This document shows, piece after piece, positions 1-64,000 of a stretch of 64,000 nucleotides of DNA. The stretch lies in contig JAKSYS010000108.1 of NCBI GenBank assembly GCA_022925895.1, positions 1 through 64,000 of the forward strand, written 5' to 3'. The notes beneath the pieces are model-generated. The model had not been told where the DNA came from and searched no databases. It was given only the letters and a program-made list of their open reading frames with translations. Position numbers and translations under genes: made by a program. How positions within the stretch are numbered: position 1 is the stretch's first letter; every line of letters starts with the position of its first letter. The stretch comes from Fragilaria crotonensis (lineage: Eukaryota > Bacillariophyta > Fragilariophyceae > Fragilariales > Fragilariaceae).

Positions 1-38
1 GCCGCCCTTGATCTACCGAACTGCGAGGTCGCGCCAGC

Positions 39-54
39 TTGGAATCACGGAGCA
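39..54. repeat. Target-site duplication of the LINE, left copy
   Basis: The 16 bases TTGGAATCACGGAGCA appear here and again at 9363-9378. They belong to the RT coding region of DIRS-like element 1 and mark the insertion point of the LINE. Confidence 0.9.
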
Positions 55-129
55 AAAAAAACCTCATATCTAGTTTAGCGTGCTGCCGCTGTGTTCAGAC
101 TACAAACACTCGACCCACACGACTAGACA

Positions 130-146
130 CTACCGTGTGACGGTAG
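130..146. other. Small hairpin in the LINE 3' region
   Basis: CTACCGT and ACGGTAG pair perfectly over 7 bp around a GTG loop, about 75 bp from the element's 3' end. LINE RTs often recognise a 3' stem-loop, so this is a candidate recognition site; the role is inferred. Confidence 0.4.
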
Positions 147-174
147 CGGCTAGCAACATAATCTGGACTCCCGC

Positions 175-1960
175 TTACCTTAGACCTGCAAAATAATGAC
201 GAATTGACTTGACTCCTTGAATTGCTTTAGCTTTCGCTCTCTTGACGCTTGCCTTAACAAGCGGGCCATACACTGCAAGCCAGTTTTTATTATACGCTGT
301 TGTTTTGGAAAAGTGTGCAGAGATATCACGGTGGAGTAAACTTTGCACGCTCGGCTCCATTTGGTTGCGAAGATCGTAGATATCGGTCAAAGTACGTTCT
401 ACCATTTTCCGGTCAGCTTGTGCCCGCGATCTGGCGTCAGCGCCATGAAGGGCTTTATTCCGCACTTCCCATAAAAGGAACCATTGCTGCCACAGTGTAC
501 TGATAATCGCGACTTGCCACCGCGCCCCCGTTAATCGCTTCGTCTCAATAGAATGCGCCTGCCGAGCATAATACTCGTCTTGAATAGAACTCCACTCCAT
601 ACTAAAACGTCCCAGAAAGATATGGTCCCATCCGATAGCATTCTGCTGGAAAACCAGTCGTCTGATCGACGAAGGATGGCCTGACGGGTCATGTTGAAAC
701 TGAGCCGCCTCGTCTGGCGAAAAGGTAATCCATGTATGGAGAACCGTCAGCAATAACGCCTTCAGACGGGGCATGGTGTTGAGCTCGTTACATCGATGTT
801 CCACAGTCTGCAAAACTTTCGTACGCCATGACGCGTAGGCCTCCGACTGACAACGAAGAATGTGCTGCCAATTTTCAATGTTTGGACAACAAGGACACTT
901 ATTCCGTCGAGGATTGTTTCGATGGAGCTTTGAATTTGTCGGGAGGATCTCATGGACCCATTTCACCAAGTGTGTTCGTTTGTCTAAATGACGTCGCAGT
1001 GCTCTGCCGTGAGCGTCCCAATTAATGGTTGCCATGATTTGGGGCGTCCAGGAAAATCTTTCCTTCATATGAGACTGCAACGCTGGCGCTGTCGCATGAT
1101 ATCTAAGAGCCGTTTCGTAGTGTGAAGTCACCGTCCCCGTAGGGAGATCAAGGTGAACTCCTGCCCACTCAGTGAGTAACACGTCCGGTTGAAACGATCC
1201 CAACTCTCGCTGGTACCTCGAAGCCTGGGCGTCGGCATCTACATTCAGCTGTGCGAGGAGGGAAAGGTTCCGATACGGGATATCTCGATCCTGATGACCC
1301 TTAACATGTTGGATCGTGATCTCTGGCATTTCTTGAAGAAGAACCTGGATACCTCGAATAATATCCCATTCGGGTATGGTGGGATCCAACGGGGAAGCTC
1401 TTAATTACCGCTTTGGCGTCCTGGGAAAAGATGTCACTAATGCGTTGTGTACTGGGAGGTCGCTTCTGAGTGATCGTATCGATCAAACTTTGACTATCGG
1501 TTGCCACTATACCGAACCAAGGATCATGTTTACCTGTAAACTCAGCAAGGCGACGGAGAAAACACAGCAGGGACAACAATCCATAGCTTTCGGACCTATA
1601 TGCATGAGGGGAAGCACTTCGGGCTGGTCCCATGCCTTTCGCACAACGTTCTCCGAGGTCCGTGCTCATCGCCCAACCAAAACTCCCTTGGATTTGGTCC
1701 CAGTCGGAGCCATCACTAACGGCTCGAATGCCGTGTTCAAGGGCAAGCGCAACGGAGAAGGGATCTTCTTCCATCTCCACGTGATGCAAGAGCTCTAACT
1801 CCCAGGCAGGAAGTGACGCGACGAATTGTGTGAATGTACCTGCAAAAGGAGGGCGATTTATTTCCAGGATATGAGTTTGGTGAGCAATTGTCCAATACTC
1901 AGGTTTCGATTGTAAGGCAAGCATGGGAACCGCCAGTGGAGGAGCGAACTCCATTCGCAA
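175..1960 (-). pseudogene. LINE ORF2, RNase H and C-terminal zinc-knuckle part (frame-broken)
   Basis: Two frames (1301-1960 and 175-1389) hold the 3' end of ORF2. The RNase H part shows AVSDGSDWD (first Asp), SESYGLLS (Glu), VATDSQSLID (second Asp), then, after a frame change, VKGHQD and LNVDADAQA (last Asp). A C-terminal knuckle follows in the pattern CPCC...H...C (NKCPCCPNIENWQHILRC). RNase H domains help remove the RNA template in several LINE clades. The stop at 175 leaves about 120 bp of 3' region. Confidence 0.85.
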
Positions 1961-2461
1961 TAGGTACGCGTTTCACGGAAACATCGATCCGATGATGTCG
2001 GAGTACATTTCCGTATGTCTGCTCCTGAAGCCGAACCCACAAATGACCGGCGAACCAGTACGCCGGGTGGCGCTGATGCATTTGGTGGATGGGTATGATC
2101 CAATCACCGAGAGGTTGGATGAGAGTGCCATCCGACCTGCTCCATAGGGTGTTTGCCTTCGACCACAGCTTCCAAGTTGACTCAGAGGGTCGTTCTTGAT
2201 AGATAGATGTCCCATGGGTAGAACTACTGAGAAGCGAATGACGCCCACTCAGTTTATTGTGATCCAAGGTACGACCGTTCATACTTGTCAAATCAGAAAC
2301 AGTGGTTGCCTGTAAAAACAATCTGCAATAGTTAATTCGACAAATCTCCTTAGGAGTAAAACGTCCCGATGATATCACCGCGTCCATGATGCAGAAATCG
2401 TGCAACCTTTGGAGTGCAGGAAGATAAGTCTCATCAAGTCGAAGCTTTGCCTCAATGTTGG

Positions 2462-4440
2462 CTAAGAACAATCTAAGGGAGCTGAGCCATTTGATTCGAG
2501 TTGCGGCAACGCAGAATGAACATTTTCAAGAATAGAGAACGAAACGCCGACTTGAGCCTGGAACCAAGAGACAGCGATGCGTAGCAACCTCCCAGTCAGC
2601 GACTGTTTGCGCCAATGTCGAATGAACATCATGACTTGAGAAACCCCTTGTTGAACATACAGAGACCGAAAATTAGCACCTCCAAGGGCTAAGGGACCAT
2701 ATAGAATCGCTTTCTTGGTATTGCGATTGAATCCGCAACGTGGAACAATTATAGACATTGCTTTCCGCTGCACGCGTTCGAGATCCAGTTTGGTAAGAGA
2801 CGAGCTAGCCAACGGATAACTCACTGCCGGTAAATAACATGCAAAATAAAACGTCCACGCTTCGAGGCGACTGAGCGGAGTCTCCCACATAAAGGCCGTA
2901 ATCGCATCGCTCTTCTTTTTCAATTGGCGGTATTGCTCTCGTTGTGTTCCCGCTGGGTCCTTGTAGTGTCCTAAAGTCTTGTGAGCCTTATAAGCCGGAA
3001 GTACTTGTAGTGTTTTTGCTGAATCCGCTTGACGATCCCAGACTTCCATAGATACTTCCGGTCCAGAATGCATCGGAACTAACACTGGTGCTCCCGAAAG
3101 CGAGAATTGCCATTGAAGAATATGAGTGGAACACTTGCTCAATTCGAGGGCGCCACCGCTTGCGTGTAAGAGGTCTGACCAGCATTGCGCGTTAGTCTGG
3201 GCTTGAGATACGATCTGATGAACTGTCTCAGTCGAGCCGTCGCTTCCAAAGGAGTTTGTTTGACCATTACAGTCGTCAACAAATCCAATAAGACCAAAGT
3301 GGACTCTGACATCATTATGAGTATCCCAATATGTTGCCTGATGTGCCCTGGTATCATAACAATCGAAGAGGGTACTAGATAGAAAACACCAAATAGCCGG
3401 TGAGTTTGCACTTCCCTGGCCTGTGCCATACACTGGGAATTCTGGTTCGTGATGGTAACTCGTGGGGGAAATTCCGAGTTCTGTTCGAACATGAAACTCA
3501 GCTTTTTCAAGGGTCGACGCGTTGCTCTCGGTGACTTCTGCCGGAACACCATATTTCTGACTAACTGTCATCCCTAGGTTCGGGATAATCCGATCATAAC
3601 ACGCTGTGGCATCATAGTTTGTCAACACGACGGGCTTTCGGGTGGCTCGAGAGATTTCCAATTGAAGTTCTTCGATGAAAACAGGATCTGTGGCATTGCG
3701 ATATGGCCGTGACCCAAATTGCCCTTCGTTAAGGAGACGAAGATCTTCGGCTTGATGCATCGCTGCTCTCCACTTGATACCGAGGAAAAGGTTAAAATCC
3801 GCTTCGTAGATGTGAATGACCCTTGTGCGGTGTAATCGCACATTATCCGGATCTTTGAAGAGCATCGTGTTGACGACTTTTTGCCAACGCTGAAGCGAGT
3901 AACCCTCTCGAGTGCATAATTAATCATATCCAGACGAGTTGGCGGAGGGCTTGCTGTCTATAATTCAATTCATCACGGCTTGCTTGAATTCCGGGGTCAA
4001 ATCTTCATCTGGCGCATCGGAAGAAAAAGAATGCCGGGAGATTAGAGCCTTATAGTGTCCCAAGTGCATTCCTGAGGGAGAAGTTGTAGTTGATTCAGAC
4101 CAGAGTCTCAATTTCACAGAAGTCGTCGTCACTTATCGTTGGTCGAATGAGATCGCGGGACCACTCATGTGAGTACTGAAGATGGCGGATCAAAAGCTTA
4201 ACACTCTCGTCGTAACCTGTGACGTCAAATGTTCCGTGTAGAAACTGTTTGCGCTTCGCCAATACCTGTGTAACCCAATAATTCTGCGAGTGGTGGAATT
4301 GTGAAGGGTGTTCCGTGCGCTTGGCCAAAATGGCGTCGGTTACGTTCTTGGAGCAGCCGAACTATTTCCGAAGGCACATCAATTTGTGTCCACTGGTGCA
4401 AGTAGCAGGATCGTCTTCGTTGCACAGTGGAATCTCCAGC
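2462..4440 (-). pseudogene. LINE ORF2, reverse transcriptase part (frame-broken)
   Basis: Fragments in different frames carry the region before the polymerase (RNRRHFGQAHGTPFT at about 4335-4290, then SESTTTSPSGMHLGHYK at about 4075-4030). The polymerase itself is a 467-residue frame at 2462-3865. It shows LNEGQFGSRPYRNATDP, the metal-binding NYDATACYDRI, the YGTGQGSANSPAIW loop, the catalytic FVDD and the LGHYK thumb motif. At least two frame changes lie between the endonuclease and the 467-residue frame. The connecting stretch after the palm continues at 1899-2471. Confidence 0.85.
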
Positions 4441-4678
4441 CTAACGATACCTGATCGATGATGTTTCCTAACGTTTCAAGTTTTGTTGTAACTGCTTTGA
4501 TGTCCTCGGCCTTCTTGATGCGTCTCAACCGTTTTGCTGTCTGTTGATCAGAAACTCGAATCGATTTCTCGAGCTCTTGATTCGCTGTCGCCGCTCCGTA
4601 TCTCGGGTAACAAAACTCTGCTTAATAATCCGATGAACTTCGCGATTCGCTAAACGTAAACAACAAGAACATTGCTCT

Positions 4679-6124
4679 TTATTGTTCGGAATGTTGTCGT
4701 CTGAAATTCTCGAGCATATTCTGCTGAATTTGCGTGAGATCAAGTCCCGATTTGGTGATCGATAAACATTTCTTGAGGTACTGGACACGACGTCTAGCCA
4801 TTGATAATTCTGCAGACCAGGCATGTTCGCCAAACTGTGGAATAGATGCTTCAGCCGCCAAACTTGCTGCAAGGAGATCTCGATCCAGACGCTCCGCAAA
4901 TTGATGTCGGTTCCCTAAAAATGTCAATCGCTTTCCCCTAGCAAATGCATTGTGTTCTTGAAGAAGCTCGTACATTTTATTAATATACGCTGTGACTTGA
5001 TGTGGGTTGTTGGCTTTAAGCATACGTCGAGCTGAAATTGCCAAGTCAGGGGTTAGACTCCCAAACAATTTCTGGGTATCAAAATCCAAGAAATAGCCGC
5101 GATGGTCGGACGACAAACGAGCATTAAAGGATTCATATCCCATAGAGATCAAGGCATCGCGCACTCTTGCGCTACCGAGGGCGTAATCAAGGCATCTAGA
5201 ACCTCTCGCGTACGTAGCAGGAACTTTGGAGGAGTGTCGATAGTTGCCGAGATTTACTAGTTGAAGTTCAGCGGCGATGAAACTCAAGCCATCATGGTCC
5301 GAGCCGAAGGGTTCGTTGAAGTCTCCAACCAGAAGAATATCAGAACCTGCTTTTTTGTATGTCCGCAGTGTCTCCAAAAGATCCCTTCGAAACGCTGATC
5401 TCGGGTTGTTGAGAGCGTCCTGTGTTTGTAGGAGGAGACTCCTATGCTGACTTGCTACAGTCAAGTTCCCTTCGTGTCCTCTTCGGTCTACCGGCTGGTA
5501 TGCGGACACAATGATCAATTTAATGCCTGCTCGCCCAGAGAACTCTTGAATCACCCATCGACCCCACCGGTCCTGGACTTGGTTGACAATTCTCCCTGAA
5601 ACGTTGCCGATAGTAAGAAGGAACGTACCTCCTGGTTTATAATGGGTCGCAAACGGGATAGGTGTAGTACCTGCAATGAATCTAGTTCTATCCCAATGCT
5701 GTCGGACTGTGTCATAAAGGATACTTCGGATGCGCATTTGAGTAACATCGAGATTGTGTTCCTGACCACAAAAAATGTCTGCCTGGGTTTCTCGAATAAC
5801 TTCACAAACGTCATTCAATTGCCCGCCTCGTCGATCGATTGATAAACCATTCACGTTTTGAATATATACTCGAGTGATGAGCGGAGCTTTGCCTGATAAA
5901 AGATCTCCCCAGGGTTCATTTTCTCTTTGATTACTCCTGGTGAGAAGACTTGGTTGGCGACGTCCTTGCTCCTTAAACTTGGAAGTCATCGTTGGAGAGA
6001 TAGGTCTACTGAATAAGTTCTTCCATTGATGTTGCGCTTTTTCAAGGAGTGTATCTGTAGTCTGATCCGCCATAAGTTCGCCGTGTTCGGCAAGTCGTTT
6101 ATCCGGAGAACTCGCTGCGCTCAT
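4679..6124 (-). CDS. LINE ORF2, apurinic/apyrimidinic-like endonuclease part
   Basis: This 481-residue frame is the N-terminal part of ORF2. It belongs to the exonuclease-endonuclease-phosphatase fold that nicks the target DNA. Visible motifs are IYIQNVNGLS (first Asn), CGQEHNLD (catalytic Glu), LLVGDFNEPFGSDHDG (Asp-Asn pair), RCLDYALGS and the closing LSSDHRGYFLDFD, with the essential Ser-Asp-His. All expected catalytic residues are present. It starts at the ATG overlapping the ORF1 stop and ends in a frame change before the reverse transcriptase. Confidence 0.88.
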   Translation of the reverse strand: MSAASSPDKRLAEHGELMADQTTDTLLEKAQHQWKNLFSRPISPTMTSKFKEQGRRQPSLLTRSNQRENEPWGDLLSGKAPLITRVYIQNVNGLSIDRRGGQLNDVCEVIRETQADIFCGQEHNLDVTQMRIRSILYDTVRQHWDRTRFIAGTTPIPFATHYKPGGTFLLTIGNVSGRIVNQVQDRWGRWVIQEFSGRAGIKLIIVSAYQPVDRRGHEGNLTVASQHRSLLLQTQDALNNPRSAFRRDLLETLRTYKKAGSDILLVGDFNEPFGSDHDGLSFIAAELQLVNLGNYRHSSKVPATYARGSRCLDYALGSARVRDALISMGYESFNARLSSDHRGYFLDFDTQKLFGSLTPDLAISARRMLKANNPHQVTAYINKMYELLQEHNAFARGKRLTFLGNRHQFAERLDRDLLAASLAAEASIPQFGEHAWSAELSMARRRVQYLKKCLSITKSGLDLTQIQQNMLENFRRQHSEQ

Positions 6125-9100
6125 GTGTTCGCCGCTCCAGCTAGATCCGTGGAAATGTTGTATTGTGGATCTAGGGGAGCAAGTGGTGGAGAATCGGAGG
6201 AAGGTACCTCTCTACTCTTGGTTGGGTCACGCTGCGTGATGTCATCTCTCTGAATATTGGTATGATGCCGCGGATCGTCGAGGCTTCGGAACGCATCATG
6301 GTCCAAATTTGTACATAGCTCCATAAACTCCGGGCTTTGGCATTCTTCGAAATCGTCAGAGGAAATGCCGTCGCTGTGTGTTGCAATTGTTGGCAAAGTA
6401 CCATGTTTTCCATGTGATCGCTGCTTTTTCTTTTCCGGCGATCGATACTCAGTAGACGAAGCAGTTGACTGAACCGAAGACTTGGACTTAATGGATGAAC
6501 CGGACGTTGTGCTAGCGTTACTTGTGGAACGTGAGGTGCAAGACTCAACACTTGCGTCAACAGAATGGCCTCTGGGGATACTTGTAGTTTGTGATGGGGA
6601 CTTTCTTGCTGCCTTTTTCCGATCGAGTTCCATCTTATTGGCTAAGCTTTCAATGAATGAGGACATTTTTTCAAAGTGTTCCCGAAGATCAAGCATTGTT
6701 GTGGAGATCTTATCCTGGCCTTCCATATTCGAAAGAAGACGTTTATTCATCTCTGCAAATTGTTGCGCTGTATGAGCTTTCATATCTTCCATATCCGATG
6801 AGATGTTTTGTTGCGTCTGATTTGATTTCTCCATTTGTTCAGTTGCAAGAGCTAGTTTGTCTGTCACCGCTACCAATTTTTTATCAAGATCATCGATTCG
6901 AGAAAACTGTTGTTCCATAGATAGAAGCCTTTCGGAGGATCTTTTTCCCGACACTTCTAGGGCCTGTAGTTTCCTTTGCATCTGGCTCTCGAGCTCCGAA
7001 AATCGTGTGTCATTTGTTGAATTTTTGGATGCATTGGTGAGTGAGCGTGTAGACGCTAGGCTACGATCTTCTGTGCTAGTAGAGGTGTCGCAACCCAAAC
7101 GATGACGGTGATCGGCGTATAGGTGGTCCTTGTGGTTTGATGACAATGAACGGCTGTTGTCTTTATCATTGAGAGATGCTTCCGCTGGTGTCGGCCACGC
7201 AGGGCTAGCGACTGATCGTGACAAATTCTCGGTCAAACTTTCATCTGTGCCTTTGCCTGCGATGGTGTTCGGTGATGTATAGCCAATAAAACCTTGATCC
7301 GCCCGTTTCCAAACCGATGCTTCCGAGAGTTTTTCGAAAAACGACACATGAGCCTCGATTTCTGCTTGAATGTGAATGACATCAGGTAATCCGGGTAACA
7401 AATCTCGAAACCGTGCTTCGCGATGCTTTGGTGGATACAATCTTGCTTTATAAGATCGCCATGCGTGTTGAGTCGCCTGTAAATAATGGCTTGGCACCAG
7501 CAAGTATGCTTTGTGGTCTGGAGGGCCATTAACAACGTCGCATAATGCTGGAGAACTATTGTCCGGTGCTAAGATTGTTGACGCCCACTCCCGGGTAGAT
7601 CGTTCCGTTGTGGTGCCATCATCATTATATTCAATCCGTTTTTGGTCCAAGTGATTAACATGCGGAGACATTGGAATCGCTTTCAATGACCGGGCCCATG
7701 TTTCATGGAACAAAAAATGGCCTTTAATTTTTTCTTCCGTCATCGTGCCGAGGGCATACCGGGGGATAAACATAGCACTTCCTTGACCCGTCAACACTGG
7801 GAGTAATGCCTGACACAGGGGTGTAACATGTCTTTCGCCACATTGAATTCTGAGATGAGGGATCAGCTGGTCCATTGGGGTTTTCTTATACCTCACGACA
7901 TCAAAATATGGGGCGTTCTTTGGGAGAACACTTCTCAAAAATTGTGTGTACCGAGAGAGCTGCGTAGTGTTGGGGGCTTTCAACAAGACATATCCCGCCG
8001 TCACCATTTTTCCACTCGTGCTCTTGGAATTAGATACTAGCACTTCCAGCGTTTTTGACGTTAAAAAACCTTTCATGATGTCACTCCGCATCCAGACTCC
8101 TGGGGACACTTGAAAACTGATCCTGAGTCCGAAGATAATCTGATGCTGAGCATGAACGAACGTAATCGCTGGAGAAATGAACTCGCGAAGTTCGGTCGCA
8201 GTCAGTTCCTGCACTGATTTAGACATGAGGAGATCTTCACTCTCCCAGCGATAGAAAATTCCCACTTCCGGAGGAACCATAACTTTGACAATATCGTATA
8301 TGGCCTCATTGAGTTTCTTCTTATCTTTTTCGTACGCATGAGTATTCTCGGGTGGGTGCCACTTGACATTCACACGAAAGGTACCATCGTTTGCTGAAAT
8401 GTTTTGATATGGAGGGAGTTTACTGGACTGAGTGTGCGAGGATTGCTTGGATGCCGAGTTTAAATCTGTGTCGCACGTTTTCTGATGTGCTTCATCATCA
8501 CTCTCTTCATCGTCTTCATTTACAGTTGTGACCGGCGGTAATCCTTGGGACCATGAAAGTTGAGTTCGAGATTTTTTGGGATACTTCTTTTTTCCAGAAT
8601 TCTGCATAATTTGTGGTGTTGTAACGGTCTCGACAAGTGCCACTGTTTCTGTGGTAGGAGAGTTCAACATTCCAAGACGGCGTACTTCCTCGGGTGCTAC
8701 TCCCGTTGCGGTTGGGGGTGCTGGGGGACTCTTTGAACGTCTGCGCCTTGTAACTGGTATCCATTCCGATTGCTCATCGGTGTCCATACGTGTCATAAAG
8801 GGCATCTTCTTCCACTCAAACGCAAGTGTATCTGTTTCATGAAGTGTGGTCGGATCATAATGCGAGAGATATGCCTGGGACACATTCAAAGCCCATGCGT
8901 TCAACATGGGAGGAATGTTCATCTCCTGGTCGATGTGAAAGCGAAAAGTATACCAAATCGACCGGTGGACTTGAAGGGGGATCGGTTTCCATAGCAGCCC
9001 AAACTTTATCACATTCGACACAGTCGTCAAACGTAAAGAATCCGAGAAGAAGATACCGATTCCACTGTTCCTTAGTACCTATCTGGCGATACGCATATGC

Positions 9101-9268
9101 GTTTGCCTCGCGGCGAGCACGTTCTTCGTTGGAGAACCAATCTGGTCCGGTTGTCATGGGATGATCAAACCACTTGTCGCACTGGAATCCATTCAAGGGG
9201 TGCAATGGATCCCAGTCATCCGGGAACGCAGATGGAGGTACGATAGCCGTCTCATCCGTCATGGTCAT
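6121..9268 (-). CDS. LINE ORF1 protein (gag-like, coiled-coil), one frame change near the N-terminus
   Basis: ORF1 products bind the element RNA and form the ribonucleoprotein particle. Two reading frames cover it: from the ATG at 9268 to about 8990, and from there to the stop at 6121 (about 950 residues). They change over near a run of five G, so a single-base indel or assembly error is likely. The protein has a polar, basic N-terminal third (TRRRRSKSPPAPP), a central region with no motif I recognise, a heptad-patterned coiled coil about two thirds along, and a serine-rich tail. No CCHC knuckle is visible. Its stop codon overlaps the ORF2 start in the sequence ATGA. Confidence 0.7.
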
Positions 9269-9362
9269 GGTAGCGGTTTCACGCGACAACTTCCTATTCG
9301 GTATACGCAACTACGGTCGGCGGACGGAACGTACTTGCGAAAAACTAAATTAGAAAATTGTG

Positions 9363-9378
9363 TTGGAATCACGGAGCA
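9363..9378. repeat. Target-site duplication of the LINE, right copy
   Basis: Exact repeat of 39-54. It follows directly on the 5' end of the minus-strand LINE. Confidence 0.9.
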
Positions 9379-10900
9379 GTACACAATCAACGAGGACGGA
9401 GACAGGGTTCCGAAGTTGAGACTTACCCATGATCAATCATTCAACAGCACTCAGGGAGCGAAGAGGAGCGTGAACGACCGAGTAGAGGCGTCGCAATTAA
9501 CGCCGGCCAGATTCGGACGAGCAATGACGAGACTGCTTCATTCCGTGTGCTTTTTTGAGGCGACGGCACCCACGAGAAAGGCTGCTACTCACGAAGGTGG
9601 ACTGCAAGTCCGCCTATCGGCGGATCCACCTGCAGCCAACCACGGCGGCTAAGTCATGCACTTGCATTGCAGGAATCTTGCTTATGGCGTTGAGAATGAC
9701 CTTCGGTGGGTCACCGAACCCGTCACAATGGAGCGACGTGTCGGAGGTGATCGCGGACTTGGCCAATGACCTCGTACGCCGGAACGATTGGGACGAAAAC
9801 GTATGGCAAGCGCCACAACAGCACATGCTGGCTTCTGACAAGGCGATCGACAACGACCGAGGATTCGTGGGATCGAACGACGCCTTCGAGCCGGCAGTCG
9901 CGATGTCTATCGACGTTTCCCTGCGAGACGATTACCCGATCTTCGACTGCTATCTCGATGATCTGTTCGGAGTTGGTCGAGAAAGTGCCAAAGCGAGACT
10001 GGAAGCGGCAGTACCACTCGCGATTCACTTGGTGGGGAGGCCGGCCGCGGGTGATGAATCCTTCCCTCGGGACGACTTACTGTCCACCTCCAAGTTCCTT
10101 GCCGAGGCGAAAGCGTCGGAGCGGAAGATCATTCTGGGCTGGGTTATTGACACGAGAGCATTCACGGTCTCGCTCCCGGCTGACAAGTATCGAGCGTGGA
10201 CGAATGACATCCGGCGGATGAAAGATAAGCCCGGTCGAAGGGCAAGCTCTAAGGATCTTGAGGCACTGATCGGGCGTCTCAATCACGCAGCGTTTGTGAT
10301 ACCCAACTCACGCCCGTTTCTGGGAAGACTGTACCGGGCCAACGAACGAGCTCAGGGCTACGGATCAGTGAGACTCACGCAGGCGCAGGTGGATGACCTC
10401 ACGTTGTGGGAGCGACTTCTAGAAGACGCAGCTCGGGGGTTATCCATCAATCGCTTGGTCTGTCGGTGGCCAACCAGGATAGTTCGGGTTGACGCTTGTC
10501 CGCAAGGAATTGGGGGCTACGGGCCCAGAGTGGGGTGGCGTGGAGGTTGCAACTTGACCCGGATCTCATAGGACGGGGGTCACTCAATGCGTTGGAATTT
10601 TTGGCAGCATTGGTGGGTGTCTGGATGGAGCACCAGCTAGGCCCTGGCCTCGGCAAAGACGACGTCCTGCTGAGCCAGGGTGACAGCACCTCAGCCACAG
10701 GGTGGATGGCAAAGTCGAGCTTCGGGGATGAGTGTCCGATCCTGTTGGCGGTGGCCCGCGAGCTCGCGTCGTATTTGGCCAATCACCAGCTGGTGCATTA
10801 CTCGCAGTGGTTCCCGGGAAAAGAGAACTCCGTGGCGGACGCGCTCTCGAGGGATTTTGAGCTGACAGATGAAGAAATTGTCTCACTTGTGCGTGATAAT
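9363..10900 (+). mobile_element. RT / RNase H region of DIRS-like element 1
   Basis: This part codes for the polymerase of element 1. Visible landmarks are a start-of-domain LTHDQS motif followed by SVNDRV, a KVDCKSAYRRIHL palm segment, the TFGGSPNPSQWSD block typical of DIRS-like RTs, and the catalytic YLDD. Downstream, DACPQGIGGYGP and LLSQGDSTSATGWM look like RNase H acidic motifs, followed by WFPGKENSVADALSR, the usual end of this RNase H. The region starts at the right-hand target-site duplication of the LINE; its upstream part lies at 1-54. It is not expected to give a functional product because of the insertion. Confidence 0.8.
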
Positions 10901-11299
10901 TTTCCCGAACAGGTACCCAAGTCCTTCAGGATCGTCCCTATGCCGGAAGCTGTGATTACAGACGTTGGAAGGCTGCTGCGGCTACAGCCCAGAACGCAGC
11001 AGTTACCAACCACACCCGCTCCCAGCGCAGCCGCAGCTGGGAGAGGTACGAGAGCTTCCTGTCAGCCATCGGGCACGGGAGGCGCGACCCGTTCCTTAGG
11101 GAGCTCAAGCCCGAAGACCGTCTCGATCTCTTCGCTTGCTTCGCAGCGGCACTTCGCGAAGGTTGGAACGGGGATCCCGGATTCGTTGCTGGACGTTGCC
11201 CTCGAAGGCAGGCGAGCACAGTTCGTGCCGCCCTCGACAACGTGGCACAGGCCTACCGGGCTAACAAATTTGGCAGTCCGATGCACGACTCGAGGGCGA

Positions 11300-12229
11300 C
11301 TCGATGCCGTTTTGGCCGCCCAGCTGAGGAGCTATGCGTTGGAGGACCCAGAGCCCGAAAGGCCGCAAGCGATCCCGGCGGCGGTGGTTTCAGTGGTTGC
11401 TAAGGCCGTGGAGACCGAGGTACGTCGAGCAGTGGGGCAGCTTGTTGTGTGTGCATTCTTCTTTGCGATGCGGTCATGTGAGTACTCGGAGGTGAGTGGA
11501 GATCGTCGAACCCAGGTTCTGCGGGTTGGAGATCTGGATTTTAGGAAGGGCGGACGGAGCGTGGATTTGGTGGACTCTCCGCTGCTGATGGACGCGGACA
11601 CGGTATCGGTGACGTATCGCAGTCAGAAGAATGGGGACCGGGGCGTGACGGTGACCCAACACAGAACGGAGGGCGTCGGCCAACCAAGGCTTTGCCCAGT
11701 TCGCTCATTCGCCAACTTAGCCATGAGGGTGAGCCAGTACGAAGTGAACGATCGCACGGAGTGGGAATCAGTCAGGGACCGACCAATAAACCTTGTTGTC
11801 TCAGGAGGACGAGTGGCTCTGATCTCGTCGCACCAGATCCTGAATCACCTGAGGGCTGGCGCCTTATTGTATGGCGAGGAGCGACTCGGATTCCCGATAA
11901 GCAGAATCGGGACGCATTCCCTGAGGTCGGGGGCCGCGACGGCGATGTTCATCGCGGGCGTTCCGACAGAGACAATACAACTTATAGGAAGGTGGAAGAG
12001 CCAGACATTCCTTCGATACATCCGGATCCAAGTGCAACAACTGACGCAGGGCGTCGCCTCGGGAATGATTGAACACCCAAACTTCTTCACGATAGGACGG
12101 CAGTTGGAAAGACCCAGAGATGAACATGGCCGTGCCAATAGGCAGAGGAGAGGAAAGGATTTGGGGGAGGATAAACTAGGGCCAGATCCCGACACCAGAA
12201 AGCGAGCAGAGCACCGGAGCAAATACTAG
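11300..12229 (+). mobile_element. Tyrosine recombinase region of DIRS-like element 1
   Basis: The segment has the layout of a DIRS-type tyrosine recombinase. FFFAMRSCEY contains the first catalytic arginine, GTHSLRSGAA the H-x-x-R pair, and IGRWKSQTFLRYIR the terminal tyrosine. The usual QKNGDRG loop and a CPVRS motif lie between them. In this family the enzyme joins a circular DNA intermediate to its target and replaces the integrase of LTR elements. The last ~100 bp of the coding region fall inside the 154-bp repeat that recurs at 19482-19635. Confidence 0.8.
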
Positions 12230-12285
12230 ATTGCGACTGGGAAGGAGGAGTCCGATACGGCGAATAGTACTCGAAGTTCACTTCG
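12132..12285. repeat. 154-bp direct repeat of DIRS-like element 1, copy 1
   Basis: It begins GTGCCAATAGG and ends GTTCACTTCG, and covers the end of the recombinase reading frame plus a short 3' flank. By eye the same 154 bp recurs without difference at 19482-19635, on the far side of element 2. I read the pair as the B1 and B2 halves of the split direct repeats of element 1. Confidence 0.8.
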
Positions 12286-12415
12286 TGGGATATTCGCGAG
12301 GGAAGGACGACCGACAGACGCGACGGGACACAGCAGAAGATCTCACAATTCGCAAGTCCGACGAAGACAACGGCGATTCTAGAATAGAAATTTAAAATTC
12401 CCACCCACCCACCAC

Positions 12416-12628
12416 GTTTAGCGTACGTCCTCGGTCGACGAACGGACCCACCCTCTGGTGGCCAATCGTGGATCCGAGTCATTTGTGAATCATGTGAATC
12501 ACAACCTCGGAAACACGATTGCTGCCACGTAGAGGACGGAATCCAAAACTACGCAGTACCGTTTTTGACTCAGCCTGCGTTGTACCATTGTCGTTTGAGA
12601 ACGAAAAAGTACAAGCGAGAAAGGACTA
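12416..12628. repeat. Split direct repeat A1 of element 2
   Basis: It begins GTTTAGCGTACGTCCTCGG and ends AAAGGACTA. It recurs as A2 at 18943-19157. It is preceded by a C-rich run (CCCACCCACCCACCAC, 12400-12415) and followed within 6 bp by the gag start codon. Confidence 0.9.
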
Positions 12629-12633
12629 GAGCG

Positions 12634-14700
12634 ATGGCCGACCTTGCACTAGCCGCGGCCGGAGGGCTCCCTGTTCGTTTGAACCTCCCTGTCCCCCTTC
12701 AGCGACCCTATGCCGCTGACCCAGGTACTCTGACGGAGTGGTTGGTGACGAAGACGGAGGATCTTGGACGAGATGCCATCCTTGCGGTTTTGGCAGCTAT
12801 GAATGCCAAGTACGCCAACGTGGTCGATCCTCTTCTCACCCAAGAGCGAGTCGATGTATTGCTCAGGGAGTTGGCGGAGGACGTCCTGGCGTCCGAAGGA
12901 TTGGAATCCTTTCTGACGGTGACAACGCCGGAAGGAGGAACGCCGACGGTTATTACCGTTTCGAGATTGTCCCGATTCCGTAGCGGAATGGGACAGACAT
13001 CCCCATACGATGGGAATGTGTACGGTTTCCTCGGAGAGGTCGAGGAGGGGCAGATGCCCCCGTTGATGAAGCTCCCGGACGCCTTGTCCCTGCGCCAGGC
13101 CCTTGCTGTTAGGGAAGTGGTGGCGGCGGCGGAAGAGGAGCTCGACGTGTGGTACGGCGAGGGGCCTGGGAACCCTCGAGTGCCGACCCAAGGCGATGAG
13201 TTGGTGACGGAGTCCGAAGGCGGGCTAGCTACGAACGTGAAGGTTCCCCTCCTTCAGTATATCCCGATGGCGTGGGCGCCGTACTTCATGGCGGCGCAGT
13301 CGCCAGAGGCGGCGCGTCGGACCCTCCATCGACTCATTGAGGGCCACATGACCGAGCAGCAGCGCGGACATACCACACGACTGGAGACGTGGATGCGCGC
13401 GGCATGTATGCGGTCCGGGCCCATCGGTGCGAATCGCCACCGCAGCAAGTTGCACATGACATGGGTGGCTCACCGAGCCGTACTGGATCGGAGCATGGCT
13501 CGCTGGGCAACTCGCAGGTTGGCGCCGTTCCTAACGGTACCAGTGGTGGCTCCGCCTCCGGCGGCACCAGCCATCGTCCCGCCGGTCGGAGCGGGCGGTG
13601 CGATGCCTCCCCCTTTGGGAGGGGGAGGGGGGGGTTATGGAGGCCCCCCGTACGAGGCACGGGAAACAAAGGTGTTTAGCCCCCTCGAGCATGAACGTAT
13701 CCGCTTGGCATGTGGGTTGGACCCGGCTAATTACGACGCCGGCCGGCCTCCAATCTACGCTGTGTTCCTCGCCGAGGGGAGATCGATGGTCAAAGTGGAG
13801 GCCGTGCTGCAGAAGTTTCTGGCGCCAGCACCCAATGACTGGGACCCCATCAGCGTCTACGCGTCGCAGGAACTCGTTCGTGACATGAAGGACCTCAAGT
13901 TTGGCTGGGGCAACGAGAACACCCACGATACGTGTCATCGGGGAATCTCGCCGTTCACCGTGCTCCAGGTGTCAACGGACCAGCAAACGAAGCGCCGCAA
14001 GACCCAGGAGCGGGCAGATCGTGCCACCTATTTATCCACTGACGATGTCAGGGCCCTGGAAGCCGAGCCGGGATGTTGCCCAGCGTCCTATCATGGGATG
14101 CTGAACTTGCTGAAAAGGTACATTCGCCTTCTCACGGTGCTCTTCGGAGCGGGTTGCTCCCATCTCACGGAGGTGCAAGGAGTCTACCAGGTACTCGCAG
14201 AAAAAATCGCAGTCTACGAGACGATGTCGGCGGAGCTGATTGCCGAGACGCTGTGGCGAGTGTTCGTGGACGCCAGGGAGTGCTTCAGCCACCTGGGACC
14301 TGGCCTCCCGGAATCCCAGCTCTATTCGCTCCGGCACGACCTTCGAGGCTGCTCCCTACGAGTGTCCATCAATTGCCCAGTGGCGCAGCTATTGAACCTG
14401 TCATCAATGGCAGTTGTGTCCCAGGCGGGCAGCAGCAGTGCGCTGGGCACGCGATCGGGATACGGAGGGAGCAGCGTTGGAAGCGCCACAACACTATCCA
14501 CGCTGACGGGCTCGGCCCCACGCGAGCCCGCCCCGCTAGTAGGCGGGAAGCGCACGAACCCAACCCCCCATTCCAGAAGTCGTAGCGATCATGCAAGGCC
14601 TTCGGGCCAAGAGGCCAGGAGTCGACATGAACGCGGTGATGCGCTCGGAGAAACTAGCGATCGCCGAAGTTGGAATAGGGGGGAGGGGAGCGTGCCTTGA
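12634..14700 (+). mobile_element. Gag-like region of element 2
   Basis: A long open region of about 688 codons starting at the first ATG after A1. The product starts MADLALAAAGG and has no clear enzymatic motif. It is rich in Ala, Pro and Arg with a glycine/proline linker about 310-340 residues in. Position and composition match the gag-like first ORF of DIRS/PAT elements, which would coat the RNA. It has no detectable similarity by eye to ORF1 of the LINE. Confidence 0.65.
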
Positions 14701-14848
14701 CTTTATGTACTTTGGCGAATGCGCCAGAGCGGGGTGCACCTACGACCACGGCCCGGCTCGCAACGTGTCGGCAGGCAAACGCCGCGACTGCGTCAAGAGG
14801 ATGACCAAGGCCGCAGCCGGGTACCTCGAGAACAATCCAGTTGGCTGA
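14591..14848 (+). mobile_element. Small overlapping ORF of element 2 with a CCCH-like motif
   Basis: A short open stretch overlaps the end of the gag-like region. It carries ACLDFMYFGECARAGCTYDH, a cysteine/histidine spacing resembling a CCCH zinc finger, which could bind nucleic acid. Whether it is translated with gag or separately is not visible. Confidence 0.45.
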
Positions 14849-14923
14849 CGGGTGGGGGACGGCGTGATAAATAAGCAGAAAATAGCAGTACCATTATTTA
14901 CGAAGTACTCCCTCGTAAACACA

Positions 14924-17240
14924 ATGGCGCCCACTACTACTGCACTCGAGTCACGTTCATACCCCGCACTACAAATAAGTACCGTCAGCCAACGCACTGT
15001 ACCGGTACTAGCAACAGTACCGACCCCGGTGACAAGCCCAGAGGCACGACCACGGGACCTAGCCCTACGGGGCACCGTGCAGACATCATACTCTGCAGTA
15101 CGAACTTCCACGTACGCACTACCGAATCCGCTAGGCGCGGGCTACGCGCGAATCACGACTCAAAATTATCCACGTACGACCGATATCGACCCTACGCAGA
15201 CCGACGCGTTGGAGATACCCAACGACGCGGCCCGCGCACGAACGGCACACGCGCCGGCTGCGCCGATACAGCACGCGCTGCGCGCGGTAACCCGGAAAAG
15301 AACCCGGAAAGTACAATTTTTAGAACTAGCCAATGCAGACCCAGCTAGTCATACTAGCACCATGCCAGTAGCATCCCCACACAAACAAGCCCAAGGTAAG
15401 CGAAGGAAACTGATGGAACCAGCCCCCTGGATGCAGTTCCACCCATTTGTAGCTACACTAGAGCAGTGGGCATCCGGTGTTGCAGCTGTGTGCGGGGAGC
15501 CGTGGTCGGAGGCAGCCATTCGAGCAGCCGTCGAGCGCGGCCCCCACACGAGTGCCCTAACGCCTGAGGCCCGAGACCTCATCGACGAAGAAATGAAATA
15601 CCAAATCCAAGCGGGTTTCTCAGAAACGGTATTGTGGAACGCCATACAACACTCGTATCCGATAAACCTGAAGGTGTCGCCGCTAGCAGTGATACCACAG
15701 GTCGGACGGCGCGGCCGCCTCCTGTTAGATTTGTCGTTCCCGAGTCAAGCCGCACGACCAGCGAGCAAACGGGGACGACGCAATTGGGTGGTTCCCCCAC
15801 CCTTAGCCCCATCAGTTAACTCCACTACTATACAACAATCGCCAGAGTACCCGGTCAAAGAGTTAGGACGAGTCCTCCCACGACTCCTCTCCTTTATGTA
15901 TTGTGTCCCACGCGAGGAAACCATTATGTTTGCGAAGATTGACCTGTCCGATGGTTTTTGGCGCATGCTAGTACGCGAATCAGACAAGTGGAACTTTGCC
16001 TATGTTTTGCCTGGCGCAGCAGGGGACCCCTTGCGGCTCATCATTCCGCACGCCCTACAGATGGGGTGGACGGAGAGCCCGGGTTACTTCTGTGCCGCCA
16101 CCGAAACCGGCCGCGACATTCTGCAGGCACTCATTGATGGGGGCACCTGGTTACCCCCACATGTCTTCGACTCGTACATGTCCCCCGAAGCAGTTGTCCG
16201 CCGCCAGAGCTCTCCCGTGGCGGACAGACCATGGCAGATGTCGGCCGTCTATGTCGACGATTACATCCTCGCCGCCGTCGAAAGCGCTGATGGCTCCGCC
16301 CTCCAGCGCACAGGGCGGGCCGCGTTGCACACCATCCACGGCTTGTTCCCACCTCCGGACCGCTCCGGCCATGTCGGCGGCAAGGACCCCATCTCCCTAA
16401 AGAAGTTGGAGGCGGGCGATGCGCGATGGGCGCAGTCTAAAGAATTATTAGGCTTCGTATTTGATGGCCAGTCACGTACGGTGCACCTCACTCAACGCAA
16501 AGCCCTTGGTATCAGCGAGGCTATCACCCGGTTATTAAAAAAGACGCGTGCCCCCGTACCAAAGTTTCAGTCAGTAGTTGGGAAGATGCGGCATGTGGCC
16601 ACTATCCTCCCGTCCGCGCGCTCGCTCTTCACCCCTGTGAATCGGGCGCTACGAGGCCACCCCTCCACTATTTCCCTCAGTGCCTCGGGGGAAGTCCGCG
16701 CGGCCCTGCTAGATCTGCGGCAGCTGGTCACAACCCTAGCTGCAAGACCAACCCATGTCAAGGAAATCCTCCCGCACAGGACCCCGATTACATTGGCTAT
16801 TGTGATGCCAGTGCGTTTGGGGCGGGCGGCGTATGGTTCAGTGGGACGAGTCCCGTACCCGAAACAGTCTGGCGACTGCAGTGGCCGCTGGACATCACAG
16901 CGGCCGTAGTTTCTGAGAGCAACCCGACCGGGGCGCTAACAAATTCAGACCTGGAGATGGCGGCTGTGGTGTTGCAATTAAATGTCTTAGAACCGCTTGT
17001 GCCCTCGATGCACCATAAGTCGATGCAAATTCATAGCGACAACACCCCCAGTGTAGCTTGGCTGACCAAAATGGCCACCAAAACAGCAAACTCAGATGCT
17101 GCACACCGCCTCGTCCGAGGATTGGCGCTTCGCCAACGAATGTTGCATTCCGCTCCTGTGAGCATCACGCATGTCGCAGGATCGGATAACAACTTAGCCG
17201 ATATCGCATCGCGAGCAATTACCCAACTTGATGACGACCA
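14924..17240 (+). mobile_element. RT and RNase H region of element 2
   Basis: The first ATG of this region is at 14924. RT landmarks are RGRLLLDLSFP, the palm KIDLSDGFWRM, HALQMGWTESPGYFC and the catalytic YVDDYI, then LLGFVFDG and QSVVGKMRHVATILP of the connection. The RNase H follows, with SDNTPSVAWLTKMATKTA and a closing HVAGSDNNLADIASR. In this family these make the cDNA from the element RNA. Confidence 0.85.
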
Positions 17241-17699
17241 TGCGTTCCTCACGCACTTTGATAACTTGTTCCCCTTACAGGAGAGATTTTGGCAGCGTGC
17301 CAGCCCACCGCCCGCGCAGCTCTCCAATGTGATTTCGACACTGCGCGGGCAGCGCTTGACGATGCAACGGTGGACAGTGCCGCTCGAGCCACCAGCTGGC
17401 GCTGGTGGCAACAATACTGTACCGATTGTGGAACGGATCCGTGGCTGCGCGACACAACTCCCGCGATCCGCAGCCAGCTACTCTTGGGGATTTGCCGCCC
17501 GGACTCGTACTGGATTCTTTGGGAAAGGTCGGCAGGTTGGAGCCCAGACCGTCGAAAAAGCCCTGCGTCACGTGGCACAAGCCTTCGTGCTGGAAGGATA
17601 CCCCGACCCCCGACGAGCCGGCGCCGGCTCCGACCTGGCTTTACCCTTTACCCACCTCCTTAAGTCCTTCCGGGTGCGCGACCCCGCCCCCCAAACCCC

Positions 17700-18415
17700 A
17701 GGTAGCGCTTCCGGTTCACGCAATTGACCTGGCAGCAGCCGCGCGTAACGACCCTAACGCCTCGCCTCGCGAAGCGGCGACAGCACACCTTATAGTCATC
17801 GCGTTTTACTTTCTCTTGCGTGTCGGCGAGTATACGCTCCCACCGGAGCACCGCACGACCCGCACTGTGCAGTTTCGTATCTGCGATATTCGTTTTTGGC
17901 AAGGCCAAACTTTGCTCCCGCCCACCAGCGATGCAGCTATCCTCACAGCCGCCTCCTCGGTGACGCTCATCATGGATAACCAGAAAAATGGGCAACGTGG
18001 CGATGTCATCCACCAGGAAGCCGTAAACGCCGACTTCTGCCCCGTCCGATCGACAGCGGCTCGCGTCAGCGCCATTATGGCACAAGGCCTGCCTCTGACG
18101 ACGCCCATCAGCTTCGTACAACCGGGGATCCATGTACAACCGCCTCACATTCTGCATGCCGTCCGGCGCGGAGCCCAACTTGCTAAGCTCACTGACAGCG
18201 GGTATTCCCTTTCCCGAATTGGCGCGCATTCGCTGCGCGCCTCGGGCGCCATGGCCCTATGGTTATCCGGACATGGCCCGGAGGCAATCATGAAATTGGG
18301 ACGATGGCGGACGCAAACATTCCTCACCTACATCCACGCCCAAATTGCCGAACTTACCAGGGGCACATCACAAAAAATGAGGCAACCGGTCCTCTTTCAT
18401 AATGTAGGCGGATAA
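17700..18415 (+). mobile_element. Tyrosine recombinase region of element 2
   Basis: Catalytic residues of a tyrosine recombinase are visible: FLLRVGEYTL (first Arg), GAHSLRASGAMA (His and second Arg), and LGRWRTQTFLTYIHA (terminal Tyr). The family loop MDNQKNGQRGD lies between. The region ends about 275 bp before repeat B1. The enzyme would integrate the circular DNA copy; nothing in the catalytic set appears lost. Confidence 0.85.
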
Positions 18416-18690
18416 CACGCCCACGACCGGCTAGTCAAGTAGCTCTTGGGCCCTGCTCAATACGTCTCTCTTTAGGTTCCCGCAGGTTCCCTTGGTGCTC
18501 TGTGCACCTAAATACGCCACAATCTACTTGACGGGAGGCCGCGCTAGCACCGCGCGGACCTATCCCGAGCTAGCATGACATGACACAGACCGCCTGCCCG
18601 GGGGGGTGGGTGGGTCCATGGCATCGATCATGAGGCCAAACTAGCATGCACTACAGCAGAGCAAGTTAACCTAGGATAGAGGCCAAGTGG

Positions 18691-18942
18691 GTGATTACCT
18701 AGGGGCGGGACACTACCAACGGAACTAATAATAGATCCGTGGGAACATCCTTAACCTTAGAAATTCAGTTCTACAGCCATCTACTAGAATACTATACTAC
18801 TCTAGTTGCATGCACTGGTGCCAATCGGCAACAGTACGACCAAGCTACAGTCGCAAATGGCATACTGGAAATTGGTAAGGCTGACGTAGTCAGACCCCCA
18901 GACATTCGAAGACCAAAACGTACAGCTCCCTATCTCCGATAG
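18691..18942. repeat. Split direct repeat B1 of element 2
   Basis: 252 bp starting GTGATTACCTAGGGGCGG and ending CTCCGATAG. The identical block recurs at 19230-19481. It joins A2 directly without spacer. About 75 bp upstream, 18601-18616 reads GGGGGGTGGGTGGGTC, the reverse complement type of the C-rich run before A1. Confidence 0.9.
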
Positions 18943-19157
18943 GTTTAGCGTACGTCCTCGGTCGACGAACGGACCCACCCTCTGGTGGCCAATCGTGGAT
19001 CCGAGTCATTTGTGAATCATGTGAATCACAACCTCGGAAACACGATTGCTGCCACGTAGAGGACGGAATCCAAAAACTACGCAGTACCGTTTTTTGACTC
19101 AGCCTGCGTTGTACCATTGTCGTTTGAGAACGAAAAAGTACAAGCGAGAAAGGACTA
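18943..19157. repeat. Split direct repeat A2 of element 2
   Basis: Second copy of 12416-12628, two bases longer through one extra A and one extra T in homopolymers. It is followed by a 72-bp spacer (19158-19229) that starts CCCACCCACCCTC, like the C-rich run upstream of A1. Confidence 0.9.
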
Positions 19158-19229
19158 CCCACCCACCCTCACCTAAGGCTCTATGCACCTGCGGATGCTA
19201 CGCCCTTCGAGATACTAACCCTCCCGCCC

Positions 19230-19481
19230 GTGATTACCTAGGGGCGGGACACTACCAACGGAACTAATAATAGATCCGTGGGAACATCCTTAACCTTAGA
19301 AATTCAGTTCTACAGCCATCTACTAGAATACTATACTACTCTAGTTGCATGCACTGGTGCCAATCGGCAACAGTACGACCAAGCTACAGTCGCAAATGGC
19401 ATACTGGAAATTGGTAAGGCTGACGTAGTCAGACCCCCAGACATTCGAAGACCAAAACGTACAGCTCCCTATCTCCGATAG
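19230..19481. repeat. Split direct repeat B2 of element 2 (right end)
   Basis: Second copy of 18691-18942. Element 1 sequence resumes at 19482. Confidence 0.9.
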
Positions 19482-19635
19482 GTGCCAATAGGCAGAGGAG
19501 AGGAAAGGATTTGGGGGAGGATAAACTAGGGCCAGATCCCGACACCAGAAAGCGAGCAGAGCACCGGAGCAAATACTAGATTGCGACTGGGAAGGAGGAG
19601 TCCGATACGGCGAATAGTACTCGAAGTTCACTTCG
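19482..19635. repeat. 154-bp direct repeat of DIRS-like element 1, copy 2 (element end)
   Basis: Second copy of the repeat at 12132-12285. It starts exactly where the B2 repeat of element 2 stops, and non-element sequence begins at 19636. This makes 19635 the probable right end of the whole nested stack. Confidence 0.8.
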
Positions 19636-19778
19636 ATGTGTGTATAAGAAATAGTTGACACAGTGTGGTTCTGTACTGGCGCACTGGCTCCGATTCCCAT
19701 GATGCAAGTTCAAAAATGGAGACACGATGAAACATGAAACTACGGTGGGCTGTTGTTTCTCCAATCAGGTAGATATGC

Positions 19779-21131
19779 ATGCATCGATCATCAATGAGGC
19801 TTTCGGGTTCGACAAAGGGTTATTTGCACTTGTTATACATGTATGTTATTGCAGTGTTTCTGTCATTTATTTCAATTGCAAGACTATTCAGGGCGACTGC
19901 AAAATCCGACACTTCCAATCTGCAGCAAATAGACATACCAGAAATCATAGTAACCACTCAAGATGAACGAAGGGAAGTGACTACTTTGATCGGTCGGAAC
20001 AATAAGGCCATCCTAGATGAATGCCAATCTTCGCTGGTGCGACCAGTCTCCCGAATACAACAAGAAATCGCTCATCAAAGCCAGAACGACCCCTTTGCAC
20101 TCCATGATCAAGGTCGATGGTGCCTATCGCATGATTTTCGCGACAGAGCATATGAGGCATCTCTATGCCGCATGGACCACGAATGAAGGCACGTCATGGA
20201 GCTGTGATGGGCAGCCAGCTCTCCTCCACGCGAATCAAAGTCAAAATGATTCTGGCCAAGGGGACGTTGGTGATCACATGTCCCTTGACCGTCAAGCTCG
20301 TTACTGGGACGACTGTTGGACGTGGTGCTGTGGAATACAATACAAGCATCTGGAGAAACTGCAGCGATCACGATGAGCTTCAGGGAATACCAGAAGCATC
20401 AGTTGAAAGGATGGTCTGCACCATGTTTTTGGGAGATCATTTTGAGTTGGCGCAATGGATTGAGTATCATCGTATAATTGGGTTTCAACACTTTTTGATC
20501 TACCTTCATGGCCATGGCGACGTCGAAAACTCGACATCATTGCCTATTGGCGCAGACATTAAATACATCCCGTGGAACTTTGTAAATTTTGGTTACCACC
20601 GTGATGGCATGATACGTCAGGCCATTCAACAAATGGATTGCATCCAACGAGCGCAGGCACGCAATGTGACATGGGTAGCATTGCACGATATGGATGAATA
20701 CTTTCAAATCATGGATAACTCTACATTGGGAAGACATTCTGGCATCACACGAAGCCGACGAGCACATGGGAGGGTTGCAAATCCCCTCATGGTTCTTTGG
20801 AGAAAATTTGTCGGAGAACACGACAGCGCTTGCCAGCAACGAGACGCTCAAGTTGGTAATTGATAGTGTTTGGCGAGGAAAGACCGGCTATCGTGGAGGG
20901 AAACGAGGTGTAGGACGCGAAAAAATGATTATCCGACCTCGGCGAGTTGTGTACTTTGCATGTCATCAGATCCTTATAGGTGGCCCAATGATAGGCGAGC
21001 CCAGGATACGATTGAATCACTACAAGCTGAGGCATACCGGCGTCTTATATGCCGGTAACAATATCGTCAAGGACGATTCATTACAGACGCACTTTGGCCC
21101 ACTGCTGAGAGTGCAATTGAAACTTGACTAG
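19779..21131 (+). pseudogene. GT92-like (DUF23) glycosyltransferase gene, frame-broken
   Basis: The protein resembles family 92 glycosyltransferases, Golgi enzymes that add galactose to glycans. An N-terminal hydrophobic stretch (LLYMYVIAVFLSFISIA) would be a signal anchor. The catalytic region starts at MVCTMFLGDHFELAQWIEYH, followed by GFQHFLIYLH, VTWVALHDMDEYF with the metal-binding acid motif, GGLQIPSWFFG and RIRLNHYKLRHTG. Coding potential changes frame about three times (near 20020, 20165 and 20725); the last sits in a run of three G, where one base less would restore agreement with the family. It could be a real pseudogene or contain assembly errors. It begins only about 150 bp from the right end of the nested retroelements. 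Confidence 0.65.
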
Positions 21132-21919
21132 TGTGGTTCCTACAATGATCCCGTATCTCCAGGTTATTTTCACCTCGTCGTTTCACATCGAAACACCTGA
21201 CGTGACAGTGACCAATCGAGGATGTGTTGACGGAAAGCCAAGCATGTCGACGTGACCGGGGTGCTAACAAGTACCACGGGAAAACATCAAGGCTCTTTGG
21301 TATGAGCCGATTGAAGGGAAGTGGGAACTTTGAGTTGGGCATGACCGAGAAGTTAGCTTGTACGGGAGAACGCTTCTCAGACCCCGAGATCGTGGTTCTA
21401 TAAGGAGTTTACAATGAGATGCAATGCTTACGGATGAAAATAGATGGGTAGGACTCGCACATGTAGTGATGACAGCAAGCAGAATGCTCCCGAGCCTCCC
21501 AGAGGATACCAAGAAATTCTCGGATTTGATCAAAACGTGCACTGCAAAAGCCTGTTCGAATTACACGCCCATGTTCAAGGGACTGTGGACGTTTCTTTCA
21601 CTGGCTCTGTGCTTTATTCTCGAACGTAATTCTTTGTCGCACTCTTCTTGATGTGGTTCACGTCAGGTGTGCCTGCACCTTCATCCTTTCCATCTTCACT
21701 CTTCAGTTAGATGCACTTTAGTATTTTCCTGGATCTCCTTTGACAGTTGTCTTTGAGACCATCGAAAAAACTGTAGTATCCTTAACATCGGTTGTTTTCC
21801 GACTTGGCCAGTTGAAACTTGAAACAGTGGGTGTAGCAGAAGGAATAAGCGCAGTATCCTACTACCGGTAGTACATTATACTGTACCAAATGGTACAGTA
21901 GAGGTTCGGATTTCAATGA
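21132..21919. other. Intergenic, no gene recognised; two palindromes
   Basis: Short open frames here (for example 21424-21651) match nothing I know. Near the right side are two inverted repeats: TACTACCGGTAGTA at 21859-21872 and, at 21878-21899, 10-bp arms TACTGTACCA / TGGTACAGTA around AA. The first palindrome also occurs at 44629-44642. Confidence 0.5.
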
Positions 21920-21924
21920 AAAAT

Positions 21925-22185
21925 TGAATGAATCCTGTCATGAGTGCGGGATATTCGGACAAGCATACAAGGCGCGTGTCCCACGATGACGTGGAGGACT
22001 GCTGACGCGCACGCACGGATAACCTGTTGGTCCATATGGTGGGACCGGTTTTGGAACTAGATTCTAGATCTGCTCACTCTTTTTATAATTGATCAAGTTG
22101 CATGCCGCTTCTTGTCGATTGTTATATTGTTAAGGGTCAATCTCCGGCAATGGCGGATTCGCCGCACTTGCGGGAGATTTCACTG
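21925..22185 (+). repeat. 5' LTR
   Basis: 261 bp beginning TGAATGAATCCTGTCATGAG and ending GAGATTTCACTG. A TATAA lies at about 22084-22088. The right border is uncertain by a base or two because the next base is the same after both copies. Confidence 0.85.
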
Positions 22186-22187
22186 AG

Positions 22188-22199
22188 TTTATCAGACCC
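22188..22199 (+). promoter_or_regulatory. Primer-binding-like site of the copia element
   Basis: TTTATCAGACCC follows the 5' LTR directly. It shares the TATCAGA core with the initiator-methionine tRNA sites of many copia elements. Confidence 0.55.
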
Positions 22200-25100
22200 A
22201 CATGCTTTGCAGATGAGCTGCATTGGTGAGTGATGCGAGGACTTGATCAATCCGAGCATGATTGCTGATTCTGTGCAAATGCGACCATCATTGTTGTGTT
22301 GGTCACACAACTTGGGCGCGGCGGCAATTGACGATGATGGTGACGACACCATAGGCGCTATGGTTCAAACCAGAAGCGCAGGAGGCCAGAATCCCCATGG
22401 TGGGGATGTGCTTGTCAATGTTGACAGGAAAGCACAAGGACCAACTTCATCAAGGCAAAATTCCGTGGAAAAGTTTCCTAAAATTAGTCATGCATGATGT
22501 GGCGCGTCATGGGTACGCGATGCCCTAAGTACAATTGCTTTATTGAGCCTACTTAGGTGGTCAGGTTTGGTATTGTCCCTATGGGACTAGTGTATACCGG
22601 ACACATTAGCAAAGTGTGCTATTTTACTATGCTCTTTGGCTCATTTGGATATATGTACGATGGCCGTACACGTATGGACAATGCCCACTGACGTGTGTGC
22701 AAAGGGTGCACGTGTGAACGTGAGAACCGTACGAGCACAACGATGGTCGTTGTGAGAGCTCGTTTGTTTTTTACTTAGCGCGGTACACGAGTGACAATGT
22801 CACAGAATCCGCCACGTATGTACCGGACGTTCGTGTTACTTCAACATGTACACGTTCGCACTCACACAGACAGGTCAATTTCAAAATTGATCCGGAAGTC
22901 GCCTAAGTGTGACCAAAATGTGCGGATGATGTACGACCGACGTGTGACCATACGCACGATTGGTCTGAAGATTCCTTAAGTAAGCGGTCGTGTGAAAACG
23001 AGATTCTTCGCGCTGACGTACTCGAACCACGATTGGTCTGTGTGTCATCTAAGTCGAAAATTGAATGACGATCGTGTGCCAGCGAGGAGCACGTTGAGGT
23101 TGAAGTATTACTTAGGCGGTTTGGCCTCGGCATTCACGGATAAAATTTTGGAATGGTGGAACGAACGATTGGTAACGCGATTGTGCGTACAAAACATACC
23201 GAGTTTCACGGCAAGACTGATGAATGGTAGTGCGTTTCCGCGTAAGGAACATACCGAGTTCCACGTACCTTGCCAAGAGTGCATTTTTGGGCATGGAGTT
23301 CACAATTTTGCACGGGATGCCGCATTTTTTCCCGCACACCTGGTAACTATCAACAATTCCTCCTCTCACCAGCATGGTGTATCCCCGGTCATTCCCTGTT
23401 TGTTTTACTCCTTGCTTGGGCTTCAATGTTCTAATGTGTGGACTGTTTGAGGTGCTGGGTACTTATACCATATACAACCTACTAACTAGCCTGTCTCTCC
23501 TCGATTTTGACTATAGGACCATGGTTTCTACCGGGTGGAGGCCCAAGGTGGCTGATGTTGATGTCAACAATCATCCTGTCCCCGGTTGTTTGTCCCCATG
23601 TGCTGATTGGTGCAGCATTCTGAGATGTTCTCATGACTTGCTTGGCCAAGAAGATGGGATGGAACAAAGGAACCACCAATGCTACACTCAATGCTGAGCT
23701 GGCTGAAGTGGATGGAACCGTGTACCCTTGTCCTGATTAACAAATGTGTGTTGTTGCAGGGACTCCAAAGGAACATGTTCACCCATGGCAACAGTGAAGT
23801 ATCTGTAATGACATGGCAACTGGTTTGGTTGATGATGGCCTTGCTGTTGCGCCCATGTTGGACTACCAAGATGTTCTTGCATGTCTGACAGGCATGTGCT
23901 AGACAGATGCTCATTTCTGTTGTGGAGGAACCTGGCTGGTTGGCCATTTGCTTAGTTCCCCAATGGAATGTACAATGGATGTGCAGGTCTCCAGTGCCTT
24001 TGGCTTGGGGGGCGGCTTATTTTGCAACTGCTACCAGAGGGACTTAGAAGTATGCAATGACTGCTGCTGCCCAGTATGCAATGATTGTTACTGAGGTCTT
24101 GTTCAGGGGTAAGGATGATACACTTTTGGTCAGTCAAGAATGGATTCAGGATGGTACCAACAGGAGCATAATGTGTTGCATTTCCTGGAGGAGCCAGAAA
24201 TGGCATAGTTGAAGAAGTGACTGGTTCCCTTGCAGACTTCAATGAGCTACTGTGTGGTGCAATCAAGGCTCTAGCTGTTGCTTGTGAGATTGCCAAGGCT
24301 GGCAGACACGTACAAGAATGGTAGTCCAAGCATGTGAATAGGAGACTGAAGTGAGGGTGAAGGCAGCCAGAAGGGAGATTGTGAGCAACTCTGGAAATTC
24401 TCCACCAAGGCATACAACACTTTGAAGCCTTATGCAAGGCCCATGCCAAACAGGCCTGTGATGAAAAAAAGAAGGATGTGAAAGGCAAGTCCAATGCAAG
24501 TAACAATGCTGCTGCAACTGCAGATTCTCAGGAGGATGAACCTTTTGAGGAGGACTAAGCGCCAAAACTGTGACTTCCAATGCTGGAAGAAGCTTTGCCA
24601 CTGATTGGCAGAGTATGAACTGTTCTTGTAAGGCACATTTGAAGCCACGAGAACCGTATGATCTGCAGGCAGGGCCATGTTCTACTGATCACTGTCTTTT
24701 TGAGTGAACTTGACTCTCACACAGGCAAACGTGTTGCAAGAAGCAATGCTCTGTTTGTCTCTGACAAAGGATGTCAGAACACTGTGCACCTTTCATGGTG
24801 AACATTATCCCATACAGGAGAATTCCATCGCCCCGGCTGCGAATATGTGGACTTACCCTGAGAATGGACAAACAGTACATCCTCAATGTCATGAGGCTCT
24901 GTACTATGGGGACTGAGTTATGTGACTCTGCTGACCCCCAACTCAATTGTGCAAATGATGTCACTAGTCATGGATGTACCTGACCAGTTTGATGCCAAGT
25001 TCTTGCATTATCTTATCCAACCGCAATGTTGCGTATTCCATATCCTTGAATGGCACTTTGTCACTATGCGTGAGTTGTTAGCTCTTGTTGCATTGATCTC

Positions 25101-27821
25101 ACAGATGTTCTGTGATTCCTACTTTGATCGATTTGCCAAAAAGGAGATTTGTATTTCCAGCATGTGTGTTGCTGAAATGTTGTTGGCAACTGATCATATG
25201 CGGAATGCACCAAGGTTGGTTTCTGCGGTTGAATTGCTGTGTTTGATGTGTGATTACACCGGTCAGGAGGATGGCTCTCTAGGGGACCGTTTTGTGGGCG
25301 CATTTTTGCAGTTAATGATGTCGCTGGAGATGGCTTGTCTGGGCATAGAGGCAAAGTTGTCTACTTGTTGCCGGATGTTAAGAGCCAAAAGTTATTTGTT
25401 CTATCGGTGAGCAAGGAGCAATCTATACTAACACCAGGTGTTCCGTCAGGACAGTGGGGAGTTGGCCTGCTGTTGAGAAATTGTTGCAAGTGGCAACTCA
25501 GACTGACGTATTGGGCAAAAGGAAGTGCATCAGAAATGTGGTCAGGTTGTTTACTGGTTTCCATGGCTGTTGGAACTCCGATTGATTCTGAATGTGTTAC
25601 CTGTCTGGGGACATGGCATTGGCTACGCAGGCGCCTATGAGCGGTCAAGGATGCGCCCATCTCAACCTGTGTTTGCATTGATGTCATTACCTAATGAACG
25701 GGTATCCCTTGGGCAGTTGCAGCTGACAATGCGCTGGAAGATGGGTCATGGGCAGCTTGGAAAGTCAGTTGGCAGTTCTCCTGAACAGCTGATGGTGCCC
25801 AACAGTCTTCAACCAAACCATGCAAAGTCTTTAAGCTGGAATCTTGAGAACTGATGCTCCATGGCACTGAAACAATTTGGTGCAGGGGCAGAAAACAAAG
25901 TGATGGCGCCAAGAAACCTGATGGTATCGGGAACGCAACAACTCCAATGAAGTCATTGATGGGGACGAGCTGGGCCCAAGTGGGATTTAATCCAGGATGT
26001 CTGATTCAATTGTTTGGTCAGTGGATTGGATGGAGTTGCTGAAGTTTTGGCATTCCTTCTGTACCCCGGTGACTATAACTGGTGAAGATGTTGTTTGAAA
26101 GTTTTTTTGGAATGGGTGTGAAGATGATCTTGCCAACCCAATTGCCAAGCTTTTGCTCAATAGATTGGAGGACAAAGATATTTGCTCCAAAAGGTGGGAA
26201 TGCCTCAAAGTTGAGGACATGGACCCGTATTGAAAGGACTCCATGCTGGAGGATCCTATTGAGTTCTTCAATGGTGAAGACGGAAGTTGTTTGGAGGCTG
26301 GGGACATGGATGACTCCAAGGAGGAGACTGATGGCCACACCCTAGAGTCCAACAATCACAATGAATTCAACAGGCGCTGTTGCACAAGGCTGAGAGGCTA
26401 TGAAAGCACATGCCATAGGGTGAAGCGTGGCTATGTTGGTCAAGCAATTGACAAGTAATCATTGTGCTATGTCTTAGTATGCTATCTGAGTGACTATGTG
26501 TCCCAGGTGGATTGACAGGTGCGGTTTCTATTTATACGTCTAACGGAGGAATGAGGCTGCTCTGTGTTGTTGTGGGTGATGGTTGACCAATGGCAGACTG
26601 AGCATAAGCCGTCAAAGAGTGATGGGCATACTTATGTCAGGGAGACCAGGCCGCCTATCAATACAATGCAAGGTTGGGAACTGAAAGTCAAATGCTGTGA
26701 TGAGCCAACGATTGCGGTCGTCCCATAAATTGATGGAATTGAAGAGTTAGGTCTGGTCTAAGTTGCGGAGTTCGATGTTGCCAACAGGGTTGTGGAAATG
26801 AGTCTATAATTCCTTGGTGGTTACAAGGTCTTGCGCATGGAGGATCAGATTCTGTTAATGGTCAAGGCCAGACATTGGGCATGGAGCTGCATGTTTGGAA
26901 TTGTGCTAGAAGGTCTTTGACACATGCTCCTTAAGTTCAATGAATGGGGACCAATCTTGAGGACAGGCAATCGAGCTGGAGATGAAGTGCATCCGATCAG
27001 CGTTCGAATAATTGACAATGGTGTCATGCTGAAGTTCCACAAGTATGTTGGCTGTCATATGATCTTTGATGTCGAGATGATCTTGACAAGAACGGCAAGT
27101 CTGGTTGCCAAAGGGCACCAGATCGATTGTGTCGCGTGGCTGTAAAAGGATTGCATCCACGTTGGCGACACTGAATGAAGTCTTCAATGTTGAAGATAAG
27201 TTTGAATGTCCTGTCTACTGATGTGCAAGGGACATGACTGGATGCTCCAATGCTGGAGGAGATATACGCAGCTGCAAGGCATGAGCTGGGTGCGGCAAAG
27301 TTAGTTGTTGGGTGCTACTGCTTGTTCGTGTTCCATTTGGTTTGAAGTCGAATGTTGTCCGAAGTTGGGACCACAGCCACAGTATGTGGGGAAGTCTTTA
27401 TATGTAATGAAGAACCTGACATGTGGATGAGACCAAGGGTTAAGCTGAATGGGGACGTGCTGAAAGTATTTCCTACGCTGTGTGAATGGTGCTCATTGCA
27501 TCCCACATAGTGAGTCACAAGTTGTGATGGACTATCTTCCCGCAAAGCCTACCTTGAGGAACGGATGTGTAAAGCAAACTTGATTCTTATGTGAAAACCA
27601 AAGTCAAGAAATCGATCAATGGAACAGGCAAACGAACTAAGTAAAGATGGTAGTGATGTTTGGCCTTGGTGCAACTGAAATTGAACGTGAACTTGAGGAG
27701 ATTGGTGAACATCTGAGCGCAAGAGTGTTGATCATAATGAGAGATGGTTATGTAATGAGATTGATACCACCCAGAGTTGGATTGCCAAGTGTGTGATCTG
27801 TTCCAGGATTGAATCAGCGTA

Positions 27822-28058
27822 TTGCATTGGACTTGTGAATTTGGTTGGATCGGTATCTCTGTGGACGTTGCAATGTTGTTGCGTTTCCTCGCTGCACTGA
27901 GGAGGGGACATCATGACCGTGCTTTCCATGTCTTTGAATACCTGAAATGGTACAATCAGTTGAGCGTGGCCTTCGACGAGGCGGAGCTAAGCTTGACATG
28001 CTTCTGGTTATATGACTGGATGGAGTATTGCTCTGTTATCAGCAATGCTGCTGTGTAA
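27822..28058 (+). mobile_element. Copia-type RNase H remnant
   Basis: The translated stretch contains GHHDRAFHVFEYLKWYNQL followed by SVAFDEAE, close to the conserved block of copia RNase H that precedes the catalytic region. It places pol in plus orientation, near the 3' end of the element as expected. Confidence 0.7.
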
Positions 28059-28686
28059 CCAGACGTAACTACCTGATGTCAGGAGTGCTTGATTTTGATG
28101 ATTTGCCATGTCAACACAAACCAAGCAGGTTGGTGTGATACATGGTTGAATCAAACAAAGATCTGATTTACGAATTAGATTTGAATTTGTGGCTGCAAAG
28201 GTTGCAGTGACCCTGGTTGTGAAGTAAACGACTGAAGGCGGTGACATACATTATCGACAAATGCGAAGTACGTTAGCGGTTGGTTTTGTGTGGATTGCCG
28301 AGGAAGACTGAGGCAACAACTTAGAGCAGATGAACTGACTAAGTGTCTTCCGGGGACCGCGACTAAGAGAGTTGTGCTCTCATGTGTGCCATGGTGAAGT
28401 GTCCAAAAGGGACATAACACAGACATGTGAAGTGTCCAAAACGGACATGATGCAAGTGGAAGTACATAATGATTATGGAACCACTTATCCCCTAGGTGGA
28501 TGTACGCAAGGCGCGGAACCACCGTCATGTGGATGTATGCAATGGTGCAGAACCACAGATTGAACTGATGGGTGGACGTACATGTGATGACACGTGGAAC
28601 CACCAAGAATAGCTGATGATGGCCGGCCTCTGCATGGCGGATTTAAGAGTCGAACTAGTTGTCTGTGACGCCTAGTGCGAGGGGAC

Positions 28687-28947
28687 TGAATGAATCCTGT
28701 CATGAGTGCGGGATATTCGGACAAGCATACAAGGCGCGTGTCCCACGATGACGTGGAGGACTGCTGACGCGCACGCACGGATAACCTGTTGGTCCATATG
28801 GTGGGACCGGTTTTGGAACTAGATTCTAGATCTGCTCACTCTTTTTATAATTGATCAAGTTGCATGCCGCTTCTTGTCGATTGTTATATTGTTAAGGGTC
28901 AATCTCCGGCAATGGCGGATTCGCCGCACTTGCGGGAGATTTCACTG
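28687..28947 (+). repeat. 3' LTR
   Basis: Same 261 bp as 21925-22185, with no difference seen. It is preceded by a short purine run (GAGGGGA, 28679-28685) and followed by the AAAAT duplication. Its end lies 132 bp from the start codon of the dioxygenase-like gene. Confidence 0.9.
28846..28850 (+). promoter_or_regulatory. TATA-like box in the 3' LTR
   Basis: TATAA within CTTTTTATAATTG, about 230 bp upstream of the ATG at 29080. It is the LTR's own promoter candidate and could also serve the downstream gene. Confidence 0.4.
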
Positions 28948-29079
28948 AAAATCGACATCAAATTCTTTGATGTGACGCGTTTACATTTGATGCGTGTTGT
29001 TAATGCACCATGCGCACCGCTTGACTGTCATAATTCTCAAGTACCAAGCATCGGCACGCAGCCAAACCTCATAATCACC

Positions 29080-30222
29080 ATGTCAGAAGCAAGACCACTC
29101 AGCGAAGAGGAGCAGAAGTATATTAGAGCGAAGGCGCAAGAGGCCATGTCGCTTCTGGCGACTGAGTCACATGTGAACGAAATCAAAGTTGTTGATGGAT
29201 TGCAACACTCTTCATGGCTAAATGGCCCAGTCTCTAGTACTGAAGTATCTGACCGATGCCGATACTTCGATCAATTCGGCTTTCTCCATCTTCCTTCCTT
29301 TGCAACACGAGATGAAGTTCAGGCTATGAAGCATCAGATGGAAATGCTCACTCGCACTTGGGATCCTGCCGAGAAAACCATGGCCTTCTCAACCCAAGTC
29401 CAAGACAACGAATCGCAAGGAAGCGACGATTACTTTCTCGAATCTGCATCACGAGTGCATTTCTTTGCGGAAACGACTGCTCTTGACGAACACGGATCGC
29501 TCAAGGAGGAGTATTTGACCGACAAGATGCGAGCCCTCAACAAGGCAGGACACGCGATGCACATTATTCAAGGGGCGTTTCAGGACTATACTGTTTCCTC
29601 GAAAGTCAAGGCATTGGTAGCTGAGCTGGGATGGAAGGATCCAGTGGTTCCTCAGTCCATGTACATTTGCAAGAACCCAAAAATCGGCGGGACGGTTCAT
29701 TCTCATCAGGATTCAACTTTCTTATATACCGAACCCCGACAATCATGCTTGGGCCTTTGGTTGGCCTTGGACGATGCAACTCTGGTAAATGGTTGTTTGT
29801 GGGTACGTCCCAAGTCGCACCTTGAACCTGTTCGACGTCAATTCAAACGGAATGTAGACTACTTCACACAAGATAGGATTGATGAAAGTTCGAATCGAGG
29901 CAACGGAGACCCTTCGCAGCCCAAAATGATCTTCGAGGTCTTCCATCGGGACATTGAATGGGAAGGACAGCTGCCTCCTAACTCGGAGCCTCCCTGCCAT
30001 GGCCTTTTAGACGCAGGGTTCGTACCGATTGAGTGCAAAGCAGGAGATCTCCTTACCTTCGCAGGCACGTTAGATCACCTTAGCTTGCCGAACTATTCAG
30101 ACCAACAGCGCCATACCTTTCAACTTCACCTTGTGGAAGGCGAAAAGGCAGGCGTGTCATGGAGTCGTAGCAATTGGTTGCAGTATCCCAAGGAGGAGGG
30201 TTTTGTCAGCATAAGAATGTAA
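29080..30222 (+). CDS. Phytanoyl-CoA dioxygenase family protein (PHYHD1-like)
   Basis: A 380-residue single-exon protein of the Fe(II)/2-oxoglutarate-dependent phytanoyl-CoA dioxygenase family. These enzymes hydroxylate substrates using iron, 2-oxoglutarate and O2. The FDQFGFLHLPSFA start motif is at residues 63-75. The iron ligands are present: H209 and D211 in HSHQD and the distal H333 in TLDHLSLPN, with R344 in QQRHTF to bind 2-oxoglutarate. The protein ends normally and has no peroxisomal SKL tail. I chose the ATG at 29080 because homology begins soon after it. The frame is open upstream to an ATG at 28864 inside the LTR, which would add 72 residues of LTR-derived sequence. The substrate is unknown. 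Confidence 0.88.
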   Translation: MSEARPLSEEEQKYIRAKAQEAMSLLATESHVNEIKVVDGLQHSSWLNGPVSSTEVSDRCRYFDQFGFLHLPSFATRDEVQAMKHQMEMLTRTWDPAEKTMAFSTQVQDNESQGSDDYFLESASRVHFFAETTALDEHGSLKEEYLTDKMRALNKAGHAMHIIQGAFQDYTVSSKVKALVAELGWKDPVVPQSMYICKNPKIGGTVHSHQDSTFLYTEPRQSCLGLWLALDDATLVNGCLWVRPKSHLEPVRRQFKRNVDYFTQDRIDESSNRGNGDPSQPKMIFEVFHRDIEWEGQLPPNSEPPCHGLLDAGFVPIECKAGDLLTFAGTLDHLSLPNYSDQQRHTFQLHLVEGEKAGVSWSRSNWLQYPKEEGFVSIRM

Positions 30223-30956
30223 TTGTGGTGAAGCCCATGCGTTCTGTCATGCACTGTGACATCTCATTTCGCCAATTCCTTCAAGAAACGTTAAGGAATG
30301 TACCTCTAGCAACATGATGTCATGTTCATGAATCTGATTAAAATCGTTCTAAGCCCAATAATGGTTCTCATCCTTGGCTCTTAGGATGGTACCAATCCGT
30401 TCAAAATTCACTCCGTATCCTTACCTGTCCCATGTATTTGGTCAGATTTCTTTTTATCGTCTGTGCTTTCAATGCATGATTATTCTCTCCAGTGTCTCTG
30501 CTATTCAGTAGCTTCACCGAAGTTGGATGTAGCCATAAAATTGTTGCTGTTTTGATGGTGCTGGCAAAGTCCTGTCCTGATTTCCATTCGTGATCATCTC
30601 CTTTTGACCAAGGGATTGACAATGGCATATGAAGAAGTCCACAATCATTGATTTGCAGATTTGATGCATTGGAGGATCCAGAATCAAGATTACTTCAAAG
30701 CCGGAAGTGGAGTGCTATCTCATGAGGAACAAACTGATTTGATCAAGTTTACTTCCCCTGTGACTGGCATGATTTATACAGAAAGATCTAAGAATTGTTT
30801 ACTTGGTCACAGCATTCAATGAAATCCAGTAAGGTTGAACTACTACAGCTAATGATATGCTCAAGTGGTGATGCAGCTATGTACGTATTTTTACAAAAGA
30901 TGCGCAACGCTGGTGGCTGTGTAATATCAAGATGATGTTAAGGTAGAAAGGCTTCT
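30223..30956. other. Intergenic, nothing recognised
   Basis: AT-rich sequence with only short open frames. It holds the 3' flank of the dioxygenase gene and runs up to the copia fragments. I see no gene, RNA or terminal repeat. Confidence 0.5.
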
Positions 30957-32920
30957 CTAGAATACACTGCAAACCTGAAAGTGATTTTTGTTTTGTAAGC
31001 TATAGCCACCATCGTGAGTTACTTGTTTGTCATCCAACAGAAAAACTGATCTGTAGACTTTCTTGGCACCATCATAGCTTGGCATGAAATCCGTTCCCAT
31101 GCATTCCAATTCTTTGTGCTTGGTCCATTCCTTGTGTTTGGAGCACCAATGCCACTCCTTTCTGCCCACTTGCTTGGTGGGTGATATGCCTGCCTTTGGT
31201 GCAACCTTCTTCCACTTATCAGAGGAACTTCCTTTCTTATCAGAAGCCTTGACCTTGCAATTGGATTTGAACTTGGATTTGCGTTCTTTTCTTCCCTTGT
31301 TCTTCTTGTCTGCCCTGGCAGATAAGAGTAGCTTCTTGACTTGTTGCGCTTGAAGCGCATTAATGGTCTCCTCTGTGGTCTTCTGACACCACTGTTTGCT
31401 TTCCACTCTGGCTCTAAACTTGTTGAGGGCCCAATCCATCAATTGTTAATGAGTGACGTTCCCACCTTCTTTGTAGTAGTCCTCCTCTTTTTTCTTGATG
31501 TACTTGACAAATTCCACATCTTTGCGGTTGGCCTTGCGTAGCAGGGAAGAAGGCACTGGATGTCAAGTTCTGCCTCATGCGTCAAGAACATGACCATACC
31601 ATTAGGATGACTAGTAATGCCAATAGGCGTGTTGGTGATGCTTTTGTTTGCTTGTTTATGACGTGGGTAGAAATAGTGCAAAAGCGTGCGGTGCTTCCAC
31701 TGTCTGCTATGGCAGTGGTATCGGGAGGAATGAGGGAGGACCTACATGAGCGGAAGATAGACAAGAAAAGTAACCAATATCATTTAGAGGAACATTAGAG
31801 GGCAAAGAACACAATGCTGGATTGCAGATTGCAGGCTCCCCTTGTTGTCAGTATCGCGTGGTAGTAGGGATGCGACGTGGGCGACCGGTAGGAATGGTGT
31901 TGTTGCCGCCGTGCATGCGGAAGGCGGTGGCGTCGTCATGATGTCCGTCCGCATTGTGTAGGCAAGTGGCGGACGTGTGATTCCGTTTTGGCAATAGTAG
32001 ACCACGAGACCAGCAATAGTAGTGTTTGCCGCCTTCAAGGGACACATACTGGGTAGGCATTTGCCATGTTGGAGCATCTCCGCACAAAGGAAAAAAGGAG
32101 GAATATGGGACGATGACACCGGAGGAATGAGAATGCAACCGCGCCGCCTAATCCGAACCGTGGAACTTAGGTGACCCCATCGAAGACTTGTGGGCCAAAA
32201 TCGCCAACATTCAGCGTGTCGCAACGCTCGGAGCGCTCCCAATTCCCGACCTCACTGTCATACACTCACATTGTCAATGATGAAAAACCGGCCTCTTGGC
32301 TACTACTACCAACAAATTCCATCTACTACGTCCTTCCACTGAATGGACGCTCGACCGCTTCAAAACCGAATTCAGGTTTGGAAATTAAGAACGACTTCGC
32401 GGAGACACTGCTAGCGATGCGGGCTTCCATGGAGCTCAGCACGCCACTACTGTCCTTCCACCATCTGACACTGCTGCGACTGCCACCACGCCTACTAGTA
32501 CTCCCGCACTCTTCGAGTGCGCTGAGGAAGGAGGGATGAATGGCAGTTAGGATTTGGGCGGTGAGTGCCGCGCGTAGGTTGTTGTAAAAAGTAGAGTTGT
32601 CAAGGGCATCCGTGAACGCACGGCGGGAGGACAACGGAAAATGGCGGCGGCAGTACCTGCAGCAACAGGACGTGGGCCGGGATGAACAGGAATGACAAAA
32701 GTGACTCCCACGCAAGCGACGATGTACTAATCGGCTTCGCTGAGGAGGATTGCCAGATGACCGTGAAGGCCACTGCCGCGGGCGGATGGCACGGAGCGAA
32801 TGAGTATTTGCTTCTTGTGAACAATTGATGCTGTAGTAATTGCAAGGTGGTGCTGGTTGGCTTGCCGGTGATGGACTTCAATGTATCAAATGGGAAACTG
32901 AATTTTGAGGAAGGCACCAT
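30957..32920 (-). mobile_element. Copia-type gag/pol fragments, decayed
   Basis: Several minus-strand stretches resemble a diatom copia polyprotein. SITGKPTSTTLQLLQHQL at about 32850 resembles the start of gag. AIADSGSTARF at about 31700 resembles the aspartic protease site, with THEAELDIQCL nearby. WHWCSKHKEWTKHKELEC at about 31160 resembles the histidine/cysteine motif before the protease, in a lysine-rich frame of 161 residues. No LTRs were found around them. The copy is clearly old and broken many times, and the parts are not in the usual order, so more than one fragment may be present. Confidence 0.6.
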
Positions 32921-33261
32921 GCTGGGGGTGGAACGTTTATGTAGCTCTATTGAAGTGCTTGTCGTTCAAAACGGTGAGCTGCATAAATTATGAGCTACAT
33001 TTGCCGGGCTCCCCGGGGATATCAGGACTTCGATCTGAAATGAGTTCATAGTACATACGTTTCTATATATAAGTATATATGGCATTTGAACTTTGAACAC
33101 ACACCAAGTTGAACAGCGAATTCTTCACAACTGTGACTGTGTAAGGAAAGATCGACAACCGTGGTGTTCGCTGGTGATAAGTCATAAGCACTTCTTTGCT
33201 TCGTCCAATTCCGCGACCCGCCATCAGGGCGAATCACTACCGTGCTCCGTCCTCGCAGACA
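32921..33261. promoter_or_regulatory. Upstream region of the RING-H2 gene with TATA-like sequence
   Basis: Non-coding sequence before the RING-H2 ATG. 33064-33080 reads TATATATAAGTATATAT, a TATA-rich element about 185-200 bp upstream of the start. It may be the core promoter; this is inferred from position. Confidence 0.35.
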
Positions 33262-34307
33262 ATGGTGGAATACCCGTCGCCGTATCCTTCTGCAGCCTCT
33301 GTCAAGGTACCAACCTCGAATCCTTCAAATGAAGTAGTCAGGAAATGCATGTTATGCGGCTACGGCATGCAATTCACCCGTCCAAATGAATACGTTGAGT
33401 TTGCAAACAGTACCTTATCAGGAACTTGTGAATCCATCGCCAAAGGGACATCTTATCAATGTGACTATTACAAGGAGTACGAAAGACTAGAAAACATCAC
33501 CCGTATCTGTGGATGCACACAATGGAAATGGTACAACAGAAACACAACCCCAGCTGATCTTTCAATGTTGCTATTTGTTCTCATAGGTTCATTGTCATTT
33601 CTGATTGTATGTGGGCTTTGTTTCTGGAGGACAGCCTGCCTGCGCCGCCGTTTTGAACGAGGTGCGCAGACCCGGATCGTTACACCACAGGAAGGGACTG
33701 TGATCCGTCCAATAAACGTCCCAATCAGCCGCGAAGAATCCGACCATGAGGCTCGGGTGCGACGCTCGCGCGTCTTGATGTTTCTATTTCCGACGGATAC
33801 AAAGGTAAGGCTTGCCCCATGTTTTTTAATAAGTACATTAGCTCGACCACTCTGTGAGACGGACATTTCTGACTCAAGTTCTCCCGAAGCTGGAACAAGA
33901 ACGAGACGAGCCTAAGAGTGGGAACGCGTTGATTTATAATGCACAATTGAAACAATACGTGTTCTGCGAAGAAAAACCAGAAGACATATCGTGCTCCATT
34001 TGCCTAGAATTGCTTGGTAAGCACGCCAACGTGATATATGATTTGCATAGTTGTCTTTGCAACTGAAAGGTGCCACTCATCTCGGTGACATTTTCTCAAT
34101 GCATTTACGCCAGGTTCTGAAGATGACACGGTGTCCGGTTTGTGCTCGCATGTTTACCATCGTGACTGCATCATGAATTGGATGAAGGGCGGGCATGATG
34201 AATGTCCCAATTGTCGACGATCGATGTGGGATCCAGAGACGTACGCGATGATAGATGAGTGCATCAATGCAGAGCAGAATGGTACTACACCAGCAGCCAT
34301 AGTATGA
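33262..34307 (+). CDS. Membrane-anchored RING-H2 protein (probable E3 ubiquitin ligase), three exons
   Basis: Exons 33262-33804, 33890-34016 and 34114-34307 give 287 residues. Introns of 85 and 97 nt have GTAAGG/GAAG and GTAAGC/CCAG borders and phases 0 and 1; splicing brings the RING into one frame. The start is the first in-frame ATG. A cysteine-containing N-terminal part is followed by one membrane segment (residues 101-122) and an arginine-rich stop-transfer stretch (RRRFER). The RING-H2 ligands are C216, C219, C234, H236, H239, C242, C254 and C257, all present. Such proteins hold an E2 enzyme at a membrane and ubiquitinate nearby substrates; the compartment and target are not visible. 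The N-terminal part matches no family I know. Confidence 0.82.
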
Positions 34308-34846
34308 CATGCTTAGGAATCCAGGCGTTTAGCGTCGTTCTGTAGCTTCAGTGGAATGCAGCTACTCGATTTAAGATTTATCAGCAACTGATAAGAATAC
34401 CAACATACCATTCTCCTGATCGTTCCGCATTTTGTCACGGGGCATAAAGTTATATGGACGGGAAGGTTGCCGTGGACTTACGAGTCGTATGACGACTACT
34501 GTAGATGCTAAAGTAGATTCTAATGATGGAATGGCGACTATACATCCTGAGTTGCAAGGATGAGGGAATCCACAAAACAATGACCTGAGTGGATGCTTGC
34601 GCCCTCAATGCTACTCAAGCATCTGTCATCAAGGCATTTGTTTCCATCGCCAAAACACTGAGACCCACAATACACAAATACGCAATCCGACCGCGTTCAC
34701 TTATTGGGGAAACGGCGTCGGGACTCCCCATGTGGCGGCATTATGGATCGGATGGTGTGTGTTCGGATCCGTACATATCAACCACTGCAGTGCCGATCCA
34801 TGACATACAAGCGATTCTTTGCATGGAAGCAAACATCAATGACGAG
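34308..34846. other. Intergenic between convergent genes, nothing recognised
   Basis: The RING-H2 gene and the coiled-coil gene end toward each other here. A frame of 87 codons (34589-34852) is open on the plus strand but resembles nothing I know and overlaps the tail of the coiled-coil gene. Confidence 0.5.
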
Positions 34847-37800
34847 TTATAGAGCTGCCTGAGTGTCTTTTGAAGAGTTTCGTTTCAAGTATCGCTTTCG
34901 AACAAAATTGCGAACTTTATCGCGTTCGGCTGAGCGGCTGCTCTTTGGCCCTGGCTCAGATGTGGCTCCGTCCGAAAAGATAGACTTCCCATCTTCGAAA
35001 TCGTGCAACCACTTTGTGGCATCGCCAAGGTCAGCTGTTTGTGTCGACATGGAGTCATGAACCAGGGTGTCAGAAATGTTGCTAGTGTTGACCGTGTCAG
35101 ATTCTTGGAATGAAAACCCACTCTCCATGAGCATGAATTGGCTGCCCCCCACGCCTTCCTCACGCACGTTCATGAAATCATTCAATTTTCCACCTCGAGT
35201 GTCACTCTGCGTGTCTTCACCACCATCGACAGGCATGAATCCTTCTTTATCAGCGGAAGCCGGCGTTGAGCTGCTCTGCGTCGACTTGGTCTCTGCTCTC
35301 GCAACTCGTCTCGAAGCTTTGCGCACTGTATGTTTTTCTCGCGTAGTTCCGCTTCCAGTCGTATGGATTTCTTGCGCAAATCATCTGTCTTCCTGTCAAG
35401 TACTCGACTTCAGCGTTCAATTCATCAATCCTCAGTTGCAAATCCGTTTGCTTATCAGATTCCCGGTATCCCCTTTGCTTGTATCGCGTTTTGATTTCTT
35501 GAGCGGATGCCAAAGCTTTTGTAGCGATAATCTTGGCGTTTTCCAGCTCTTCTTCCCGCTTCTCAAGAATGTCAGCCAGTTGATCAAATTCCTCTTGACG
35601 CAGCTGCACTTCCTCAATCATTTGCTCCAACCCTTCAATAGCCTCAGCGCGCTCATGGGCAATCCTGTCCATCTGTTCAGCCATCTCCTCCTCTCTCGCT
35701 TCTTTCTCCTTTAGCTTCTGTTGGAGCGCAGCGACGGCGACTTCGGATCCAGATTGTTGGTTGCTAGTCGACACCTTGGCAGCGGCTAGTTGCGCCTCTA
35801 GATCAAGAATACGTTGTTGCAAACCCGCAGCGTCGGTAGATAGAGTCGCAGATTCATCGTTGACTTGTTGAAGGTGCATTTTCACTTCCTTGATCTCACC
35901 CTGCAAGACCTGAACCTCGTCTTCTTTGGCGCGAAGCAGTTCCTCCTGGGAGAGCGTCGCGTTTTTGTACTCCTGCTGCATCCTAGTCAAAGACTCTCTT
36001 AATGTATTCTCCTCTTGAGACATCTTCTTGACTGTTTCTTTCAGAGCCGCAATGTCCTCTTCCAAATCCTTCGTTTCCATGTCTTTTTCACTCAACAATC
36101 TCTGCAAGGTATCAAGCTTGGTCTCGTAAAGGTCGATACTCTTTCGGAGCTCGTTCTGAACGCGTTGGACCTCCATTGAAACCTCCTCTCTGTCGGTTGA
36201 AACGCTACGCAGGCTGAAAACGGCTCTTTGGTGCTCTTCTCTGATCCTCAACGCCTCCACTTCATGTTCGGCCTTAATGTTTTCTGCATCCTGGAGCTTC
36301 TGTTGCGTGGCCAAAAGCATCTCTTGCAGACCAGATATTCTCAAGCCATTGGACTTGTTCGCTGCTTCAATATCTTGCTTTAATCCGACGATTTCCTTAT
36401 CTTTCTGCTGTGCAATCAACTGCTGGTGAGCCAGAGCCTCGGTACAGGACTCCAGTTCGCGCTTGAGAGATGCGATTGTAGCTTGCAACTTGCCGCCCGC
36501 CGAAGATGAAAGTTCATCGGCATTGAGGAGCCTGGCCTCAAGATTGTCAATTATGAGTCGTTTCTCTTTTAGCGTCGACTCTGTGGCGGATAGCTTGCCT
36601 TCGAACTTGGCGATTTCGACTCGGAGCTCGGATTCTAGGCTCTCGTGGCGAGCTCGTTCGGAGATGAGATCTTTCTGCACCCTTTCGAGGGTTTGGGTCA
36701 TCGTTGCAAGTCGATTCTTGTTTTCGTCCTCGAACGACTTGTCCTTCAGAATGGCTTGCTCGCGCTCTTTCTTTGCAAGTTCTAGTTGACCCTGCATGAT
36801 CTCCAGCGTCCTTTCCATATCTTCACGGATTTCGGCGATTTCAAAATCTTTACGAGCTAATTCCGTTTTGAGTTTGGCGACAGCCTTTCTCTGCATCAGA
36901 ATGTCCTCACGTGCCTTGATTTCTTCAGAATGCTGCGACTCCAGATCACCTAGTAGCGATTGGCAGCGTTGTTCGCTCTCTGCAAGTCGATCCGACAGAC
37001 TTTGCACTTTTGATTCCTTTTCAGCAAGGTCTCTGACAGCTATATCCAGCTTATCATTCAGGCGCTCCATTTCGCCTTGACGCAAGGCGTCCCGCCTTTC
37101 CCATTCTCGCGCAACATCTCGGTCCTTACCAGCGGATTGAACTTGAAATCGGACAGTCTCTTGCCTGACTGTGTCGTATTTTTTCAGAGAGACATCCAGT
37201 TCTTCTCTGAGTGCGGAAAGTTTCGCTTCGTACTCAGATCTCAAAGAAAGCTTGGCTTCGTGGACAGCTTGCTCAAGACTCGCTTTCATTTCAACTTCCT
37301 TGTGCTCGATTTCGGCTTGGTGTCGATCGGTCGCAAGTTCCAGCTGTTTTCGCGTATCGGCTATTCGTTCCTCGTACTCCATGACCTTGCTGTGTTGTGA
37401 TTGTACCAAGTCGTCGAGACGGCGCTGTTCTCGAGAATCAAATGTTCGCTTCAAGGCTTCAACATTCTGCTTGTGGCTCTCATCAATCTCGGCTAGCTGT
37501 CTTTCGAGACTGTCTGCCTTTTCTGCATTAGCCAAATTACTTGCCTCCAGGGCGACGATACGTTGAGCCCTAATCTCAGCCTCAGCTTCGATTGCATGGC
37601 AATGAGCATTGAGAGTTTCGTACTTGACATCGCGCTCTCGAAGAGACTGTTCAAGTTGACCAGCGCTGCTTTCGCACTGCTCCTTAAGCTCTCGTCGGCA
37701 GGTTTCCAGCTCCAAACTATTCCTCGTCAGCTCCTTCTGAAGTCGTACATTGTCCTCTTCTCTGTCGTCCAACATGGTATGAAGGGACTCCACTTGACCC

Positions 37801-38999
37801 ATCGACTCGGCCATTTGGCGCTCAAATGCCGATTCTTTCTCTCCCCAATTTTTCTGAAGTTGCGTCAGCTGTTCCTTTGTTTGCTCCCTAAATTGTGCGT
37901 ACTCCTCTTCCAGTCGATCGAGCTTTTCCTTCTGCGATTCCAATTCTTCCGCAAGCGTTTCAGCATCTTGTTGTGCTTCGTTGTATTGGTCTTTGGCGGC
38001 TTTCAACTTGGCGTCGTATTCCTCACTCAACTGAGATCGGCCATGCTGAATCTCGTGTATTTGTTCATTCAGAGTCACACGTATCGAGCTCAAAGCCGTT
38101 TCGAGTTTCTGGATCCGATTCGCATCATCAGAATGTGATTTCGATTGATGCTCTTGCAACTGTACCTTGGACTGGAGTGTTGTCTTTTCTTGCATCAAAA
38201 TTTCGACTTGGCGCTGCAATTCCTGCGCCTCCAGCTCCAAGGCAGTGCGATCCAACGATGCCAATCTTCGGGGGGAAAGCAGCTGTTGCCGTCGGCCGGG
38301 AGATTCGTTCGCCCGCGGAACGCCCGCAATCGATTTCGTCGGAACAATCGCGGCAGGTTCCATATCAATTTCATGAAAAAATCGCAACTCCTCCAGCTCT
38401 TGAAGGAGCGTCCCAATGCGATTTTCCGCTTCCTTCAATTTGAAAGAAGCCTTCTCATCCCCCTTATTGACAGGCCGCGGCGATTGCGGTCGCTCCTGTT
38501 GAATATTCGTGGATTGATTCCGGTGCGAGTGCAGCGGGTGCTGTTTGAGTTGCCGTCGTGCGGAATGCGATTGTTCGCGTCGTTCTCGTAAATCCAAAAT
38601 GGCCATGGTCACGGCATGGGCATCTTGTACTTCTCGTCCCGTCGTCGTTTGGTGTGCTGTGGATGATGTGATGATGCGACCAGTACTAATGGGGCGAGGT
38701 CTTTGGTGATCAATGTTTCGCGTTGTTTCAGGGGCACGCATGCGAGTACTGGATTTGGCACGTCCCAATGCAGCAGCACTGTCATTCTTTTGGTTATTGT
38801 TAATGTCAACATCAGGAGAGGAAGGAACTCGATTTGGCTCATGGCGATTGTATGGATTGTACTTCGGTCCTCTTGGTTCTGTCCCTGTCGCAATGTTGGA
38901 TCTTCTCATGTTGTTTTCATGTACGAGGGAAAATGGCTCTTTCAGACTTTGGCGTTCCATTGTCTTCAATGGCGAACGAGGGGGCGGTTGGCGCTCCAT
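34847..38999 (-). CDS. Very long coiled-coil protein, about 1,380 residues, two frame changes near the C-terminus
   Basis: The ATG at 38999 opens a frame that runs to 35250. The first ~190 residues are polar and probably disordered (proline, arginine, asparagine). From about residue 190 to 1,220 almost everything is heptad-patterned coiled coil, rich in Glu, Gln, Lys and Leu, with no enzymatic motif. The coiled coil continues in a second frame (35182-35379; RKKSIRLEAELREKNIQCAK), then an acidic, serine-rich tail in a third (34847-35326; ending KRNSSKDTQAAL). Each change is one base (near 35400 and 35310) and no intron fits, so indels or assembly errors are likely. Proteins of this type act as structural, centrosome- or cytoskeleton-linked scaffolds; I cannot name the family. 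Confidence 0.75.
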
Positions 39000-39002
39000 C
39001 AA

Positions 39003-39297
39003 CTTTAATTAGTGCTTGCTTATTGAAGCGCCATCGACTCTTACAACGAGGGACGATAGAGCGAGCGACTCGTGTTTTTGAACTTGGTCACTGTTCTCGT
39101 ATGTAAAATCGATACCAACATCAAATTTGCAATCAAATGCATGTATACAGTATTGTATGTACATACGCCTGAAGTCGAGGAATTTGGGGGATGTTTCATG
39201 GGAAAGCTTTTGTCGAATATACAGATTTGTTTGAAGTATATAACACACTCATATGTTTTTGATTTGAAACTGAGGGTGGGTATTGGGTATTGCACCA
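39003..39297. other. Short upstream region of the coiled-coil gene
   Basis: About 295 bp separate the coiled-coil start codon from the inverted end of the DNA transposon. This must hold most of the gene's original proximal promoter; I see no clear TATA or initiator. Confidence 0.35.
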
Positions 39298-39299
39298 TA

Positions 39300-39316
39300 T
39301 GGCTGGATGCAGGAAA
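39300..39316. repeat. Left terminal inverted repeat
   Basis: Starts TGGCTGGATGCAGG. It pairs with 42894-42907; including the TA flank and its neighbour base the match is 17 bp. Confidence 0.75.
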
Positions 39317-39509
39317 ATATGATAGTCTTTCGGGTAGCCCGCAGTACCTCTGGTATGAAATAAACTTAGTAATCTAAAAATCGATTAATGATGTGTACTT
39401 CCACTACCAACGATGATGTATATTTATATACATGATATCTTTTGTTGTTCGTCGCAACAAAAAGAACAAACAACTCAAGAACAAACGCACTTCATTATGA
39501 GCTTCTTCA

Positions 39510-40433
39510 TCATGCATCCATAATGAACTTGTGATCGAAGTCGAATGTGCAACGGTGAGTCTTGAACTGACAGATCAGCTTCGTTAGTGCAACTGGGCCG
39601 TGGGTTGTGCAGTCCTGTTGTGTTTGTTCGTCCACTTGGTACGTATCGATTGCATGATACGCCATCAGGTATTGCCTTGCTCGCCTCGCAAATTTTCTAA
39701 TTCTCACCTTTGTGATAACTTCTTCTGACAGGCAGAATCTAACGCTAGCCTTGAAATTGTCCTTGCCTCTTTTCTGTTTGAGGCTCATGTTTCTGTAGGC
39801 GCCCTTTGCACAGGCCCAGATATACTCCACACCCTCGCCTGCGAGCTCGGCATGACACTTTGGTGTCAAGAGGACTGTCACTCCAAGATTGTTTGCGATG
39901 TGCTGCAGCATTCCCTCCTCATTGAGGAAATCATCGCACATGCCCATTATATGCCTCAAGCTTGTTGTGTTATCAATGGTCCCGAGGTCATCCTTCTTAC
40001 CGGTGAGAGAATAGTGTTTTAAATTGGAAGCATCGAGCAAGCCGCGTTCCCAAAGGATCTGCAACAATCCTTTTGTTTTTCCCTCCCATCCTTCCTTGAT
40101 TTTGTCGACTGTTTTCATTATTGCAATTTGATGTTGCTCGCATAATTGAACTAACTCGCGTTTGTTCTTTCCTTTTGTGACCACTCCCCTTCCTCTAAGT
40201 TCAATCTCCAATTCAGATCGGTTTCGCTCCAATGAATTCGACACTGTTTTGACAGTTGCGATTCCATGCTGAGCACAAAGGTCCTTCAACTGCCTTGTAT
40301 TTTTTCCAACCGTATCGTCCGCAACACCATGCTCTGACAACTTTGCTATTAACTCCGGTGTCTTCAGCTTGACAACTGTGACAGTTCCAAGTTGTTGGTC
40401 GAGTCGACTTTCTTCCCTCTCGCTACTAGACAT
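39510..40433 (-). CDS. DDE transposase, C-terminal part (307 residues, shifted frame)
   Basis: This frame continues the 781-residue part after a one-base frame change. Two SAP-like helical repeats come first (LIAKLSEHGVADDTVGKNTR and LEIELRGRGVVTKGKNKREL), then CHAELAGEGVEYIWACAK, whose Glu is the probable third catalytic acid, comparable to the NPIEN-W motif of Tc1-like transposases. The tail (KVRIRKFARRARQYLMAY) is basic. It overlaps the upstream frame by 70 bp. The ATG at 40433 may not be a real start. Confidence 0.7.
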   Translation of the reverse strand: MSSSEREESRLDQQLGTVTVVKLKTPELIAKLSEHGVADDTVGKNTRQLKDLCAQHGIATVKTVSNSLERNRSELEIELRGRGVVTKGKNKRELVQLCEQHQIAIMKTVDKIKEGWEGKTKGLLQILWERGLLDASNLKHYSLTGKKDDLGTIDNTTSLRHIMGMCDDFLNEEGMLQHIANNLGVTVLLTPKCHAELAGEGVEYIWACAKGAYRNMSLKQKRGKDNFKASVRFCLSEEVITKVRIRKFARRARQYLMAYHAIDTYQVDEQTQQDCTTHGPVALTKLICQFKTHRCTFDFDHKFIMDA

Positions 40434-42709
40434 CCAAAAGGGACCAGGATCTGTGGAAGAGTATACAAGATCCTGGGTGTCGCTGGCTCCAGAATCCGAG
40501 GAAACGTTCCGAGATATCCCTGTTCCCGAAGAATAATGGTACTGCGCATTGGAGCAGCCTTTCCTCCGAAGGATCTATTCATTCGGTGCTGATTAAGACC
40601 GTCTGGTCTCTGTTTTGCGTGGCCAGCACTATGGTCGAATAAGAAGACGAAGTCGTATGCTGGATGCATCACTTTGAGGACGTCAATAACATCCTCAAAC
40701 TGGAGCACCATGTTGTTGTATGCCCAATATCCTTCTCGGTTCTCGCCGTACTCGAAGAAGAGAAGAAACGGAGACTTGTCTGGTGTTAGTGGTCTTTTGT
40801 GTGAGTTTCCGAGGATCTCGATGGCTGCCTCTGGATCAGCATAATGCTGGCCTGCTCGTTGAGTATTCACTTCATCTAGGATCTCAGCACTTATCTCTCT
40901 GATGAGTCCATGTTCTCGACATACGAATGTTGAGATCATGGTTCCGGTTCCTTCATCTTTTGGGAGAAGTGGACGCTCACCGCTAGGACCCACCCACATC
41001 TTTGTAACAAATAAAAACTGTTTAAAGATTGCTTCGTCCTGACCCAATACAATAACTGTTTTAGAGCCAATGGGCTTGCGGACGCTAAGATTGCCTCCAA
41101 ATGGAAGAAACTGCAGTCGCTCCTCGAATTCATAGGATGCATCAATGTGGTATTCAACCATATCGATGCCATCGTCGCCAATGTAGTTAAAACCACAGTT
41201 TTTTGTGATACTTCCTTTTGATTCTAATTCTTTTGACTCCGTCAATGTCATCTGTAGCCAGCGATGAGCTCGTATCTCATAACTAAGGTACTTAATCGTG
41301 AACACGGGTCTGTATGCAATTGTTTCTGGTCTTTCATGACCATCGACAAAGTAATGCTTCTCGCGCTTCTTATACCTAAAGCCGCAAGCATGCATCCACC
41401 GAGCCATAGTTGTAATGCTTAAGCTTGACAAACCATATGATTGTAAAAATGCTTCTTTAGTTGAAGGAGTTACGGCTTCTACTTCTCCTAAAACAGCATC
41501 GCGGTGATCACCATCATCGTTCAACAAACACCCATCGCGTTTCACCATCAGCTTCGGAACAAGCTCATTATGAACATACTCAAGCATCATTTCAACCCGT
41601 AAGTCTTTAATGTTAGCGATTCCATGATTCTTGAATGCCTCCATCGCATCTGGATTGTCAACAAAGAAGCGTGGGCAGACTGTCTTAGCCTCTGGTACCT
41701 TGTAGAAGTAATACCGATGGCGAGCAAACTTTCTGTGCCATCTTGACAGTGTTGAGAAGCTTGAATAGAACTCAACTCCGATGTCGTTCATGGCTTCAAT
41801 GGCATAATTCAGGCAGCGCTTCCAAGTCCACTGAATTCTCAAGTCCCCGGTGACATTCAGCACAAATTGCTTAAGTGCCAGCGCCAAATACATACTCCTG
41901 TATCGTAGTGAGAACACATCGGCCTCAGAGTAGTGGCTCTTGAATGTACCGCCCATCCTTGTATCAACAACATTCTTCCAGTTACTGGCTGCACGATTCA
42001 CAGACTCCAATATTTCGATGCGTTCCATGACAATTTCTTTCACATCGCAATCAGTCCCATAGAGGATAGTGCATGGTGCAAAAAGACGTCGAGCATCGCC
42101 GGAGTCCCACCAATTTGCTGTCACTTCTGTCAACAGAACAGATTCAGCGGTGTTAGTATGAAGAGGTGCTGGTGATGCATTATCAGTTGTAACAGTGTCA
42201 AGAGAACTTGCCATAGCCACCGGCAACAAACCCTTCTGTCGCTTCGGTTCTGGCTCTATGCTCATGTTGATCTCCAATGGCTGCTCGCGACTGCCTGCAA
42301 GCAGCCTTGTTAAAACATGATCTTGTTCCCACACTGTGGCACTAAGCTGTGAAGGCAGAGACGGTACCACTCCAACCTGTGCTGTCACCCAGAAGAAATA
42401 GCGCCGAGTTCGGTTTTGAAATGTATGTCGGAAAACTTGGAGCTGCACTTCACCAGAAGCACCTTCAATGATGTTTGGCTCCAACGAACTTGTGAGAGGA
42501 AAGACCTTGTTTATTACTCGCATCATTGTGGGTAAGGTGAACTTGATATCCTCGCCAACATTGAACTTCATGTGCATGTACGTGCACAGTTGTTCTGCTG
42601 GCAACCATCGCCCATGAAGTGCCCGATCACAGAAAACCCTTCGAACGCAAGATAATATAAAAACTGATCCGTTGCGTTTGCCGCGTGCACCGACGCTGCT
42701 ACCACTCAT
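40364..42709 (-). CDS. DDE transposase, N-terminal and central part (781 residues)
   Basis: The frame opens at ATG 42709. The central part has a long region up to about residue 430, a WMHACGFRYKKREKHYFVDG block (439-458), IVLGQDEAIFKQ with a presumed first catalytic Asp (D558), LPKDEGTGTM (584-593), ENREGYWAYNNM (656-667) and VFLFDHSAGH with the presumed second Asp (D692), then GLNQHRMNRSFGGKAAPMR. This order is that of a widespread transposase-like family in algae and fungi. The frame is lost near residue 743, where the neighbouring ORF takes over; the last ~38 residues here are probably out of frame. A single-base indel is the simplest cause. Confidence 0.7.
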   Translation of the reverse strand: MSGSSVGARGKRNGSVFILSCVRRVFCDRALHGRWLPAEQLCTYMHMKFNVGEDIKFTLPTMMRVINKVFPLTSSLEPNIIEGASGEVQLQVFRHTFQNRTRRYFFWVTAQVGVVPSLPSQLSATVWEQDHVLTRLLAGSREQPLEINMSIEPEPKRQKGLLPVAMASSLDTVTTDNASPAPLHTNTAESVLLTEVTANWWDSGDARRLFAPCTILYGTDCDVKEIVMERIEILESVNRAASNWKNVVDTRMGGTFKSHYSEADVFSLRYRSMYLALALKQFVLNVTGDLRIQWTWKRCLNYAIEAMNDIGVEFYSSFSTLSRWHRKFARHRYYFYKVPEAKTVCPRFFVDNPDAMEAFKNHGIANIKDLRVEMMLEYVHNELVPKLMVKRDGCLLNDDGDHRDAVLGEVEAVTPSTKEAFLQSYGLSSLSITTMARWMHACGFRYKKREKHYFVDGHERPETIAYRPVFTIKYLSYEIRAHRWLQMTLTESKELESKGSITKNCGFNYIGDDGIDMVEYHIDASYEFEERLQFLPFGGNLSVRKPIGSKTVIVLGQDEAIFKQFLFVTKMWVGPSGERPLLPKDEGTGTMISTFVCREHGLIREISAEILDEVNTQRAGQHYADPEAAIEILGNSHKRPLTPDKSPFLLFFEYGENREGYWAYNNMVLQFEDVIDVLKVMHPAYDFVFLFDHSAGHAKQRPDGLNQHRMNRSFGGKAAPMRSTIILREQGYLGTFPRILEPATPRILYTLPQILVPFGCLVARGKKVDSTNNLELSQLSS

Positions 42710-42890
42710 CGTGCTCGTAACGAAGCTTTAGAGATATTAGTGCACGCGGGAGACACAATGGATCACGAGATAATGAATTGTAAAGATTGACAACAATGAA
42801 GTGTGACAATCGGCGAGATGAAGCCATACATGTTGGCGATCAACTAAATAAATAGCGTACCGGCTCTACTCAGGCTACCCTAAATTCACA

Positions 42891-42907
42891 AAACCTGCAT
42901 CCAGCCA
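42891..42907. repeat. Right terminal inverted repeat
   Basis: Ends CCTGCATCCAGCCA, the exact reverse complement of the left end, followed by TA. Confidence 0.75.
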
Positions 42908-42909
42908 TA

Positions 42910-44800
42910 TTCCATACTACTGCGAGCCAAAAGTACATACTGGTATCGCACATTTCATTACCATATCATACCAAATATGTGCATATGTATGACGTATGAA
43001 TTCAAGTCCGAGTCGGAGTATAGTCGTATCGTCGTATCGCCATATTCCAAGATCATGCACATCTTTGATGATGGCACCTTGCTCAACGCACACCGAGAGG
43101 CTACAGTGGTGTACAGTGTACTGTGCCCCATAACCCATAACCCATAACCCATACCCTGATACTCCTGTACGACCAGTTTGGTACGATGAACGTCCGTGCT
43201 ACTCGATTTGCAGTAGAGTAAATCACTCAAGGATTTTGCGGCAGTCGTTACATTAACAATGAGCCCATTGACAGCTTGACAGTCAGGCTTGTCGCGTGTG
43301 AGGTCTAGTAGCGATGACGCCGAGGATTGCTATGACGTTCCGGGCTAAGGGAGCTCCATTACAAATCTCCCTTCGCTTGGATTCAGAACCACCAGTTCTT
43401 TTTCAATGCTAACAGAAAAGTTAACTGATTTGTTCCTTTAACCGTTAAGGGAAATTTGCTAAACTTTGCTGACCAAAGGGCAATTATTTCCTCCCCTAGC
43501 TCATTTCTTGTCTACAGGTTCATTTTATTGTTCTTGAACTCCACTTGTACAGCATGGACGAGTGAGTTTAAAACTTATTGCTGAGGAATCTAACATCAAG
43601 GATGAAGGATCAGAACAACAACAGCAGCATGTGCTTCTTCCATCACAAGCAAGTGGAAGAGACAGCAATGGTTCAAAAAAAACTTTCACAACACGCCTTA
43701 AGTGGCATGATCCCATATCCATGAGGCCCAAAGGGCGCATCCGCAGAGTATCAAAAGTGATAGATTCTTGATCTAAAATTCATGGTCAGCATGATAACTG
43801 GATGGATGTCATGCTGGTCGTAGGTATGCTGGTAGTAGAGCAACCATGATTTGCGGCTTCATTGGGGAAGGCAGGGTTGGTGTGGAAGGAATTTGCATTT
43901 GTGCCCTCAATCTTGCAGTAGGTGATCCAGATGGGACTCATAAAAATGATGAATGAGGAGGAGTCTGATGACCAATGCTGAGCAATGAGGTATTTTTGTG
44001 TTCTGCAGTTATGTTATAGCTACTGTACTGCAGCACTAGCCAGCTAGTGGTAGTACTGGAGTACAAGTTTTTATGCTACAATTCAATACTTGTACTCATC
44101 CACTGCTCTTATGTTTGTACTGGAGAATAGTGTACTTGTGCCAGGGTGGTGAAATCCACCAGCCAATTTTAGTCTAAGTGGTTGAAAAACACTGTTGGTG
44201 CTTTTTATGTGGTTGGGGCAATCATTTCAATACAGTGACGTTTGGACTAACACTCTACTGGAGTACATAGGATGCTGGTGATAACACCTTATCAATTGTT
44301 CTTTTATGTATTTGTATGATGTCATCAATTGTCACAAAGTCACATTAAGGTAATCTGCCTCAGCGTGCTGCCTCAAGAAGTTGTTGCTGGTGCTGCTGTC
44401 ACTGCTGATGGCAGTCTCAATTTCTTCACTTTCATATTTTTGCTTTCAACTATGGCTTTTTTGTGAACTGGCCATTGTTGGTCATCCCATACACAAACAT
44501 CTCCAACACATCCATGTTTATCGTGTTTTTTTTTGTTGCTTGCAACAGCATTTCTTCCAATTCTGGAGATGTTTGATACAGTACTAGTAAACAGTGTCAG
44601 TCATGCTGTCATGCAGTAAGATATGCACTACTACCGGTAGTATACTCTGTAAAAAGTATGCATACCAATTAATGGTGTTCAAATTTCAAACTCCTTGAAA
44701 AACACGTTTTTACGAAGAGAAAGCATCAACGACCACTCGGCAACAGGCCACCGGCCCCCGAACCGAAGTGGGTTATCCTACTCCTTTTTAAATTTGCTTT
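42910..44800. other. Intergenic, nothing recognised
   Basis: About 1.9 kb of AT-rich sequence. It contains three copies of a CATAACC unit near 43128-43152, a 69-codon open frame (43562-43771) without known similarity, and the TACTACCGGTAGTA palindrome at 44629-44642. I see no gene with support. Confidence 0.5.
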
Positions 44801-44820
44801 GTGCGTGCGTGTGTGTGTGT
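44801..44820. repeat. (GT)n microsatellite at the left end of the LINE array
   Basis: GTGCGTGCGTGTGTGTGTGT borders the 3' end of LINE copy 1. Confidence 0.85.
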
Positions 44821-45202
44821 TGGGTGCTATGTATGTTACGTGTGACTAAGCTATGCTATGTGTGATTGAGGTGTGTATGAATGGGCCGGTACAGCAGTGT
44901 CGTAGGCATCGCGTAGCGGTGCGCCGGTGCTATACATCCGAAAATCGAGAAACCAGGGCATGCTCCATGGGATTGCGTCGTTCGGCAGCGGGATCGGGGG
45001 CAGGGGCGAGGGGACACATCGGTTACATGCGATAGAGGCCGAGGCCCGTTCCGCTGTCCCACATCGGGGAGGGGGTACGGCGCATCGGGTTTCGATCGGC
45101 CCGGAGGCATCGGCTCGCGGAGCGAACCAGGGCGATCGAGAGGCGCGATCGTACGAAGCCACACACTTCGGAGTACGACCGCTTCCATTTGGAGGCAAGG
45201 CT

Positions 45203-45236
45203 GGAGGCTAGCCGCCGCGAAGCGGCGGTAGCCTCC
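45203..45236. other. Conserved hairpin in the LINE coding tail (copy 1)
   Basis: GGAGGCTA and TAGCCTCC, then CCGCCGC and GCGGCGG, pair around GAA, giving 15 bp with one bulged base. It recurs at 49338-49371, 53540-53573 and, shortened, at about 57668-57699. It lies within the conserved tail of the protein. Confidence 0.75.
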
Positions 45237-46779
45237 ACGCCTTGCATCCCGTCCACCGAGAACACGAGAGGGGTGAAGGTACGGCGTCGCGCAATGCAGA
45301 GCGCGCCGTACTTGTCCTTCTTCTCTTTCTCGTGGCGCAGGAGGACCTTCTCCGGGGTCGTGTTGCGATTCGAGGGGGCGTCGGTGTCGGTGACGCGGAC
45401 GTCGAATATCGCCGTGGTGCCTCGGGTCCAGAACCCATGGACAGCGATGTCGCCGCGGAGCTCTGGGGTGGTTCGGTGCGGTTGGCGCCTGCCGCTCGCA
45501 CGTCCTGACTTGGTTGGATTAGGGGCTCGTCAGAGACCGTGGAGGGGGTGTACGCTTGTCCGCAAAGGAGTCCCCATGTCGCCACGAGGTCGTTGTGGCG
45601 GTGGAGGATCAGGCCTCCTTTGCGACAGGACATGGCGTGCTCCGTCGTGAAGCGTTCGCCACAGCCGTCGCATCGGGGCGGGAGAGATGCTGGCGTCAGG
45701 CCGAAGCGGAGGCGGACGCCATCTCGGAATTCTTCTGCCGAAAGGTCGGAGCCGTTCAGAAGGCTCGGCAGGGTGGAGAGCCAGGCACCGGTCGCCGCCG
45801 ACCGTACGATGCGTCGCTTCTCCAGGGGTCGCGAGCTCGCGAGTATCGCGTCCAAGCGGCTCGCGTGGACGCGAGACCGGCTCGCCTTCGCCGCGAGGCG
45901 ACCTCTGGAAGCGTCGCGCTTGTGCTCCGTAGCACAGAGCCTGTCGCCCGTCACCAGGGACCCTTGGAGGAGGGTCGTGCTCTCCTTCGACGCCGCGAAG
46001 CAGAACTCGCCTGTGGTCGTCGGGTCCGGGATGCCCAAGCCTCCCAGTCGCGTCGGGAGAGCGAGGAGAGGGCGGAGTTTGGCAACCTCCTCGACCGTGG
46101 TGGCGAGGAGAGCCGGCAGGAAGACAGTTGCGATGGCAGCCTCCAGCGGTGCGAAGGCAGGCGCGATGTCTGGCGTCACGCGCTGGAGGTACTGCCACTC
46201 CGCCTGGAGTGACTGCGACAGACCGGCGTAGGCGGTCTGTGGGTACCTCCTCGCCGCCGCCGCGAGGCTGTGGACCCCCTCGATCCATTGCTGGACTTGG
46301 GGGTCCACCCATGCCGCCTCGGCGGCGCCCGATCCCACGAAGCCGCCCAGGTAGCGGTGTCCCTCCTCGTGTCGGAAGTTGAATTCCGCGAGGGGCACGA
46401 GGGCAGGTGGCGGGGTCGCGAGCGGGACGATGAGGATAGACTTGTCCGGCTCGGGGAAGTAACCCCGGCGCGGCCCAAGGTCGAGAAGGAGTCGCTGAGC
46501 CTCAGCGATGCCGTCGACAGGGCCTGCCATGGCCGCGTCGTCCGCGTACCATGGTTGGGCGACCGTGGGGACTCGCTCTCGAATGGTCTCGGCGAGCGGC
46601 GTCAGCGCGAGTCCGTAGAGCACCATGGAGAGGGGGTCGCCTTGCGTGACCCCCTCTCGTGAGAGGATGATCTCACAGTCGCCCCCGCGTCGTCGCAGGA
46701 GGAGTTGGGCCGAATGCCGGTAGCAGTTGAAGCTAAACCGGGCGCCGTTGGCCCAACGGTGGCGCACGGTCCAGAGCAT
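45208..46779 (-). CDS. LINE copy 1: RT palm to CCHC knuckle, 523-residue frame
   Basis: This frame shows the RT loop LSREGVTQGDPLSMVLYG, the catalytic YADDAA, then the thumb, a basic linker, LPSLLNGSDLSAEEFRDGV and the CCHC knuckle CDGCGERFTTEHAMSC followed by RHND. These are the marks of LINEs that use a restriction-like endonuclease (R2, CRE and relatives). After the RHND motif the frame leaves the endonuclease reading, which continues in another frame (RGDIAVHGFWTRGTTAIFDV). Confidence 0.8.
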   Translation of the reverse strand: MLWTVRHRWANGARFSFNCYRHSAQLLLRRRGGDCEIILSREGVTQGDPLSMVLYGLALTPLAETIRERVPTVAQPWYADDAAMAGPVDGIAEAQRLLLDLGPRRGYFPEPDKSILIVPLATPPPALVPLAEFNFRHEEGHRYLGGFVGSGAAEAAWVDPQVQQWIEGVHSLAAAARRYPQTAYAGLSQSLQAEWQYLQRVTPDIAPAFAPLEAAIATVFLPALLATTVEEVAKLRPLLALPTRLGGLGIPDPTTTGEFCFAASKESTTLLQGSLVTGDRLCATEHKRDASRGRLAAKASRSRVHASRLDAILASSRPLEKRRIVRSAATGAWLSTLPSLLNGSDLSAEEFRDGVRLRFGLTPASLPPRCDGCGERFTTEHAMSCRKGGLILHRHNDLVATWGLLCGQAYTPSTVSDEPLIQPSQDVRAAGANRTEPPQSSAATSLSMGSGPEAPRRYSTSASPTPTPPRIATRPRRRSSCATRKRRRTSTARSALRDAVPSPLSCSRWTGCKAWRLPPLRGG

Positions 46780-48954
46780 GGCCTTGCGGCCGAGCTCGTT
46801 GAAGCCGTTGGTCGCGTCGACCAGGAGGACGGCCGAGGCCTCCGCCGAGGAGAGGCCACGTCGTCGGCGATGGCCTCGAAGGCCTCGTCCAGCGTCATGT
46901 CGGCGAGGGGACGGGGGCAGTGCAGCCGTCGGAGGCCGGGCGCCTGCGTGAGGGGGTCGTCGGCAACCTGCGAGTCAGGGGCGGGCGGGGATCAGCGAGG
47001 GTCAGCGAAGACGTCACGCACGGCGTGGACGGCGCCTTCGATGCCGGCCTGAAGGCCGGCGCACAGGTTGAGTTGCCGCACGCAGCCGTCGCCTGCGAGC
47101 CGATTGCCTTCAAGAGGCATTTGGCCCACAGGCGACGGTACACTTCGCCGATGCCGACCGGGCGAGTGCCTGGTTGCTTGTCAAGCGCAACCAGGCGATT
47201 CGCCATCACGGCGCGGTAGGCTGCCCAAGGCGGCGAGGTGTTGGCGAGCCAGTTGGTCCAGGCCGCCATCTCCTCGCAGCGCCTCGGACTCGTCCGAAGC
47301 GAAGAAGCCAGTTGGCGAGGTCGACGGCGTCGGTGCCGCCGGGCCGGCGGCGCCTGCGAGCCGTGAGGAGATCGCCTCCACGTCGTCCTGTGTATGCACA
47401 CAGGGACGGGGGCAGGGAGATCGGGATAGGGCTCGAAAGCCCCATCCGCATCGCCCACAGAGGTCGGGTCGCGGAGGGCAGGGTGCTTCTCTTGAAGCAC
47501 CTGCCAGACCGGTCGACCTGCCTTCGAGCAGAGGTCGTCAGGCTGGCGGACGCCGCCGCCGGAGCGGTCGGTGAGCGTCCGCACGGCGGAACGAAGTCTG
47601 CCGGAGAGGACGCGTGCGTTGAAGGAACGCGCCTGCGCCTCTTCGTCGGGTGGACGGGAGGAGGGTTGTCGAAAGGACTTCCTCAGCGTCGTCGACCAAG
47701 GCCTTGAAGTGGCCTTGGTCCCACAAGTCCATTCGTTGCGCGAGGCGCGAACGAATGTCCTTGGCGCGACGAACCCTGGTGTCGTCTGCAACACTGTTGC
47801 GACGAACACCAGGCGTTCGAGTTCCATCGGCGTTCGCGTACGCCCGGAACTCGGAGGTGAGGATGGCAAGGAAACGCCGCCCCACTCTACCAGCGGGGCC
47901 TGGTAGCGTGTGGTGGCGATTTGTGCCATCCTCCTCCATCGGCGCTGCCAGAGCGCGTCATCGGAGAAGCCGCCATGGAGATGCGTCCCGTCGTTATCGT
48001 GGACGTGATCTCCGTAGGCGGAATCCAGAAGGCGATCTGCCGCGGTTACGAAGTAGCCGGGCAGATCGGCCCCGCGTCCGGCGTTACTGCCGGCCGGGGC
48101 CGCCTCTGATCGTCCCGTGCAGTGGCGTTGGCCCTATTGGCCGCCGCTGTCACGGGGACAAGCAGGAATCGGGTCCTCGCCAGCGTTGGCGGCCGTCTCT
48201 GTATCCGTCGGGGCGGGCAAGGAGGGGACGTCGTTGTCGTCGTCAGGCGGCGGAGCGGGGGCCCGATCCAGTGGCTCCGGGGTCATGCCGACGTCATCGT
48301 CGACGTCGATCGTCGATGCGGATGGTTGTCGGGATGTCGGGGAAAGCGCTGGGGGGATCTCGGTCGCGGTCAGAGCGGCAGCTGGTGGGGCAGATTCGGT
48401 TGCTGGGGTGTGTTCTGTGGGCGCAGTGGCGCTGGGACTGGCGAAGAAGCATCGGAGGGTCGCTGTTGTCGGCGTTGGCAGCGGCGCTCGCTTGTTCTGG
48501 CAGTTGTTGAAGCAGCTGCACGAAGTGCAGCGCCTGTTCGCAACTCGGCAGGGACAAGCGGCAGAGCGAGCTGTCGGCCGTGACAGAGCACAGGTCGACG
48601 ATCTGGAGCAGTCACAGCAGCGCTGAAGGACTTGTCGCTGTCGACGCTGCGGTGGTTCAGAGTTGAACCATCGTCTGCGTCGACGTGCGAGTCGTCATGC
48701 AACGGCTGCGGACGGACAGAGGACGGACGCTCGCGCGTTGTACCGTGGGTACGAGCGCGCTACGCGTCGAGGAGTTTTGAATTTCCTGGCGCGCGGTTGG
48801 CAACATGAGGCGACGATGACCGACACCGTCGATCACCGCCGTTACAGCTCTGTTCGCTGTCGTTCCTCGGCCGTTGCCCCTCGCATCGCCATTCACACTC
48901 ATGACACTGCACAGCAAAGTTCTCGTCGGCTTGACTTGACGACAACTCCAATGT

Positions 48955-48968
48955 GGTGTGTGTGTGTT
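48955..48968. repeat. (GT)n between copies 1 and 2
   Basis: About seven GT units, the shortest junction of the array. Confidence 0.85.
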
Positions 48969-49157
48969 GGGTGCTATGTATGTTACGTGTAGCTAAACTA
49001 GGGATGTGTGTATGAATGGGCCGGTACAACAGTGCCGTAGGCATCGCGTAGCGGTGCGCCAGTGCTATACATCCGAAAGTCTTGAATCCGGGGCGTGCGC
49101 CATGGGGATGCGTCGTTCGGCAGCGGGAGCGGCGGCAGGGGCAAAGGGGCACGTCAG

Positions 49158-50062
49158 TTACATGCGGTAGAGGCCGAGGCCCGCGCCGCAGTCCCAGATC
49201 GGGGAAGGGGTACGGCGCATCGGGTTGCGATCGGCGCGTAGGCAGCGGCTCGCGGAGCGAACCAGGGCGATCGCGAGGCGGGATCGTACGAAGCCACACA
49301 CTTCGGAGTACGATCGCCTCCACTTGGAAGCAAGGCTGGAGGCTAGCCGCCGCGAAGCGGCGGTAGCCTCCACGCCTGCATCCCATCCACCGAAAACACA
49401 AGGGGAGTGAAGGTACGGCGTCGCGCAATGCAGAGGGCGCCGTATTTGGCCTTCTTCTCCGCCTCGTGTCGCTGGAGGACCTTCGCCGGAGCGGTGTTGC
49501 GATTCGAGGGGGCATCCGTGTCGGTGACTCGGACATCAAAGATCGCCGTGGTGCCTCGGGTCCAGAAGCCGTGGACAGCGATGTCGCCTCGGAGTTCTGG
49601 GGTGGGCTCGGTGCGGTTGGCGCCCGCCGCCTGCACGTCCTGACTCGTTTGGATGAGGGCTCGTCAGAGACTGTGGAGGGTGTGCGCCTGTCCGCAAAGC
49701 TGTCCCCACGTCGCCACGAGGTCGTTGTGGCGGTGGAGGATCAGCCCTCCTTGCGACAGGACATGGCGTGCTCCGTCGTGAAGCGTTCGCCACATCCGTC
49801 GCATCGGGTGGAGAGATGTTGGCGTCAGGCCGAAGCGGAGGCGGACGCCGTCTCGGAACTCTTCGTCCGAGAGGTCGGAGCCGTTGAGAAGGCTCGGCAA
49901 GGTGGAGAGCCAGGCGCCGGTCGCCGCCGACCGTACGATGCGTCGCTTCTCCAGTGGACGCGAGCTCGCGAGGATCGCGTCCAGCGGCTCGCGTGACGCG
50001 AGACCGGCTCGCCTTCGCCGCGAGGCGACCTCGGGAAGCGTCACGCCGGTGCTCCGTAGCAC
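49158..50062 (-). pseudogene. LINE copy 2: CCHC knuckle, restriction-like endonuclease and tail (frame-broken)
   Basis: Three frames share this part. 49664-50062 has LPSLLNGSDLSDEEFRDGV and the knuckle region with GGLILHRHNDL. 49343-49636 has LRGDIAVHGFWTRGTTAIFD followed by VRVTDTD and KYGALCIARRRTFTPLVFSV, the acid and lysine pattern of the LINE endonuclease. 49158-49373 has the tail RRLASSLASKWRRSYSEV and FVRSRLAIALVRS. All domains are recognisable, with two or three one-base frame changes. Confidence 0.8.
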
Positions 50063-50077
50063 AGAGCCTGTCGCCCG

Positions 50078-52987
50078 TCACCAGGACCCCTGGAGGAGGG
50101 TCGTGCTCTCCTTCGACGCCGCGAAACAGAAGTCGCCTGTGGTCGTCGGGTCTGGGATGCCCAGGCCTCCCAGTCGCGTCGGGAGAGCGAGGAGGGGGCG
50201 AAGTTTGGCAACCTCCTCAACCGTTGTGGCGAGGAGGGCCGGCAGGAAGACAGTCGCGATGGCAGCCTCCAGCGGTGCGAAGGCTGGCGCGATGTCTGGC
50301 GTCACGCGCTGGAGGTACTGCCACTCCGCCTGGAGTGACTGCGACAGACCGGCGTAGGCGGTCTGTGGGTACCTCCTCGCTGCCGCCGCGAGGCGGTGGA
50401 CACCCTCGATCCATTGCTGGACCTGAGGGTCCACCCATGCCGCCTCGGCGGCGCCCGATCCCACGAAGCCACCGAGGTAGCGATGTCCCTCCTCGTGTCG
50501 GAAGTTGAACTCCGCGAGGGCTGCAAGGGCAGGTGGCGGGGTCGCGAGCGGGACGATGAGGATCGACTTGTCCGGCTCGGGGAAGTATCCCCGGCGCGGC
50601 CCAAGGTCGAGAAGGAGGCGCTGAGCCTCAGCGATGTCGTCGATGGGGCCTGCCATGGCCGCGTCGTCCGCGTACCATGGTTGGGCGACCGTGGGGACTC
50701 GCGCTCGAAGCGTCTCGGCGAGCGGCGACAGCGCGAGTCCGTAGAGCACCATGGAGAGGGGGTCGCCTTGCGTGACCCCCTCTCGCGAGAGGATGATCTC
50801 GCAATCTCCTCCGCGCCGTCGCATGAGGAGTTGGGCGGAGTGCCGGTAGCAGTTGAAACTGAACCGTGCCCCGTTGGCCCACGTGTGACGCACGGTCCAT
50901 AGCATGGCCTTGCGGCCGAGCTCGTTGAAGCCGTTGGTCGCGTCGACCAAAAGGACGGCCGAGGCTTCAGCCGAGGAGAGGCCTACGTCGTCGGCGATGG
51001 CCTCGAAGGCCTCGTCCAGCGTCATGTCCGCGAGGGGGACGGGGGGTGGCGCAGTCACCAGTGGCTCGGGAGCCTGCGTGAGGGGGTCATCGTCGGAGTG
51101 CTGGTCTGGTGGCGGTGTAGGAATCAAGGAGGGGTCGGCGAAGACGTCACGCACGGCGTGTACGGCGCCTTCGATGCCTGCCTGGAGGCCGGCACACAGG
51201 TTGTAGTTGCCGCATGCGGCGGTTGCCTGTGAGCCAATTGCCTTCAGCAGGCATTTGGCCCACAGGCGACGGTACACTTCGCCGATGCCGACCGGGCGAG
51301 TGCCTGGTTGCTTGTCAAGGGCGACCAGGCGATTCGCCATGACTGCCCGATAGGCTGCCCAAGGCGGCGAGGTGTTGGCGAGCCAGTTGGTCCAGGCCGC
51401 CATCTCCTCTCGCAGCGCTTCGGACTCTCGTCCGAAACGGAGAAGCCAGTTGGCGAGGTCGACGGCGTCAGTACCGCCGGGGCCGGCGGCACCTGAGAGC
51501 CGTGAGGCGATCGCCTCCACGTCGTCCTGTGTAGTGCACACAGGGACGGGGGCAGGGAGATCGGGATAGGGCTCGAAAGCCCCATCCGTATCGCCCACAG
51601 AAGTCGGGTCGCGGAGGGCAGGGTGCTTCTCTTGAAGCACCTGCCAGACCGGTCGACCTGCCTTCGAGCAGAGGTCGTCTGGCTGGCGGACGCCGCCACC
51701 GGAGCGGTCGGTGAGTGTCCGCACGGCAGAGCGAAGTCTGCCGGAGAGGACGCGTGCGTTGAAGGAACGCGCCTGCGCCTCTTCGTCGGGTGGACGGGAG
51801 GAGGGTTGTCGAGACTGGACTTCCCCCTCAGCGTCGTCGACCAAGGCCTTGAAGTGGCCTTGGTCCCACAAGTCCATTCGTTGCGCGAGGCGCGAACGAA
51901 TGTCCTTGGACCGACGAACTCCTGGTGTCGTCTGCAGCACTGTTGCGACAAACACCAGGGGTCGTTCCGAGTTCCATCGGCGTTCGCGGACGCCGCGGAA
52001 TTCGGAGGTGAGGATGGTTAGGAATCGCCTCCCCACTCTCCCAGCAGGGGCCTGGTAGCGTGTGGTGGCGATTTGTGCCATCCTCCTCCATCGGCGCTGC
52101 CAGAGCGCGTCATCGGAGAAGCCGCCGTGGAGATGCGTCCCGTCGTTGTCGTGGACGTGATCTCCATAGGCGGAATCCAGAAGGCGATCTGCCGCGGTTA
52201 CGAAGTAGCCGGGCAGATCGGCCCCCGCGTCCGGCGTTACTGCCGGTCCGGGGGCCGCCTCTGGATCGTCCCGTGCAGTGGCGTTGGCCCTATTGGCCGC
52301 TGCCACTGTCACGGGGGGACAAGCAGGAATCGGGTCCTCGCCAGCGTTGGCGGCCGTCTCTGTATCCGTCGGGGCGGGCAAGGAGGGGTCGTCATTGTCG
52401 TCTTCAGGCGTCGGAGCGGGGGCCCGATCCAGTGGCTCCGGGGTCATGCCGACGTCACCGTCGACGTCAGTCGTTGCGGTTTGTTGTCGGGTTGTCTGGG
52501 AAGGCGCTGGGGGGATCTCGGTCGCGGTCGGAACGGCAGCTGGAGGGGCGGATTCGATTGCTGGGGTGGGCTCTGTGGTCGCAGTTGCGCCGGGACTGGT
52601 GAAGAAGCATCGGAGGGTCGCTGTGTCGGCGGCGGCAGCGGCGCTCGCTTGTTCTGGCAGTTGTTGAAGCAGCTGCACGAAGTGCAGCGCTTGTTCGCAA
52701 CTCGGCAGGGACAAGCTGTGAGCGAGCTGTCGGCCGTGCCAGGGCACAGGTCGATGATCTCGAGCAGTCGCAGCAGCGCTGGAGGACTTGTCGCTGGCGA
52801 CGCAACGGTGGTTCGCGAGTGGAACCATCGTCGTCGTTTTGTAGCGACTCATCACTCTCCAGCAGCTGCGGACGGACAGAGGACGGACGCTCGCGCGTTG
52901 TACCGGAGGGTACGAGCGCGCTACGCGTCGAGGAGTTTTGAATTTCCTGGCGCGCGGTTGGCAACATGAGGCGACGATGACCGACAC
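50078..52987 (-). CDS. LINE copy 2: linker and reverse transcriptase, 969-residue frame
   Basis: The longest coding stretch of the array. After a low-complexity linker come FSDDALWQRRWRRM, LAQRMDLWDQGHFKALVDDA, GIGEVYRRLWAKCLLKAIG, the palm VLLVDATNGFNELGRKAML, LSREGVTQGDPLSMVLYG, catalytic YADDAA (50657-50674) and LGGLGIPDPTTTGDFCFAA of the thumb. The N-terminal cysteine motif is in another frame, so at least one frame change lies upstream, and another cuts the frame after the thumb. The first codon is not ATG, so the left limit is nominal. Confidence 0.8.
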   Translation of the reverse strand: MSVIVASCCQPRARKFKTPRRVARSYPPVQRASVRPLSVRSCWRVMSRYKTTTMVPLANHRCVASDKSSSAAATARDHRPVPWHGRQLAHSLSLPSCEQALHFVQLLQQLPEQASAAAAADTATLRCFFTSPGATATTEPTPAIESAPPAAVPTATEIPPAPSQTTRQQTATTDVDGDVGMTPEPLDRAPAPTPEDDNDDPSLPAPTDTETAANAGEDPIPACPPVTVAAANRANATARDDPEAAPGPAVTPDAGADLPGYFVTAADRLLDSAYGDHVHDNDGTHLHGGFSDDALWQRRWRRMAQIATTRYQAPAGRVGRRFLTILTSEFRGVRERRWNSERPLVFVATVLQTTPGVRRSKDIRSRLAQRMDLWDQGHFKALVDDAEGEVQSRQPSSRPPDEEAQARSFNARVLSGRLRSAVRTLTDRSGGGVRQPDDLCSKAGRPVWQVLQEKHPALRDPTSVGDTDGAFEPYPDLPAPVPVCTTQDDVEAIASRLSGAAGPGGTDAVDLANWLLRFGRESEALREEMAAWTNWLANTSPPWAAYRAVMANRLVALDKQPGTRPVGIGEVYRRLWAKCLLKAIGSQATAACGNYNLCAGLQAGIEGAVHAVRDVFADPSLIPTPPPDQHSDDDPLTQAPEPLVTAPPPVPLADMTLDEAFEAIADDVGLSSAEASAVLLVDATNGFNELGRKAMLWTVRHTWANGARFSFNCYRHSAQLLMRRRGGDCEIILSREGVTQGDPLSMVLYGLALSPLAETLRARVPTVAQPWYADDAAMAGPIDDIAEAQRLLLDLGPRRGYFPEPDKSILIVPLATPPPALAALAEFNFRHEEGHRYLGGFVGSGAAEAAWVDPQVQQWIEGVHRLAAAARRYPQTAYAGLSQSLQAEWQYLQRVTPDIAPAFAPLEAAIATVFLPALLATTVEEVAKLRPLLALPTRLGGLGIPDPTTTGDFCFAASKESTTLLQGSW

Positions 52988-53115
52988 CGTCGATCACCGC
53001 CGTTACAGCTCTGTTCGCTGTCGTTCCTCGGGCGTTGCCCCTCGCGGCACCATTCACACTCATGACACTACACAAAGGCTCTCTCGTCGGCTTGACTTGA
53101 CGACAACTCCGATGT

Positions 53116-53116
<1 letters not shown>

Positions 53117-53167
<51 letters not shown>
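53117..53167. repeat. (GT)n between copies 2 and 3
   Basis: About 25 uninterrupted GT units, the longest junction. Confidence 0.9.
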
Positions 53168-53168
<1 letters not shown>

Positions 53169-56100
53169 TGTATGTTACGTGTGACTAAGCTATGCTATGT
53201 GTGATTGAGGTGTGTATGAATGGGCCGGTACAACAGTGCCGTAGGCATCGCGTAGCGGTGCGCCAGTGCTATACATCCGAAAATCGAGAATCCGGGGCGT
53301 GCTCCATGGGATGCGTCGTTCGGCAGCGGGATCGGGGGCAGGGGCGAGGGGCACATCAGTTACATGCGATAGAGGCCGAGGCCCGCTCCGCAGTCCCAGA
53401 TCGGGGAGGGGGTTCGGCGCATCGGGTTGCGATCGGCGCGGAGGCAGCGGCTCGCGGAGCGAACCAGGGCGATCGCGAGGCGCGATCGTACGAAGCCACA
53501 CACTTCGGAGTACGATCGCTTCCATTTGGAAGCAAGGCTGGAGGCTAGCCGCCGCGAAGCGGCGGTAGCCTCCACGCCTTGCATCCCGTCCACCGAGACA
53601 CGAGAGGGGTGAAGGTACGGCGTCGCGCAATGCAGAGCGCGCCGTATTTGTCCTTCTTCTCTTTCGTGGCGCAGGAGGACCTTCTCCGGGGTGTTGCGAT
53701 TCGAGGGGCGTCCGTGTCGGTGACGCGGACATCGAAGATCGCCGTGGTGCCTCGGGTCCAGAACCCGTGGACAGCGATGTCGCCGCGGAGTTCTGGGGTG
53801 GTTCGGTGCGGTTGGCGCCTGCCGCCTGCACGTCCTGACTCGTTGGATGAGGGGCGTCAGAGACTGTGGAGGGTGTGCGCCTGTCCGCAAAGCTGTCCCC
53901 ATGTCGCCACGAGGTCGTTGTGGCGGTGGAGGATCAGCCCTCCTTTGCGACAGGACATGGCGTGCTCCGTCGTGAAGCGTTCGCCGCATCCGTCGCATCG
54001 GGGTGGGAGAGATGTTGGCGTCAGGCCGAAGCGGAGGCGGACGCCGTCGCGGAACTCTTCATCCGAGAGGTCGGAGCCGTTCAGAAGGCTCGGCAGGGTG
54101 GAGAGCCAGGCACCGGTCGCCGCCGACCGTACGATGCGTCGCTTCTCCAGGGTCGCGAGCTCGCGGATCGCGTCCAGCGGCTCGCACGGACGCGAGACCG
54201 GTTCGCCTTCGCCGCGAGGCGACCTCTGGAAGCGTCGCGCCTGTGCGCCGTAGCACAGAGCCTGTCGCCCGTCACCAGGGACCCTTGAGGAGGGTCGTCT
54301 CCTTCGACGCCGCGAAGCAGAACTCGCCTGTGGTCGTCGGGTCTGGGATGCCCAATCCTCCCAGTCGCGTGGGAGAGCGAGGAGGGGCGGAGTTTGGCAA
54401 CCTCCTCGACCGTAGTGGCGAGGAGAGCCGGCAGGAAGACAGTCGCGATGGCAGCCTCCAGCGGTGCGAAGGCGGGCGCGATGTCTGGCGTCACGCGCTG
54501 GAGGTACTGCCACTCCGCCTGGAGTGACTGTGACAGACCGGCGTAGGCGGTCTGTGGGTACCTCCTCGCCGCCGCCGCGAGGCTGTGGACCCCCTCGATC
54601 CATTGCTGGACTTGGGGGTCCACCCATGCCGCCTCGGCGGCGCCCGATCCCACGAAGCCGCCCAGGTAGCGGTGCCCTTCCTCGTGTCGGAAGTTGAATT
54701 CCGCGAGGGACACGAGGGCAGGTGGCGGGGTCGCGAGCGGGACGATGAGGATCGACTTGTCCGGCTCGGGGAAGTAGCCCCGGCGCGGCCCAAGGTCAAG
54801 AAGGAGGCGCTGAGCCTCAGCGATGCCGTCGACAGGGCCTGCCATGGCCGCGTCGTCCGCGTACCATGGCTGGGCGACCGTGGGGACTCGCGCTCGAAGG
54901 GTCTCGGCGAGCGGCGTCAGCGCGAGTCCGTAGAGCACCATGGAGAGGGGGTCGCCTTGCGTGACCCCCTCTCGCGAGAGGATGATCTCGCAGTCGCCCC
55001 GCCGTCGCAGGAGGAGTTGGGCCGAGTGCCGGTAGCAGTTGAAACTGAACCGGGCACCGTTGGCCCAGCGGTGGCGCACGGTCCAGAGCATGGCCTTGCG
55101 GCCGAGCTCGTTGAAGCCGTTGGTCGCGTCGACCAGGAGGACGGCCGAGGCCTCAGCCGAGGAGAGCCCACGTCGTCGGCGATGGCCGCGAAGGCCTCGT
55201 CCAGCGTCATGTCGGCGAGGGGACGGGGGCAGCGCAGCCGTCGGAGCCTCGGGCCTGCGTGAGGGGTCGTCGGCGGCCTGCGAGTCAGGGGGCGGGCAGG
55301 GATCAGCGAGGGGTCGGCGAAGACGTCGCGGACGGCGTGGACGGCGCCCTCAATGCCGGCCTGAAGGCCGGCGCAGAGGTTGAAATTGCCACACGCAGCC
55401 GTCGCCTGCGAGCCGATTGCCTTCAAGAGGCATTTGGCCCACAGGCGACGGTACACCTCGCCGATGCCAACCGGGCGAGTGCCTGGTTGCTTGTCGAGCG
55501 CAACCAGGCGATTCGCCATCACGGCGCGGTAGGCCGCCCAGGGCGGCGAGGTGTTGGCGAGCCAGTTCGTCCAGGCCGCCATCTCCTCTCGTAGCGCCTC
55601 GGACTCTCGTCCGAAGCGAAGTAGCCAGTTGGCGAGGTCGACGGCATCGGTGCCGCCGGGTCCGGCGGCGCCGGCGAGCCGCGAGGAGATTGCCTCCACG
55701 TCATCCTGTGTGACATGCACAGGGACGGGGGCAGGGAGATCGGGATAGGGCTCGAAAGCCCCATCGGCATCGCCCACAGAGGTCGGGTCGCGGAGAGCAG
55801 GGTGCTTCTCTTGAAGCACCTGCCAGACCGGTCGACCTGCCTTCGAGCAGAGGTCGTCAGGCTGGCGTACGCCACCGCCGGAACGGTTGGTGAGCGTTCG
55901 CACGGCGGAACGAAGTCTGCCGGAGAGGACGCGTGCGTTGTAGGAACGAGCTTGCGCCTCTGCGTCGGGTGGACGGGAGGAGGGTTGTCGAGAAAGGACT
56001 TCCCCCTCGGCGTCGTCGACCAAGGCCTTGAAGTGGCCTTGGTCCCACAAGTCCATTCGTTGCGCGAGGCGCGAACGAATGTCCTTGGCGCGACGAACCC

Positions 56101-57295
56101 CTTGTGTCGTCTGCAACACTGTTGCGACGAACACCAGGGGGCGTTCCGAGTTCCAGCGGCGTTCGCGTACGCCCCGGAACTCGGACGTGAGGATGGCAAT
56201 GAAACGCCGCCCCACTCTACCAGCGGGGGCCTGGTAGCGGGTGGTGGCGATCTGTGCCATCCTCCTCCATCGGCGCTGCCACAGCGCGTCATCGGAGAAG
56301 CCGCCATGGAGATGCGTCCCGGCGTTATCGTGGACGTGGTCTCCGTAGGCGGAATCCAGAAGGCGATCTGCCGCGGTTACGAAGTAGCCGGGCAGATCGG
56401 CCCCCGCGTCCGGCGTTACTGCCGGTCCGGGGGCCGCCTCTGGATCGTCCCGTGCAGTGGCGTTGGCCCTATTGGCCGCTGCCACTGTCACGGGGGGACA
56501 AGCAGGAATCGGGTCCTCGCCAGCGTTGGCGGCCGTCTCTGTATCCGTCGGGGCGGGCAAGGAGGGGTCGTCGTTGTCGTCGTCGGGCGTCGGAGCGGGG
56601 GTCCGATCCAGTGGCTCCGGGGTCATGCCGACGTCACCGTCGACGTCGATCGTCGATGCGGATGGTTGTCGGGATGTCGGGGAAAGCGCTGGGGGGATCT
56701 CGGTCGCGGTCGGAACGGCAGCTGGTGGGGCGGATTCGATTGCTGGGGTGGGCTCTGTGGTCGCAGTGCGCTGGGACTGGTGAAGAAGCATCGGAGGGTC
56801 GCTGTTGTCGGCGGCGGCAGCGGCGCTCGCTTGTTCTGGCAGTTGTTGAAGCAGCTGCACGAAGTGCAGCGCCTGTTCGCAACTCGGCAGGGACAAGCTG
56901 TGAGCGAGCTGTCGGCCGTGACAGAGCACAGGTCGACGATCTGGAGCAGTCGCAGCAGCGCTGAAGGACTTGTCGCTGTCGACGCAACGGTGGTTCGCGA
57001 GTTGAACCATCGTCTGCGTCGACGTGCGAGTCGTCATGCAACGGCTGCGGACGGACAGAGGACGGACGCTCGCGCGTTGTACCGTGGGTACGAGCGCGCT
57101 ACGCGTCGAGGAGTTTTGAATTTCCTGGCGCGCGGTTGGCAACATGAGGCGACGATGACCGACACCGTCGATCACCGCCGTTACAGCTCTGTTCGCTGTC
57201 GTTCCTCGGGCGTTGCCCCTCGCGGCACCATTCACACTCATGACACTGCACAGCAAAGTTCTCGTCGGCTTGACTTGACGACAACTCCAATGTGG
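53168..57295 (-). mobile_element. RLE-type LINE, array copy 3 (type A)
   Basis: About 4.13 kb with all parts of the family. Long frames are 54917-57256 (779 residues, linker and early RT), 54081-55091 (RT palm with YADD at 54846-54863, thumb), 53857-54627 (ending in the CCHC knuckle and RHND) and 53360-53998 (ending in the conserved tail). The frame changes are one base each. The end variants match copy 1. Confidence 0.88.
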
Positions 57296-57325
57296 TGTGT
57301 GTGTGTGTGTGTGCTGTGTGTGTGT
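57296..57325. repeat. (GT)n between copies 3 and 4
   Basis: About 15 units with an interruption (GCTGTG). Confidence 0.85.
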
Positions 57326-60300
57326 ACGTGTGCTAAACTAGGGATGTGTGTATGAATGGGCTGGTACAACAGTGCCGTAGGCATCGCGTAGCGGTGCGCC
57401 AGTGCTATACATCCGAAAGTCTTGAATCCGGGGCGTGCGCCATGGGATGCGTCGTTCGGCAGCGGAGCGGCGGCAGGGCAAGGGCACGTCAGTTACATGC
57501 GGTAGAGGCCGAGGCCCGCTCCGCAGTCCCAGATCGGGGAGGGTACGGCGCATCGGGTTGCGATCGGCGCGGGCAGCGGCTCGCGGAGCGAACCAGGGCG
57601 ATCGCGAGGCGGATCGTACGAAGCCACACACTTCGGAGTACGATCGCCTCCATTTGGAAGCAAGGCTGGAGGCTAGCCGCCGCGAAGCGGCAGCCTCCAC
57701 GCCTGCATCCCATCCACCGAGAACACAAGGGAGTGAAGGTACGGCGTCGCGCAATGCAGAGGGCGCCGTATTTGGCCTTCTTCTCGCCTCGTGTCGCTGG
57801 AGGACCTTCGCCGGGGCGGTGTTGCGATTCGAGGGGCATCCGTGTCGGTGACGCGGACATCAAAGATCGCCGTGGTGCCTCGGGTCCAGAATCCGTGGAC
57901 AGCGATGTCGCCGCGGAGTTCTGGGGTGGGCTCGGTGCGGTTGGCGCCCGCCGCCTGCACGTCCTGACTCGTTTGGATGAGGGCTCGTCAGAGACTGTGG
58001 AGGGTGTGCGCCTGTCCGCAAAGCTGTCCCCACGTCGCCACGAGGTCGTTGTGGCGGTGGAGGATCAGCCCTCCTTGCGACAGGACATGGCGTGCTCCGT
58101 CGTGAAGCGTTCGCCGCATCCGTCGCATCGGGGTGGGAGAGATGTTGGCGTCAGGCCGAAGCGGAGGCGGACGCCGTCGCGGAACTCTTCGGCCGAGAGG
58201 TCGGAGCCGTTGAGCAGGCTCGGCAGGAGAGCCAGGCGCCGGTCGCCGCCGACCGTATGATGCGTCGCTTCTCCAGTCGGTCGCGAGCTCGCAGGATCGC
58301 GGCGGCTGCTTGACGCGAGACCGGCTCGCCTTCGCCGCGAGGCGACCTCGGAAGCGTCGCCGGTGCTCCGTAGCACAGAGCCTGTCGCCCGTCACCAGGA
58401 CCCTGGAGGAGGTCGTGCTCTCCTTCGACGCCGCGAAGCAGAAGTCGCCTGTGGTCGTCGGGTCTGGGATGCCCAGGCCTCCCAGTCGCGTGGGGAGAGC
58501 GAGGAGGGCGAGTTTGGCAACCTCCTCGACCGTTGTGGCGAGGAGGGCCGGCAGGAAGACAGTCGCGATGGCAGCCTCCAGCGGTGCGAAGGCTGGCGCG
58601 ATGTCTGGCGTCACGCGCTGGAGGTACTGCCACTCCGCCTGGAGTGACTGCGACAGACCGGCGTAGGCGGTCTGTGGGTACCTCCTCGCCGCCGCCGCGA
58701 GGCAGTGGACACCCTCGATCCATTGCTGGACCTGGGGTCCACCCATGCGCCTCGGCGGCGCCCGATCCCACGAAGCCGCCCAGGTAGCGGTGCCCTCCTC
58801 GTGTCGGAAGTTGAACTCCGCGAGGGCTGCAAGGGCAGGTGGCGGGGTCGCGAGCGGACGATGAGGATCGACTTGTCCGGCTCGGGAAGTATCCCGGCGC
58901 GGCCCAAGGTCGAGAAGGAGGCGCTGAGCCTCAGCGATGCCGTCGATGGGCCTGCCATGGCCGCGTCGTCCGCGTACCATGGCTGGGCGACCGTGGGGAC
59001 TCGCGCTCGAATGGTCTCGGCGAGCGGCGTCAGCGCGAGTCCGTAGAGCACCATGGAGAGGGGTCGCCTTGCGTGACCCCCTCGCGAGAGGATGATCTCG
59101 CAATCTCCTCCGCCGTCGCAGGAGGAGTTGGGCGGAGTGCGGTAGCAGTTGAAACTGAACCGTGCACCGTTGGCCCACGGTGACGCACGGTCCATAGCAT
59201 GGCCTTGCGGCCGAGCTCGTTGAAGCCGTTGGTCGCGTCGACCAGGAGGACGGCCGAGGCTTCAGCCGAGGAGAGGCCTACGTCGTCGGCGATGGCCGCG
59301 AAGGCCTCGTCCAGCGTCATGTCGGCGAGGGGGACGGGGGCGGCGCAGCCATCGGTGGCTCGGGAGCCTGCGAGGGGTCAGCGTCGGCCTGCGAGTCTGG
59401 TGGCGCAGGAATCAACGAGGGTCGGCGAAGACGTCACGCACGGCGTGTACGGCGCCTTCGATGCCGGCCTGGAGGCCGGCACACAGGTTGTAGTTGCCGC
59501 ATGCGGCGGTTGCCTGCGAGCCAATTGCCTTCAGCAGGCATTTGGCCCACAGGCGACGGTACACTTCGCCGATGCCGACCGGGCGAGTGCCGGTTGCTTG
59601 TCGAGTGCAACCAGGCGTTCGCCATCACGGCCGATAGGCTGCCCAAGGCGGCGAGGTGTTGGCGAGCCAGTTGGTCCAGGCCGCCATCTCCTTCGCAGCG
59701 CTTCGGACTCGCGTCCGAAGCGGAGAAGCCAGTTGGCGAGGTCGACGGCGTCGGTGCCGCCGGGGCCGGCGGCGCCTGAGAGCCGTGAGGAGATCGCCTC
59801 CACGTCGTCCTGTGTATGCACACAGGGACGGGGCAGGAGATCGGGATAGGGCTCGAAAGCCCCATCCTATCGCCCACAGAGGTCGGGTCGCGGAGGGCAG
59901 GGTGCTTCTCTTGAAGCACCTGCCAGACCGGTCGGCCTGCCTTCGAGCAGAGGTCGTCAGGCTGGCGGACGCCGCCGCCGGAGCGGTCGGTGAGTGTTCG
60001 CACGGCAGAGCGAAGTCTGCCGGAGAGGACGCGTGCGTTGAAGGAACGCGCCTGCGCCTCTTCGTCGGGTGGACGGGAGGAGGTTGTCGAGACTGGACTT
60101 CCCCCTCAGCGTCGTCGACCAAGGCCTTGAAGTGGCCTTGGTCCCACAAGTCCATCGTTGCGCGAGGCGCAACGAATGTCCTTGGCCGACGAACTCCTGT
60201 GTCGTCTGCAGCACTGTTGCGACAAACACCAGGGGCGTTCGAGTTCCAGCGGCGTTCGCGTACGCCCGGAACTCGGAGGTGAGGATGGCAATGAATCGCC

Positions 60301-61381
60301 TCCCCACTACCAGCAGGGGCCTGGTAGCGTGTGGTGGCGATTTGTGCCATCCTCCTCCATCGGCGCTGCCAGAGCGCGTCATCGGAGAAGTCGCCGTGGA
60401 GATGCGTCCCGTCGTTGTCGTGGACGTGATCTCCAAAGGCGGAATCCAGAAGGCGATCTGCCGCGGTTACGAAGTAGCCGGGCAGATCGGCCCCGCGTCC
60501 GGCGTTACTGCCGGTCCGGGGGCCGCCTCTGGATCGTCCCGTGCAGTGGCGTTGGCCCTATTGGCCGCTGCCACTGTCGCGGGGGGACAAGCAGGAATCG
60601 GGTCCTCGCCAGCGTCGGCGGCCGTCTCTGTATCCGTCGGGGCGGGCAAGGAGGGTCGTCATTGTCGTCGTCGGGCGTCGGAGCGGGGTCCGATCCAGTG
60701 GCTCCGGGGTCATGCCGACGTCACCGTCGACGTCAGTCGATGCGGATGGTTGTCGGGTTGTCTGGGAAGGCGCTGGGGATCTCGGTCGCGGTCGGAACGG
60801 CAGCTGGGGGGGCGGATTCGATTGCTGGGGTGGGCTCTGTGGTCGCAGTTGCGCCGGGACTGGTGAAGAAGCATCGGAGGGTCGCTGTTGTCGGCGGCGG
60901 CAGCGGCGCTCGCTTGTTCTGGCAGTTGTTGAAGCAGCTGCACGAAGTGCAGCGCTTGTTCGCAACTCGGCAGGGACAAGCTTGTGAGCGAGCTGTCGGC
61001 CGTGCCAGAGCACAGGTCGACGATCTCGAGCAGTCGCAGCAGCGCTGGAGGACTTGTCGCTGTCGACGCAACGGTGGTTCGCGAGTGGAACCATCGTCGT
61101 CGTCGACGTGCGACTCATCACTCGCCAACGGCTGTCGACGGACAGAGGACGGACGCTCGCGCGTTGTACCGGTGGGTACGAGCGCGCTACGCGTCGAGGA
61201 GTTTTGAATTTCCTGGCGCGCGGTTGGCAACATGAGGCGACGATGACCGACACCGTCGATCACCGCCGTTACAGCTCTGTTCGCTGTCGTTCCTCGGGCG
61301 TTGCCCCTCGCGGCACCATTCACACTCATGACACTACACAAAGGCTCTCTCGTCGGCTTGACTTGACGACAACTCCGATGT

Positions 61382-61383
<2 letters not shown>
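57326..61383 (-). mobile_element. RLE-type LINE, array copy 4 (type B)
   Basis: About 4.06 kb, some 90 bp shorter than copy 2 through many scattered single-base losses, mostly in runs of G or C. It therefore has only short frames: 60733-61341 with the N-terminal CPCRVANKRCTSCSC motif, 59030-59320 around the RT palm, and 57988-59178 from the palm to the CCHC knuckle (YADD at 58959-58976). Every domain of copy 2 is still recognisable. Confidence 0.85.
60733..61341 (-). CDS. LINE copy 4: N-terminal frame with cysteine motif
   Basis: A 202-residue frame shows best the N-terminus of this LINE family. It contains ACPCRVANKRCTSCSCFNNC followed by QNKRAP, a cysteine pattern similar to the small zinc-binding motif found at the N-terminus of many RLE-type LINEs, where it helps recognise the target DNA. 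An additional cysteine pair (LQRCCDCSRSSTC) lies just before it. The start is uncertain. Confidence 0.6.
   Translation of the reverse strand: MCSVMSVNGAARGNARGTTANRAVTAVIDGVGHRRLMLPTARQEIQNSSTRSALVPTGTTRERPSSVRRQPLASDESHVDDDDGSTREPPLRRQRQVLQRCCDCSRSSTCALARPTARSQACPCRVANKRCTSCSCFNNCQNKRAPLPPPTTATLRCFFTSPGATATTEPTPAIESAPPAAVPTATEIPSAFPDNPTTIRID

Positions 61384-61417
<34 letters not shown>
61384..61417. repeat. (GT)n at the right end of the LINE array
   Basis: About 17 GT units at the 5' side of copy 4, followed by unrelated sequence. Confidence 0.9.
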
Positions 61418-61419
<2 letters not shown>

Positions 61420-62942
61420 TTACGGAGAATGACCACTCTGGGGTACTGTTGTACTGTTACGTGGATTACATGTACTACAGGTCTACAGTACATAAATCGA
61501 CGGTAATTTATGTTGAAACGACGGTGTCTTACGTTACTGAATTACAATACTGTACGAATTCAAAGTTACTGGATGGAGAATGCTCATTGAATTTGCTGTG
61601 AACAGGTTGCTTGACAAATGCTACTGTAAAACATACCGTGCGTTGAACTGCAATACTGGAGAATGAGACAACTCTGGTGGTACTGGCACTGTACCTTACA
61701 TCACTGGCTATTTATAAGTAACATTTGGACAAACTAAATTAGCAAATTTCTATGAAATCATCACATCTTCCCTTTTCCCTTATGTACAGATACCACTACG
61801 TACATAGCTTAAGCAATTACAATGCCTCTCAGTATTGCAGTGGACACCAATACTATGCTGCAAACTGGGTACTGTACGTCCTGTAATACCGAACACCGAA
61901 CACATTGGAAACACAATACCGATATAACCTTTACTCCGATCAATTGTGAGGCACCCACTCTAGTTCTAACAACAAGACCAACAATCCAGTCAGCAAGAAA
62001 CAACTGCCTGCAAACCATGACTTGAGCTTGATCAGGGTCCGATTAGGTTTCACCAATTTGACGTCAACGCCCACGTCACAGTACTGATGACTTCACGTTC
62101 AACGTACTGACATACAGTACTACAGTAAGACAGTAACATGCTGAGAGCATCCTGATTGGTACGCGCTGACGTCAAATCGGTGAAACCTAATCGGATCTTG
62201 TCACATGTCATCCTATTGTATCGCAGAACCGTACATATGACATACAACGGTGTTGCATGTGGCATGTGAGCACATGTCTGTTGTCTGTTATCAACTCGTG
62301 TTTCCTGTTTCCACCCACACCAAGGAGGACCACTCCGGACAGTGTACTCCGTACTCCGTAGCAGTACAGAACTTGTGCAGTTGTACTAGTACGTCGTCTC
62401 CGTATAAGGTACTTGTACAGTATGAGGTATGAGGTACTGTATGACATATGAGGTATGAGGTATGAGCACTCTAGTAGAGATGTTTAGTCCGAGAATTCCT
62501 GCCACGCACCTCTGCGCTTGTAATAATAATTGAATGCATAGCATGATGTAGAATGCGTATGATATATGATATGCATAGATGCCGCAAGAATAAAATCTGA
62601 AGAGACCATATGGTTTTTATATACATGTATAAGCCAAGTACGATTCAGTCGGGTCCGAGGATGAATGTGTGAGCACACATTTGCACATGACATATGATAT
62701 ATGTACGCACGATTTGACAATCCTGTAACTGTGGATTCACTGTAAACATAGAAATAACGGTAGCATATAACAAGTATCCACAGGGCGAATTAACAACTGC
62801 CGTCCAGGTTTGACGCAGTTCTTGTGGAGGATGTCACGTTTTGATCGCCGAGTGCCGAGTTCTGTTGCGTGTGCGCAGTATTGCCAATCGTTCGCTTTGT
62901 TGCAACGATATATCATCGTTATCACTTTCTCGTTTGCACATC
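61418..62942. other. Intergenic, AT-rich, with a MITE-like inverted repeat
   Basis: No gene recognised. The stretch is rich in short GTAC/TACAGTA palindromic motifs, has tandem GAGGTAT-type units near 62424-62465, and holds the inverted repeat listed at 62038-62195. Confidence 0.5.
62038..62195. mobile_element. MITE-like element, 158 bp
   Basis: 33-bp arms 62038-62070 and 62163-62195 are inverted copies with 31 of 33 matches; the left arm begins TCCGATTAGGTTTCACC. The 92-bp centre has no coding capacity. I found no clear target duplication, so this is a candidate non-autonomous DNA element or a remnant of one. Confidence 0.55.
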
Positions 62943-63838
62943 ATGATGCTTCGATACTTTCTCCTGTCGTTGGTCGTCGCGGCTTCATCTGCCTGGGACG
63001 TGGATGATCGATGCTTGCGTCGTCGCGAGCTCGAGTCCTGGGATGAGGATGAACCGTTCGACGAACCCGAGTTTGAGGTTGACGAAAATTTTGAAGAGGA
63101 AGAAATTCGTCACTTGACCGACAGAGAGCTTGCAAGCACCTTGCGTTTCAATATGAAGATTCATTGGCAAGAAGGATACTGTTGGCAAGAAGAGTGGAAG
63201 GAACGGAAATGGTGTATGGAGTGCGATGGCGATACATGCGGTGAGGGCGATAAGCTGGAATTGCAGGTGTGCGAAAACGTTGCTCGACAGGAATTTAACT
63301 GGGTCCCAACCAGTGGCGGAGGGAGACTTAAGGTCTCGAACAAGAACTTGTGTTTCGAGCGCGTTGGCACAAACGAATACAGGCTAAAGATTTGCAGCTC
63401 CAGCAGCAAACAAGTTTTGGTCGGTTTCAACGCCAACAAGCCCTTCGAGCTGTATCCTCGCGGGCTTGAGGGCGAGAAGTGCTGAGTAATAACCGGCATC
63501 ACCCCAAAGCATCTGAAGAAATTTTCACCGATCGGTGCTCAAATGCGAGAGCCGCACATACCAATAGATGGGAGGTCTACTGGCCGTCCTCTGGTGGGAG
63601 CAGCAGTGGCTCAGGCGGATCGTCTGGAGGAAGCAGCTCTTCCAAATCTCTGGTCACTCCTGTCAGATCATGCTCAAGTTCGAATCCGTGTGGAGAATGC
63701 GAAGGCGACTGTGATACTGATTCACATTGCAAGGGCAATCTTGTTTGCTTCCAAAAGGGCGCAAATACACCAGTTCCTGGATGTAGAGGAACGGACAATT
63801 CCAAGACGGATTTTTGCGTAGACCCGCAGAATCTTTAA
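62943..63838 (+). CDS. Secreted beta-trefoil-like and cysteine-rich protein, one frame change
   Basis: The first ATG of MMLRYFLLSLVVAASSAWDV gives a clear signal peptide, so the product is secreted or enters the endomembrane system. An acidic stretch follows (residues 30-57), then a ricin-like beta-trefoil pattern with KIHWQEGYCWQEEW and LQVCENVARQEFNW. The first frame ends at 63485. The second, 63479-63838, continues it with NRHHPKASEEIF, a Gly/Ser linker and CGECEGDCDTDSHCKGNLVC...VPGCRG, a cysteine module common in diatom secreted proteins. Shifting by one base at 63480 joins them without loss, so the break may be an assembly error. It may bind carbohydrate; the ligand is not known. Confidence 0.75.
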
Positions 63839-64000
63839 GACTGATTCTTAGCGTCGGCACAAACGCGACACATCGCATGCGCTTAATCCTAGGACGTGCC
63901 GACACTGTCTGTCGACACACGATGTATGTGATGAACTACTACCTTGTACCGTACAGCACGTTTCATCCTCGACCATCGTCGCGTATACAAGTACAGTTTG

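Follow-up and report, generated by a model that had tools for sequence, protein, structure and literature searches.

The LINE copies in the window (the whole 64-kb stretch of DNA that was analysed) belong to an element that very probably inserts site-specifically and in one orientation into a GT tract that starts some 25 bp in from the 5' end of a Helitron, and that builds arrays by inserting again at the same place. The LINE has a single long ORF with reverse transcriptase (RT), CCHC-knuckle and restriction-like endonuclease motifs. Its insertion is a clear example of how one mobile element can provide a renewable landing site for another. With 17 occupied and many more unoccupied sites in one genome, target recognition, regeneration of the site and growth of arrays become directly countable.

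The LINE array and its relatives in the genome

Contig C14, to which the window belongs, is one of the 881 contigs of an assembly of 62,107,879 bases. Four LINE copies of 4.06-4.15 kb each lie head to tail on the minus strand at 44821-61382, all in one orientation and with a repeat spacing of 4.1-4.2 kb. The initial annotation had described four LINEs in a head-to-tail array with GT at every end, and this description was confirmed: a GT tract adjoins 8/8 copy ends. On the left the array is bordered by the 5' terminus of the target Helitron copy, an A followed by TCCTACTCCTTTTTAAATTTGCTTTGTGCGTGCG, together with the left part of the (GT)n (44776..44820, plus strand); the GT6 tract at the very edge occupies 44809-44820. 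LINE copy 1 (44821..48955, minus strand) has its 3' end at the low coordinate and is separated by (GT)6 at 48956..48967 from copy 2 (48968..53116, minus strand), which is followed by (GT)25 at 53117..53166 and by copy 3 (53167..57294, minus strand). The tract between copies 3 and 4, on the left of copy 4, is imperfect: it extends over 57295..57325 and is interrupted between GT9 (57295-57312) and GT5 (57316-57325). Copy 4 (57326..61382, minus strand) ends at a (GT)17 at 61383..61416, the right part of the target tract; this tract and those between the copies were treated as unstranded. The remainder of the target Helitron copy runs on the plus strand from TTGTTACGGAG to CACCCACTCTAG followed by T (61417..61963), its 3' end being provisional. 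The outer GT tracts of the array run on into a dispersed repeat. About 61700-61930 of this remainder is common to the window and to an allele on contig C543 (see below) and is absent from the other Helitron copies examined. All (GT)6+ runs of the 64-kb window (5/5) are junctions of the LINE array, the sole (GT)4+ run outside the array is at position 34755, and the 64-kb window contains no (CA)6+ run; the coincidence of GT runs with array junctions is plain.

A search of the 62-Mb genome with internal LINE sequence, free of junction sequence, as the query yielded at least 30 matches from 29 candidates, all of which were scored. Twenty genomic stretches were compared for LINE copies and junctions, and the genome holds at least 25 near-full-length copies. 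Incomplete copies are found on C446 (interrupted by about 5.4 kb), C636 (without the 3' part) and C702 (a second, partial copy where the contig ends); C285 carries a short fragment only, and C526 and C125 carry 3' ends only. 5'-truncated copies of 69 nt on C526 and of 14 nt on C106 lie between GT tracts, and the 5'-truncated copy on C125 (363 nt) has GT on its 3' side only. Such 5'-truncated, GT-flanked copies are the expected product of incomplete TPRT.

An uninterrupted frame of more than 1200 aa with RT, RHN and endonuclease motifs was present in 3/25 copies, of which one includes an off-frame stretch; the remaining 22/25 copies are broken by stops or frame changes. In the window, copy 2 has an open frame of 971 aa from stop to stop (50078..52993, minus strand) with the RT motifs QGD and YADD, and its zinc-knuckle and endonuclease part follows downstream, past a stop and a frame change. 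The positions of RGD...FDVRV...K...KY, which we take to be a restriction-like endonuclease motif, were kept in 20-25/25 copies. A profile of the endonuclease part compared with solved structures (PDB) gave no match supporting a PD-(D/E)XK fold, and an NCBIfam search of the LINE protein gave no match. The LINE carries RT motifs; among solved structures its RT matched R2 proteins best, but weakly and not significantly (E 0.026-0.42), and the Pfam RVT_1 match of the RT was below the cut-off. The positions of the CCHC knuckle were kept in 22-25/25 copies each, with a spacing of CX2CX7HX3C that is one residue off the rule for RLE LINEs, CX2-3CX7-8HX4C, as it is worded in PMC5678591. Judged by its motifs, the LINE is a putative RLE-type non-LTR retrotransposon. 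The RLE class assigned by the initial annotation therefore stands on the side of the motifs, and found no backing in the profile comparison of the endonuclease fold or in the RT matches to R2.

The insertion site at the Helitron 5' end

Junctions were read with the LINE in antisense, as in the window, so that the left row is the LINE 3' side. The TCCTACT end of the Helitron was present at 17/17 external left rows and was preceded by A in 17/17, and in all 17/17 the LINE was joined 21-65 bp inside this 5' end. The join fell within a run of 4-22 GT units in 15/17 left rows; C441 and C673 have no GT at the left and only imperfect GT at the right. In the right rows a GT-type tract followed by TACGGAG was seen in 15/17 (imperfect in C441 and C673), the two misses being C702, where the array at the contig end runs into another LINE copy, and the broken copy of C446. 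Internal array junctions were GT-type in 11/11 cases, some of them imperfect. The broken copies of C446, C125 and C636 have one side without adjoining GT. Contact with GT at both ends, which the initial annotation had named as a check across all genomic copies, is the rule at left, right and internal junctions, with exceptions at the left of C441 and C673 and in the broken copies.

Contigs C328 and C372 represent two versions of one site (flanks 99%). In pairwise comparison of the left flanks upstream of TCCTACT, this was the only pair that could be aligned over 150 bp. C125 is one further site, whose 32 bp upstream have no 12-mer in common with other sites, while the diverged second version of the C526 site at C43:89898 was left out of the site count. 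On this basis 17/17 independent left sites with a readable 3' side lie in one repeat family and in one orientation. The Helitron was not seen in the 451 bp around the LINE fragment of C285.

The genome contains 533 occurrences of the right part of the target repeat, with 2 mismatches allowed, and 73 of the left-end form seen in the window, against 0 in the control for either query; 59/73 left-end occurrences are on contigs not marked as LINE-bearing, an assignment made by contig only. The PF14214 profile gave 59 rows in the genome, several per element, and 0 in 14 control genomes. On C1-C101, the contigs with a complete exact-match list to which this count is limited, the target repeat lies 2.05-2.4 kb upstream on the same strand at 7/8 PF14214 Rep loci, where about 1.7% per locus would be expected by chance. 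The sole Rep locus without an upstream repeat, on C68, begins 812 bases into its contig. On other contigs the repeat was upstream in 4/11 PF14214 rows (C120, C775 and C438 at 2.3-2.4 kb, C218 at 0.6 kb), a count that is biased because 10/11 of these rows were chosen for contigs with a listed left end.

Hallmarks of Helitrons are a 5' TC, a 3' CTRR and insertion between A and T (PMC4067079). A/TC ends were found in 17/17 left rows of LINE sites and in 12/13 left-end rows of a separate comparison of repeat ends. CTAG was present at 15/19 rows with a 3' match, with T next in 13. TA precedes TC at 16/17 left rows, so that a TA insertion preference of the Helitron is possible. The 3' end of Helitrons usually has a palindrome of 16-20 nt about 11 bp from the end (PMC4067079); it was not found here, 3/3 folded 3' ends being no stabler than shuffles. 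Taken together, the linkage to Rep and the A/TC...CTAG/T ends identify the target repeat as the predicted 5' end of a Helitron family.

GT at large, the Helitron tip and the growth of arrays

The initial annotation had regarded (GT)n as such as the target. GT is indeed target DNA, as seen at the empty allele described below, but what is occupied is the GT close to the 5' terminus of a single Helitron family and not GT at large. The genome has 339 (GT)5+ tracts starting with G, and the 65 of them on C1-C101 comprise 12 LINE junctions, 15 Helitron ends and 38 elsewhere. Hence 38/53 LINE-free tracts are outside the Helitron, while 17/17 readable LINE sites are inside. The corresponding p for 16 sites all in Helitron ends is about 2e-9, which is optimistic because diverged Helitron ends are counted as elsewhere. 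With (GT)7+ the excess was weaker: G-start tracts number 116 in the genome, and the 23 on C1-C101 comprise 7 LINE-related ones (with the tract at C43:90070 counted as such), 12 in Helitron ends and 4 elsewhere, so that 12/16 LINE-free tracts are in Helitron ends and 4/16 elsewhere, with p about 0.01 for 16/16 sites. This classification covers G-start tracts; the 26 T-start (TG)8+ tracts lie outside it. In this genome, then, transposon ends account for most long GT tracts (on C1-C101, 19/23 of the G-start (GT)7+ tracts belong to Helitron ends or LINE junctions), and GT alone could mimic a specificity for the Helitron. Tract counts do not fully separate the two readings.

There is close to an even chance that the LINE recognises any (GT)n that is long enough and uses Helitron tips as the main source of long GT. 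This reading bears on recognition at the site and does not conflict with the other parts of the best explanation. It agrees with the 12/16 LINE-free (GT)7+ tracts that are Helitron-borne and with the situation inside arrays, where new copies adjoin GT only and the Helitron flanks are kilobases off; it is at odds with the many (GT)5+ tracts elsewhere and with C441 and C673, which lie in Helitron copies almost devoid of pure GT. The LINE as a specialised Helitron parasite that reads the tip itself, flank plus GT, and not microsatellites generally, is a tentative reading, somewhat short of an even chance. If true, the parasite gains a self-renewing landing pad that is spread genome-wide by Helitron copying. 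The LINE arrays might themselves travel as Helitron cargo. The case also warns that what looks like specificity of a LINE for a microsatellite may be specificity for the repeat in which that microsatellite lies.

The relationships within arrays were taken from a tree and from the pairwise identity of the LINE copies. In 8/10 adjacent pairs both members were closer to copies in other arrays, with 90.2-95.0% identity to the neighbour vs 95.9-98.6% to copies elsewhere. From this and from the GT-flanked 5'-truncated copies we conclude that arrays grew mainly by repeated insertion, and the proposal that new copies land beside older ones, building arrays, is borne out by the mixing of lineages. It is improbable that the arrays stem from a single insertion through tandem duplication or through unequal crossing-over at (GT)n. 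Such an origin would suit C505_1 and C505_2, which are mutual nearest copies (98.7%), and C15_2, which is nearest to its neighbour C15_3 (97.3%), the pair C15_2/C15_3 being mixed. It would also suit two copies of the window that are nearest within their own array and barely ahead of outside copies, C14_1 to the non-adjacent C14_3 (96.0%; best outside copy 95.9%) and C14_4 to the non-adjacent C14_2 (97.0%; best outside copy 96.8%). The C14 copies look mosaic in 500-column blocks, which together with the kinship of C14_1 and C14_4 makes some exchange inside arrays possible.

Clustering above equal chance points in the same direction. The 24 independent copies are at 14 sites, whereas 18.2 occupied sites would be expected if insertion were equally likely at each of 73 self-renewing sites (P of 14 or fewer = 0.019), and this model with 73 sites was rejected as an account of the arrays. 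With 30-40 sites the same model expects 13.6-15.2 occupied sites, and about 30-40 usable sites would fit the observed clustering. Plain tandem duplication is unlikely as the main route and was rejected in view of the 8/10 lineage-mixed pairs, which often have 90-91% identity to the neighbour vs about 98% elsewhere. Beside repeated insertion, a small number of pairs, or just one, may have arisen by tandem duplication, and the C14 copies may have exchanged sequence locally.

Origin of the GT tract is addressed by contig C543, which matches the left flank of the window over 514 bp at 99.2% and 138 bp at 100%, and the right flank over 650 bp at 99.5% and 990 bp at 97.8%. C543 carries the Helitron with a GT tract and without the LINE. 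Because C543 contains a further insertion of about 0.8 kb, it and the window are either divergent alleles or a recent duplicate. The presence of GT in an allele devoid of the LINE indicates that (GT)n is the target. This is the one site with a demonstrated empty counterpart: a flank search for 13 other sites gave near-full-length second versions for C446 and C526 only, neither of them a clean empty site. C236 is 95% like the left flank of C446, lacks the Helitron and has A/T at the join, of which one side was checkable.

That the (GT)n belongs to the LINE itself, as a tail or a 5' repeat in each copy, is very improbable, because, although GT stands at both ends of nearly all intact copies and tracts within arrays can be long (GT25 in the window) and may in part be copied from the RNA tail, the empty allele carries the tract and so do LINE-free Helitron ends (15 of the (GT)5+ tracts on C1-C101). 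The initial annotation had itself named (GT)n as part of the element as the finding that would speak against its view; an origin of GT solely from the LINE is refuted by C543, and the LINE RNA tail may contribute a part.

The mechanism that we propose for insertion into the Helitron tract starts from what is seen at the insertions, i.e. one site, one orientation, an empty site with GT, 5'-truncated copies flanked by GT and mixed lineages. The endonuclease of the LINE would nick the GT strand of the target, and the freed (GT)n 3' end would pair with the 3' tail of the LINE RNA, which would end in (CA)n, and prime reverse transcription (TPRT); the LINE 5' end would then be joined to the remaining GT tract. 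As GT would be left on both sides of the insertion, the site would be regenerated and later entry made possible, and copies from any active lineage could enter it, giving rise to head-to-tail arrays. That the GT strand is the one nicked, that the RNA tail pairs with the target and that the RLE does the cutting are parts that we infer.

Comparison with known systems

A LINE with its target inside another transposon is Tx1L of Xenopus, which is directed to Tx1D. Tx1L carries an APE endonuclease, and its host Tx1D is another kind of DNA transposon than a Helitron. MoTeR and Zepp are telomere-seeking LINEs whose repeated insertion into a simple repeat gives rise to head-to-tail arrays, whereas the target of the present LINE is a Helitron tip. 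R2, the top but weak and not significant solved-structure match of its RT, differs by its target in 28S rDNA.

Transposons and microsatellites have been named among the targets of non-LTR elements (PMC4640811). Togen, an RLE-type element of fish placed near NeSL/HERO with its position unresolved, is described there as specific to (TG)n microsatellites. Compared by description only, it resembles the present, putatively RLE-type LINE in this class and in being (TG)n-directed (PMC4640811). The novelty that the initial annotation saw in a GT-specific RLE LINE is not supported, as fish Togen families have been described as (TG)n-specific. On the other hand, the account of Togen that we draw on describes neither a link to a host transposon nor lineage-mixed arrays (PMC4640811). 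Utopia is likewise RLE-type, and one of its families occurs occasionally in tandem in the target; unlike here, this target is U2 snRNA genes (PMC4640811). On the side of the host, Helentron, DINE-1 and HINE are rolling-circle elements that, like the target Helitron, contain an internal microsatellite. Their ends and insertion preference differ from those of the target Helitron, and the parts of PMC4067079 that bear on them describe no targeting by LINEs. A search of the literature by titles and abstract openings found no LINE aimed at Helitron ends. Thus, as far as this search shows, a (TG)n-specific RLE LINE was already known, and what is new here is the Helitron tip as the target together with the lineage-mixed arrays.

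Disrupted and very short copies of the main LINE

On contig C446 of the assembly a copy of the main LINE, the putative RLE-type element, is split by about 5.4 kb of intervening sequence (positions 4369-9787 of the fetched stretch L063). At the right end of L060, from contig C106, 14 nt of the 3' end of the element are left with a GT tract on either side, and this remnant appears to be an ultra-short truncated insertion of the main LINE.

Helitron sequences and the LINE-free counterpart of the array site

The LINE-free counterpart of the array site on C543 carries an insertion of about 0.8 kb (L010, about 512-1326) that is missing from the window at about 44655; a duplicated stretch of about 17 bp borders this insertion. 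An in-frame TGA was present in 11 of the 59 match rows of the Helitron Rep domain (PF14214) in the F. crotonensis genome, with several rows per element.

Other mobile elements and host-like genes

Pieces of an APE-type LINE are located on the minus strand at 2462-9030 of the window, with domain matches to Exo_endo_phos (E 4.5e-9) and RVT_1 (E 1.9e-6, slightly under the cut-off). A weak Phage_integrase match under the cut-off (10496-12229, plus strand; E 0.001) may perhaps mark a tyrosine-recombinase transposon. Two host-like genes lie on the plus strand, a piece of a glycosyltransferase family 92 gene (20165-20863; E 1.7e-9) and a PhyH dioxygenase gene (28864-30222; E 1.7e-36).
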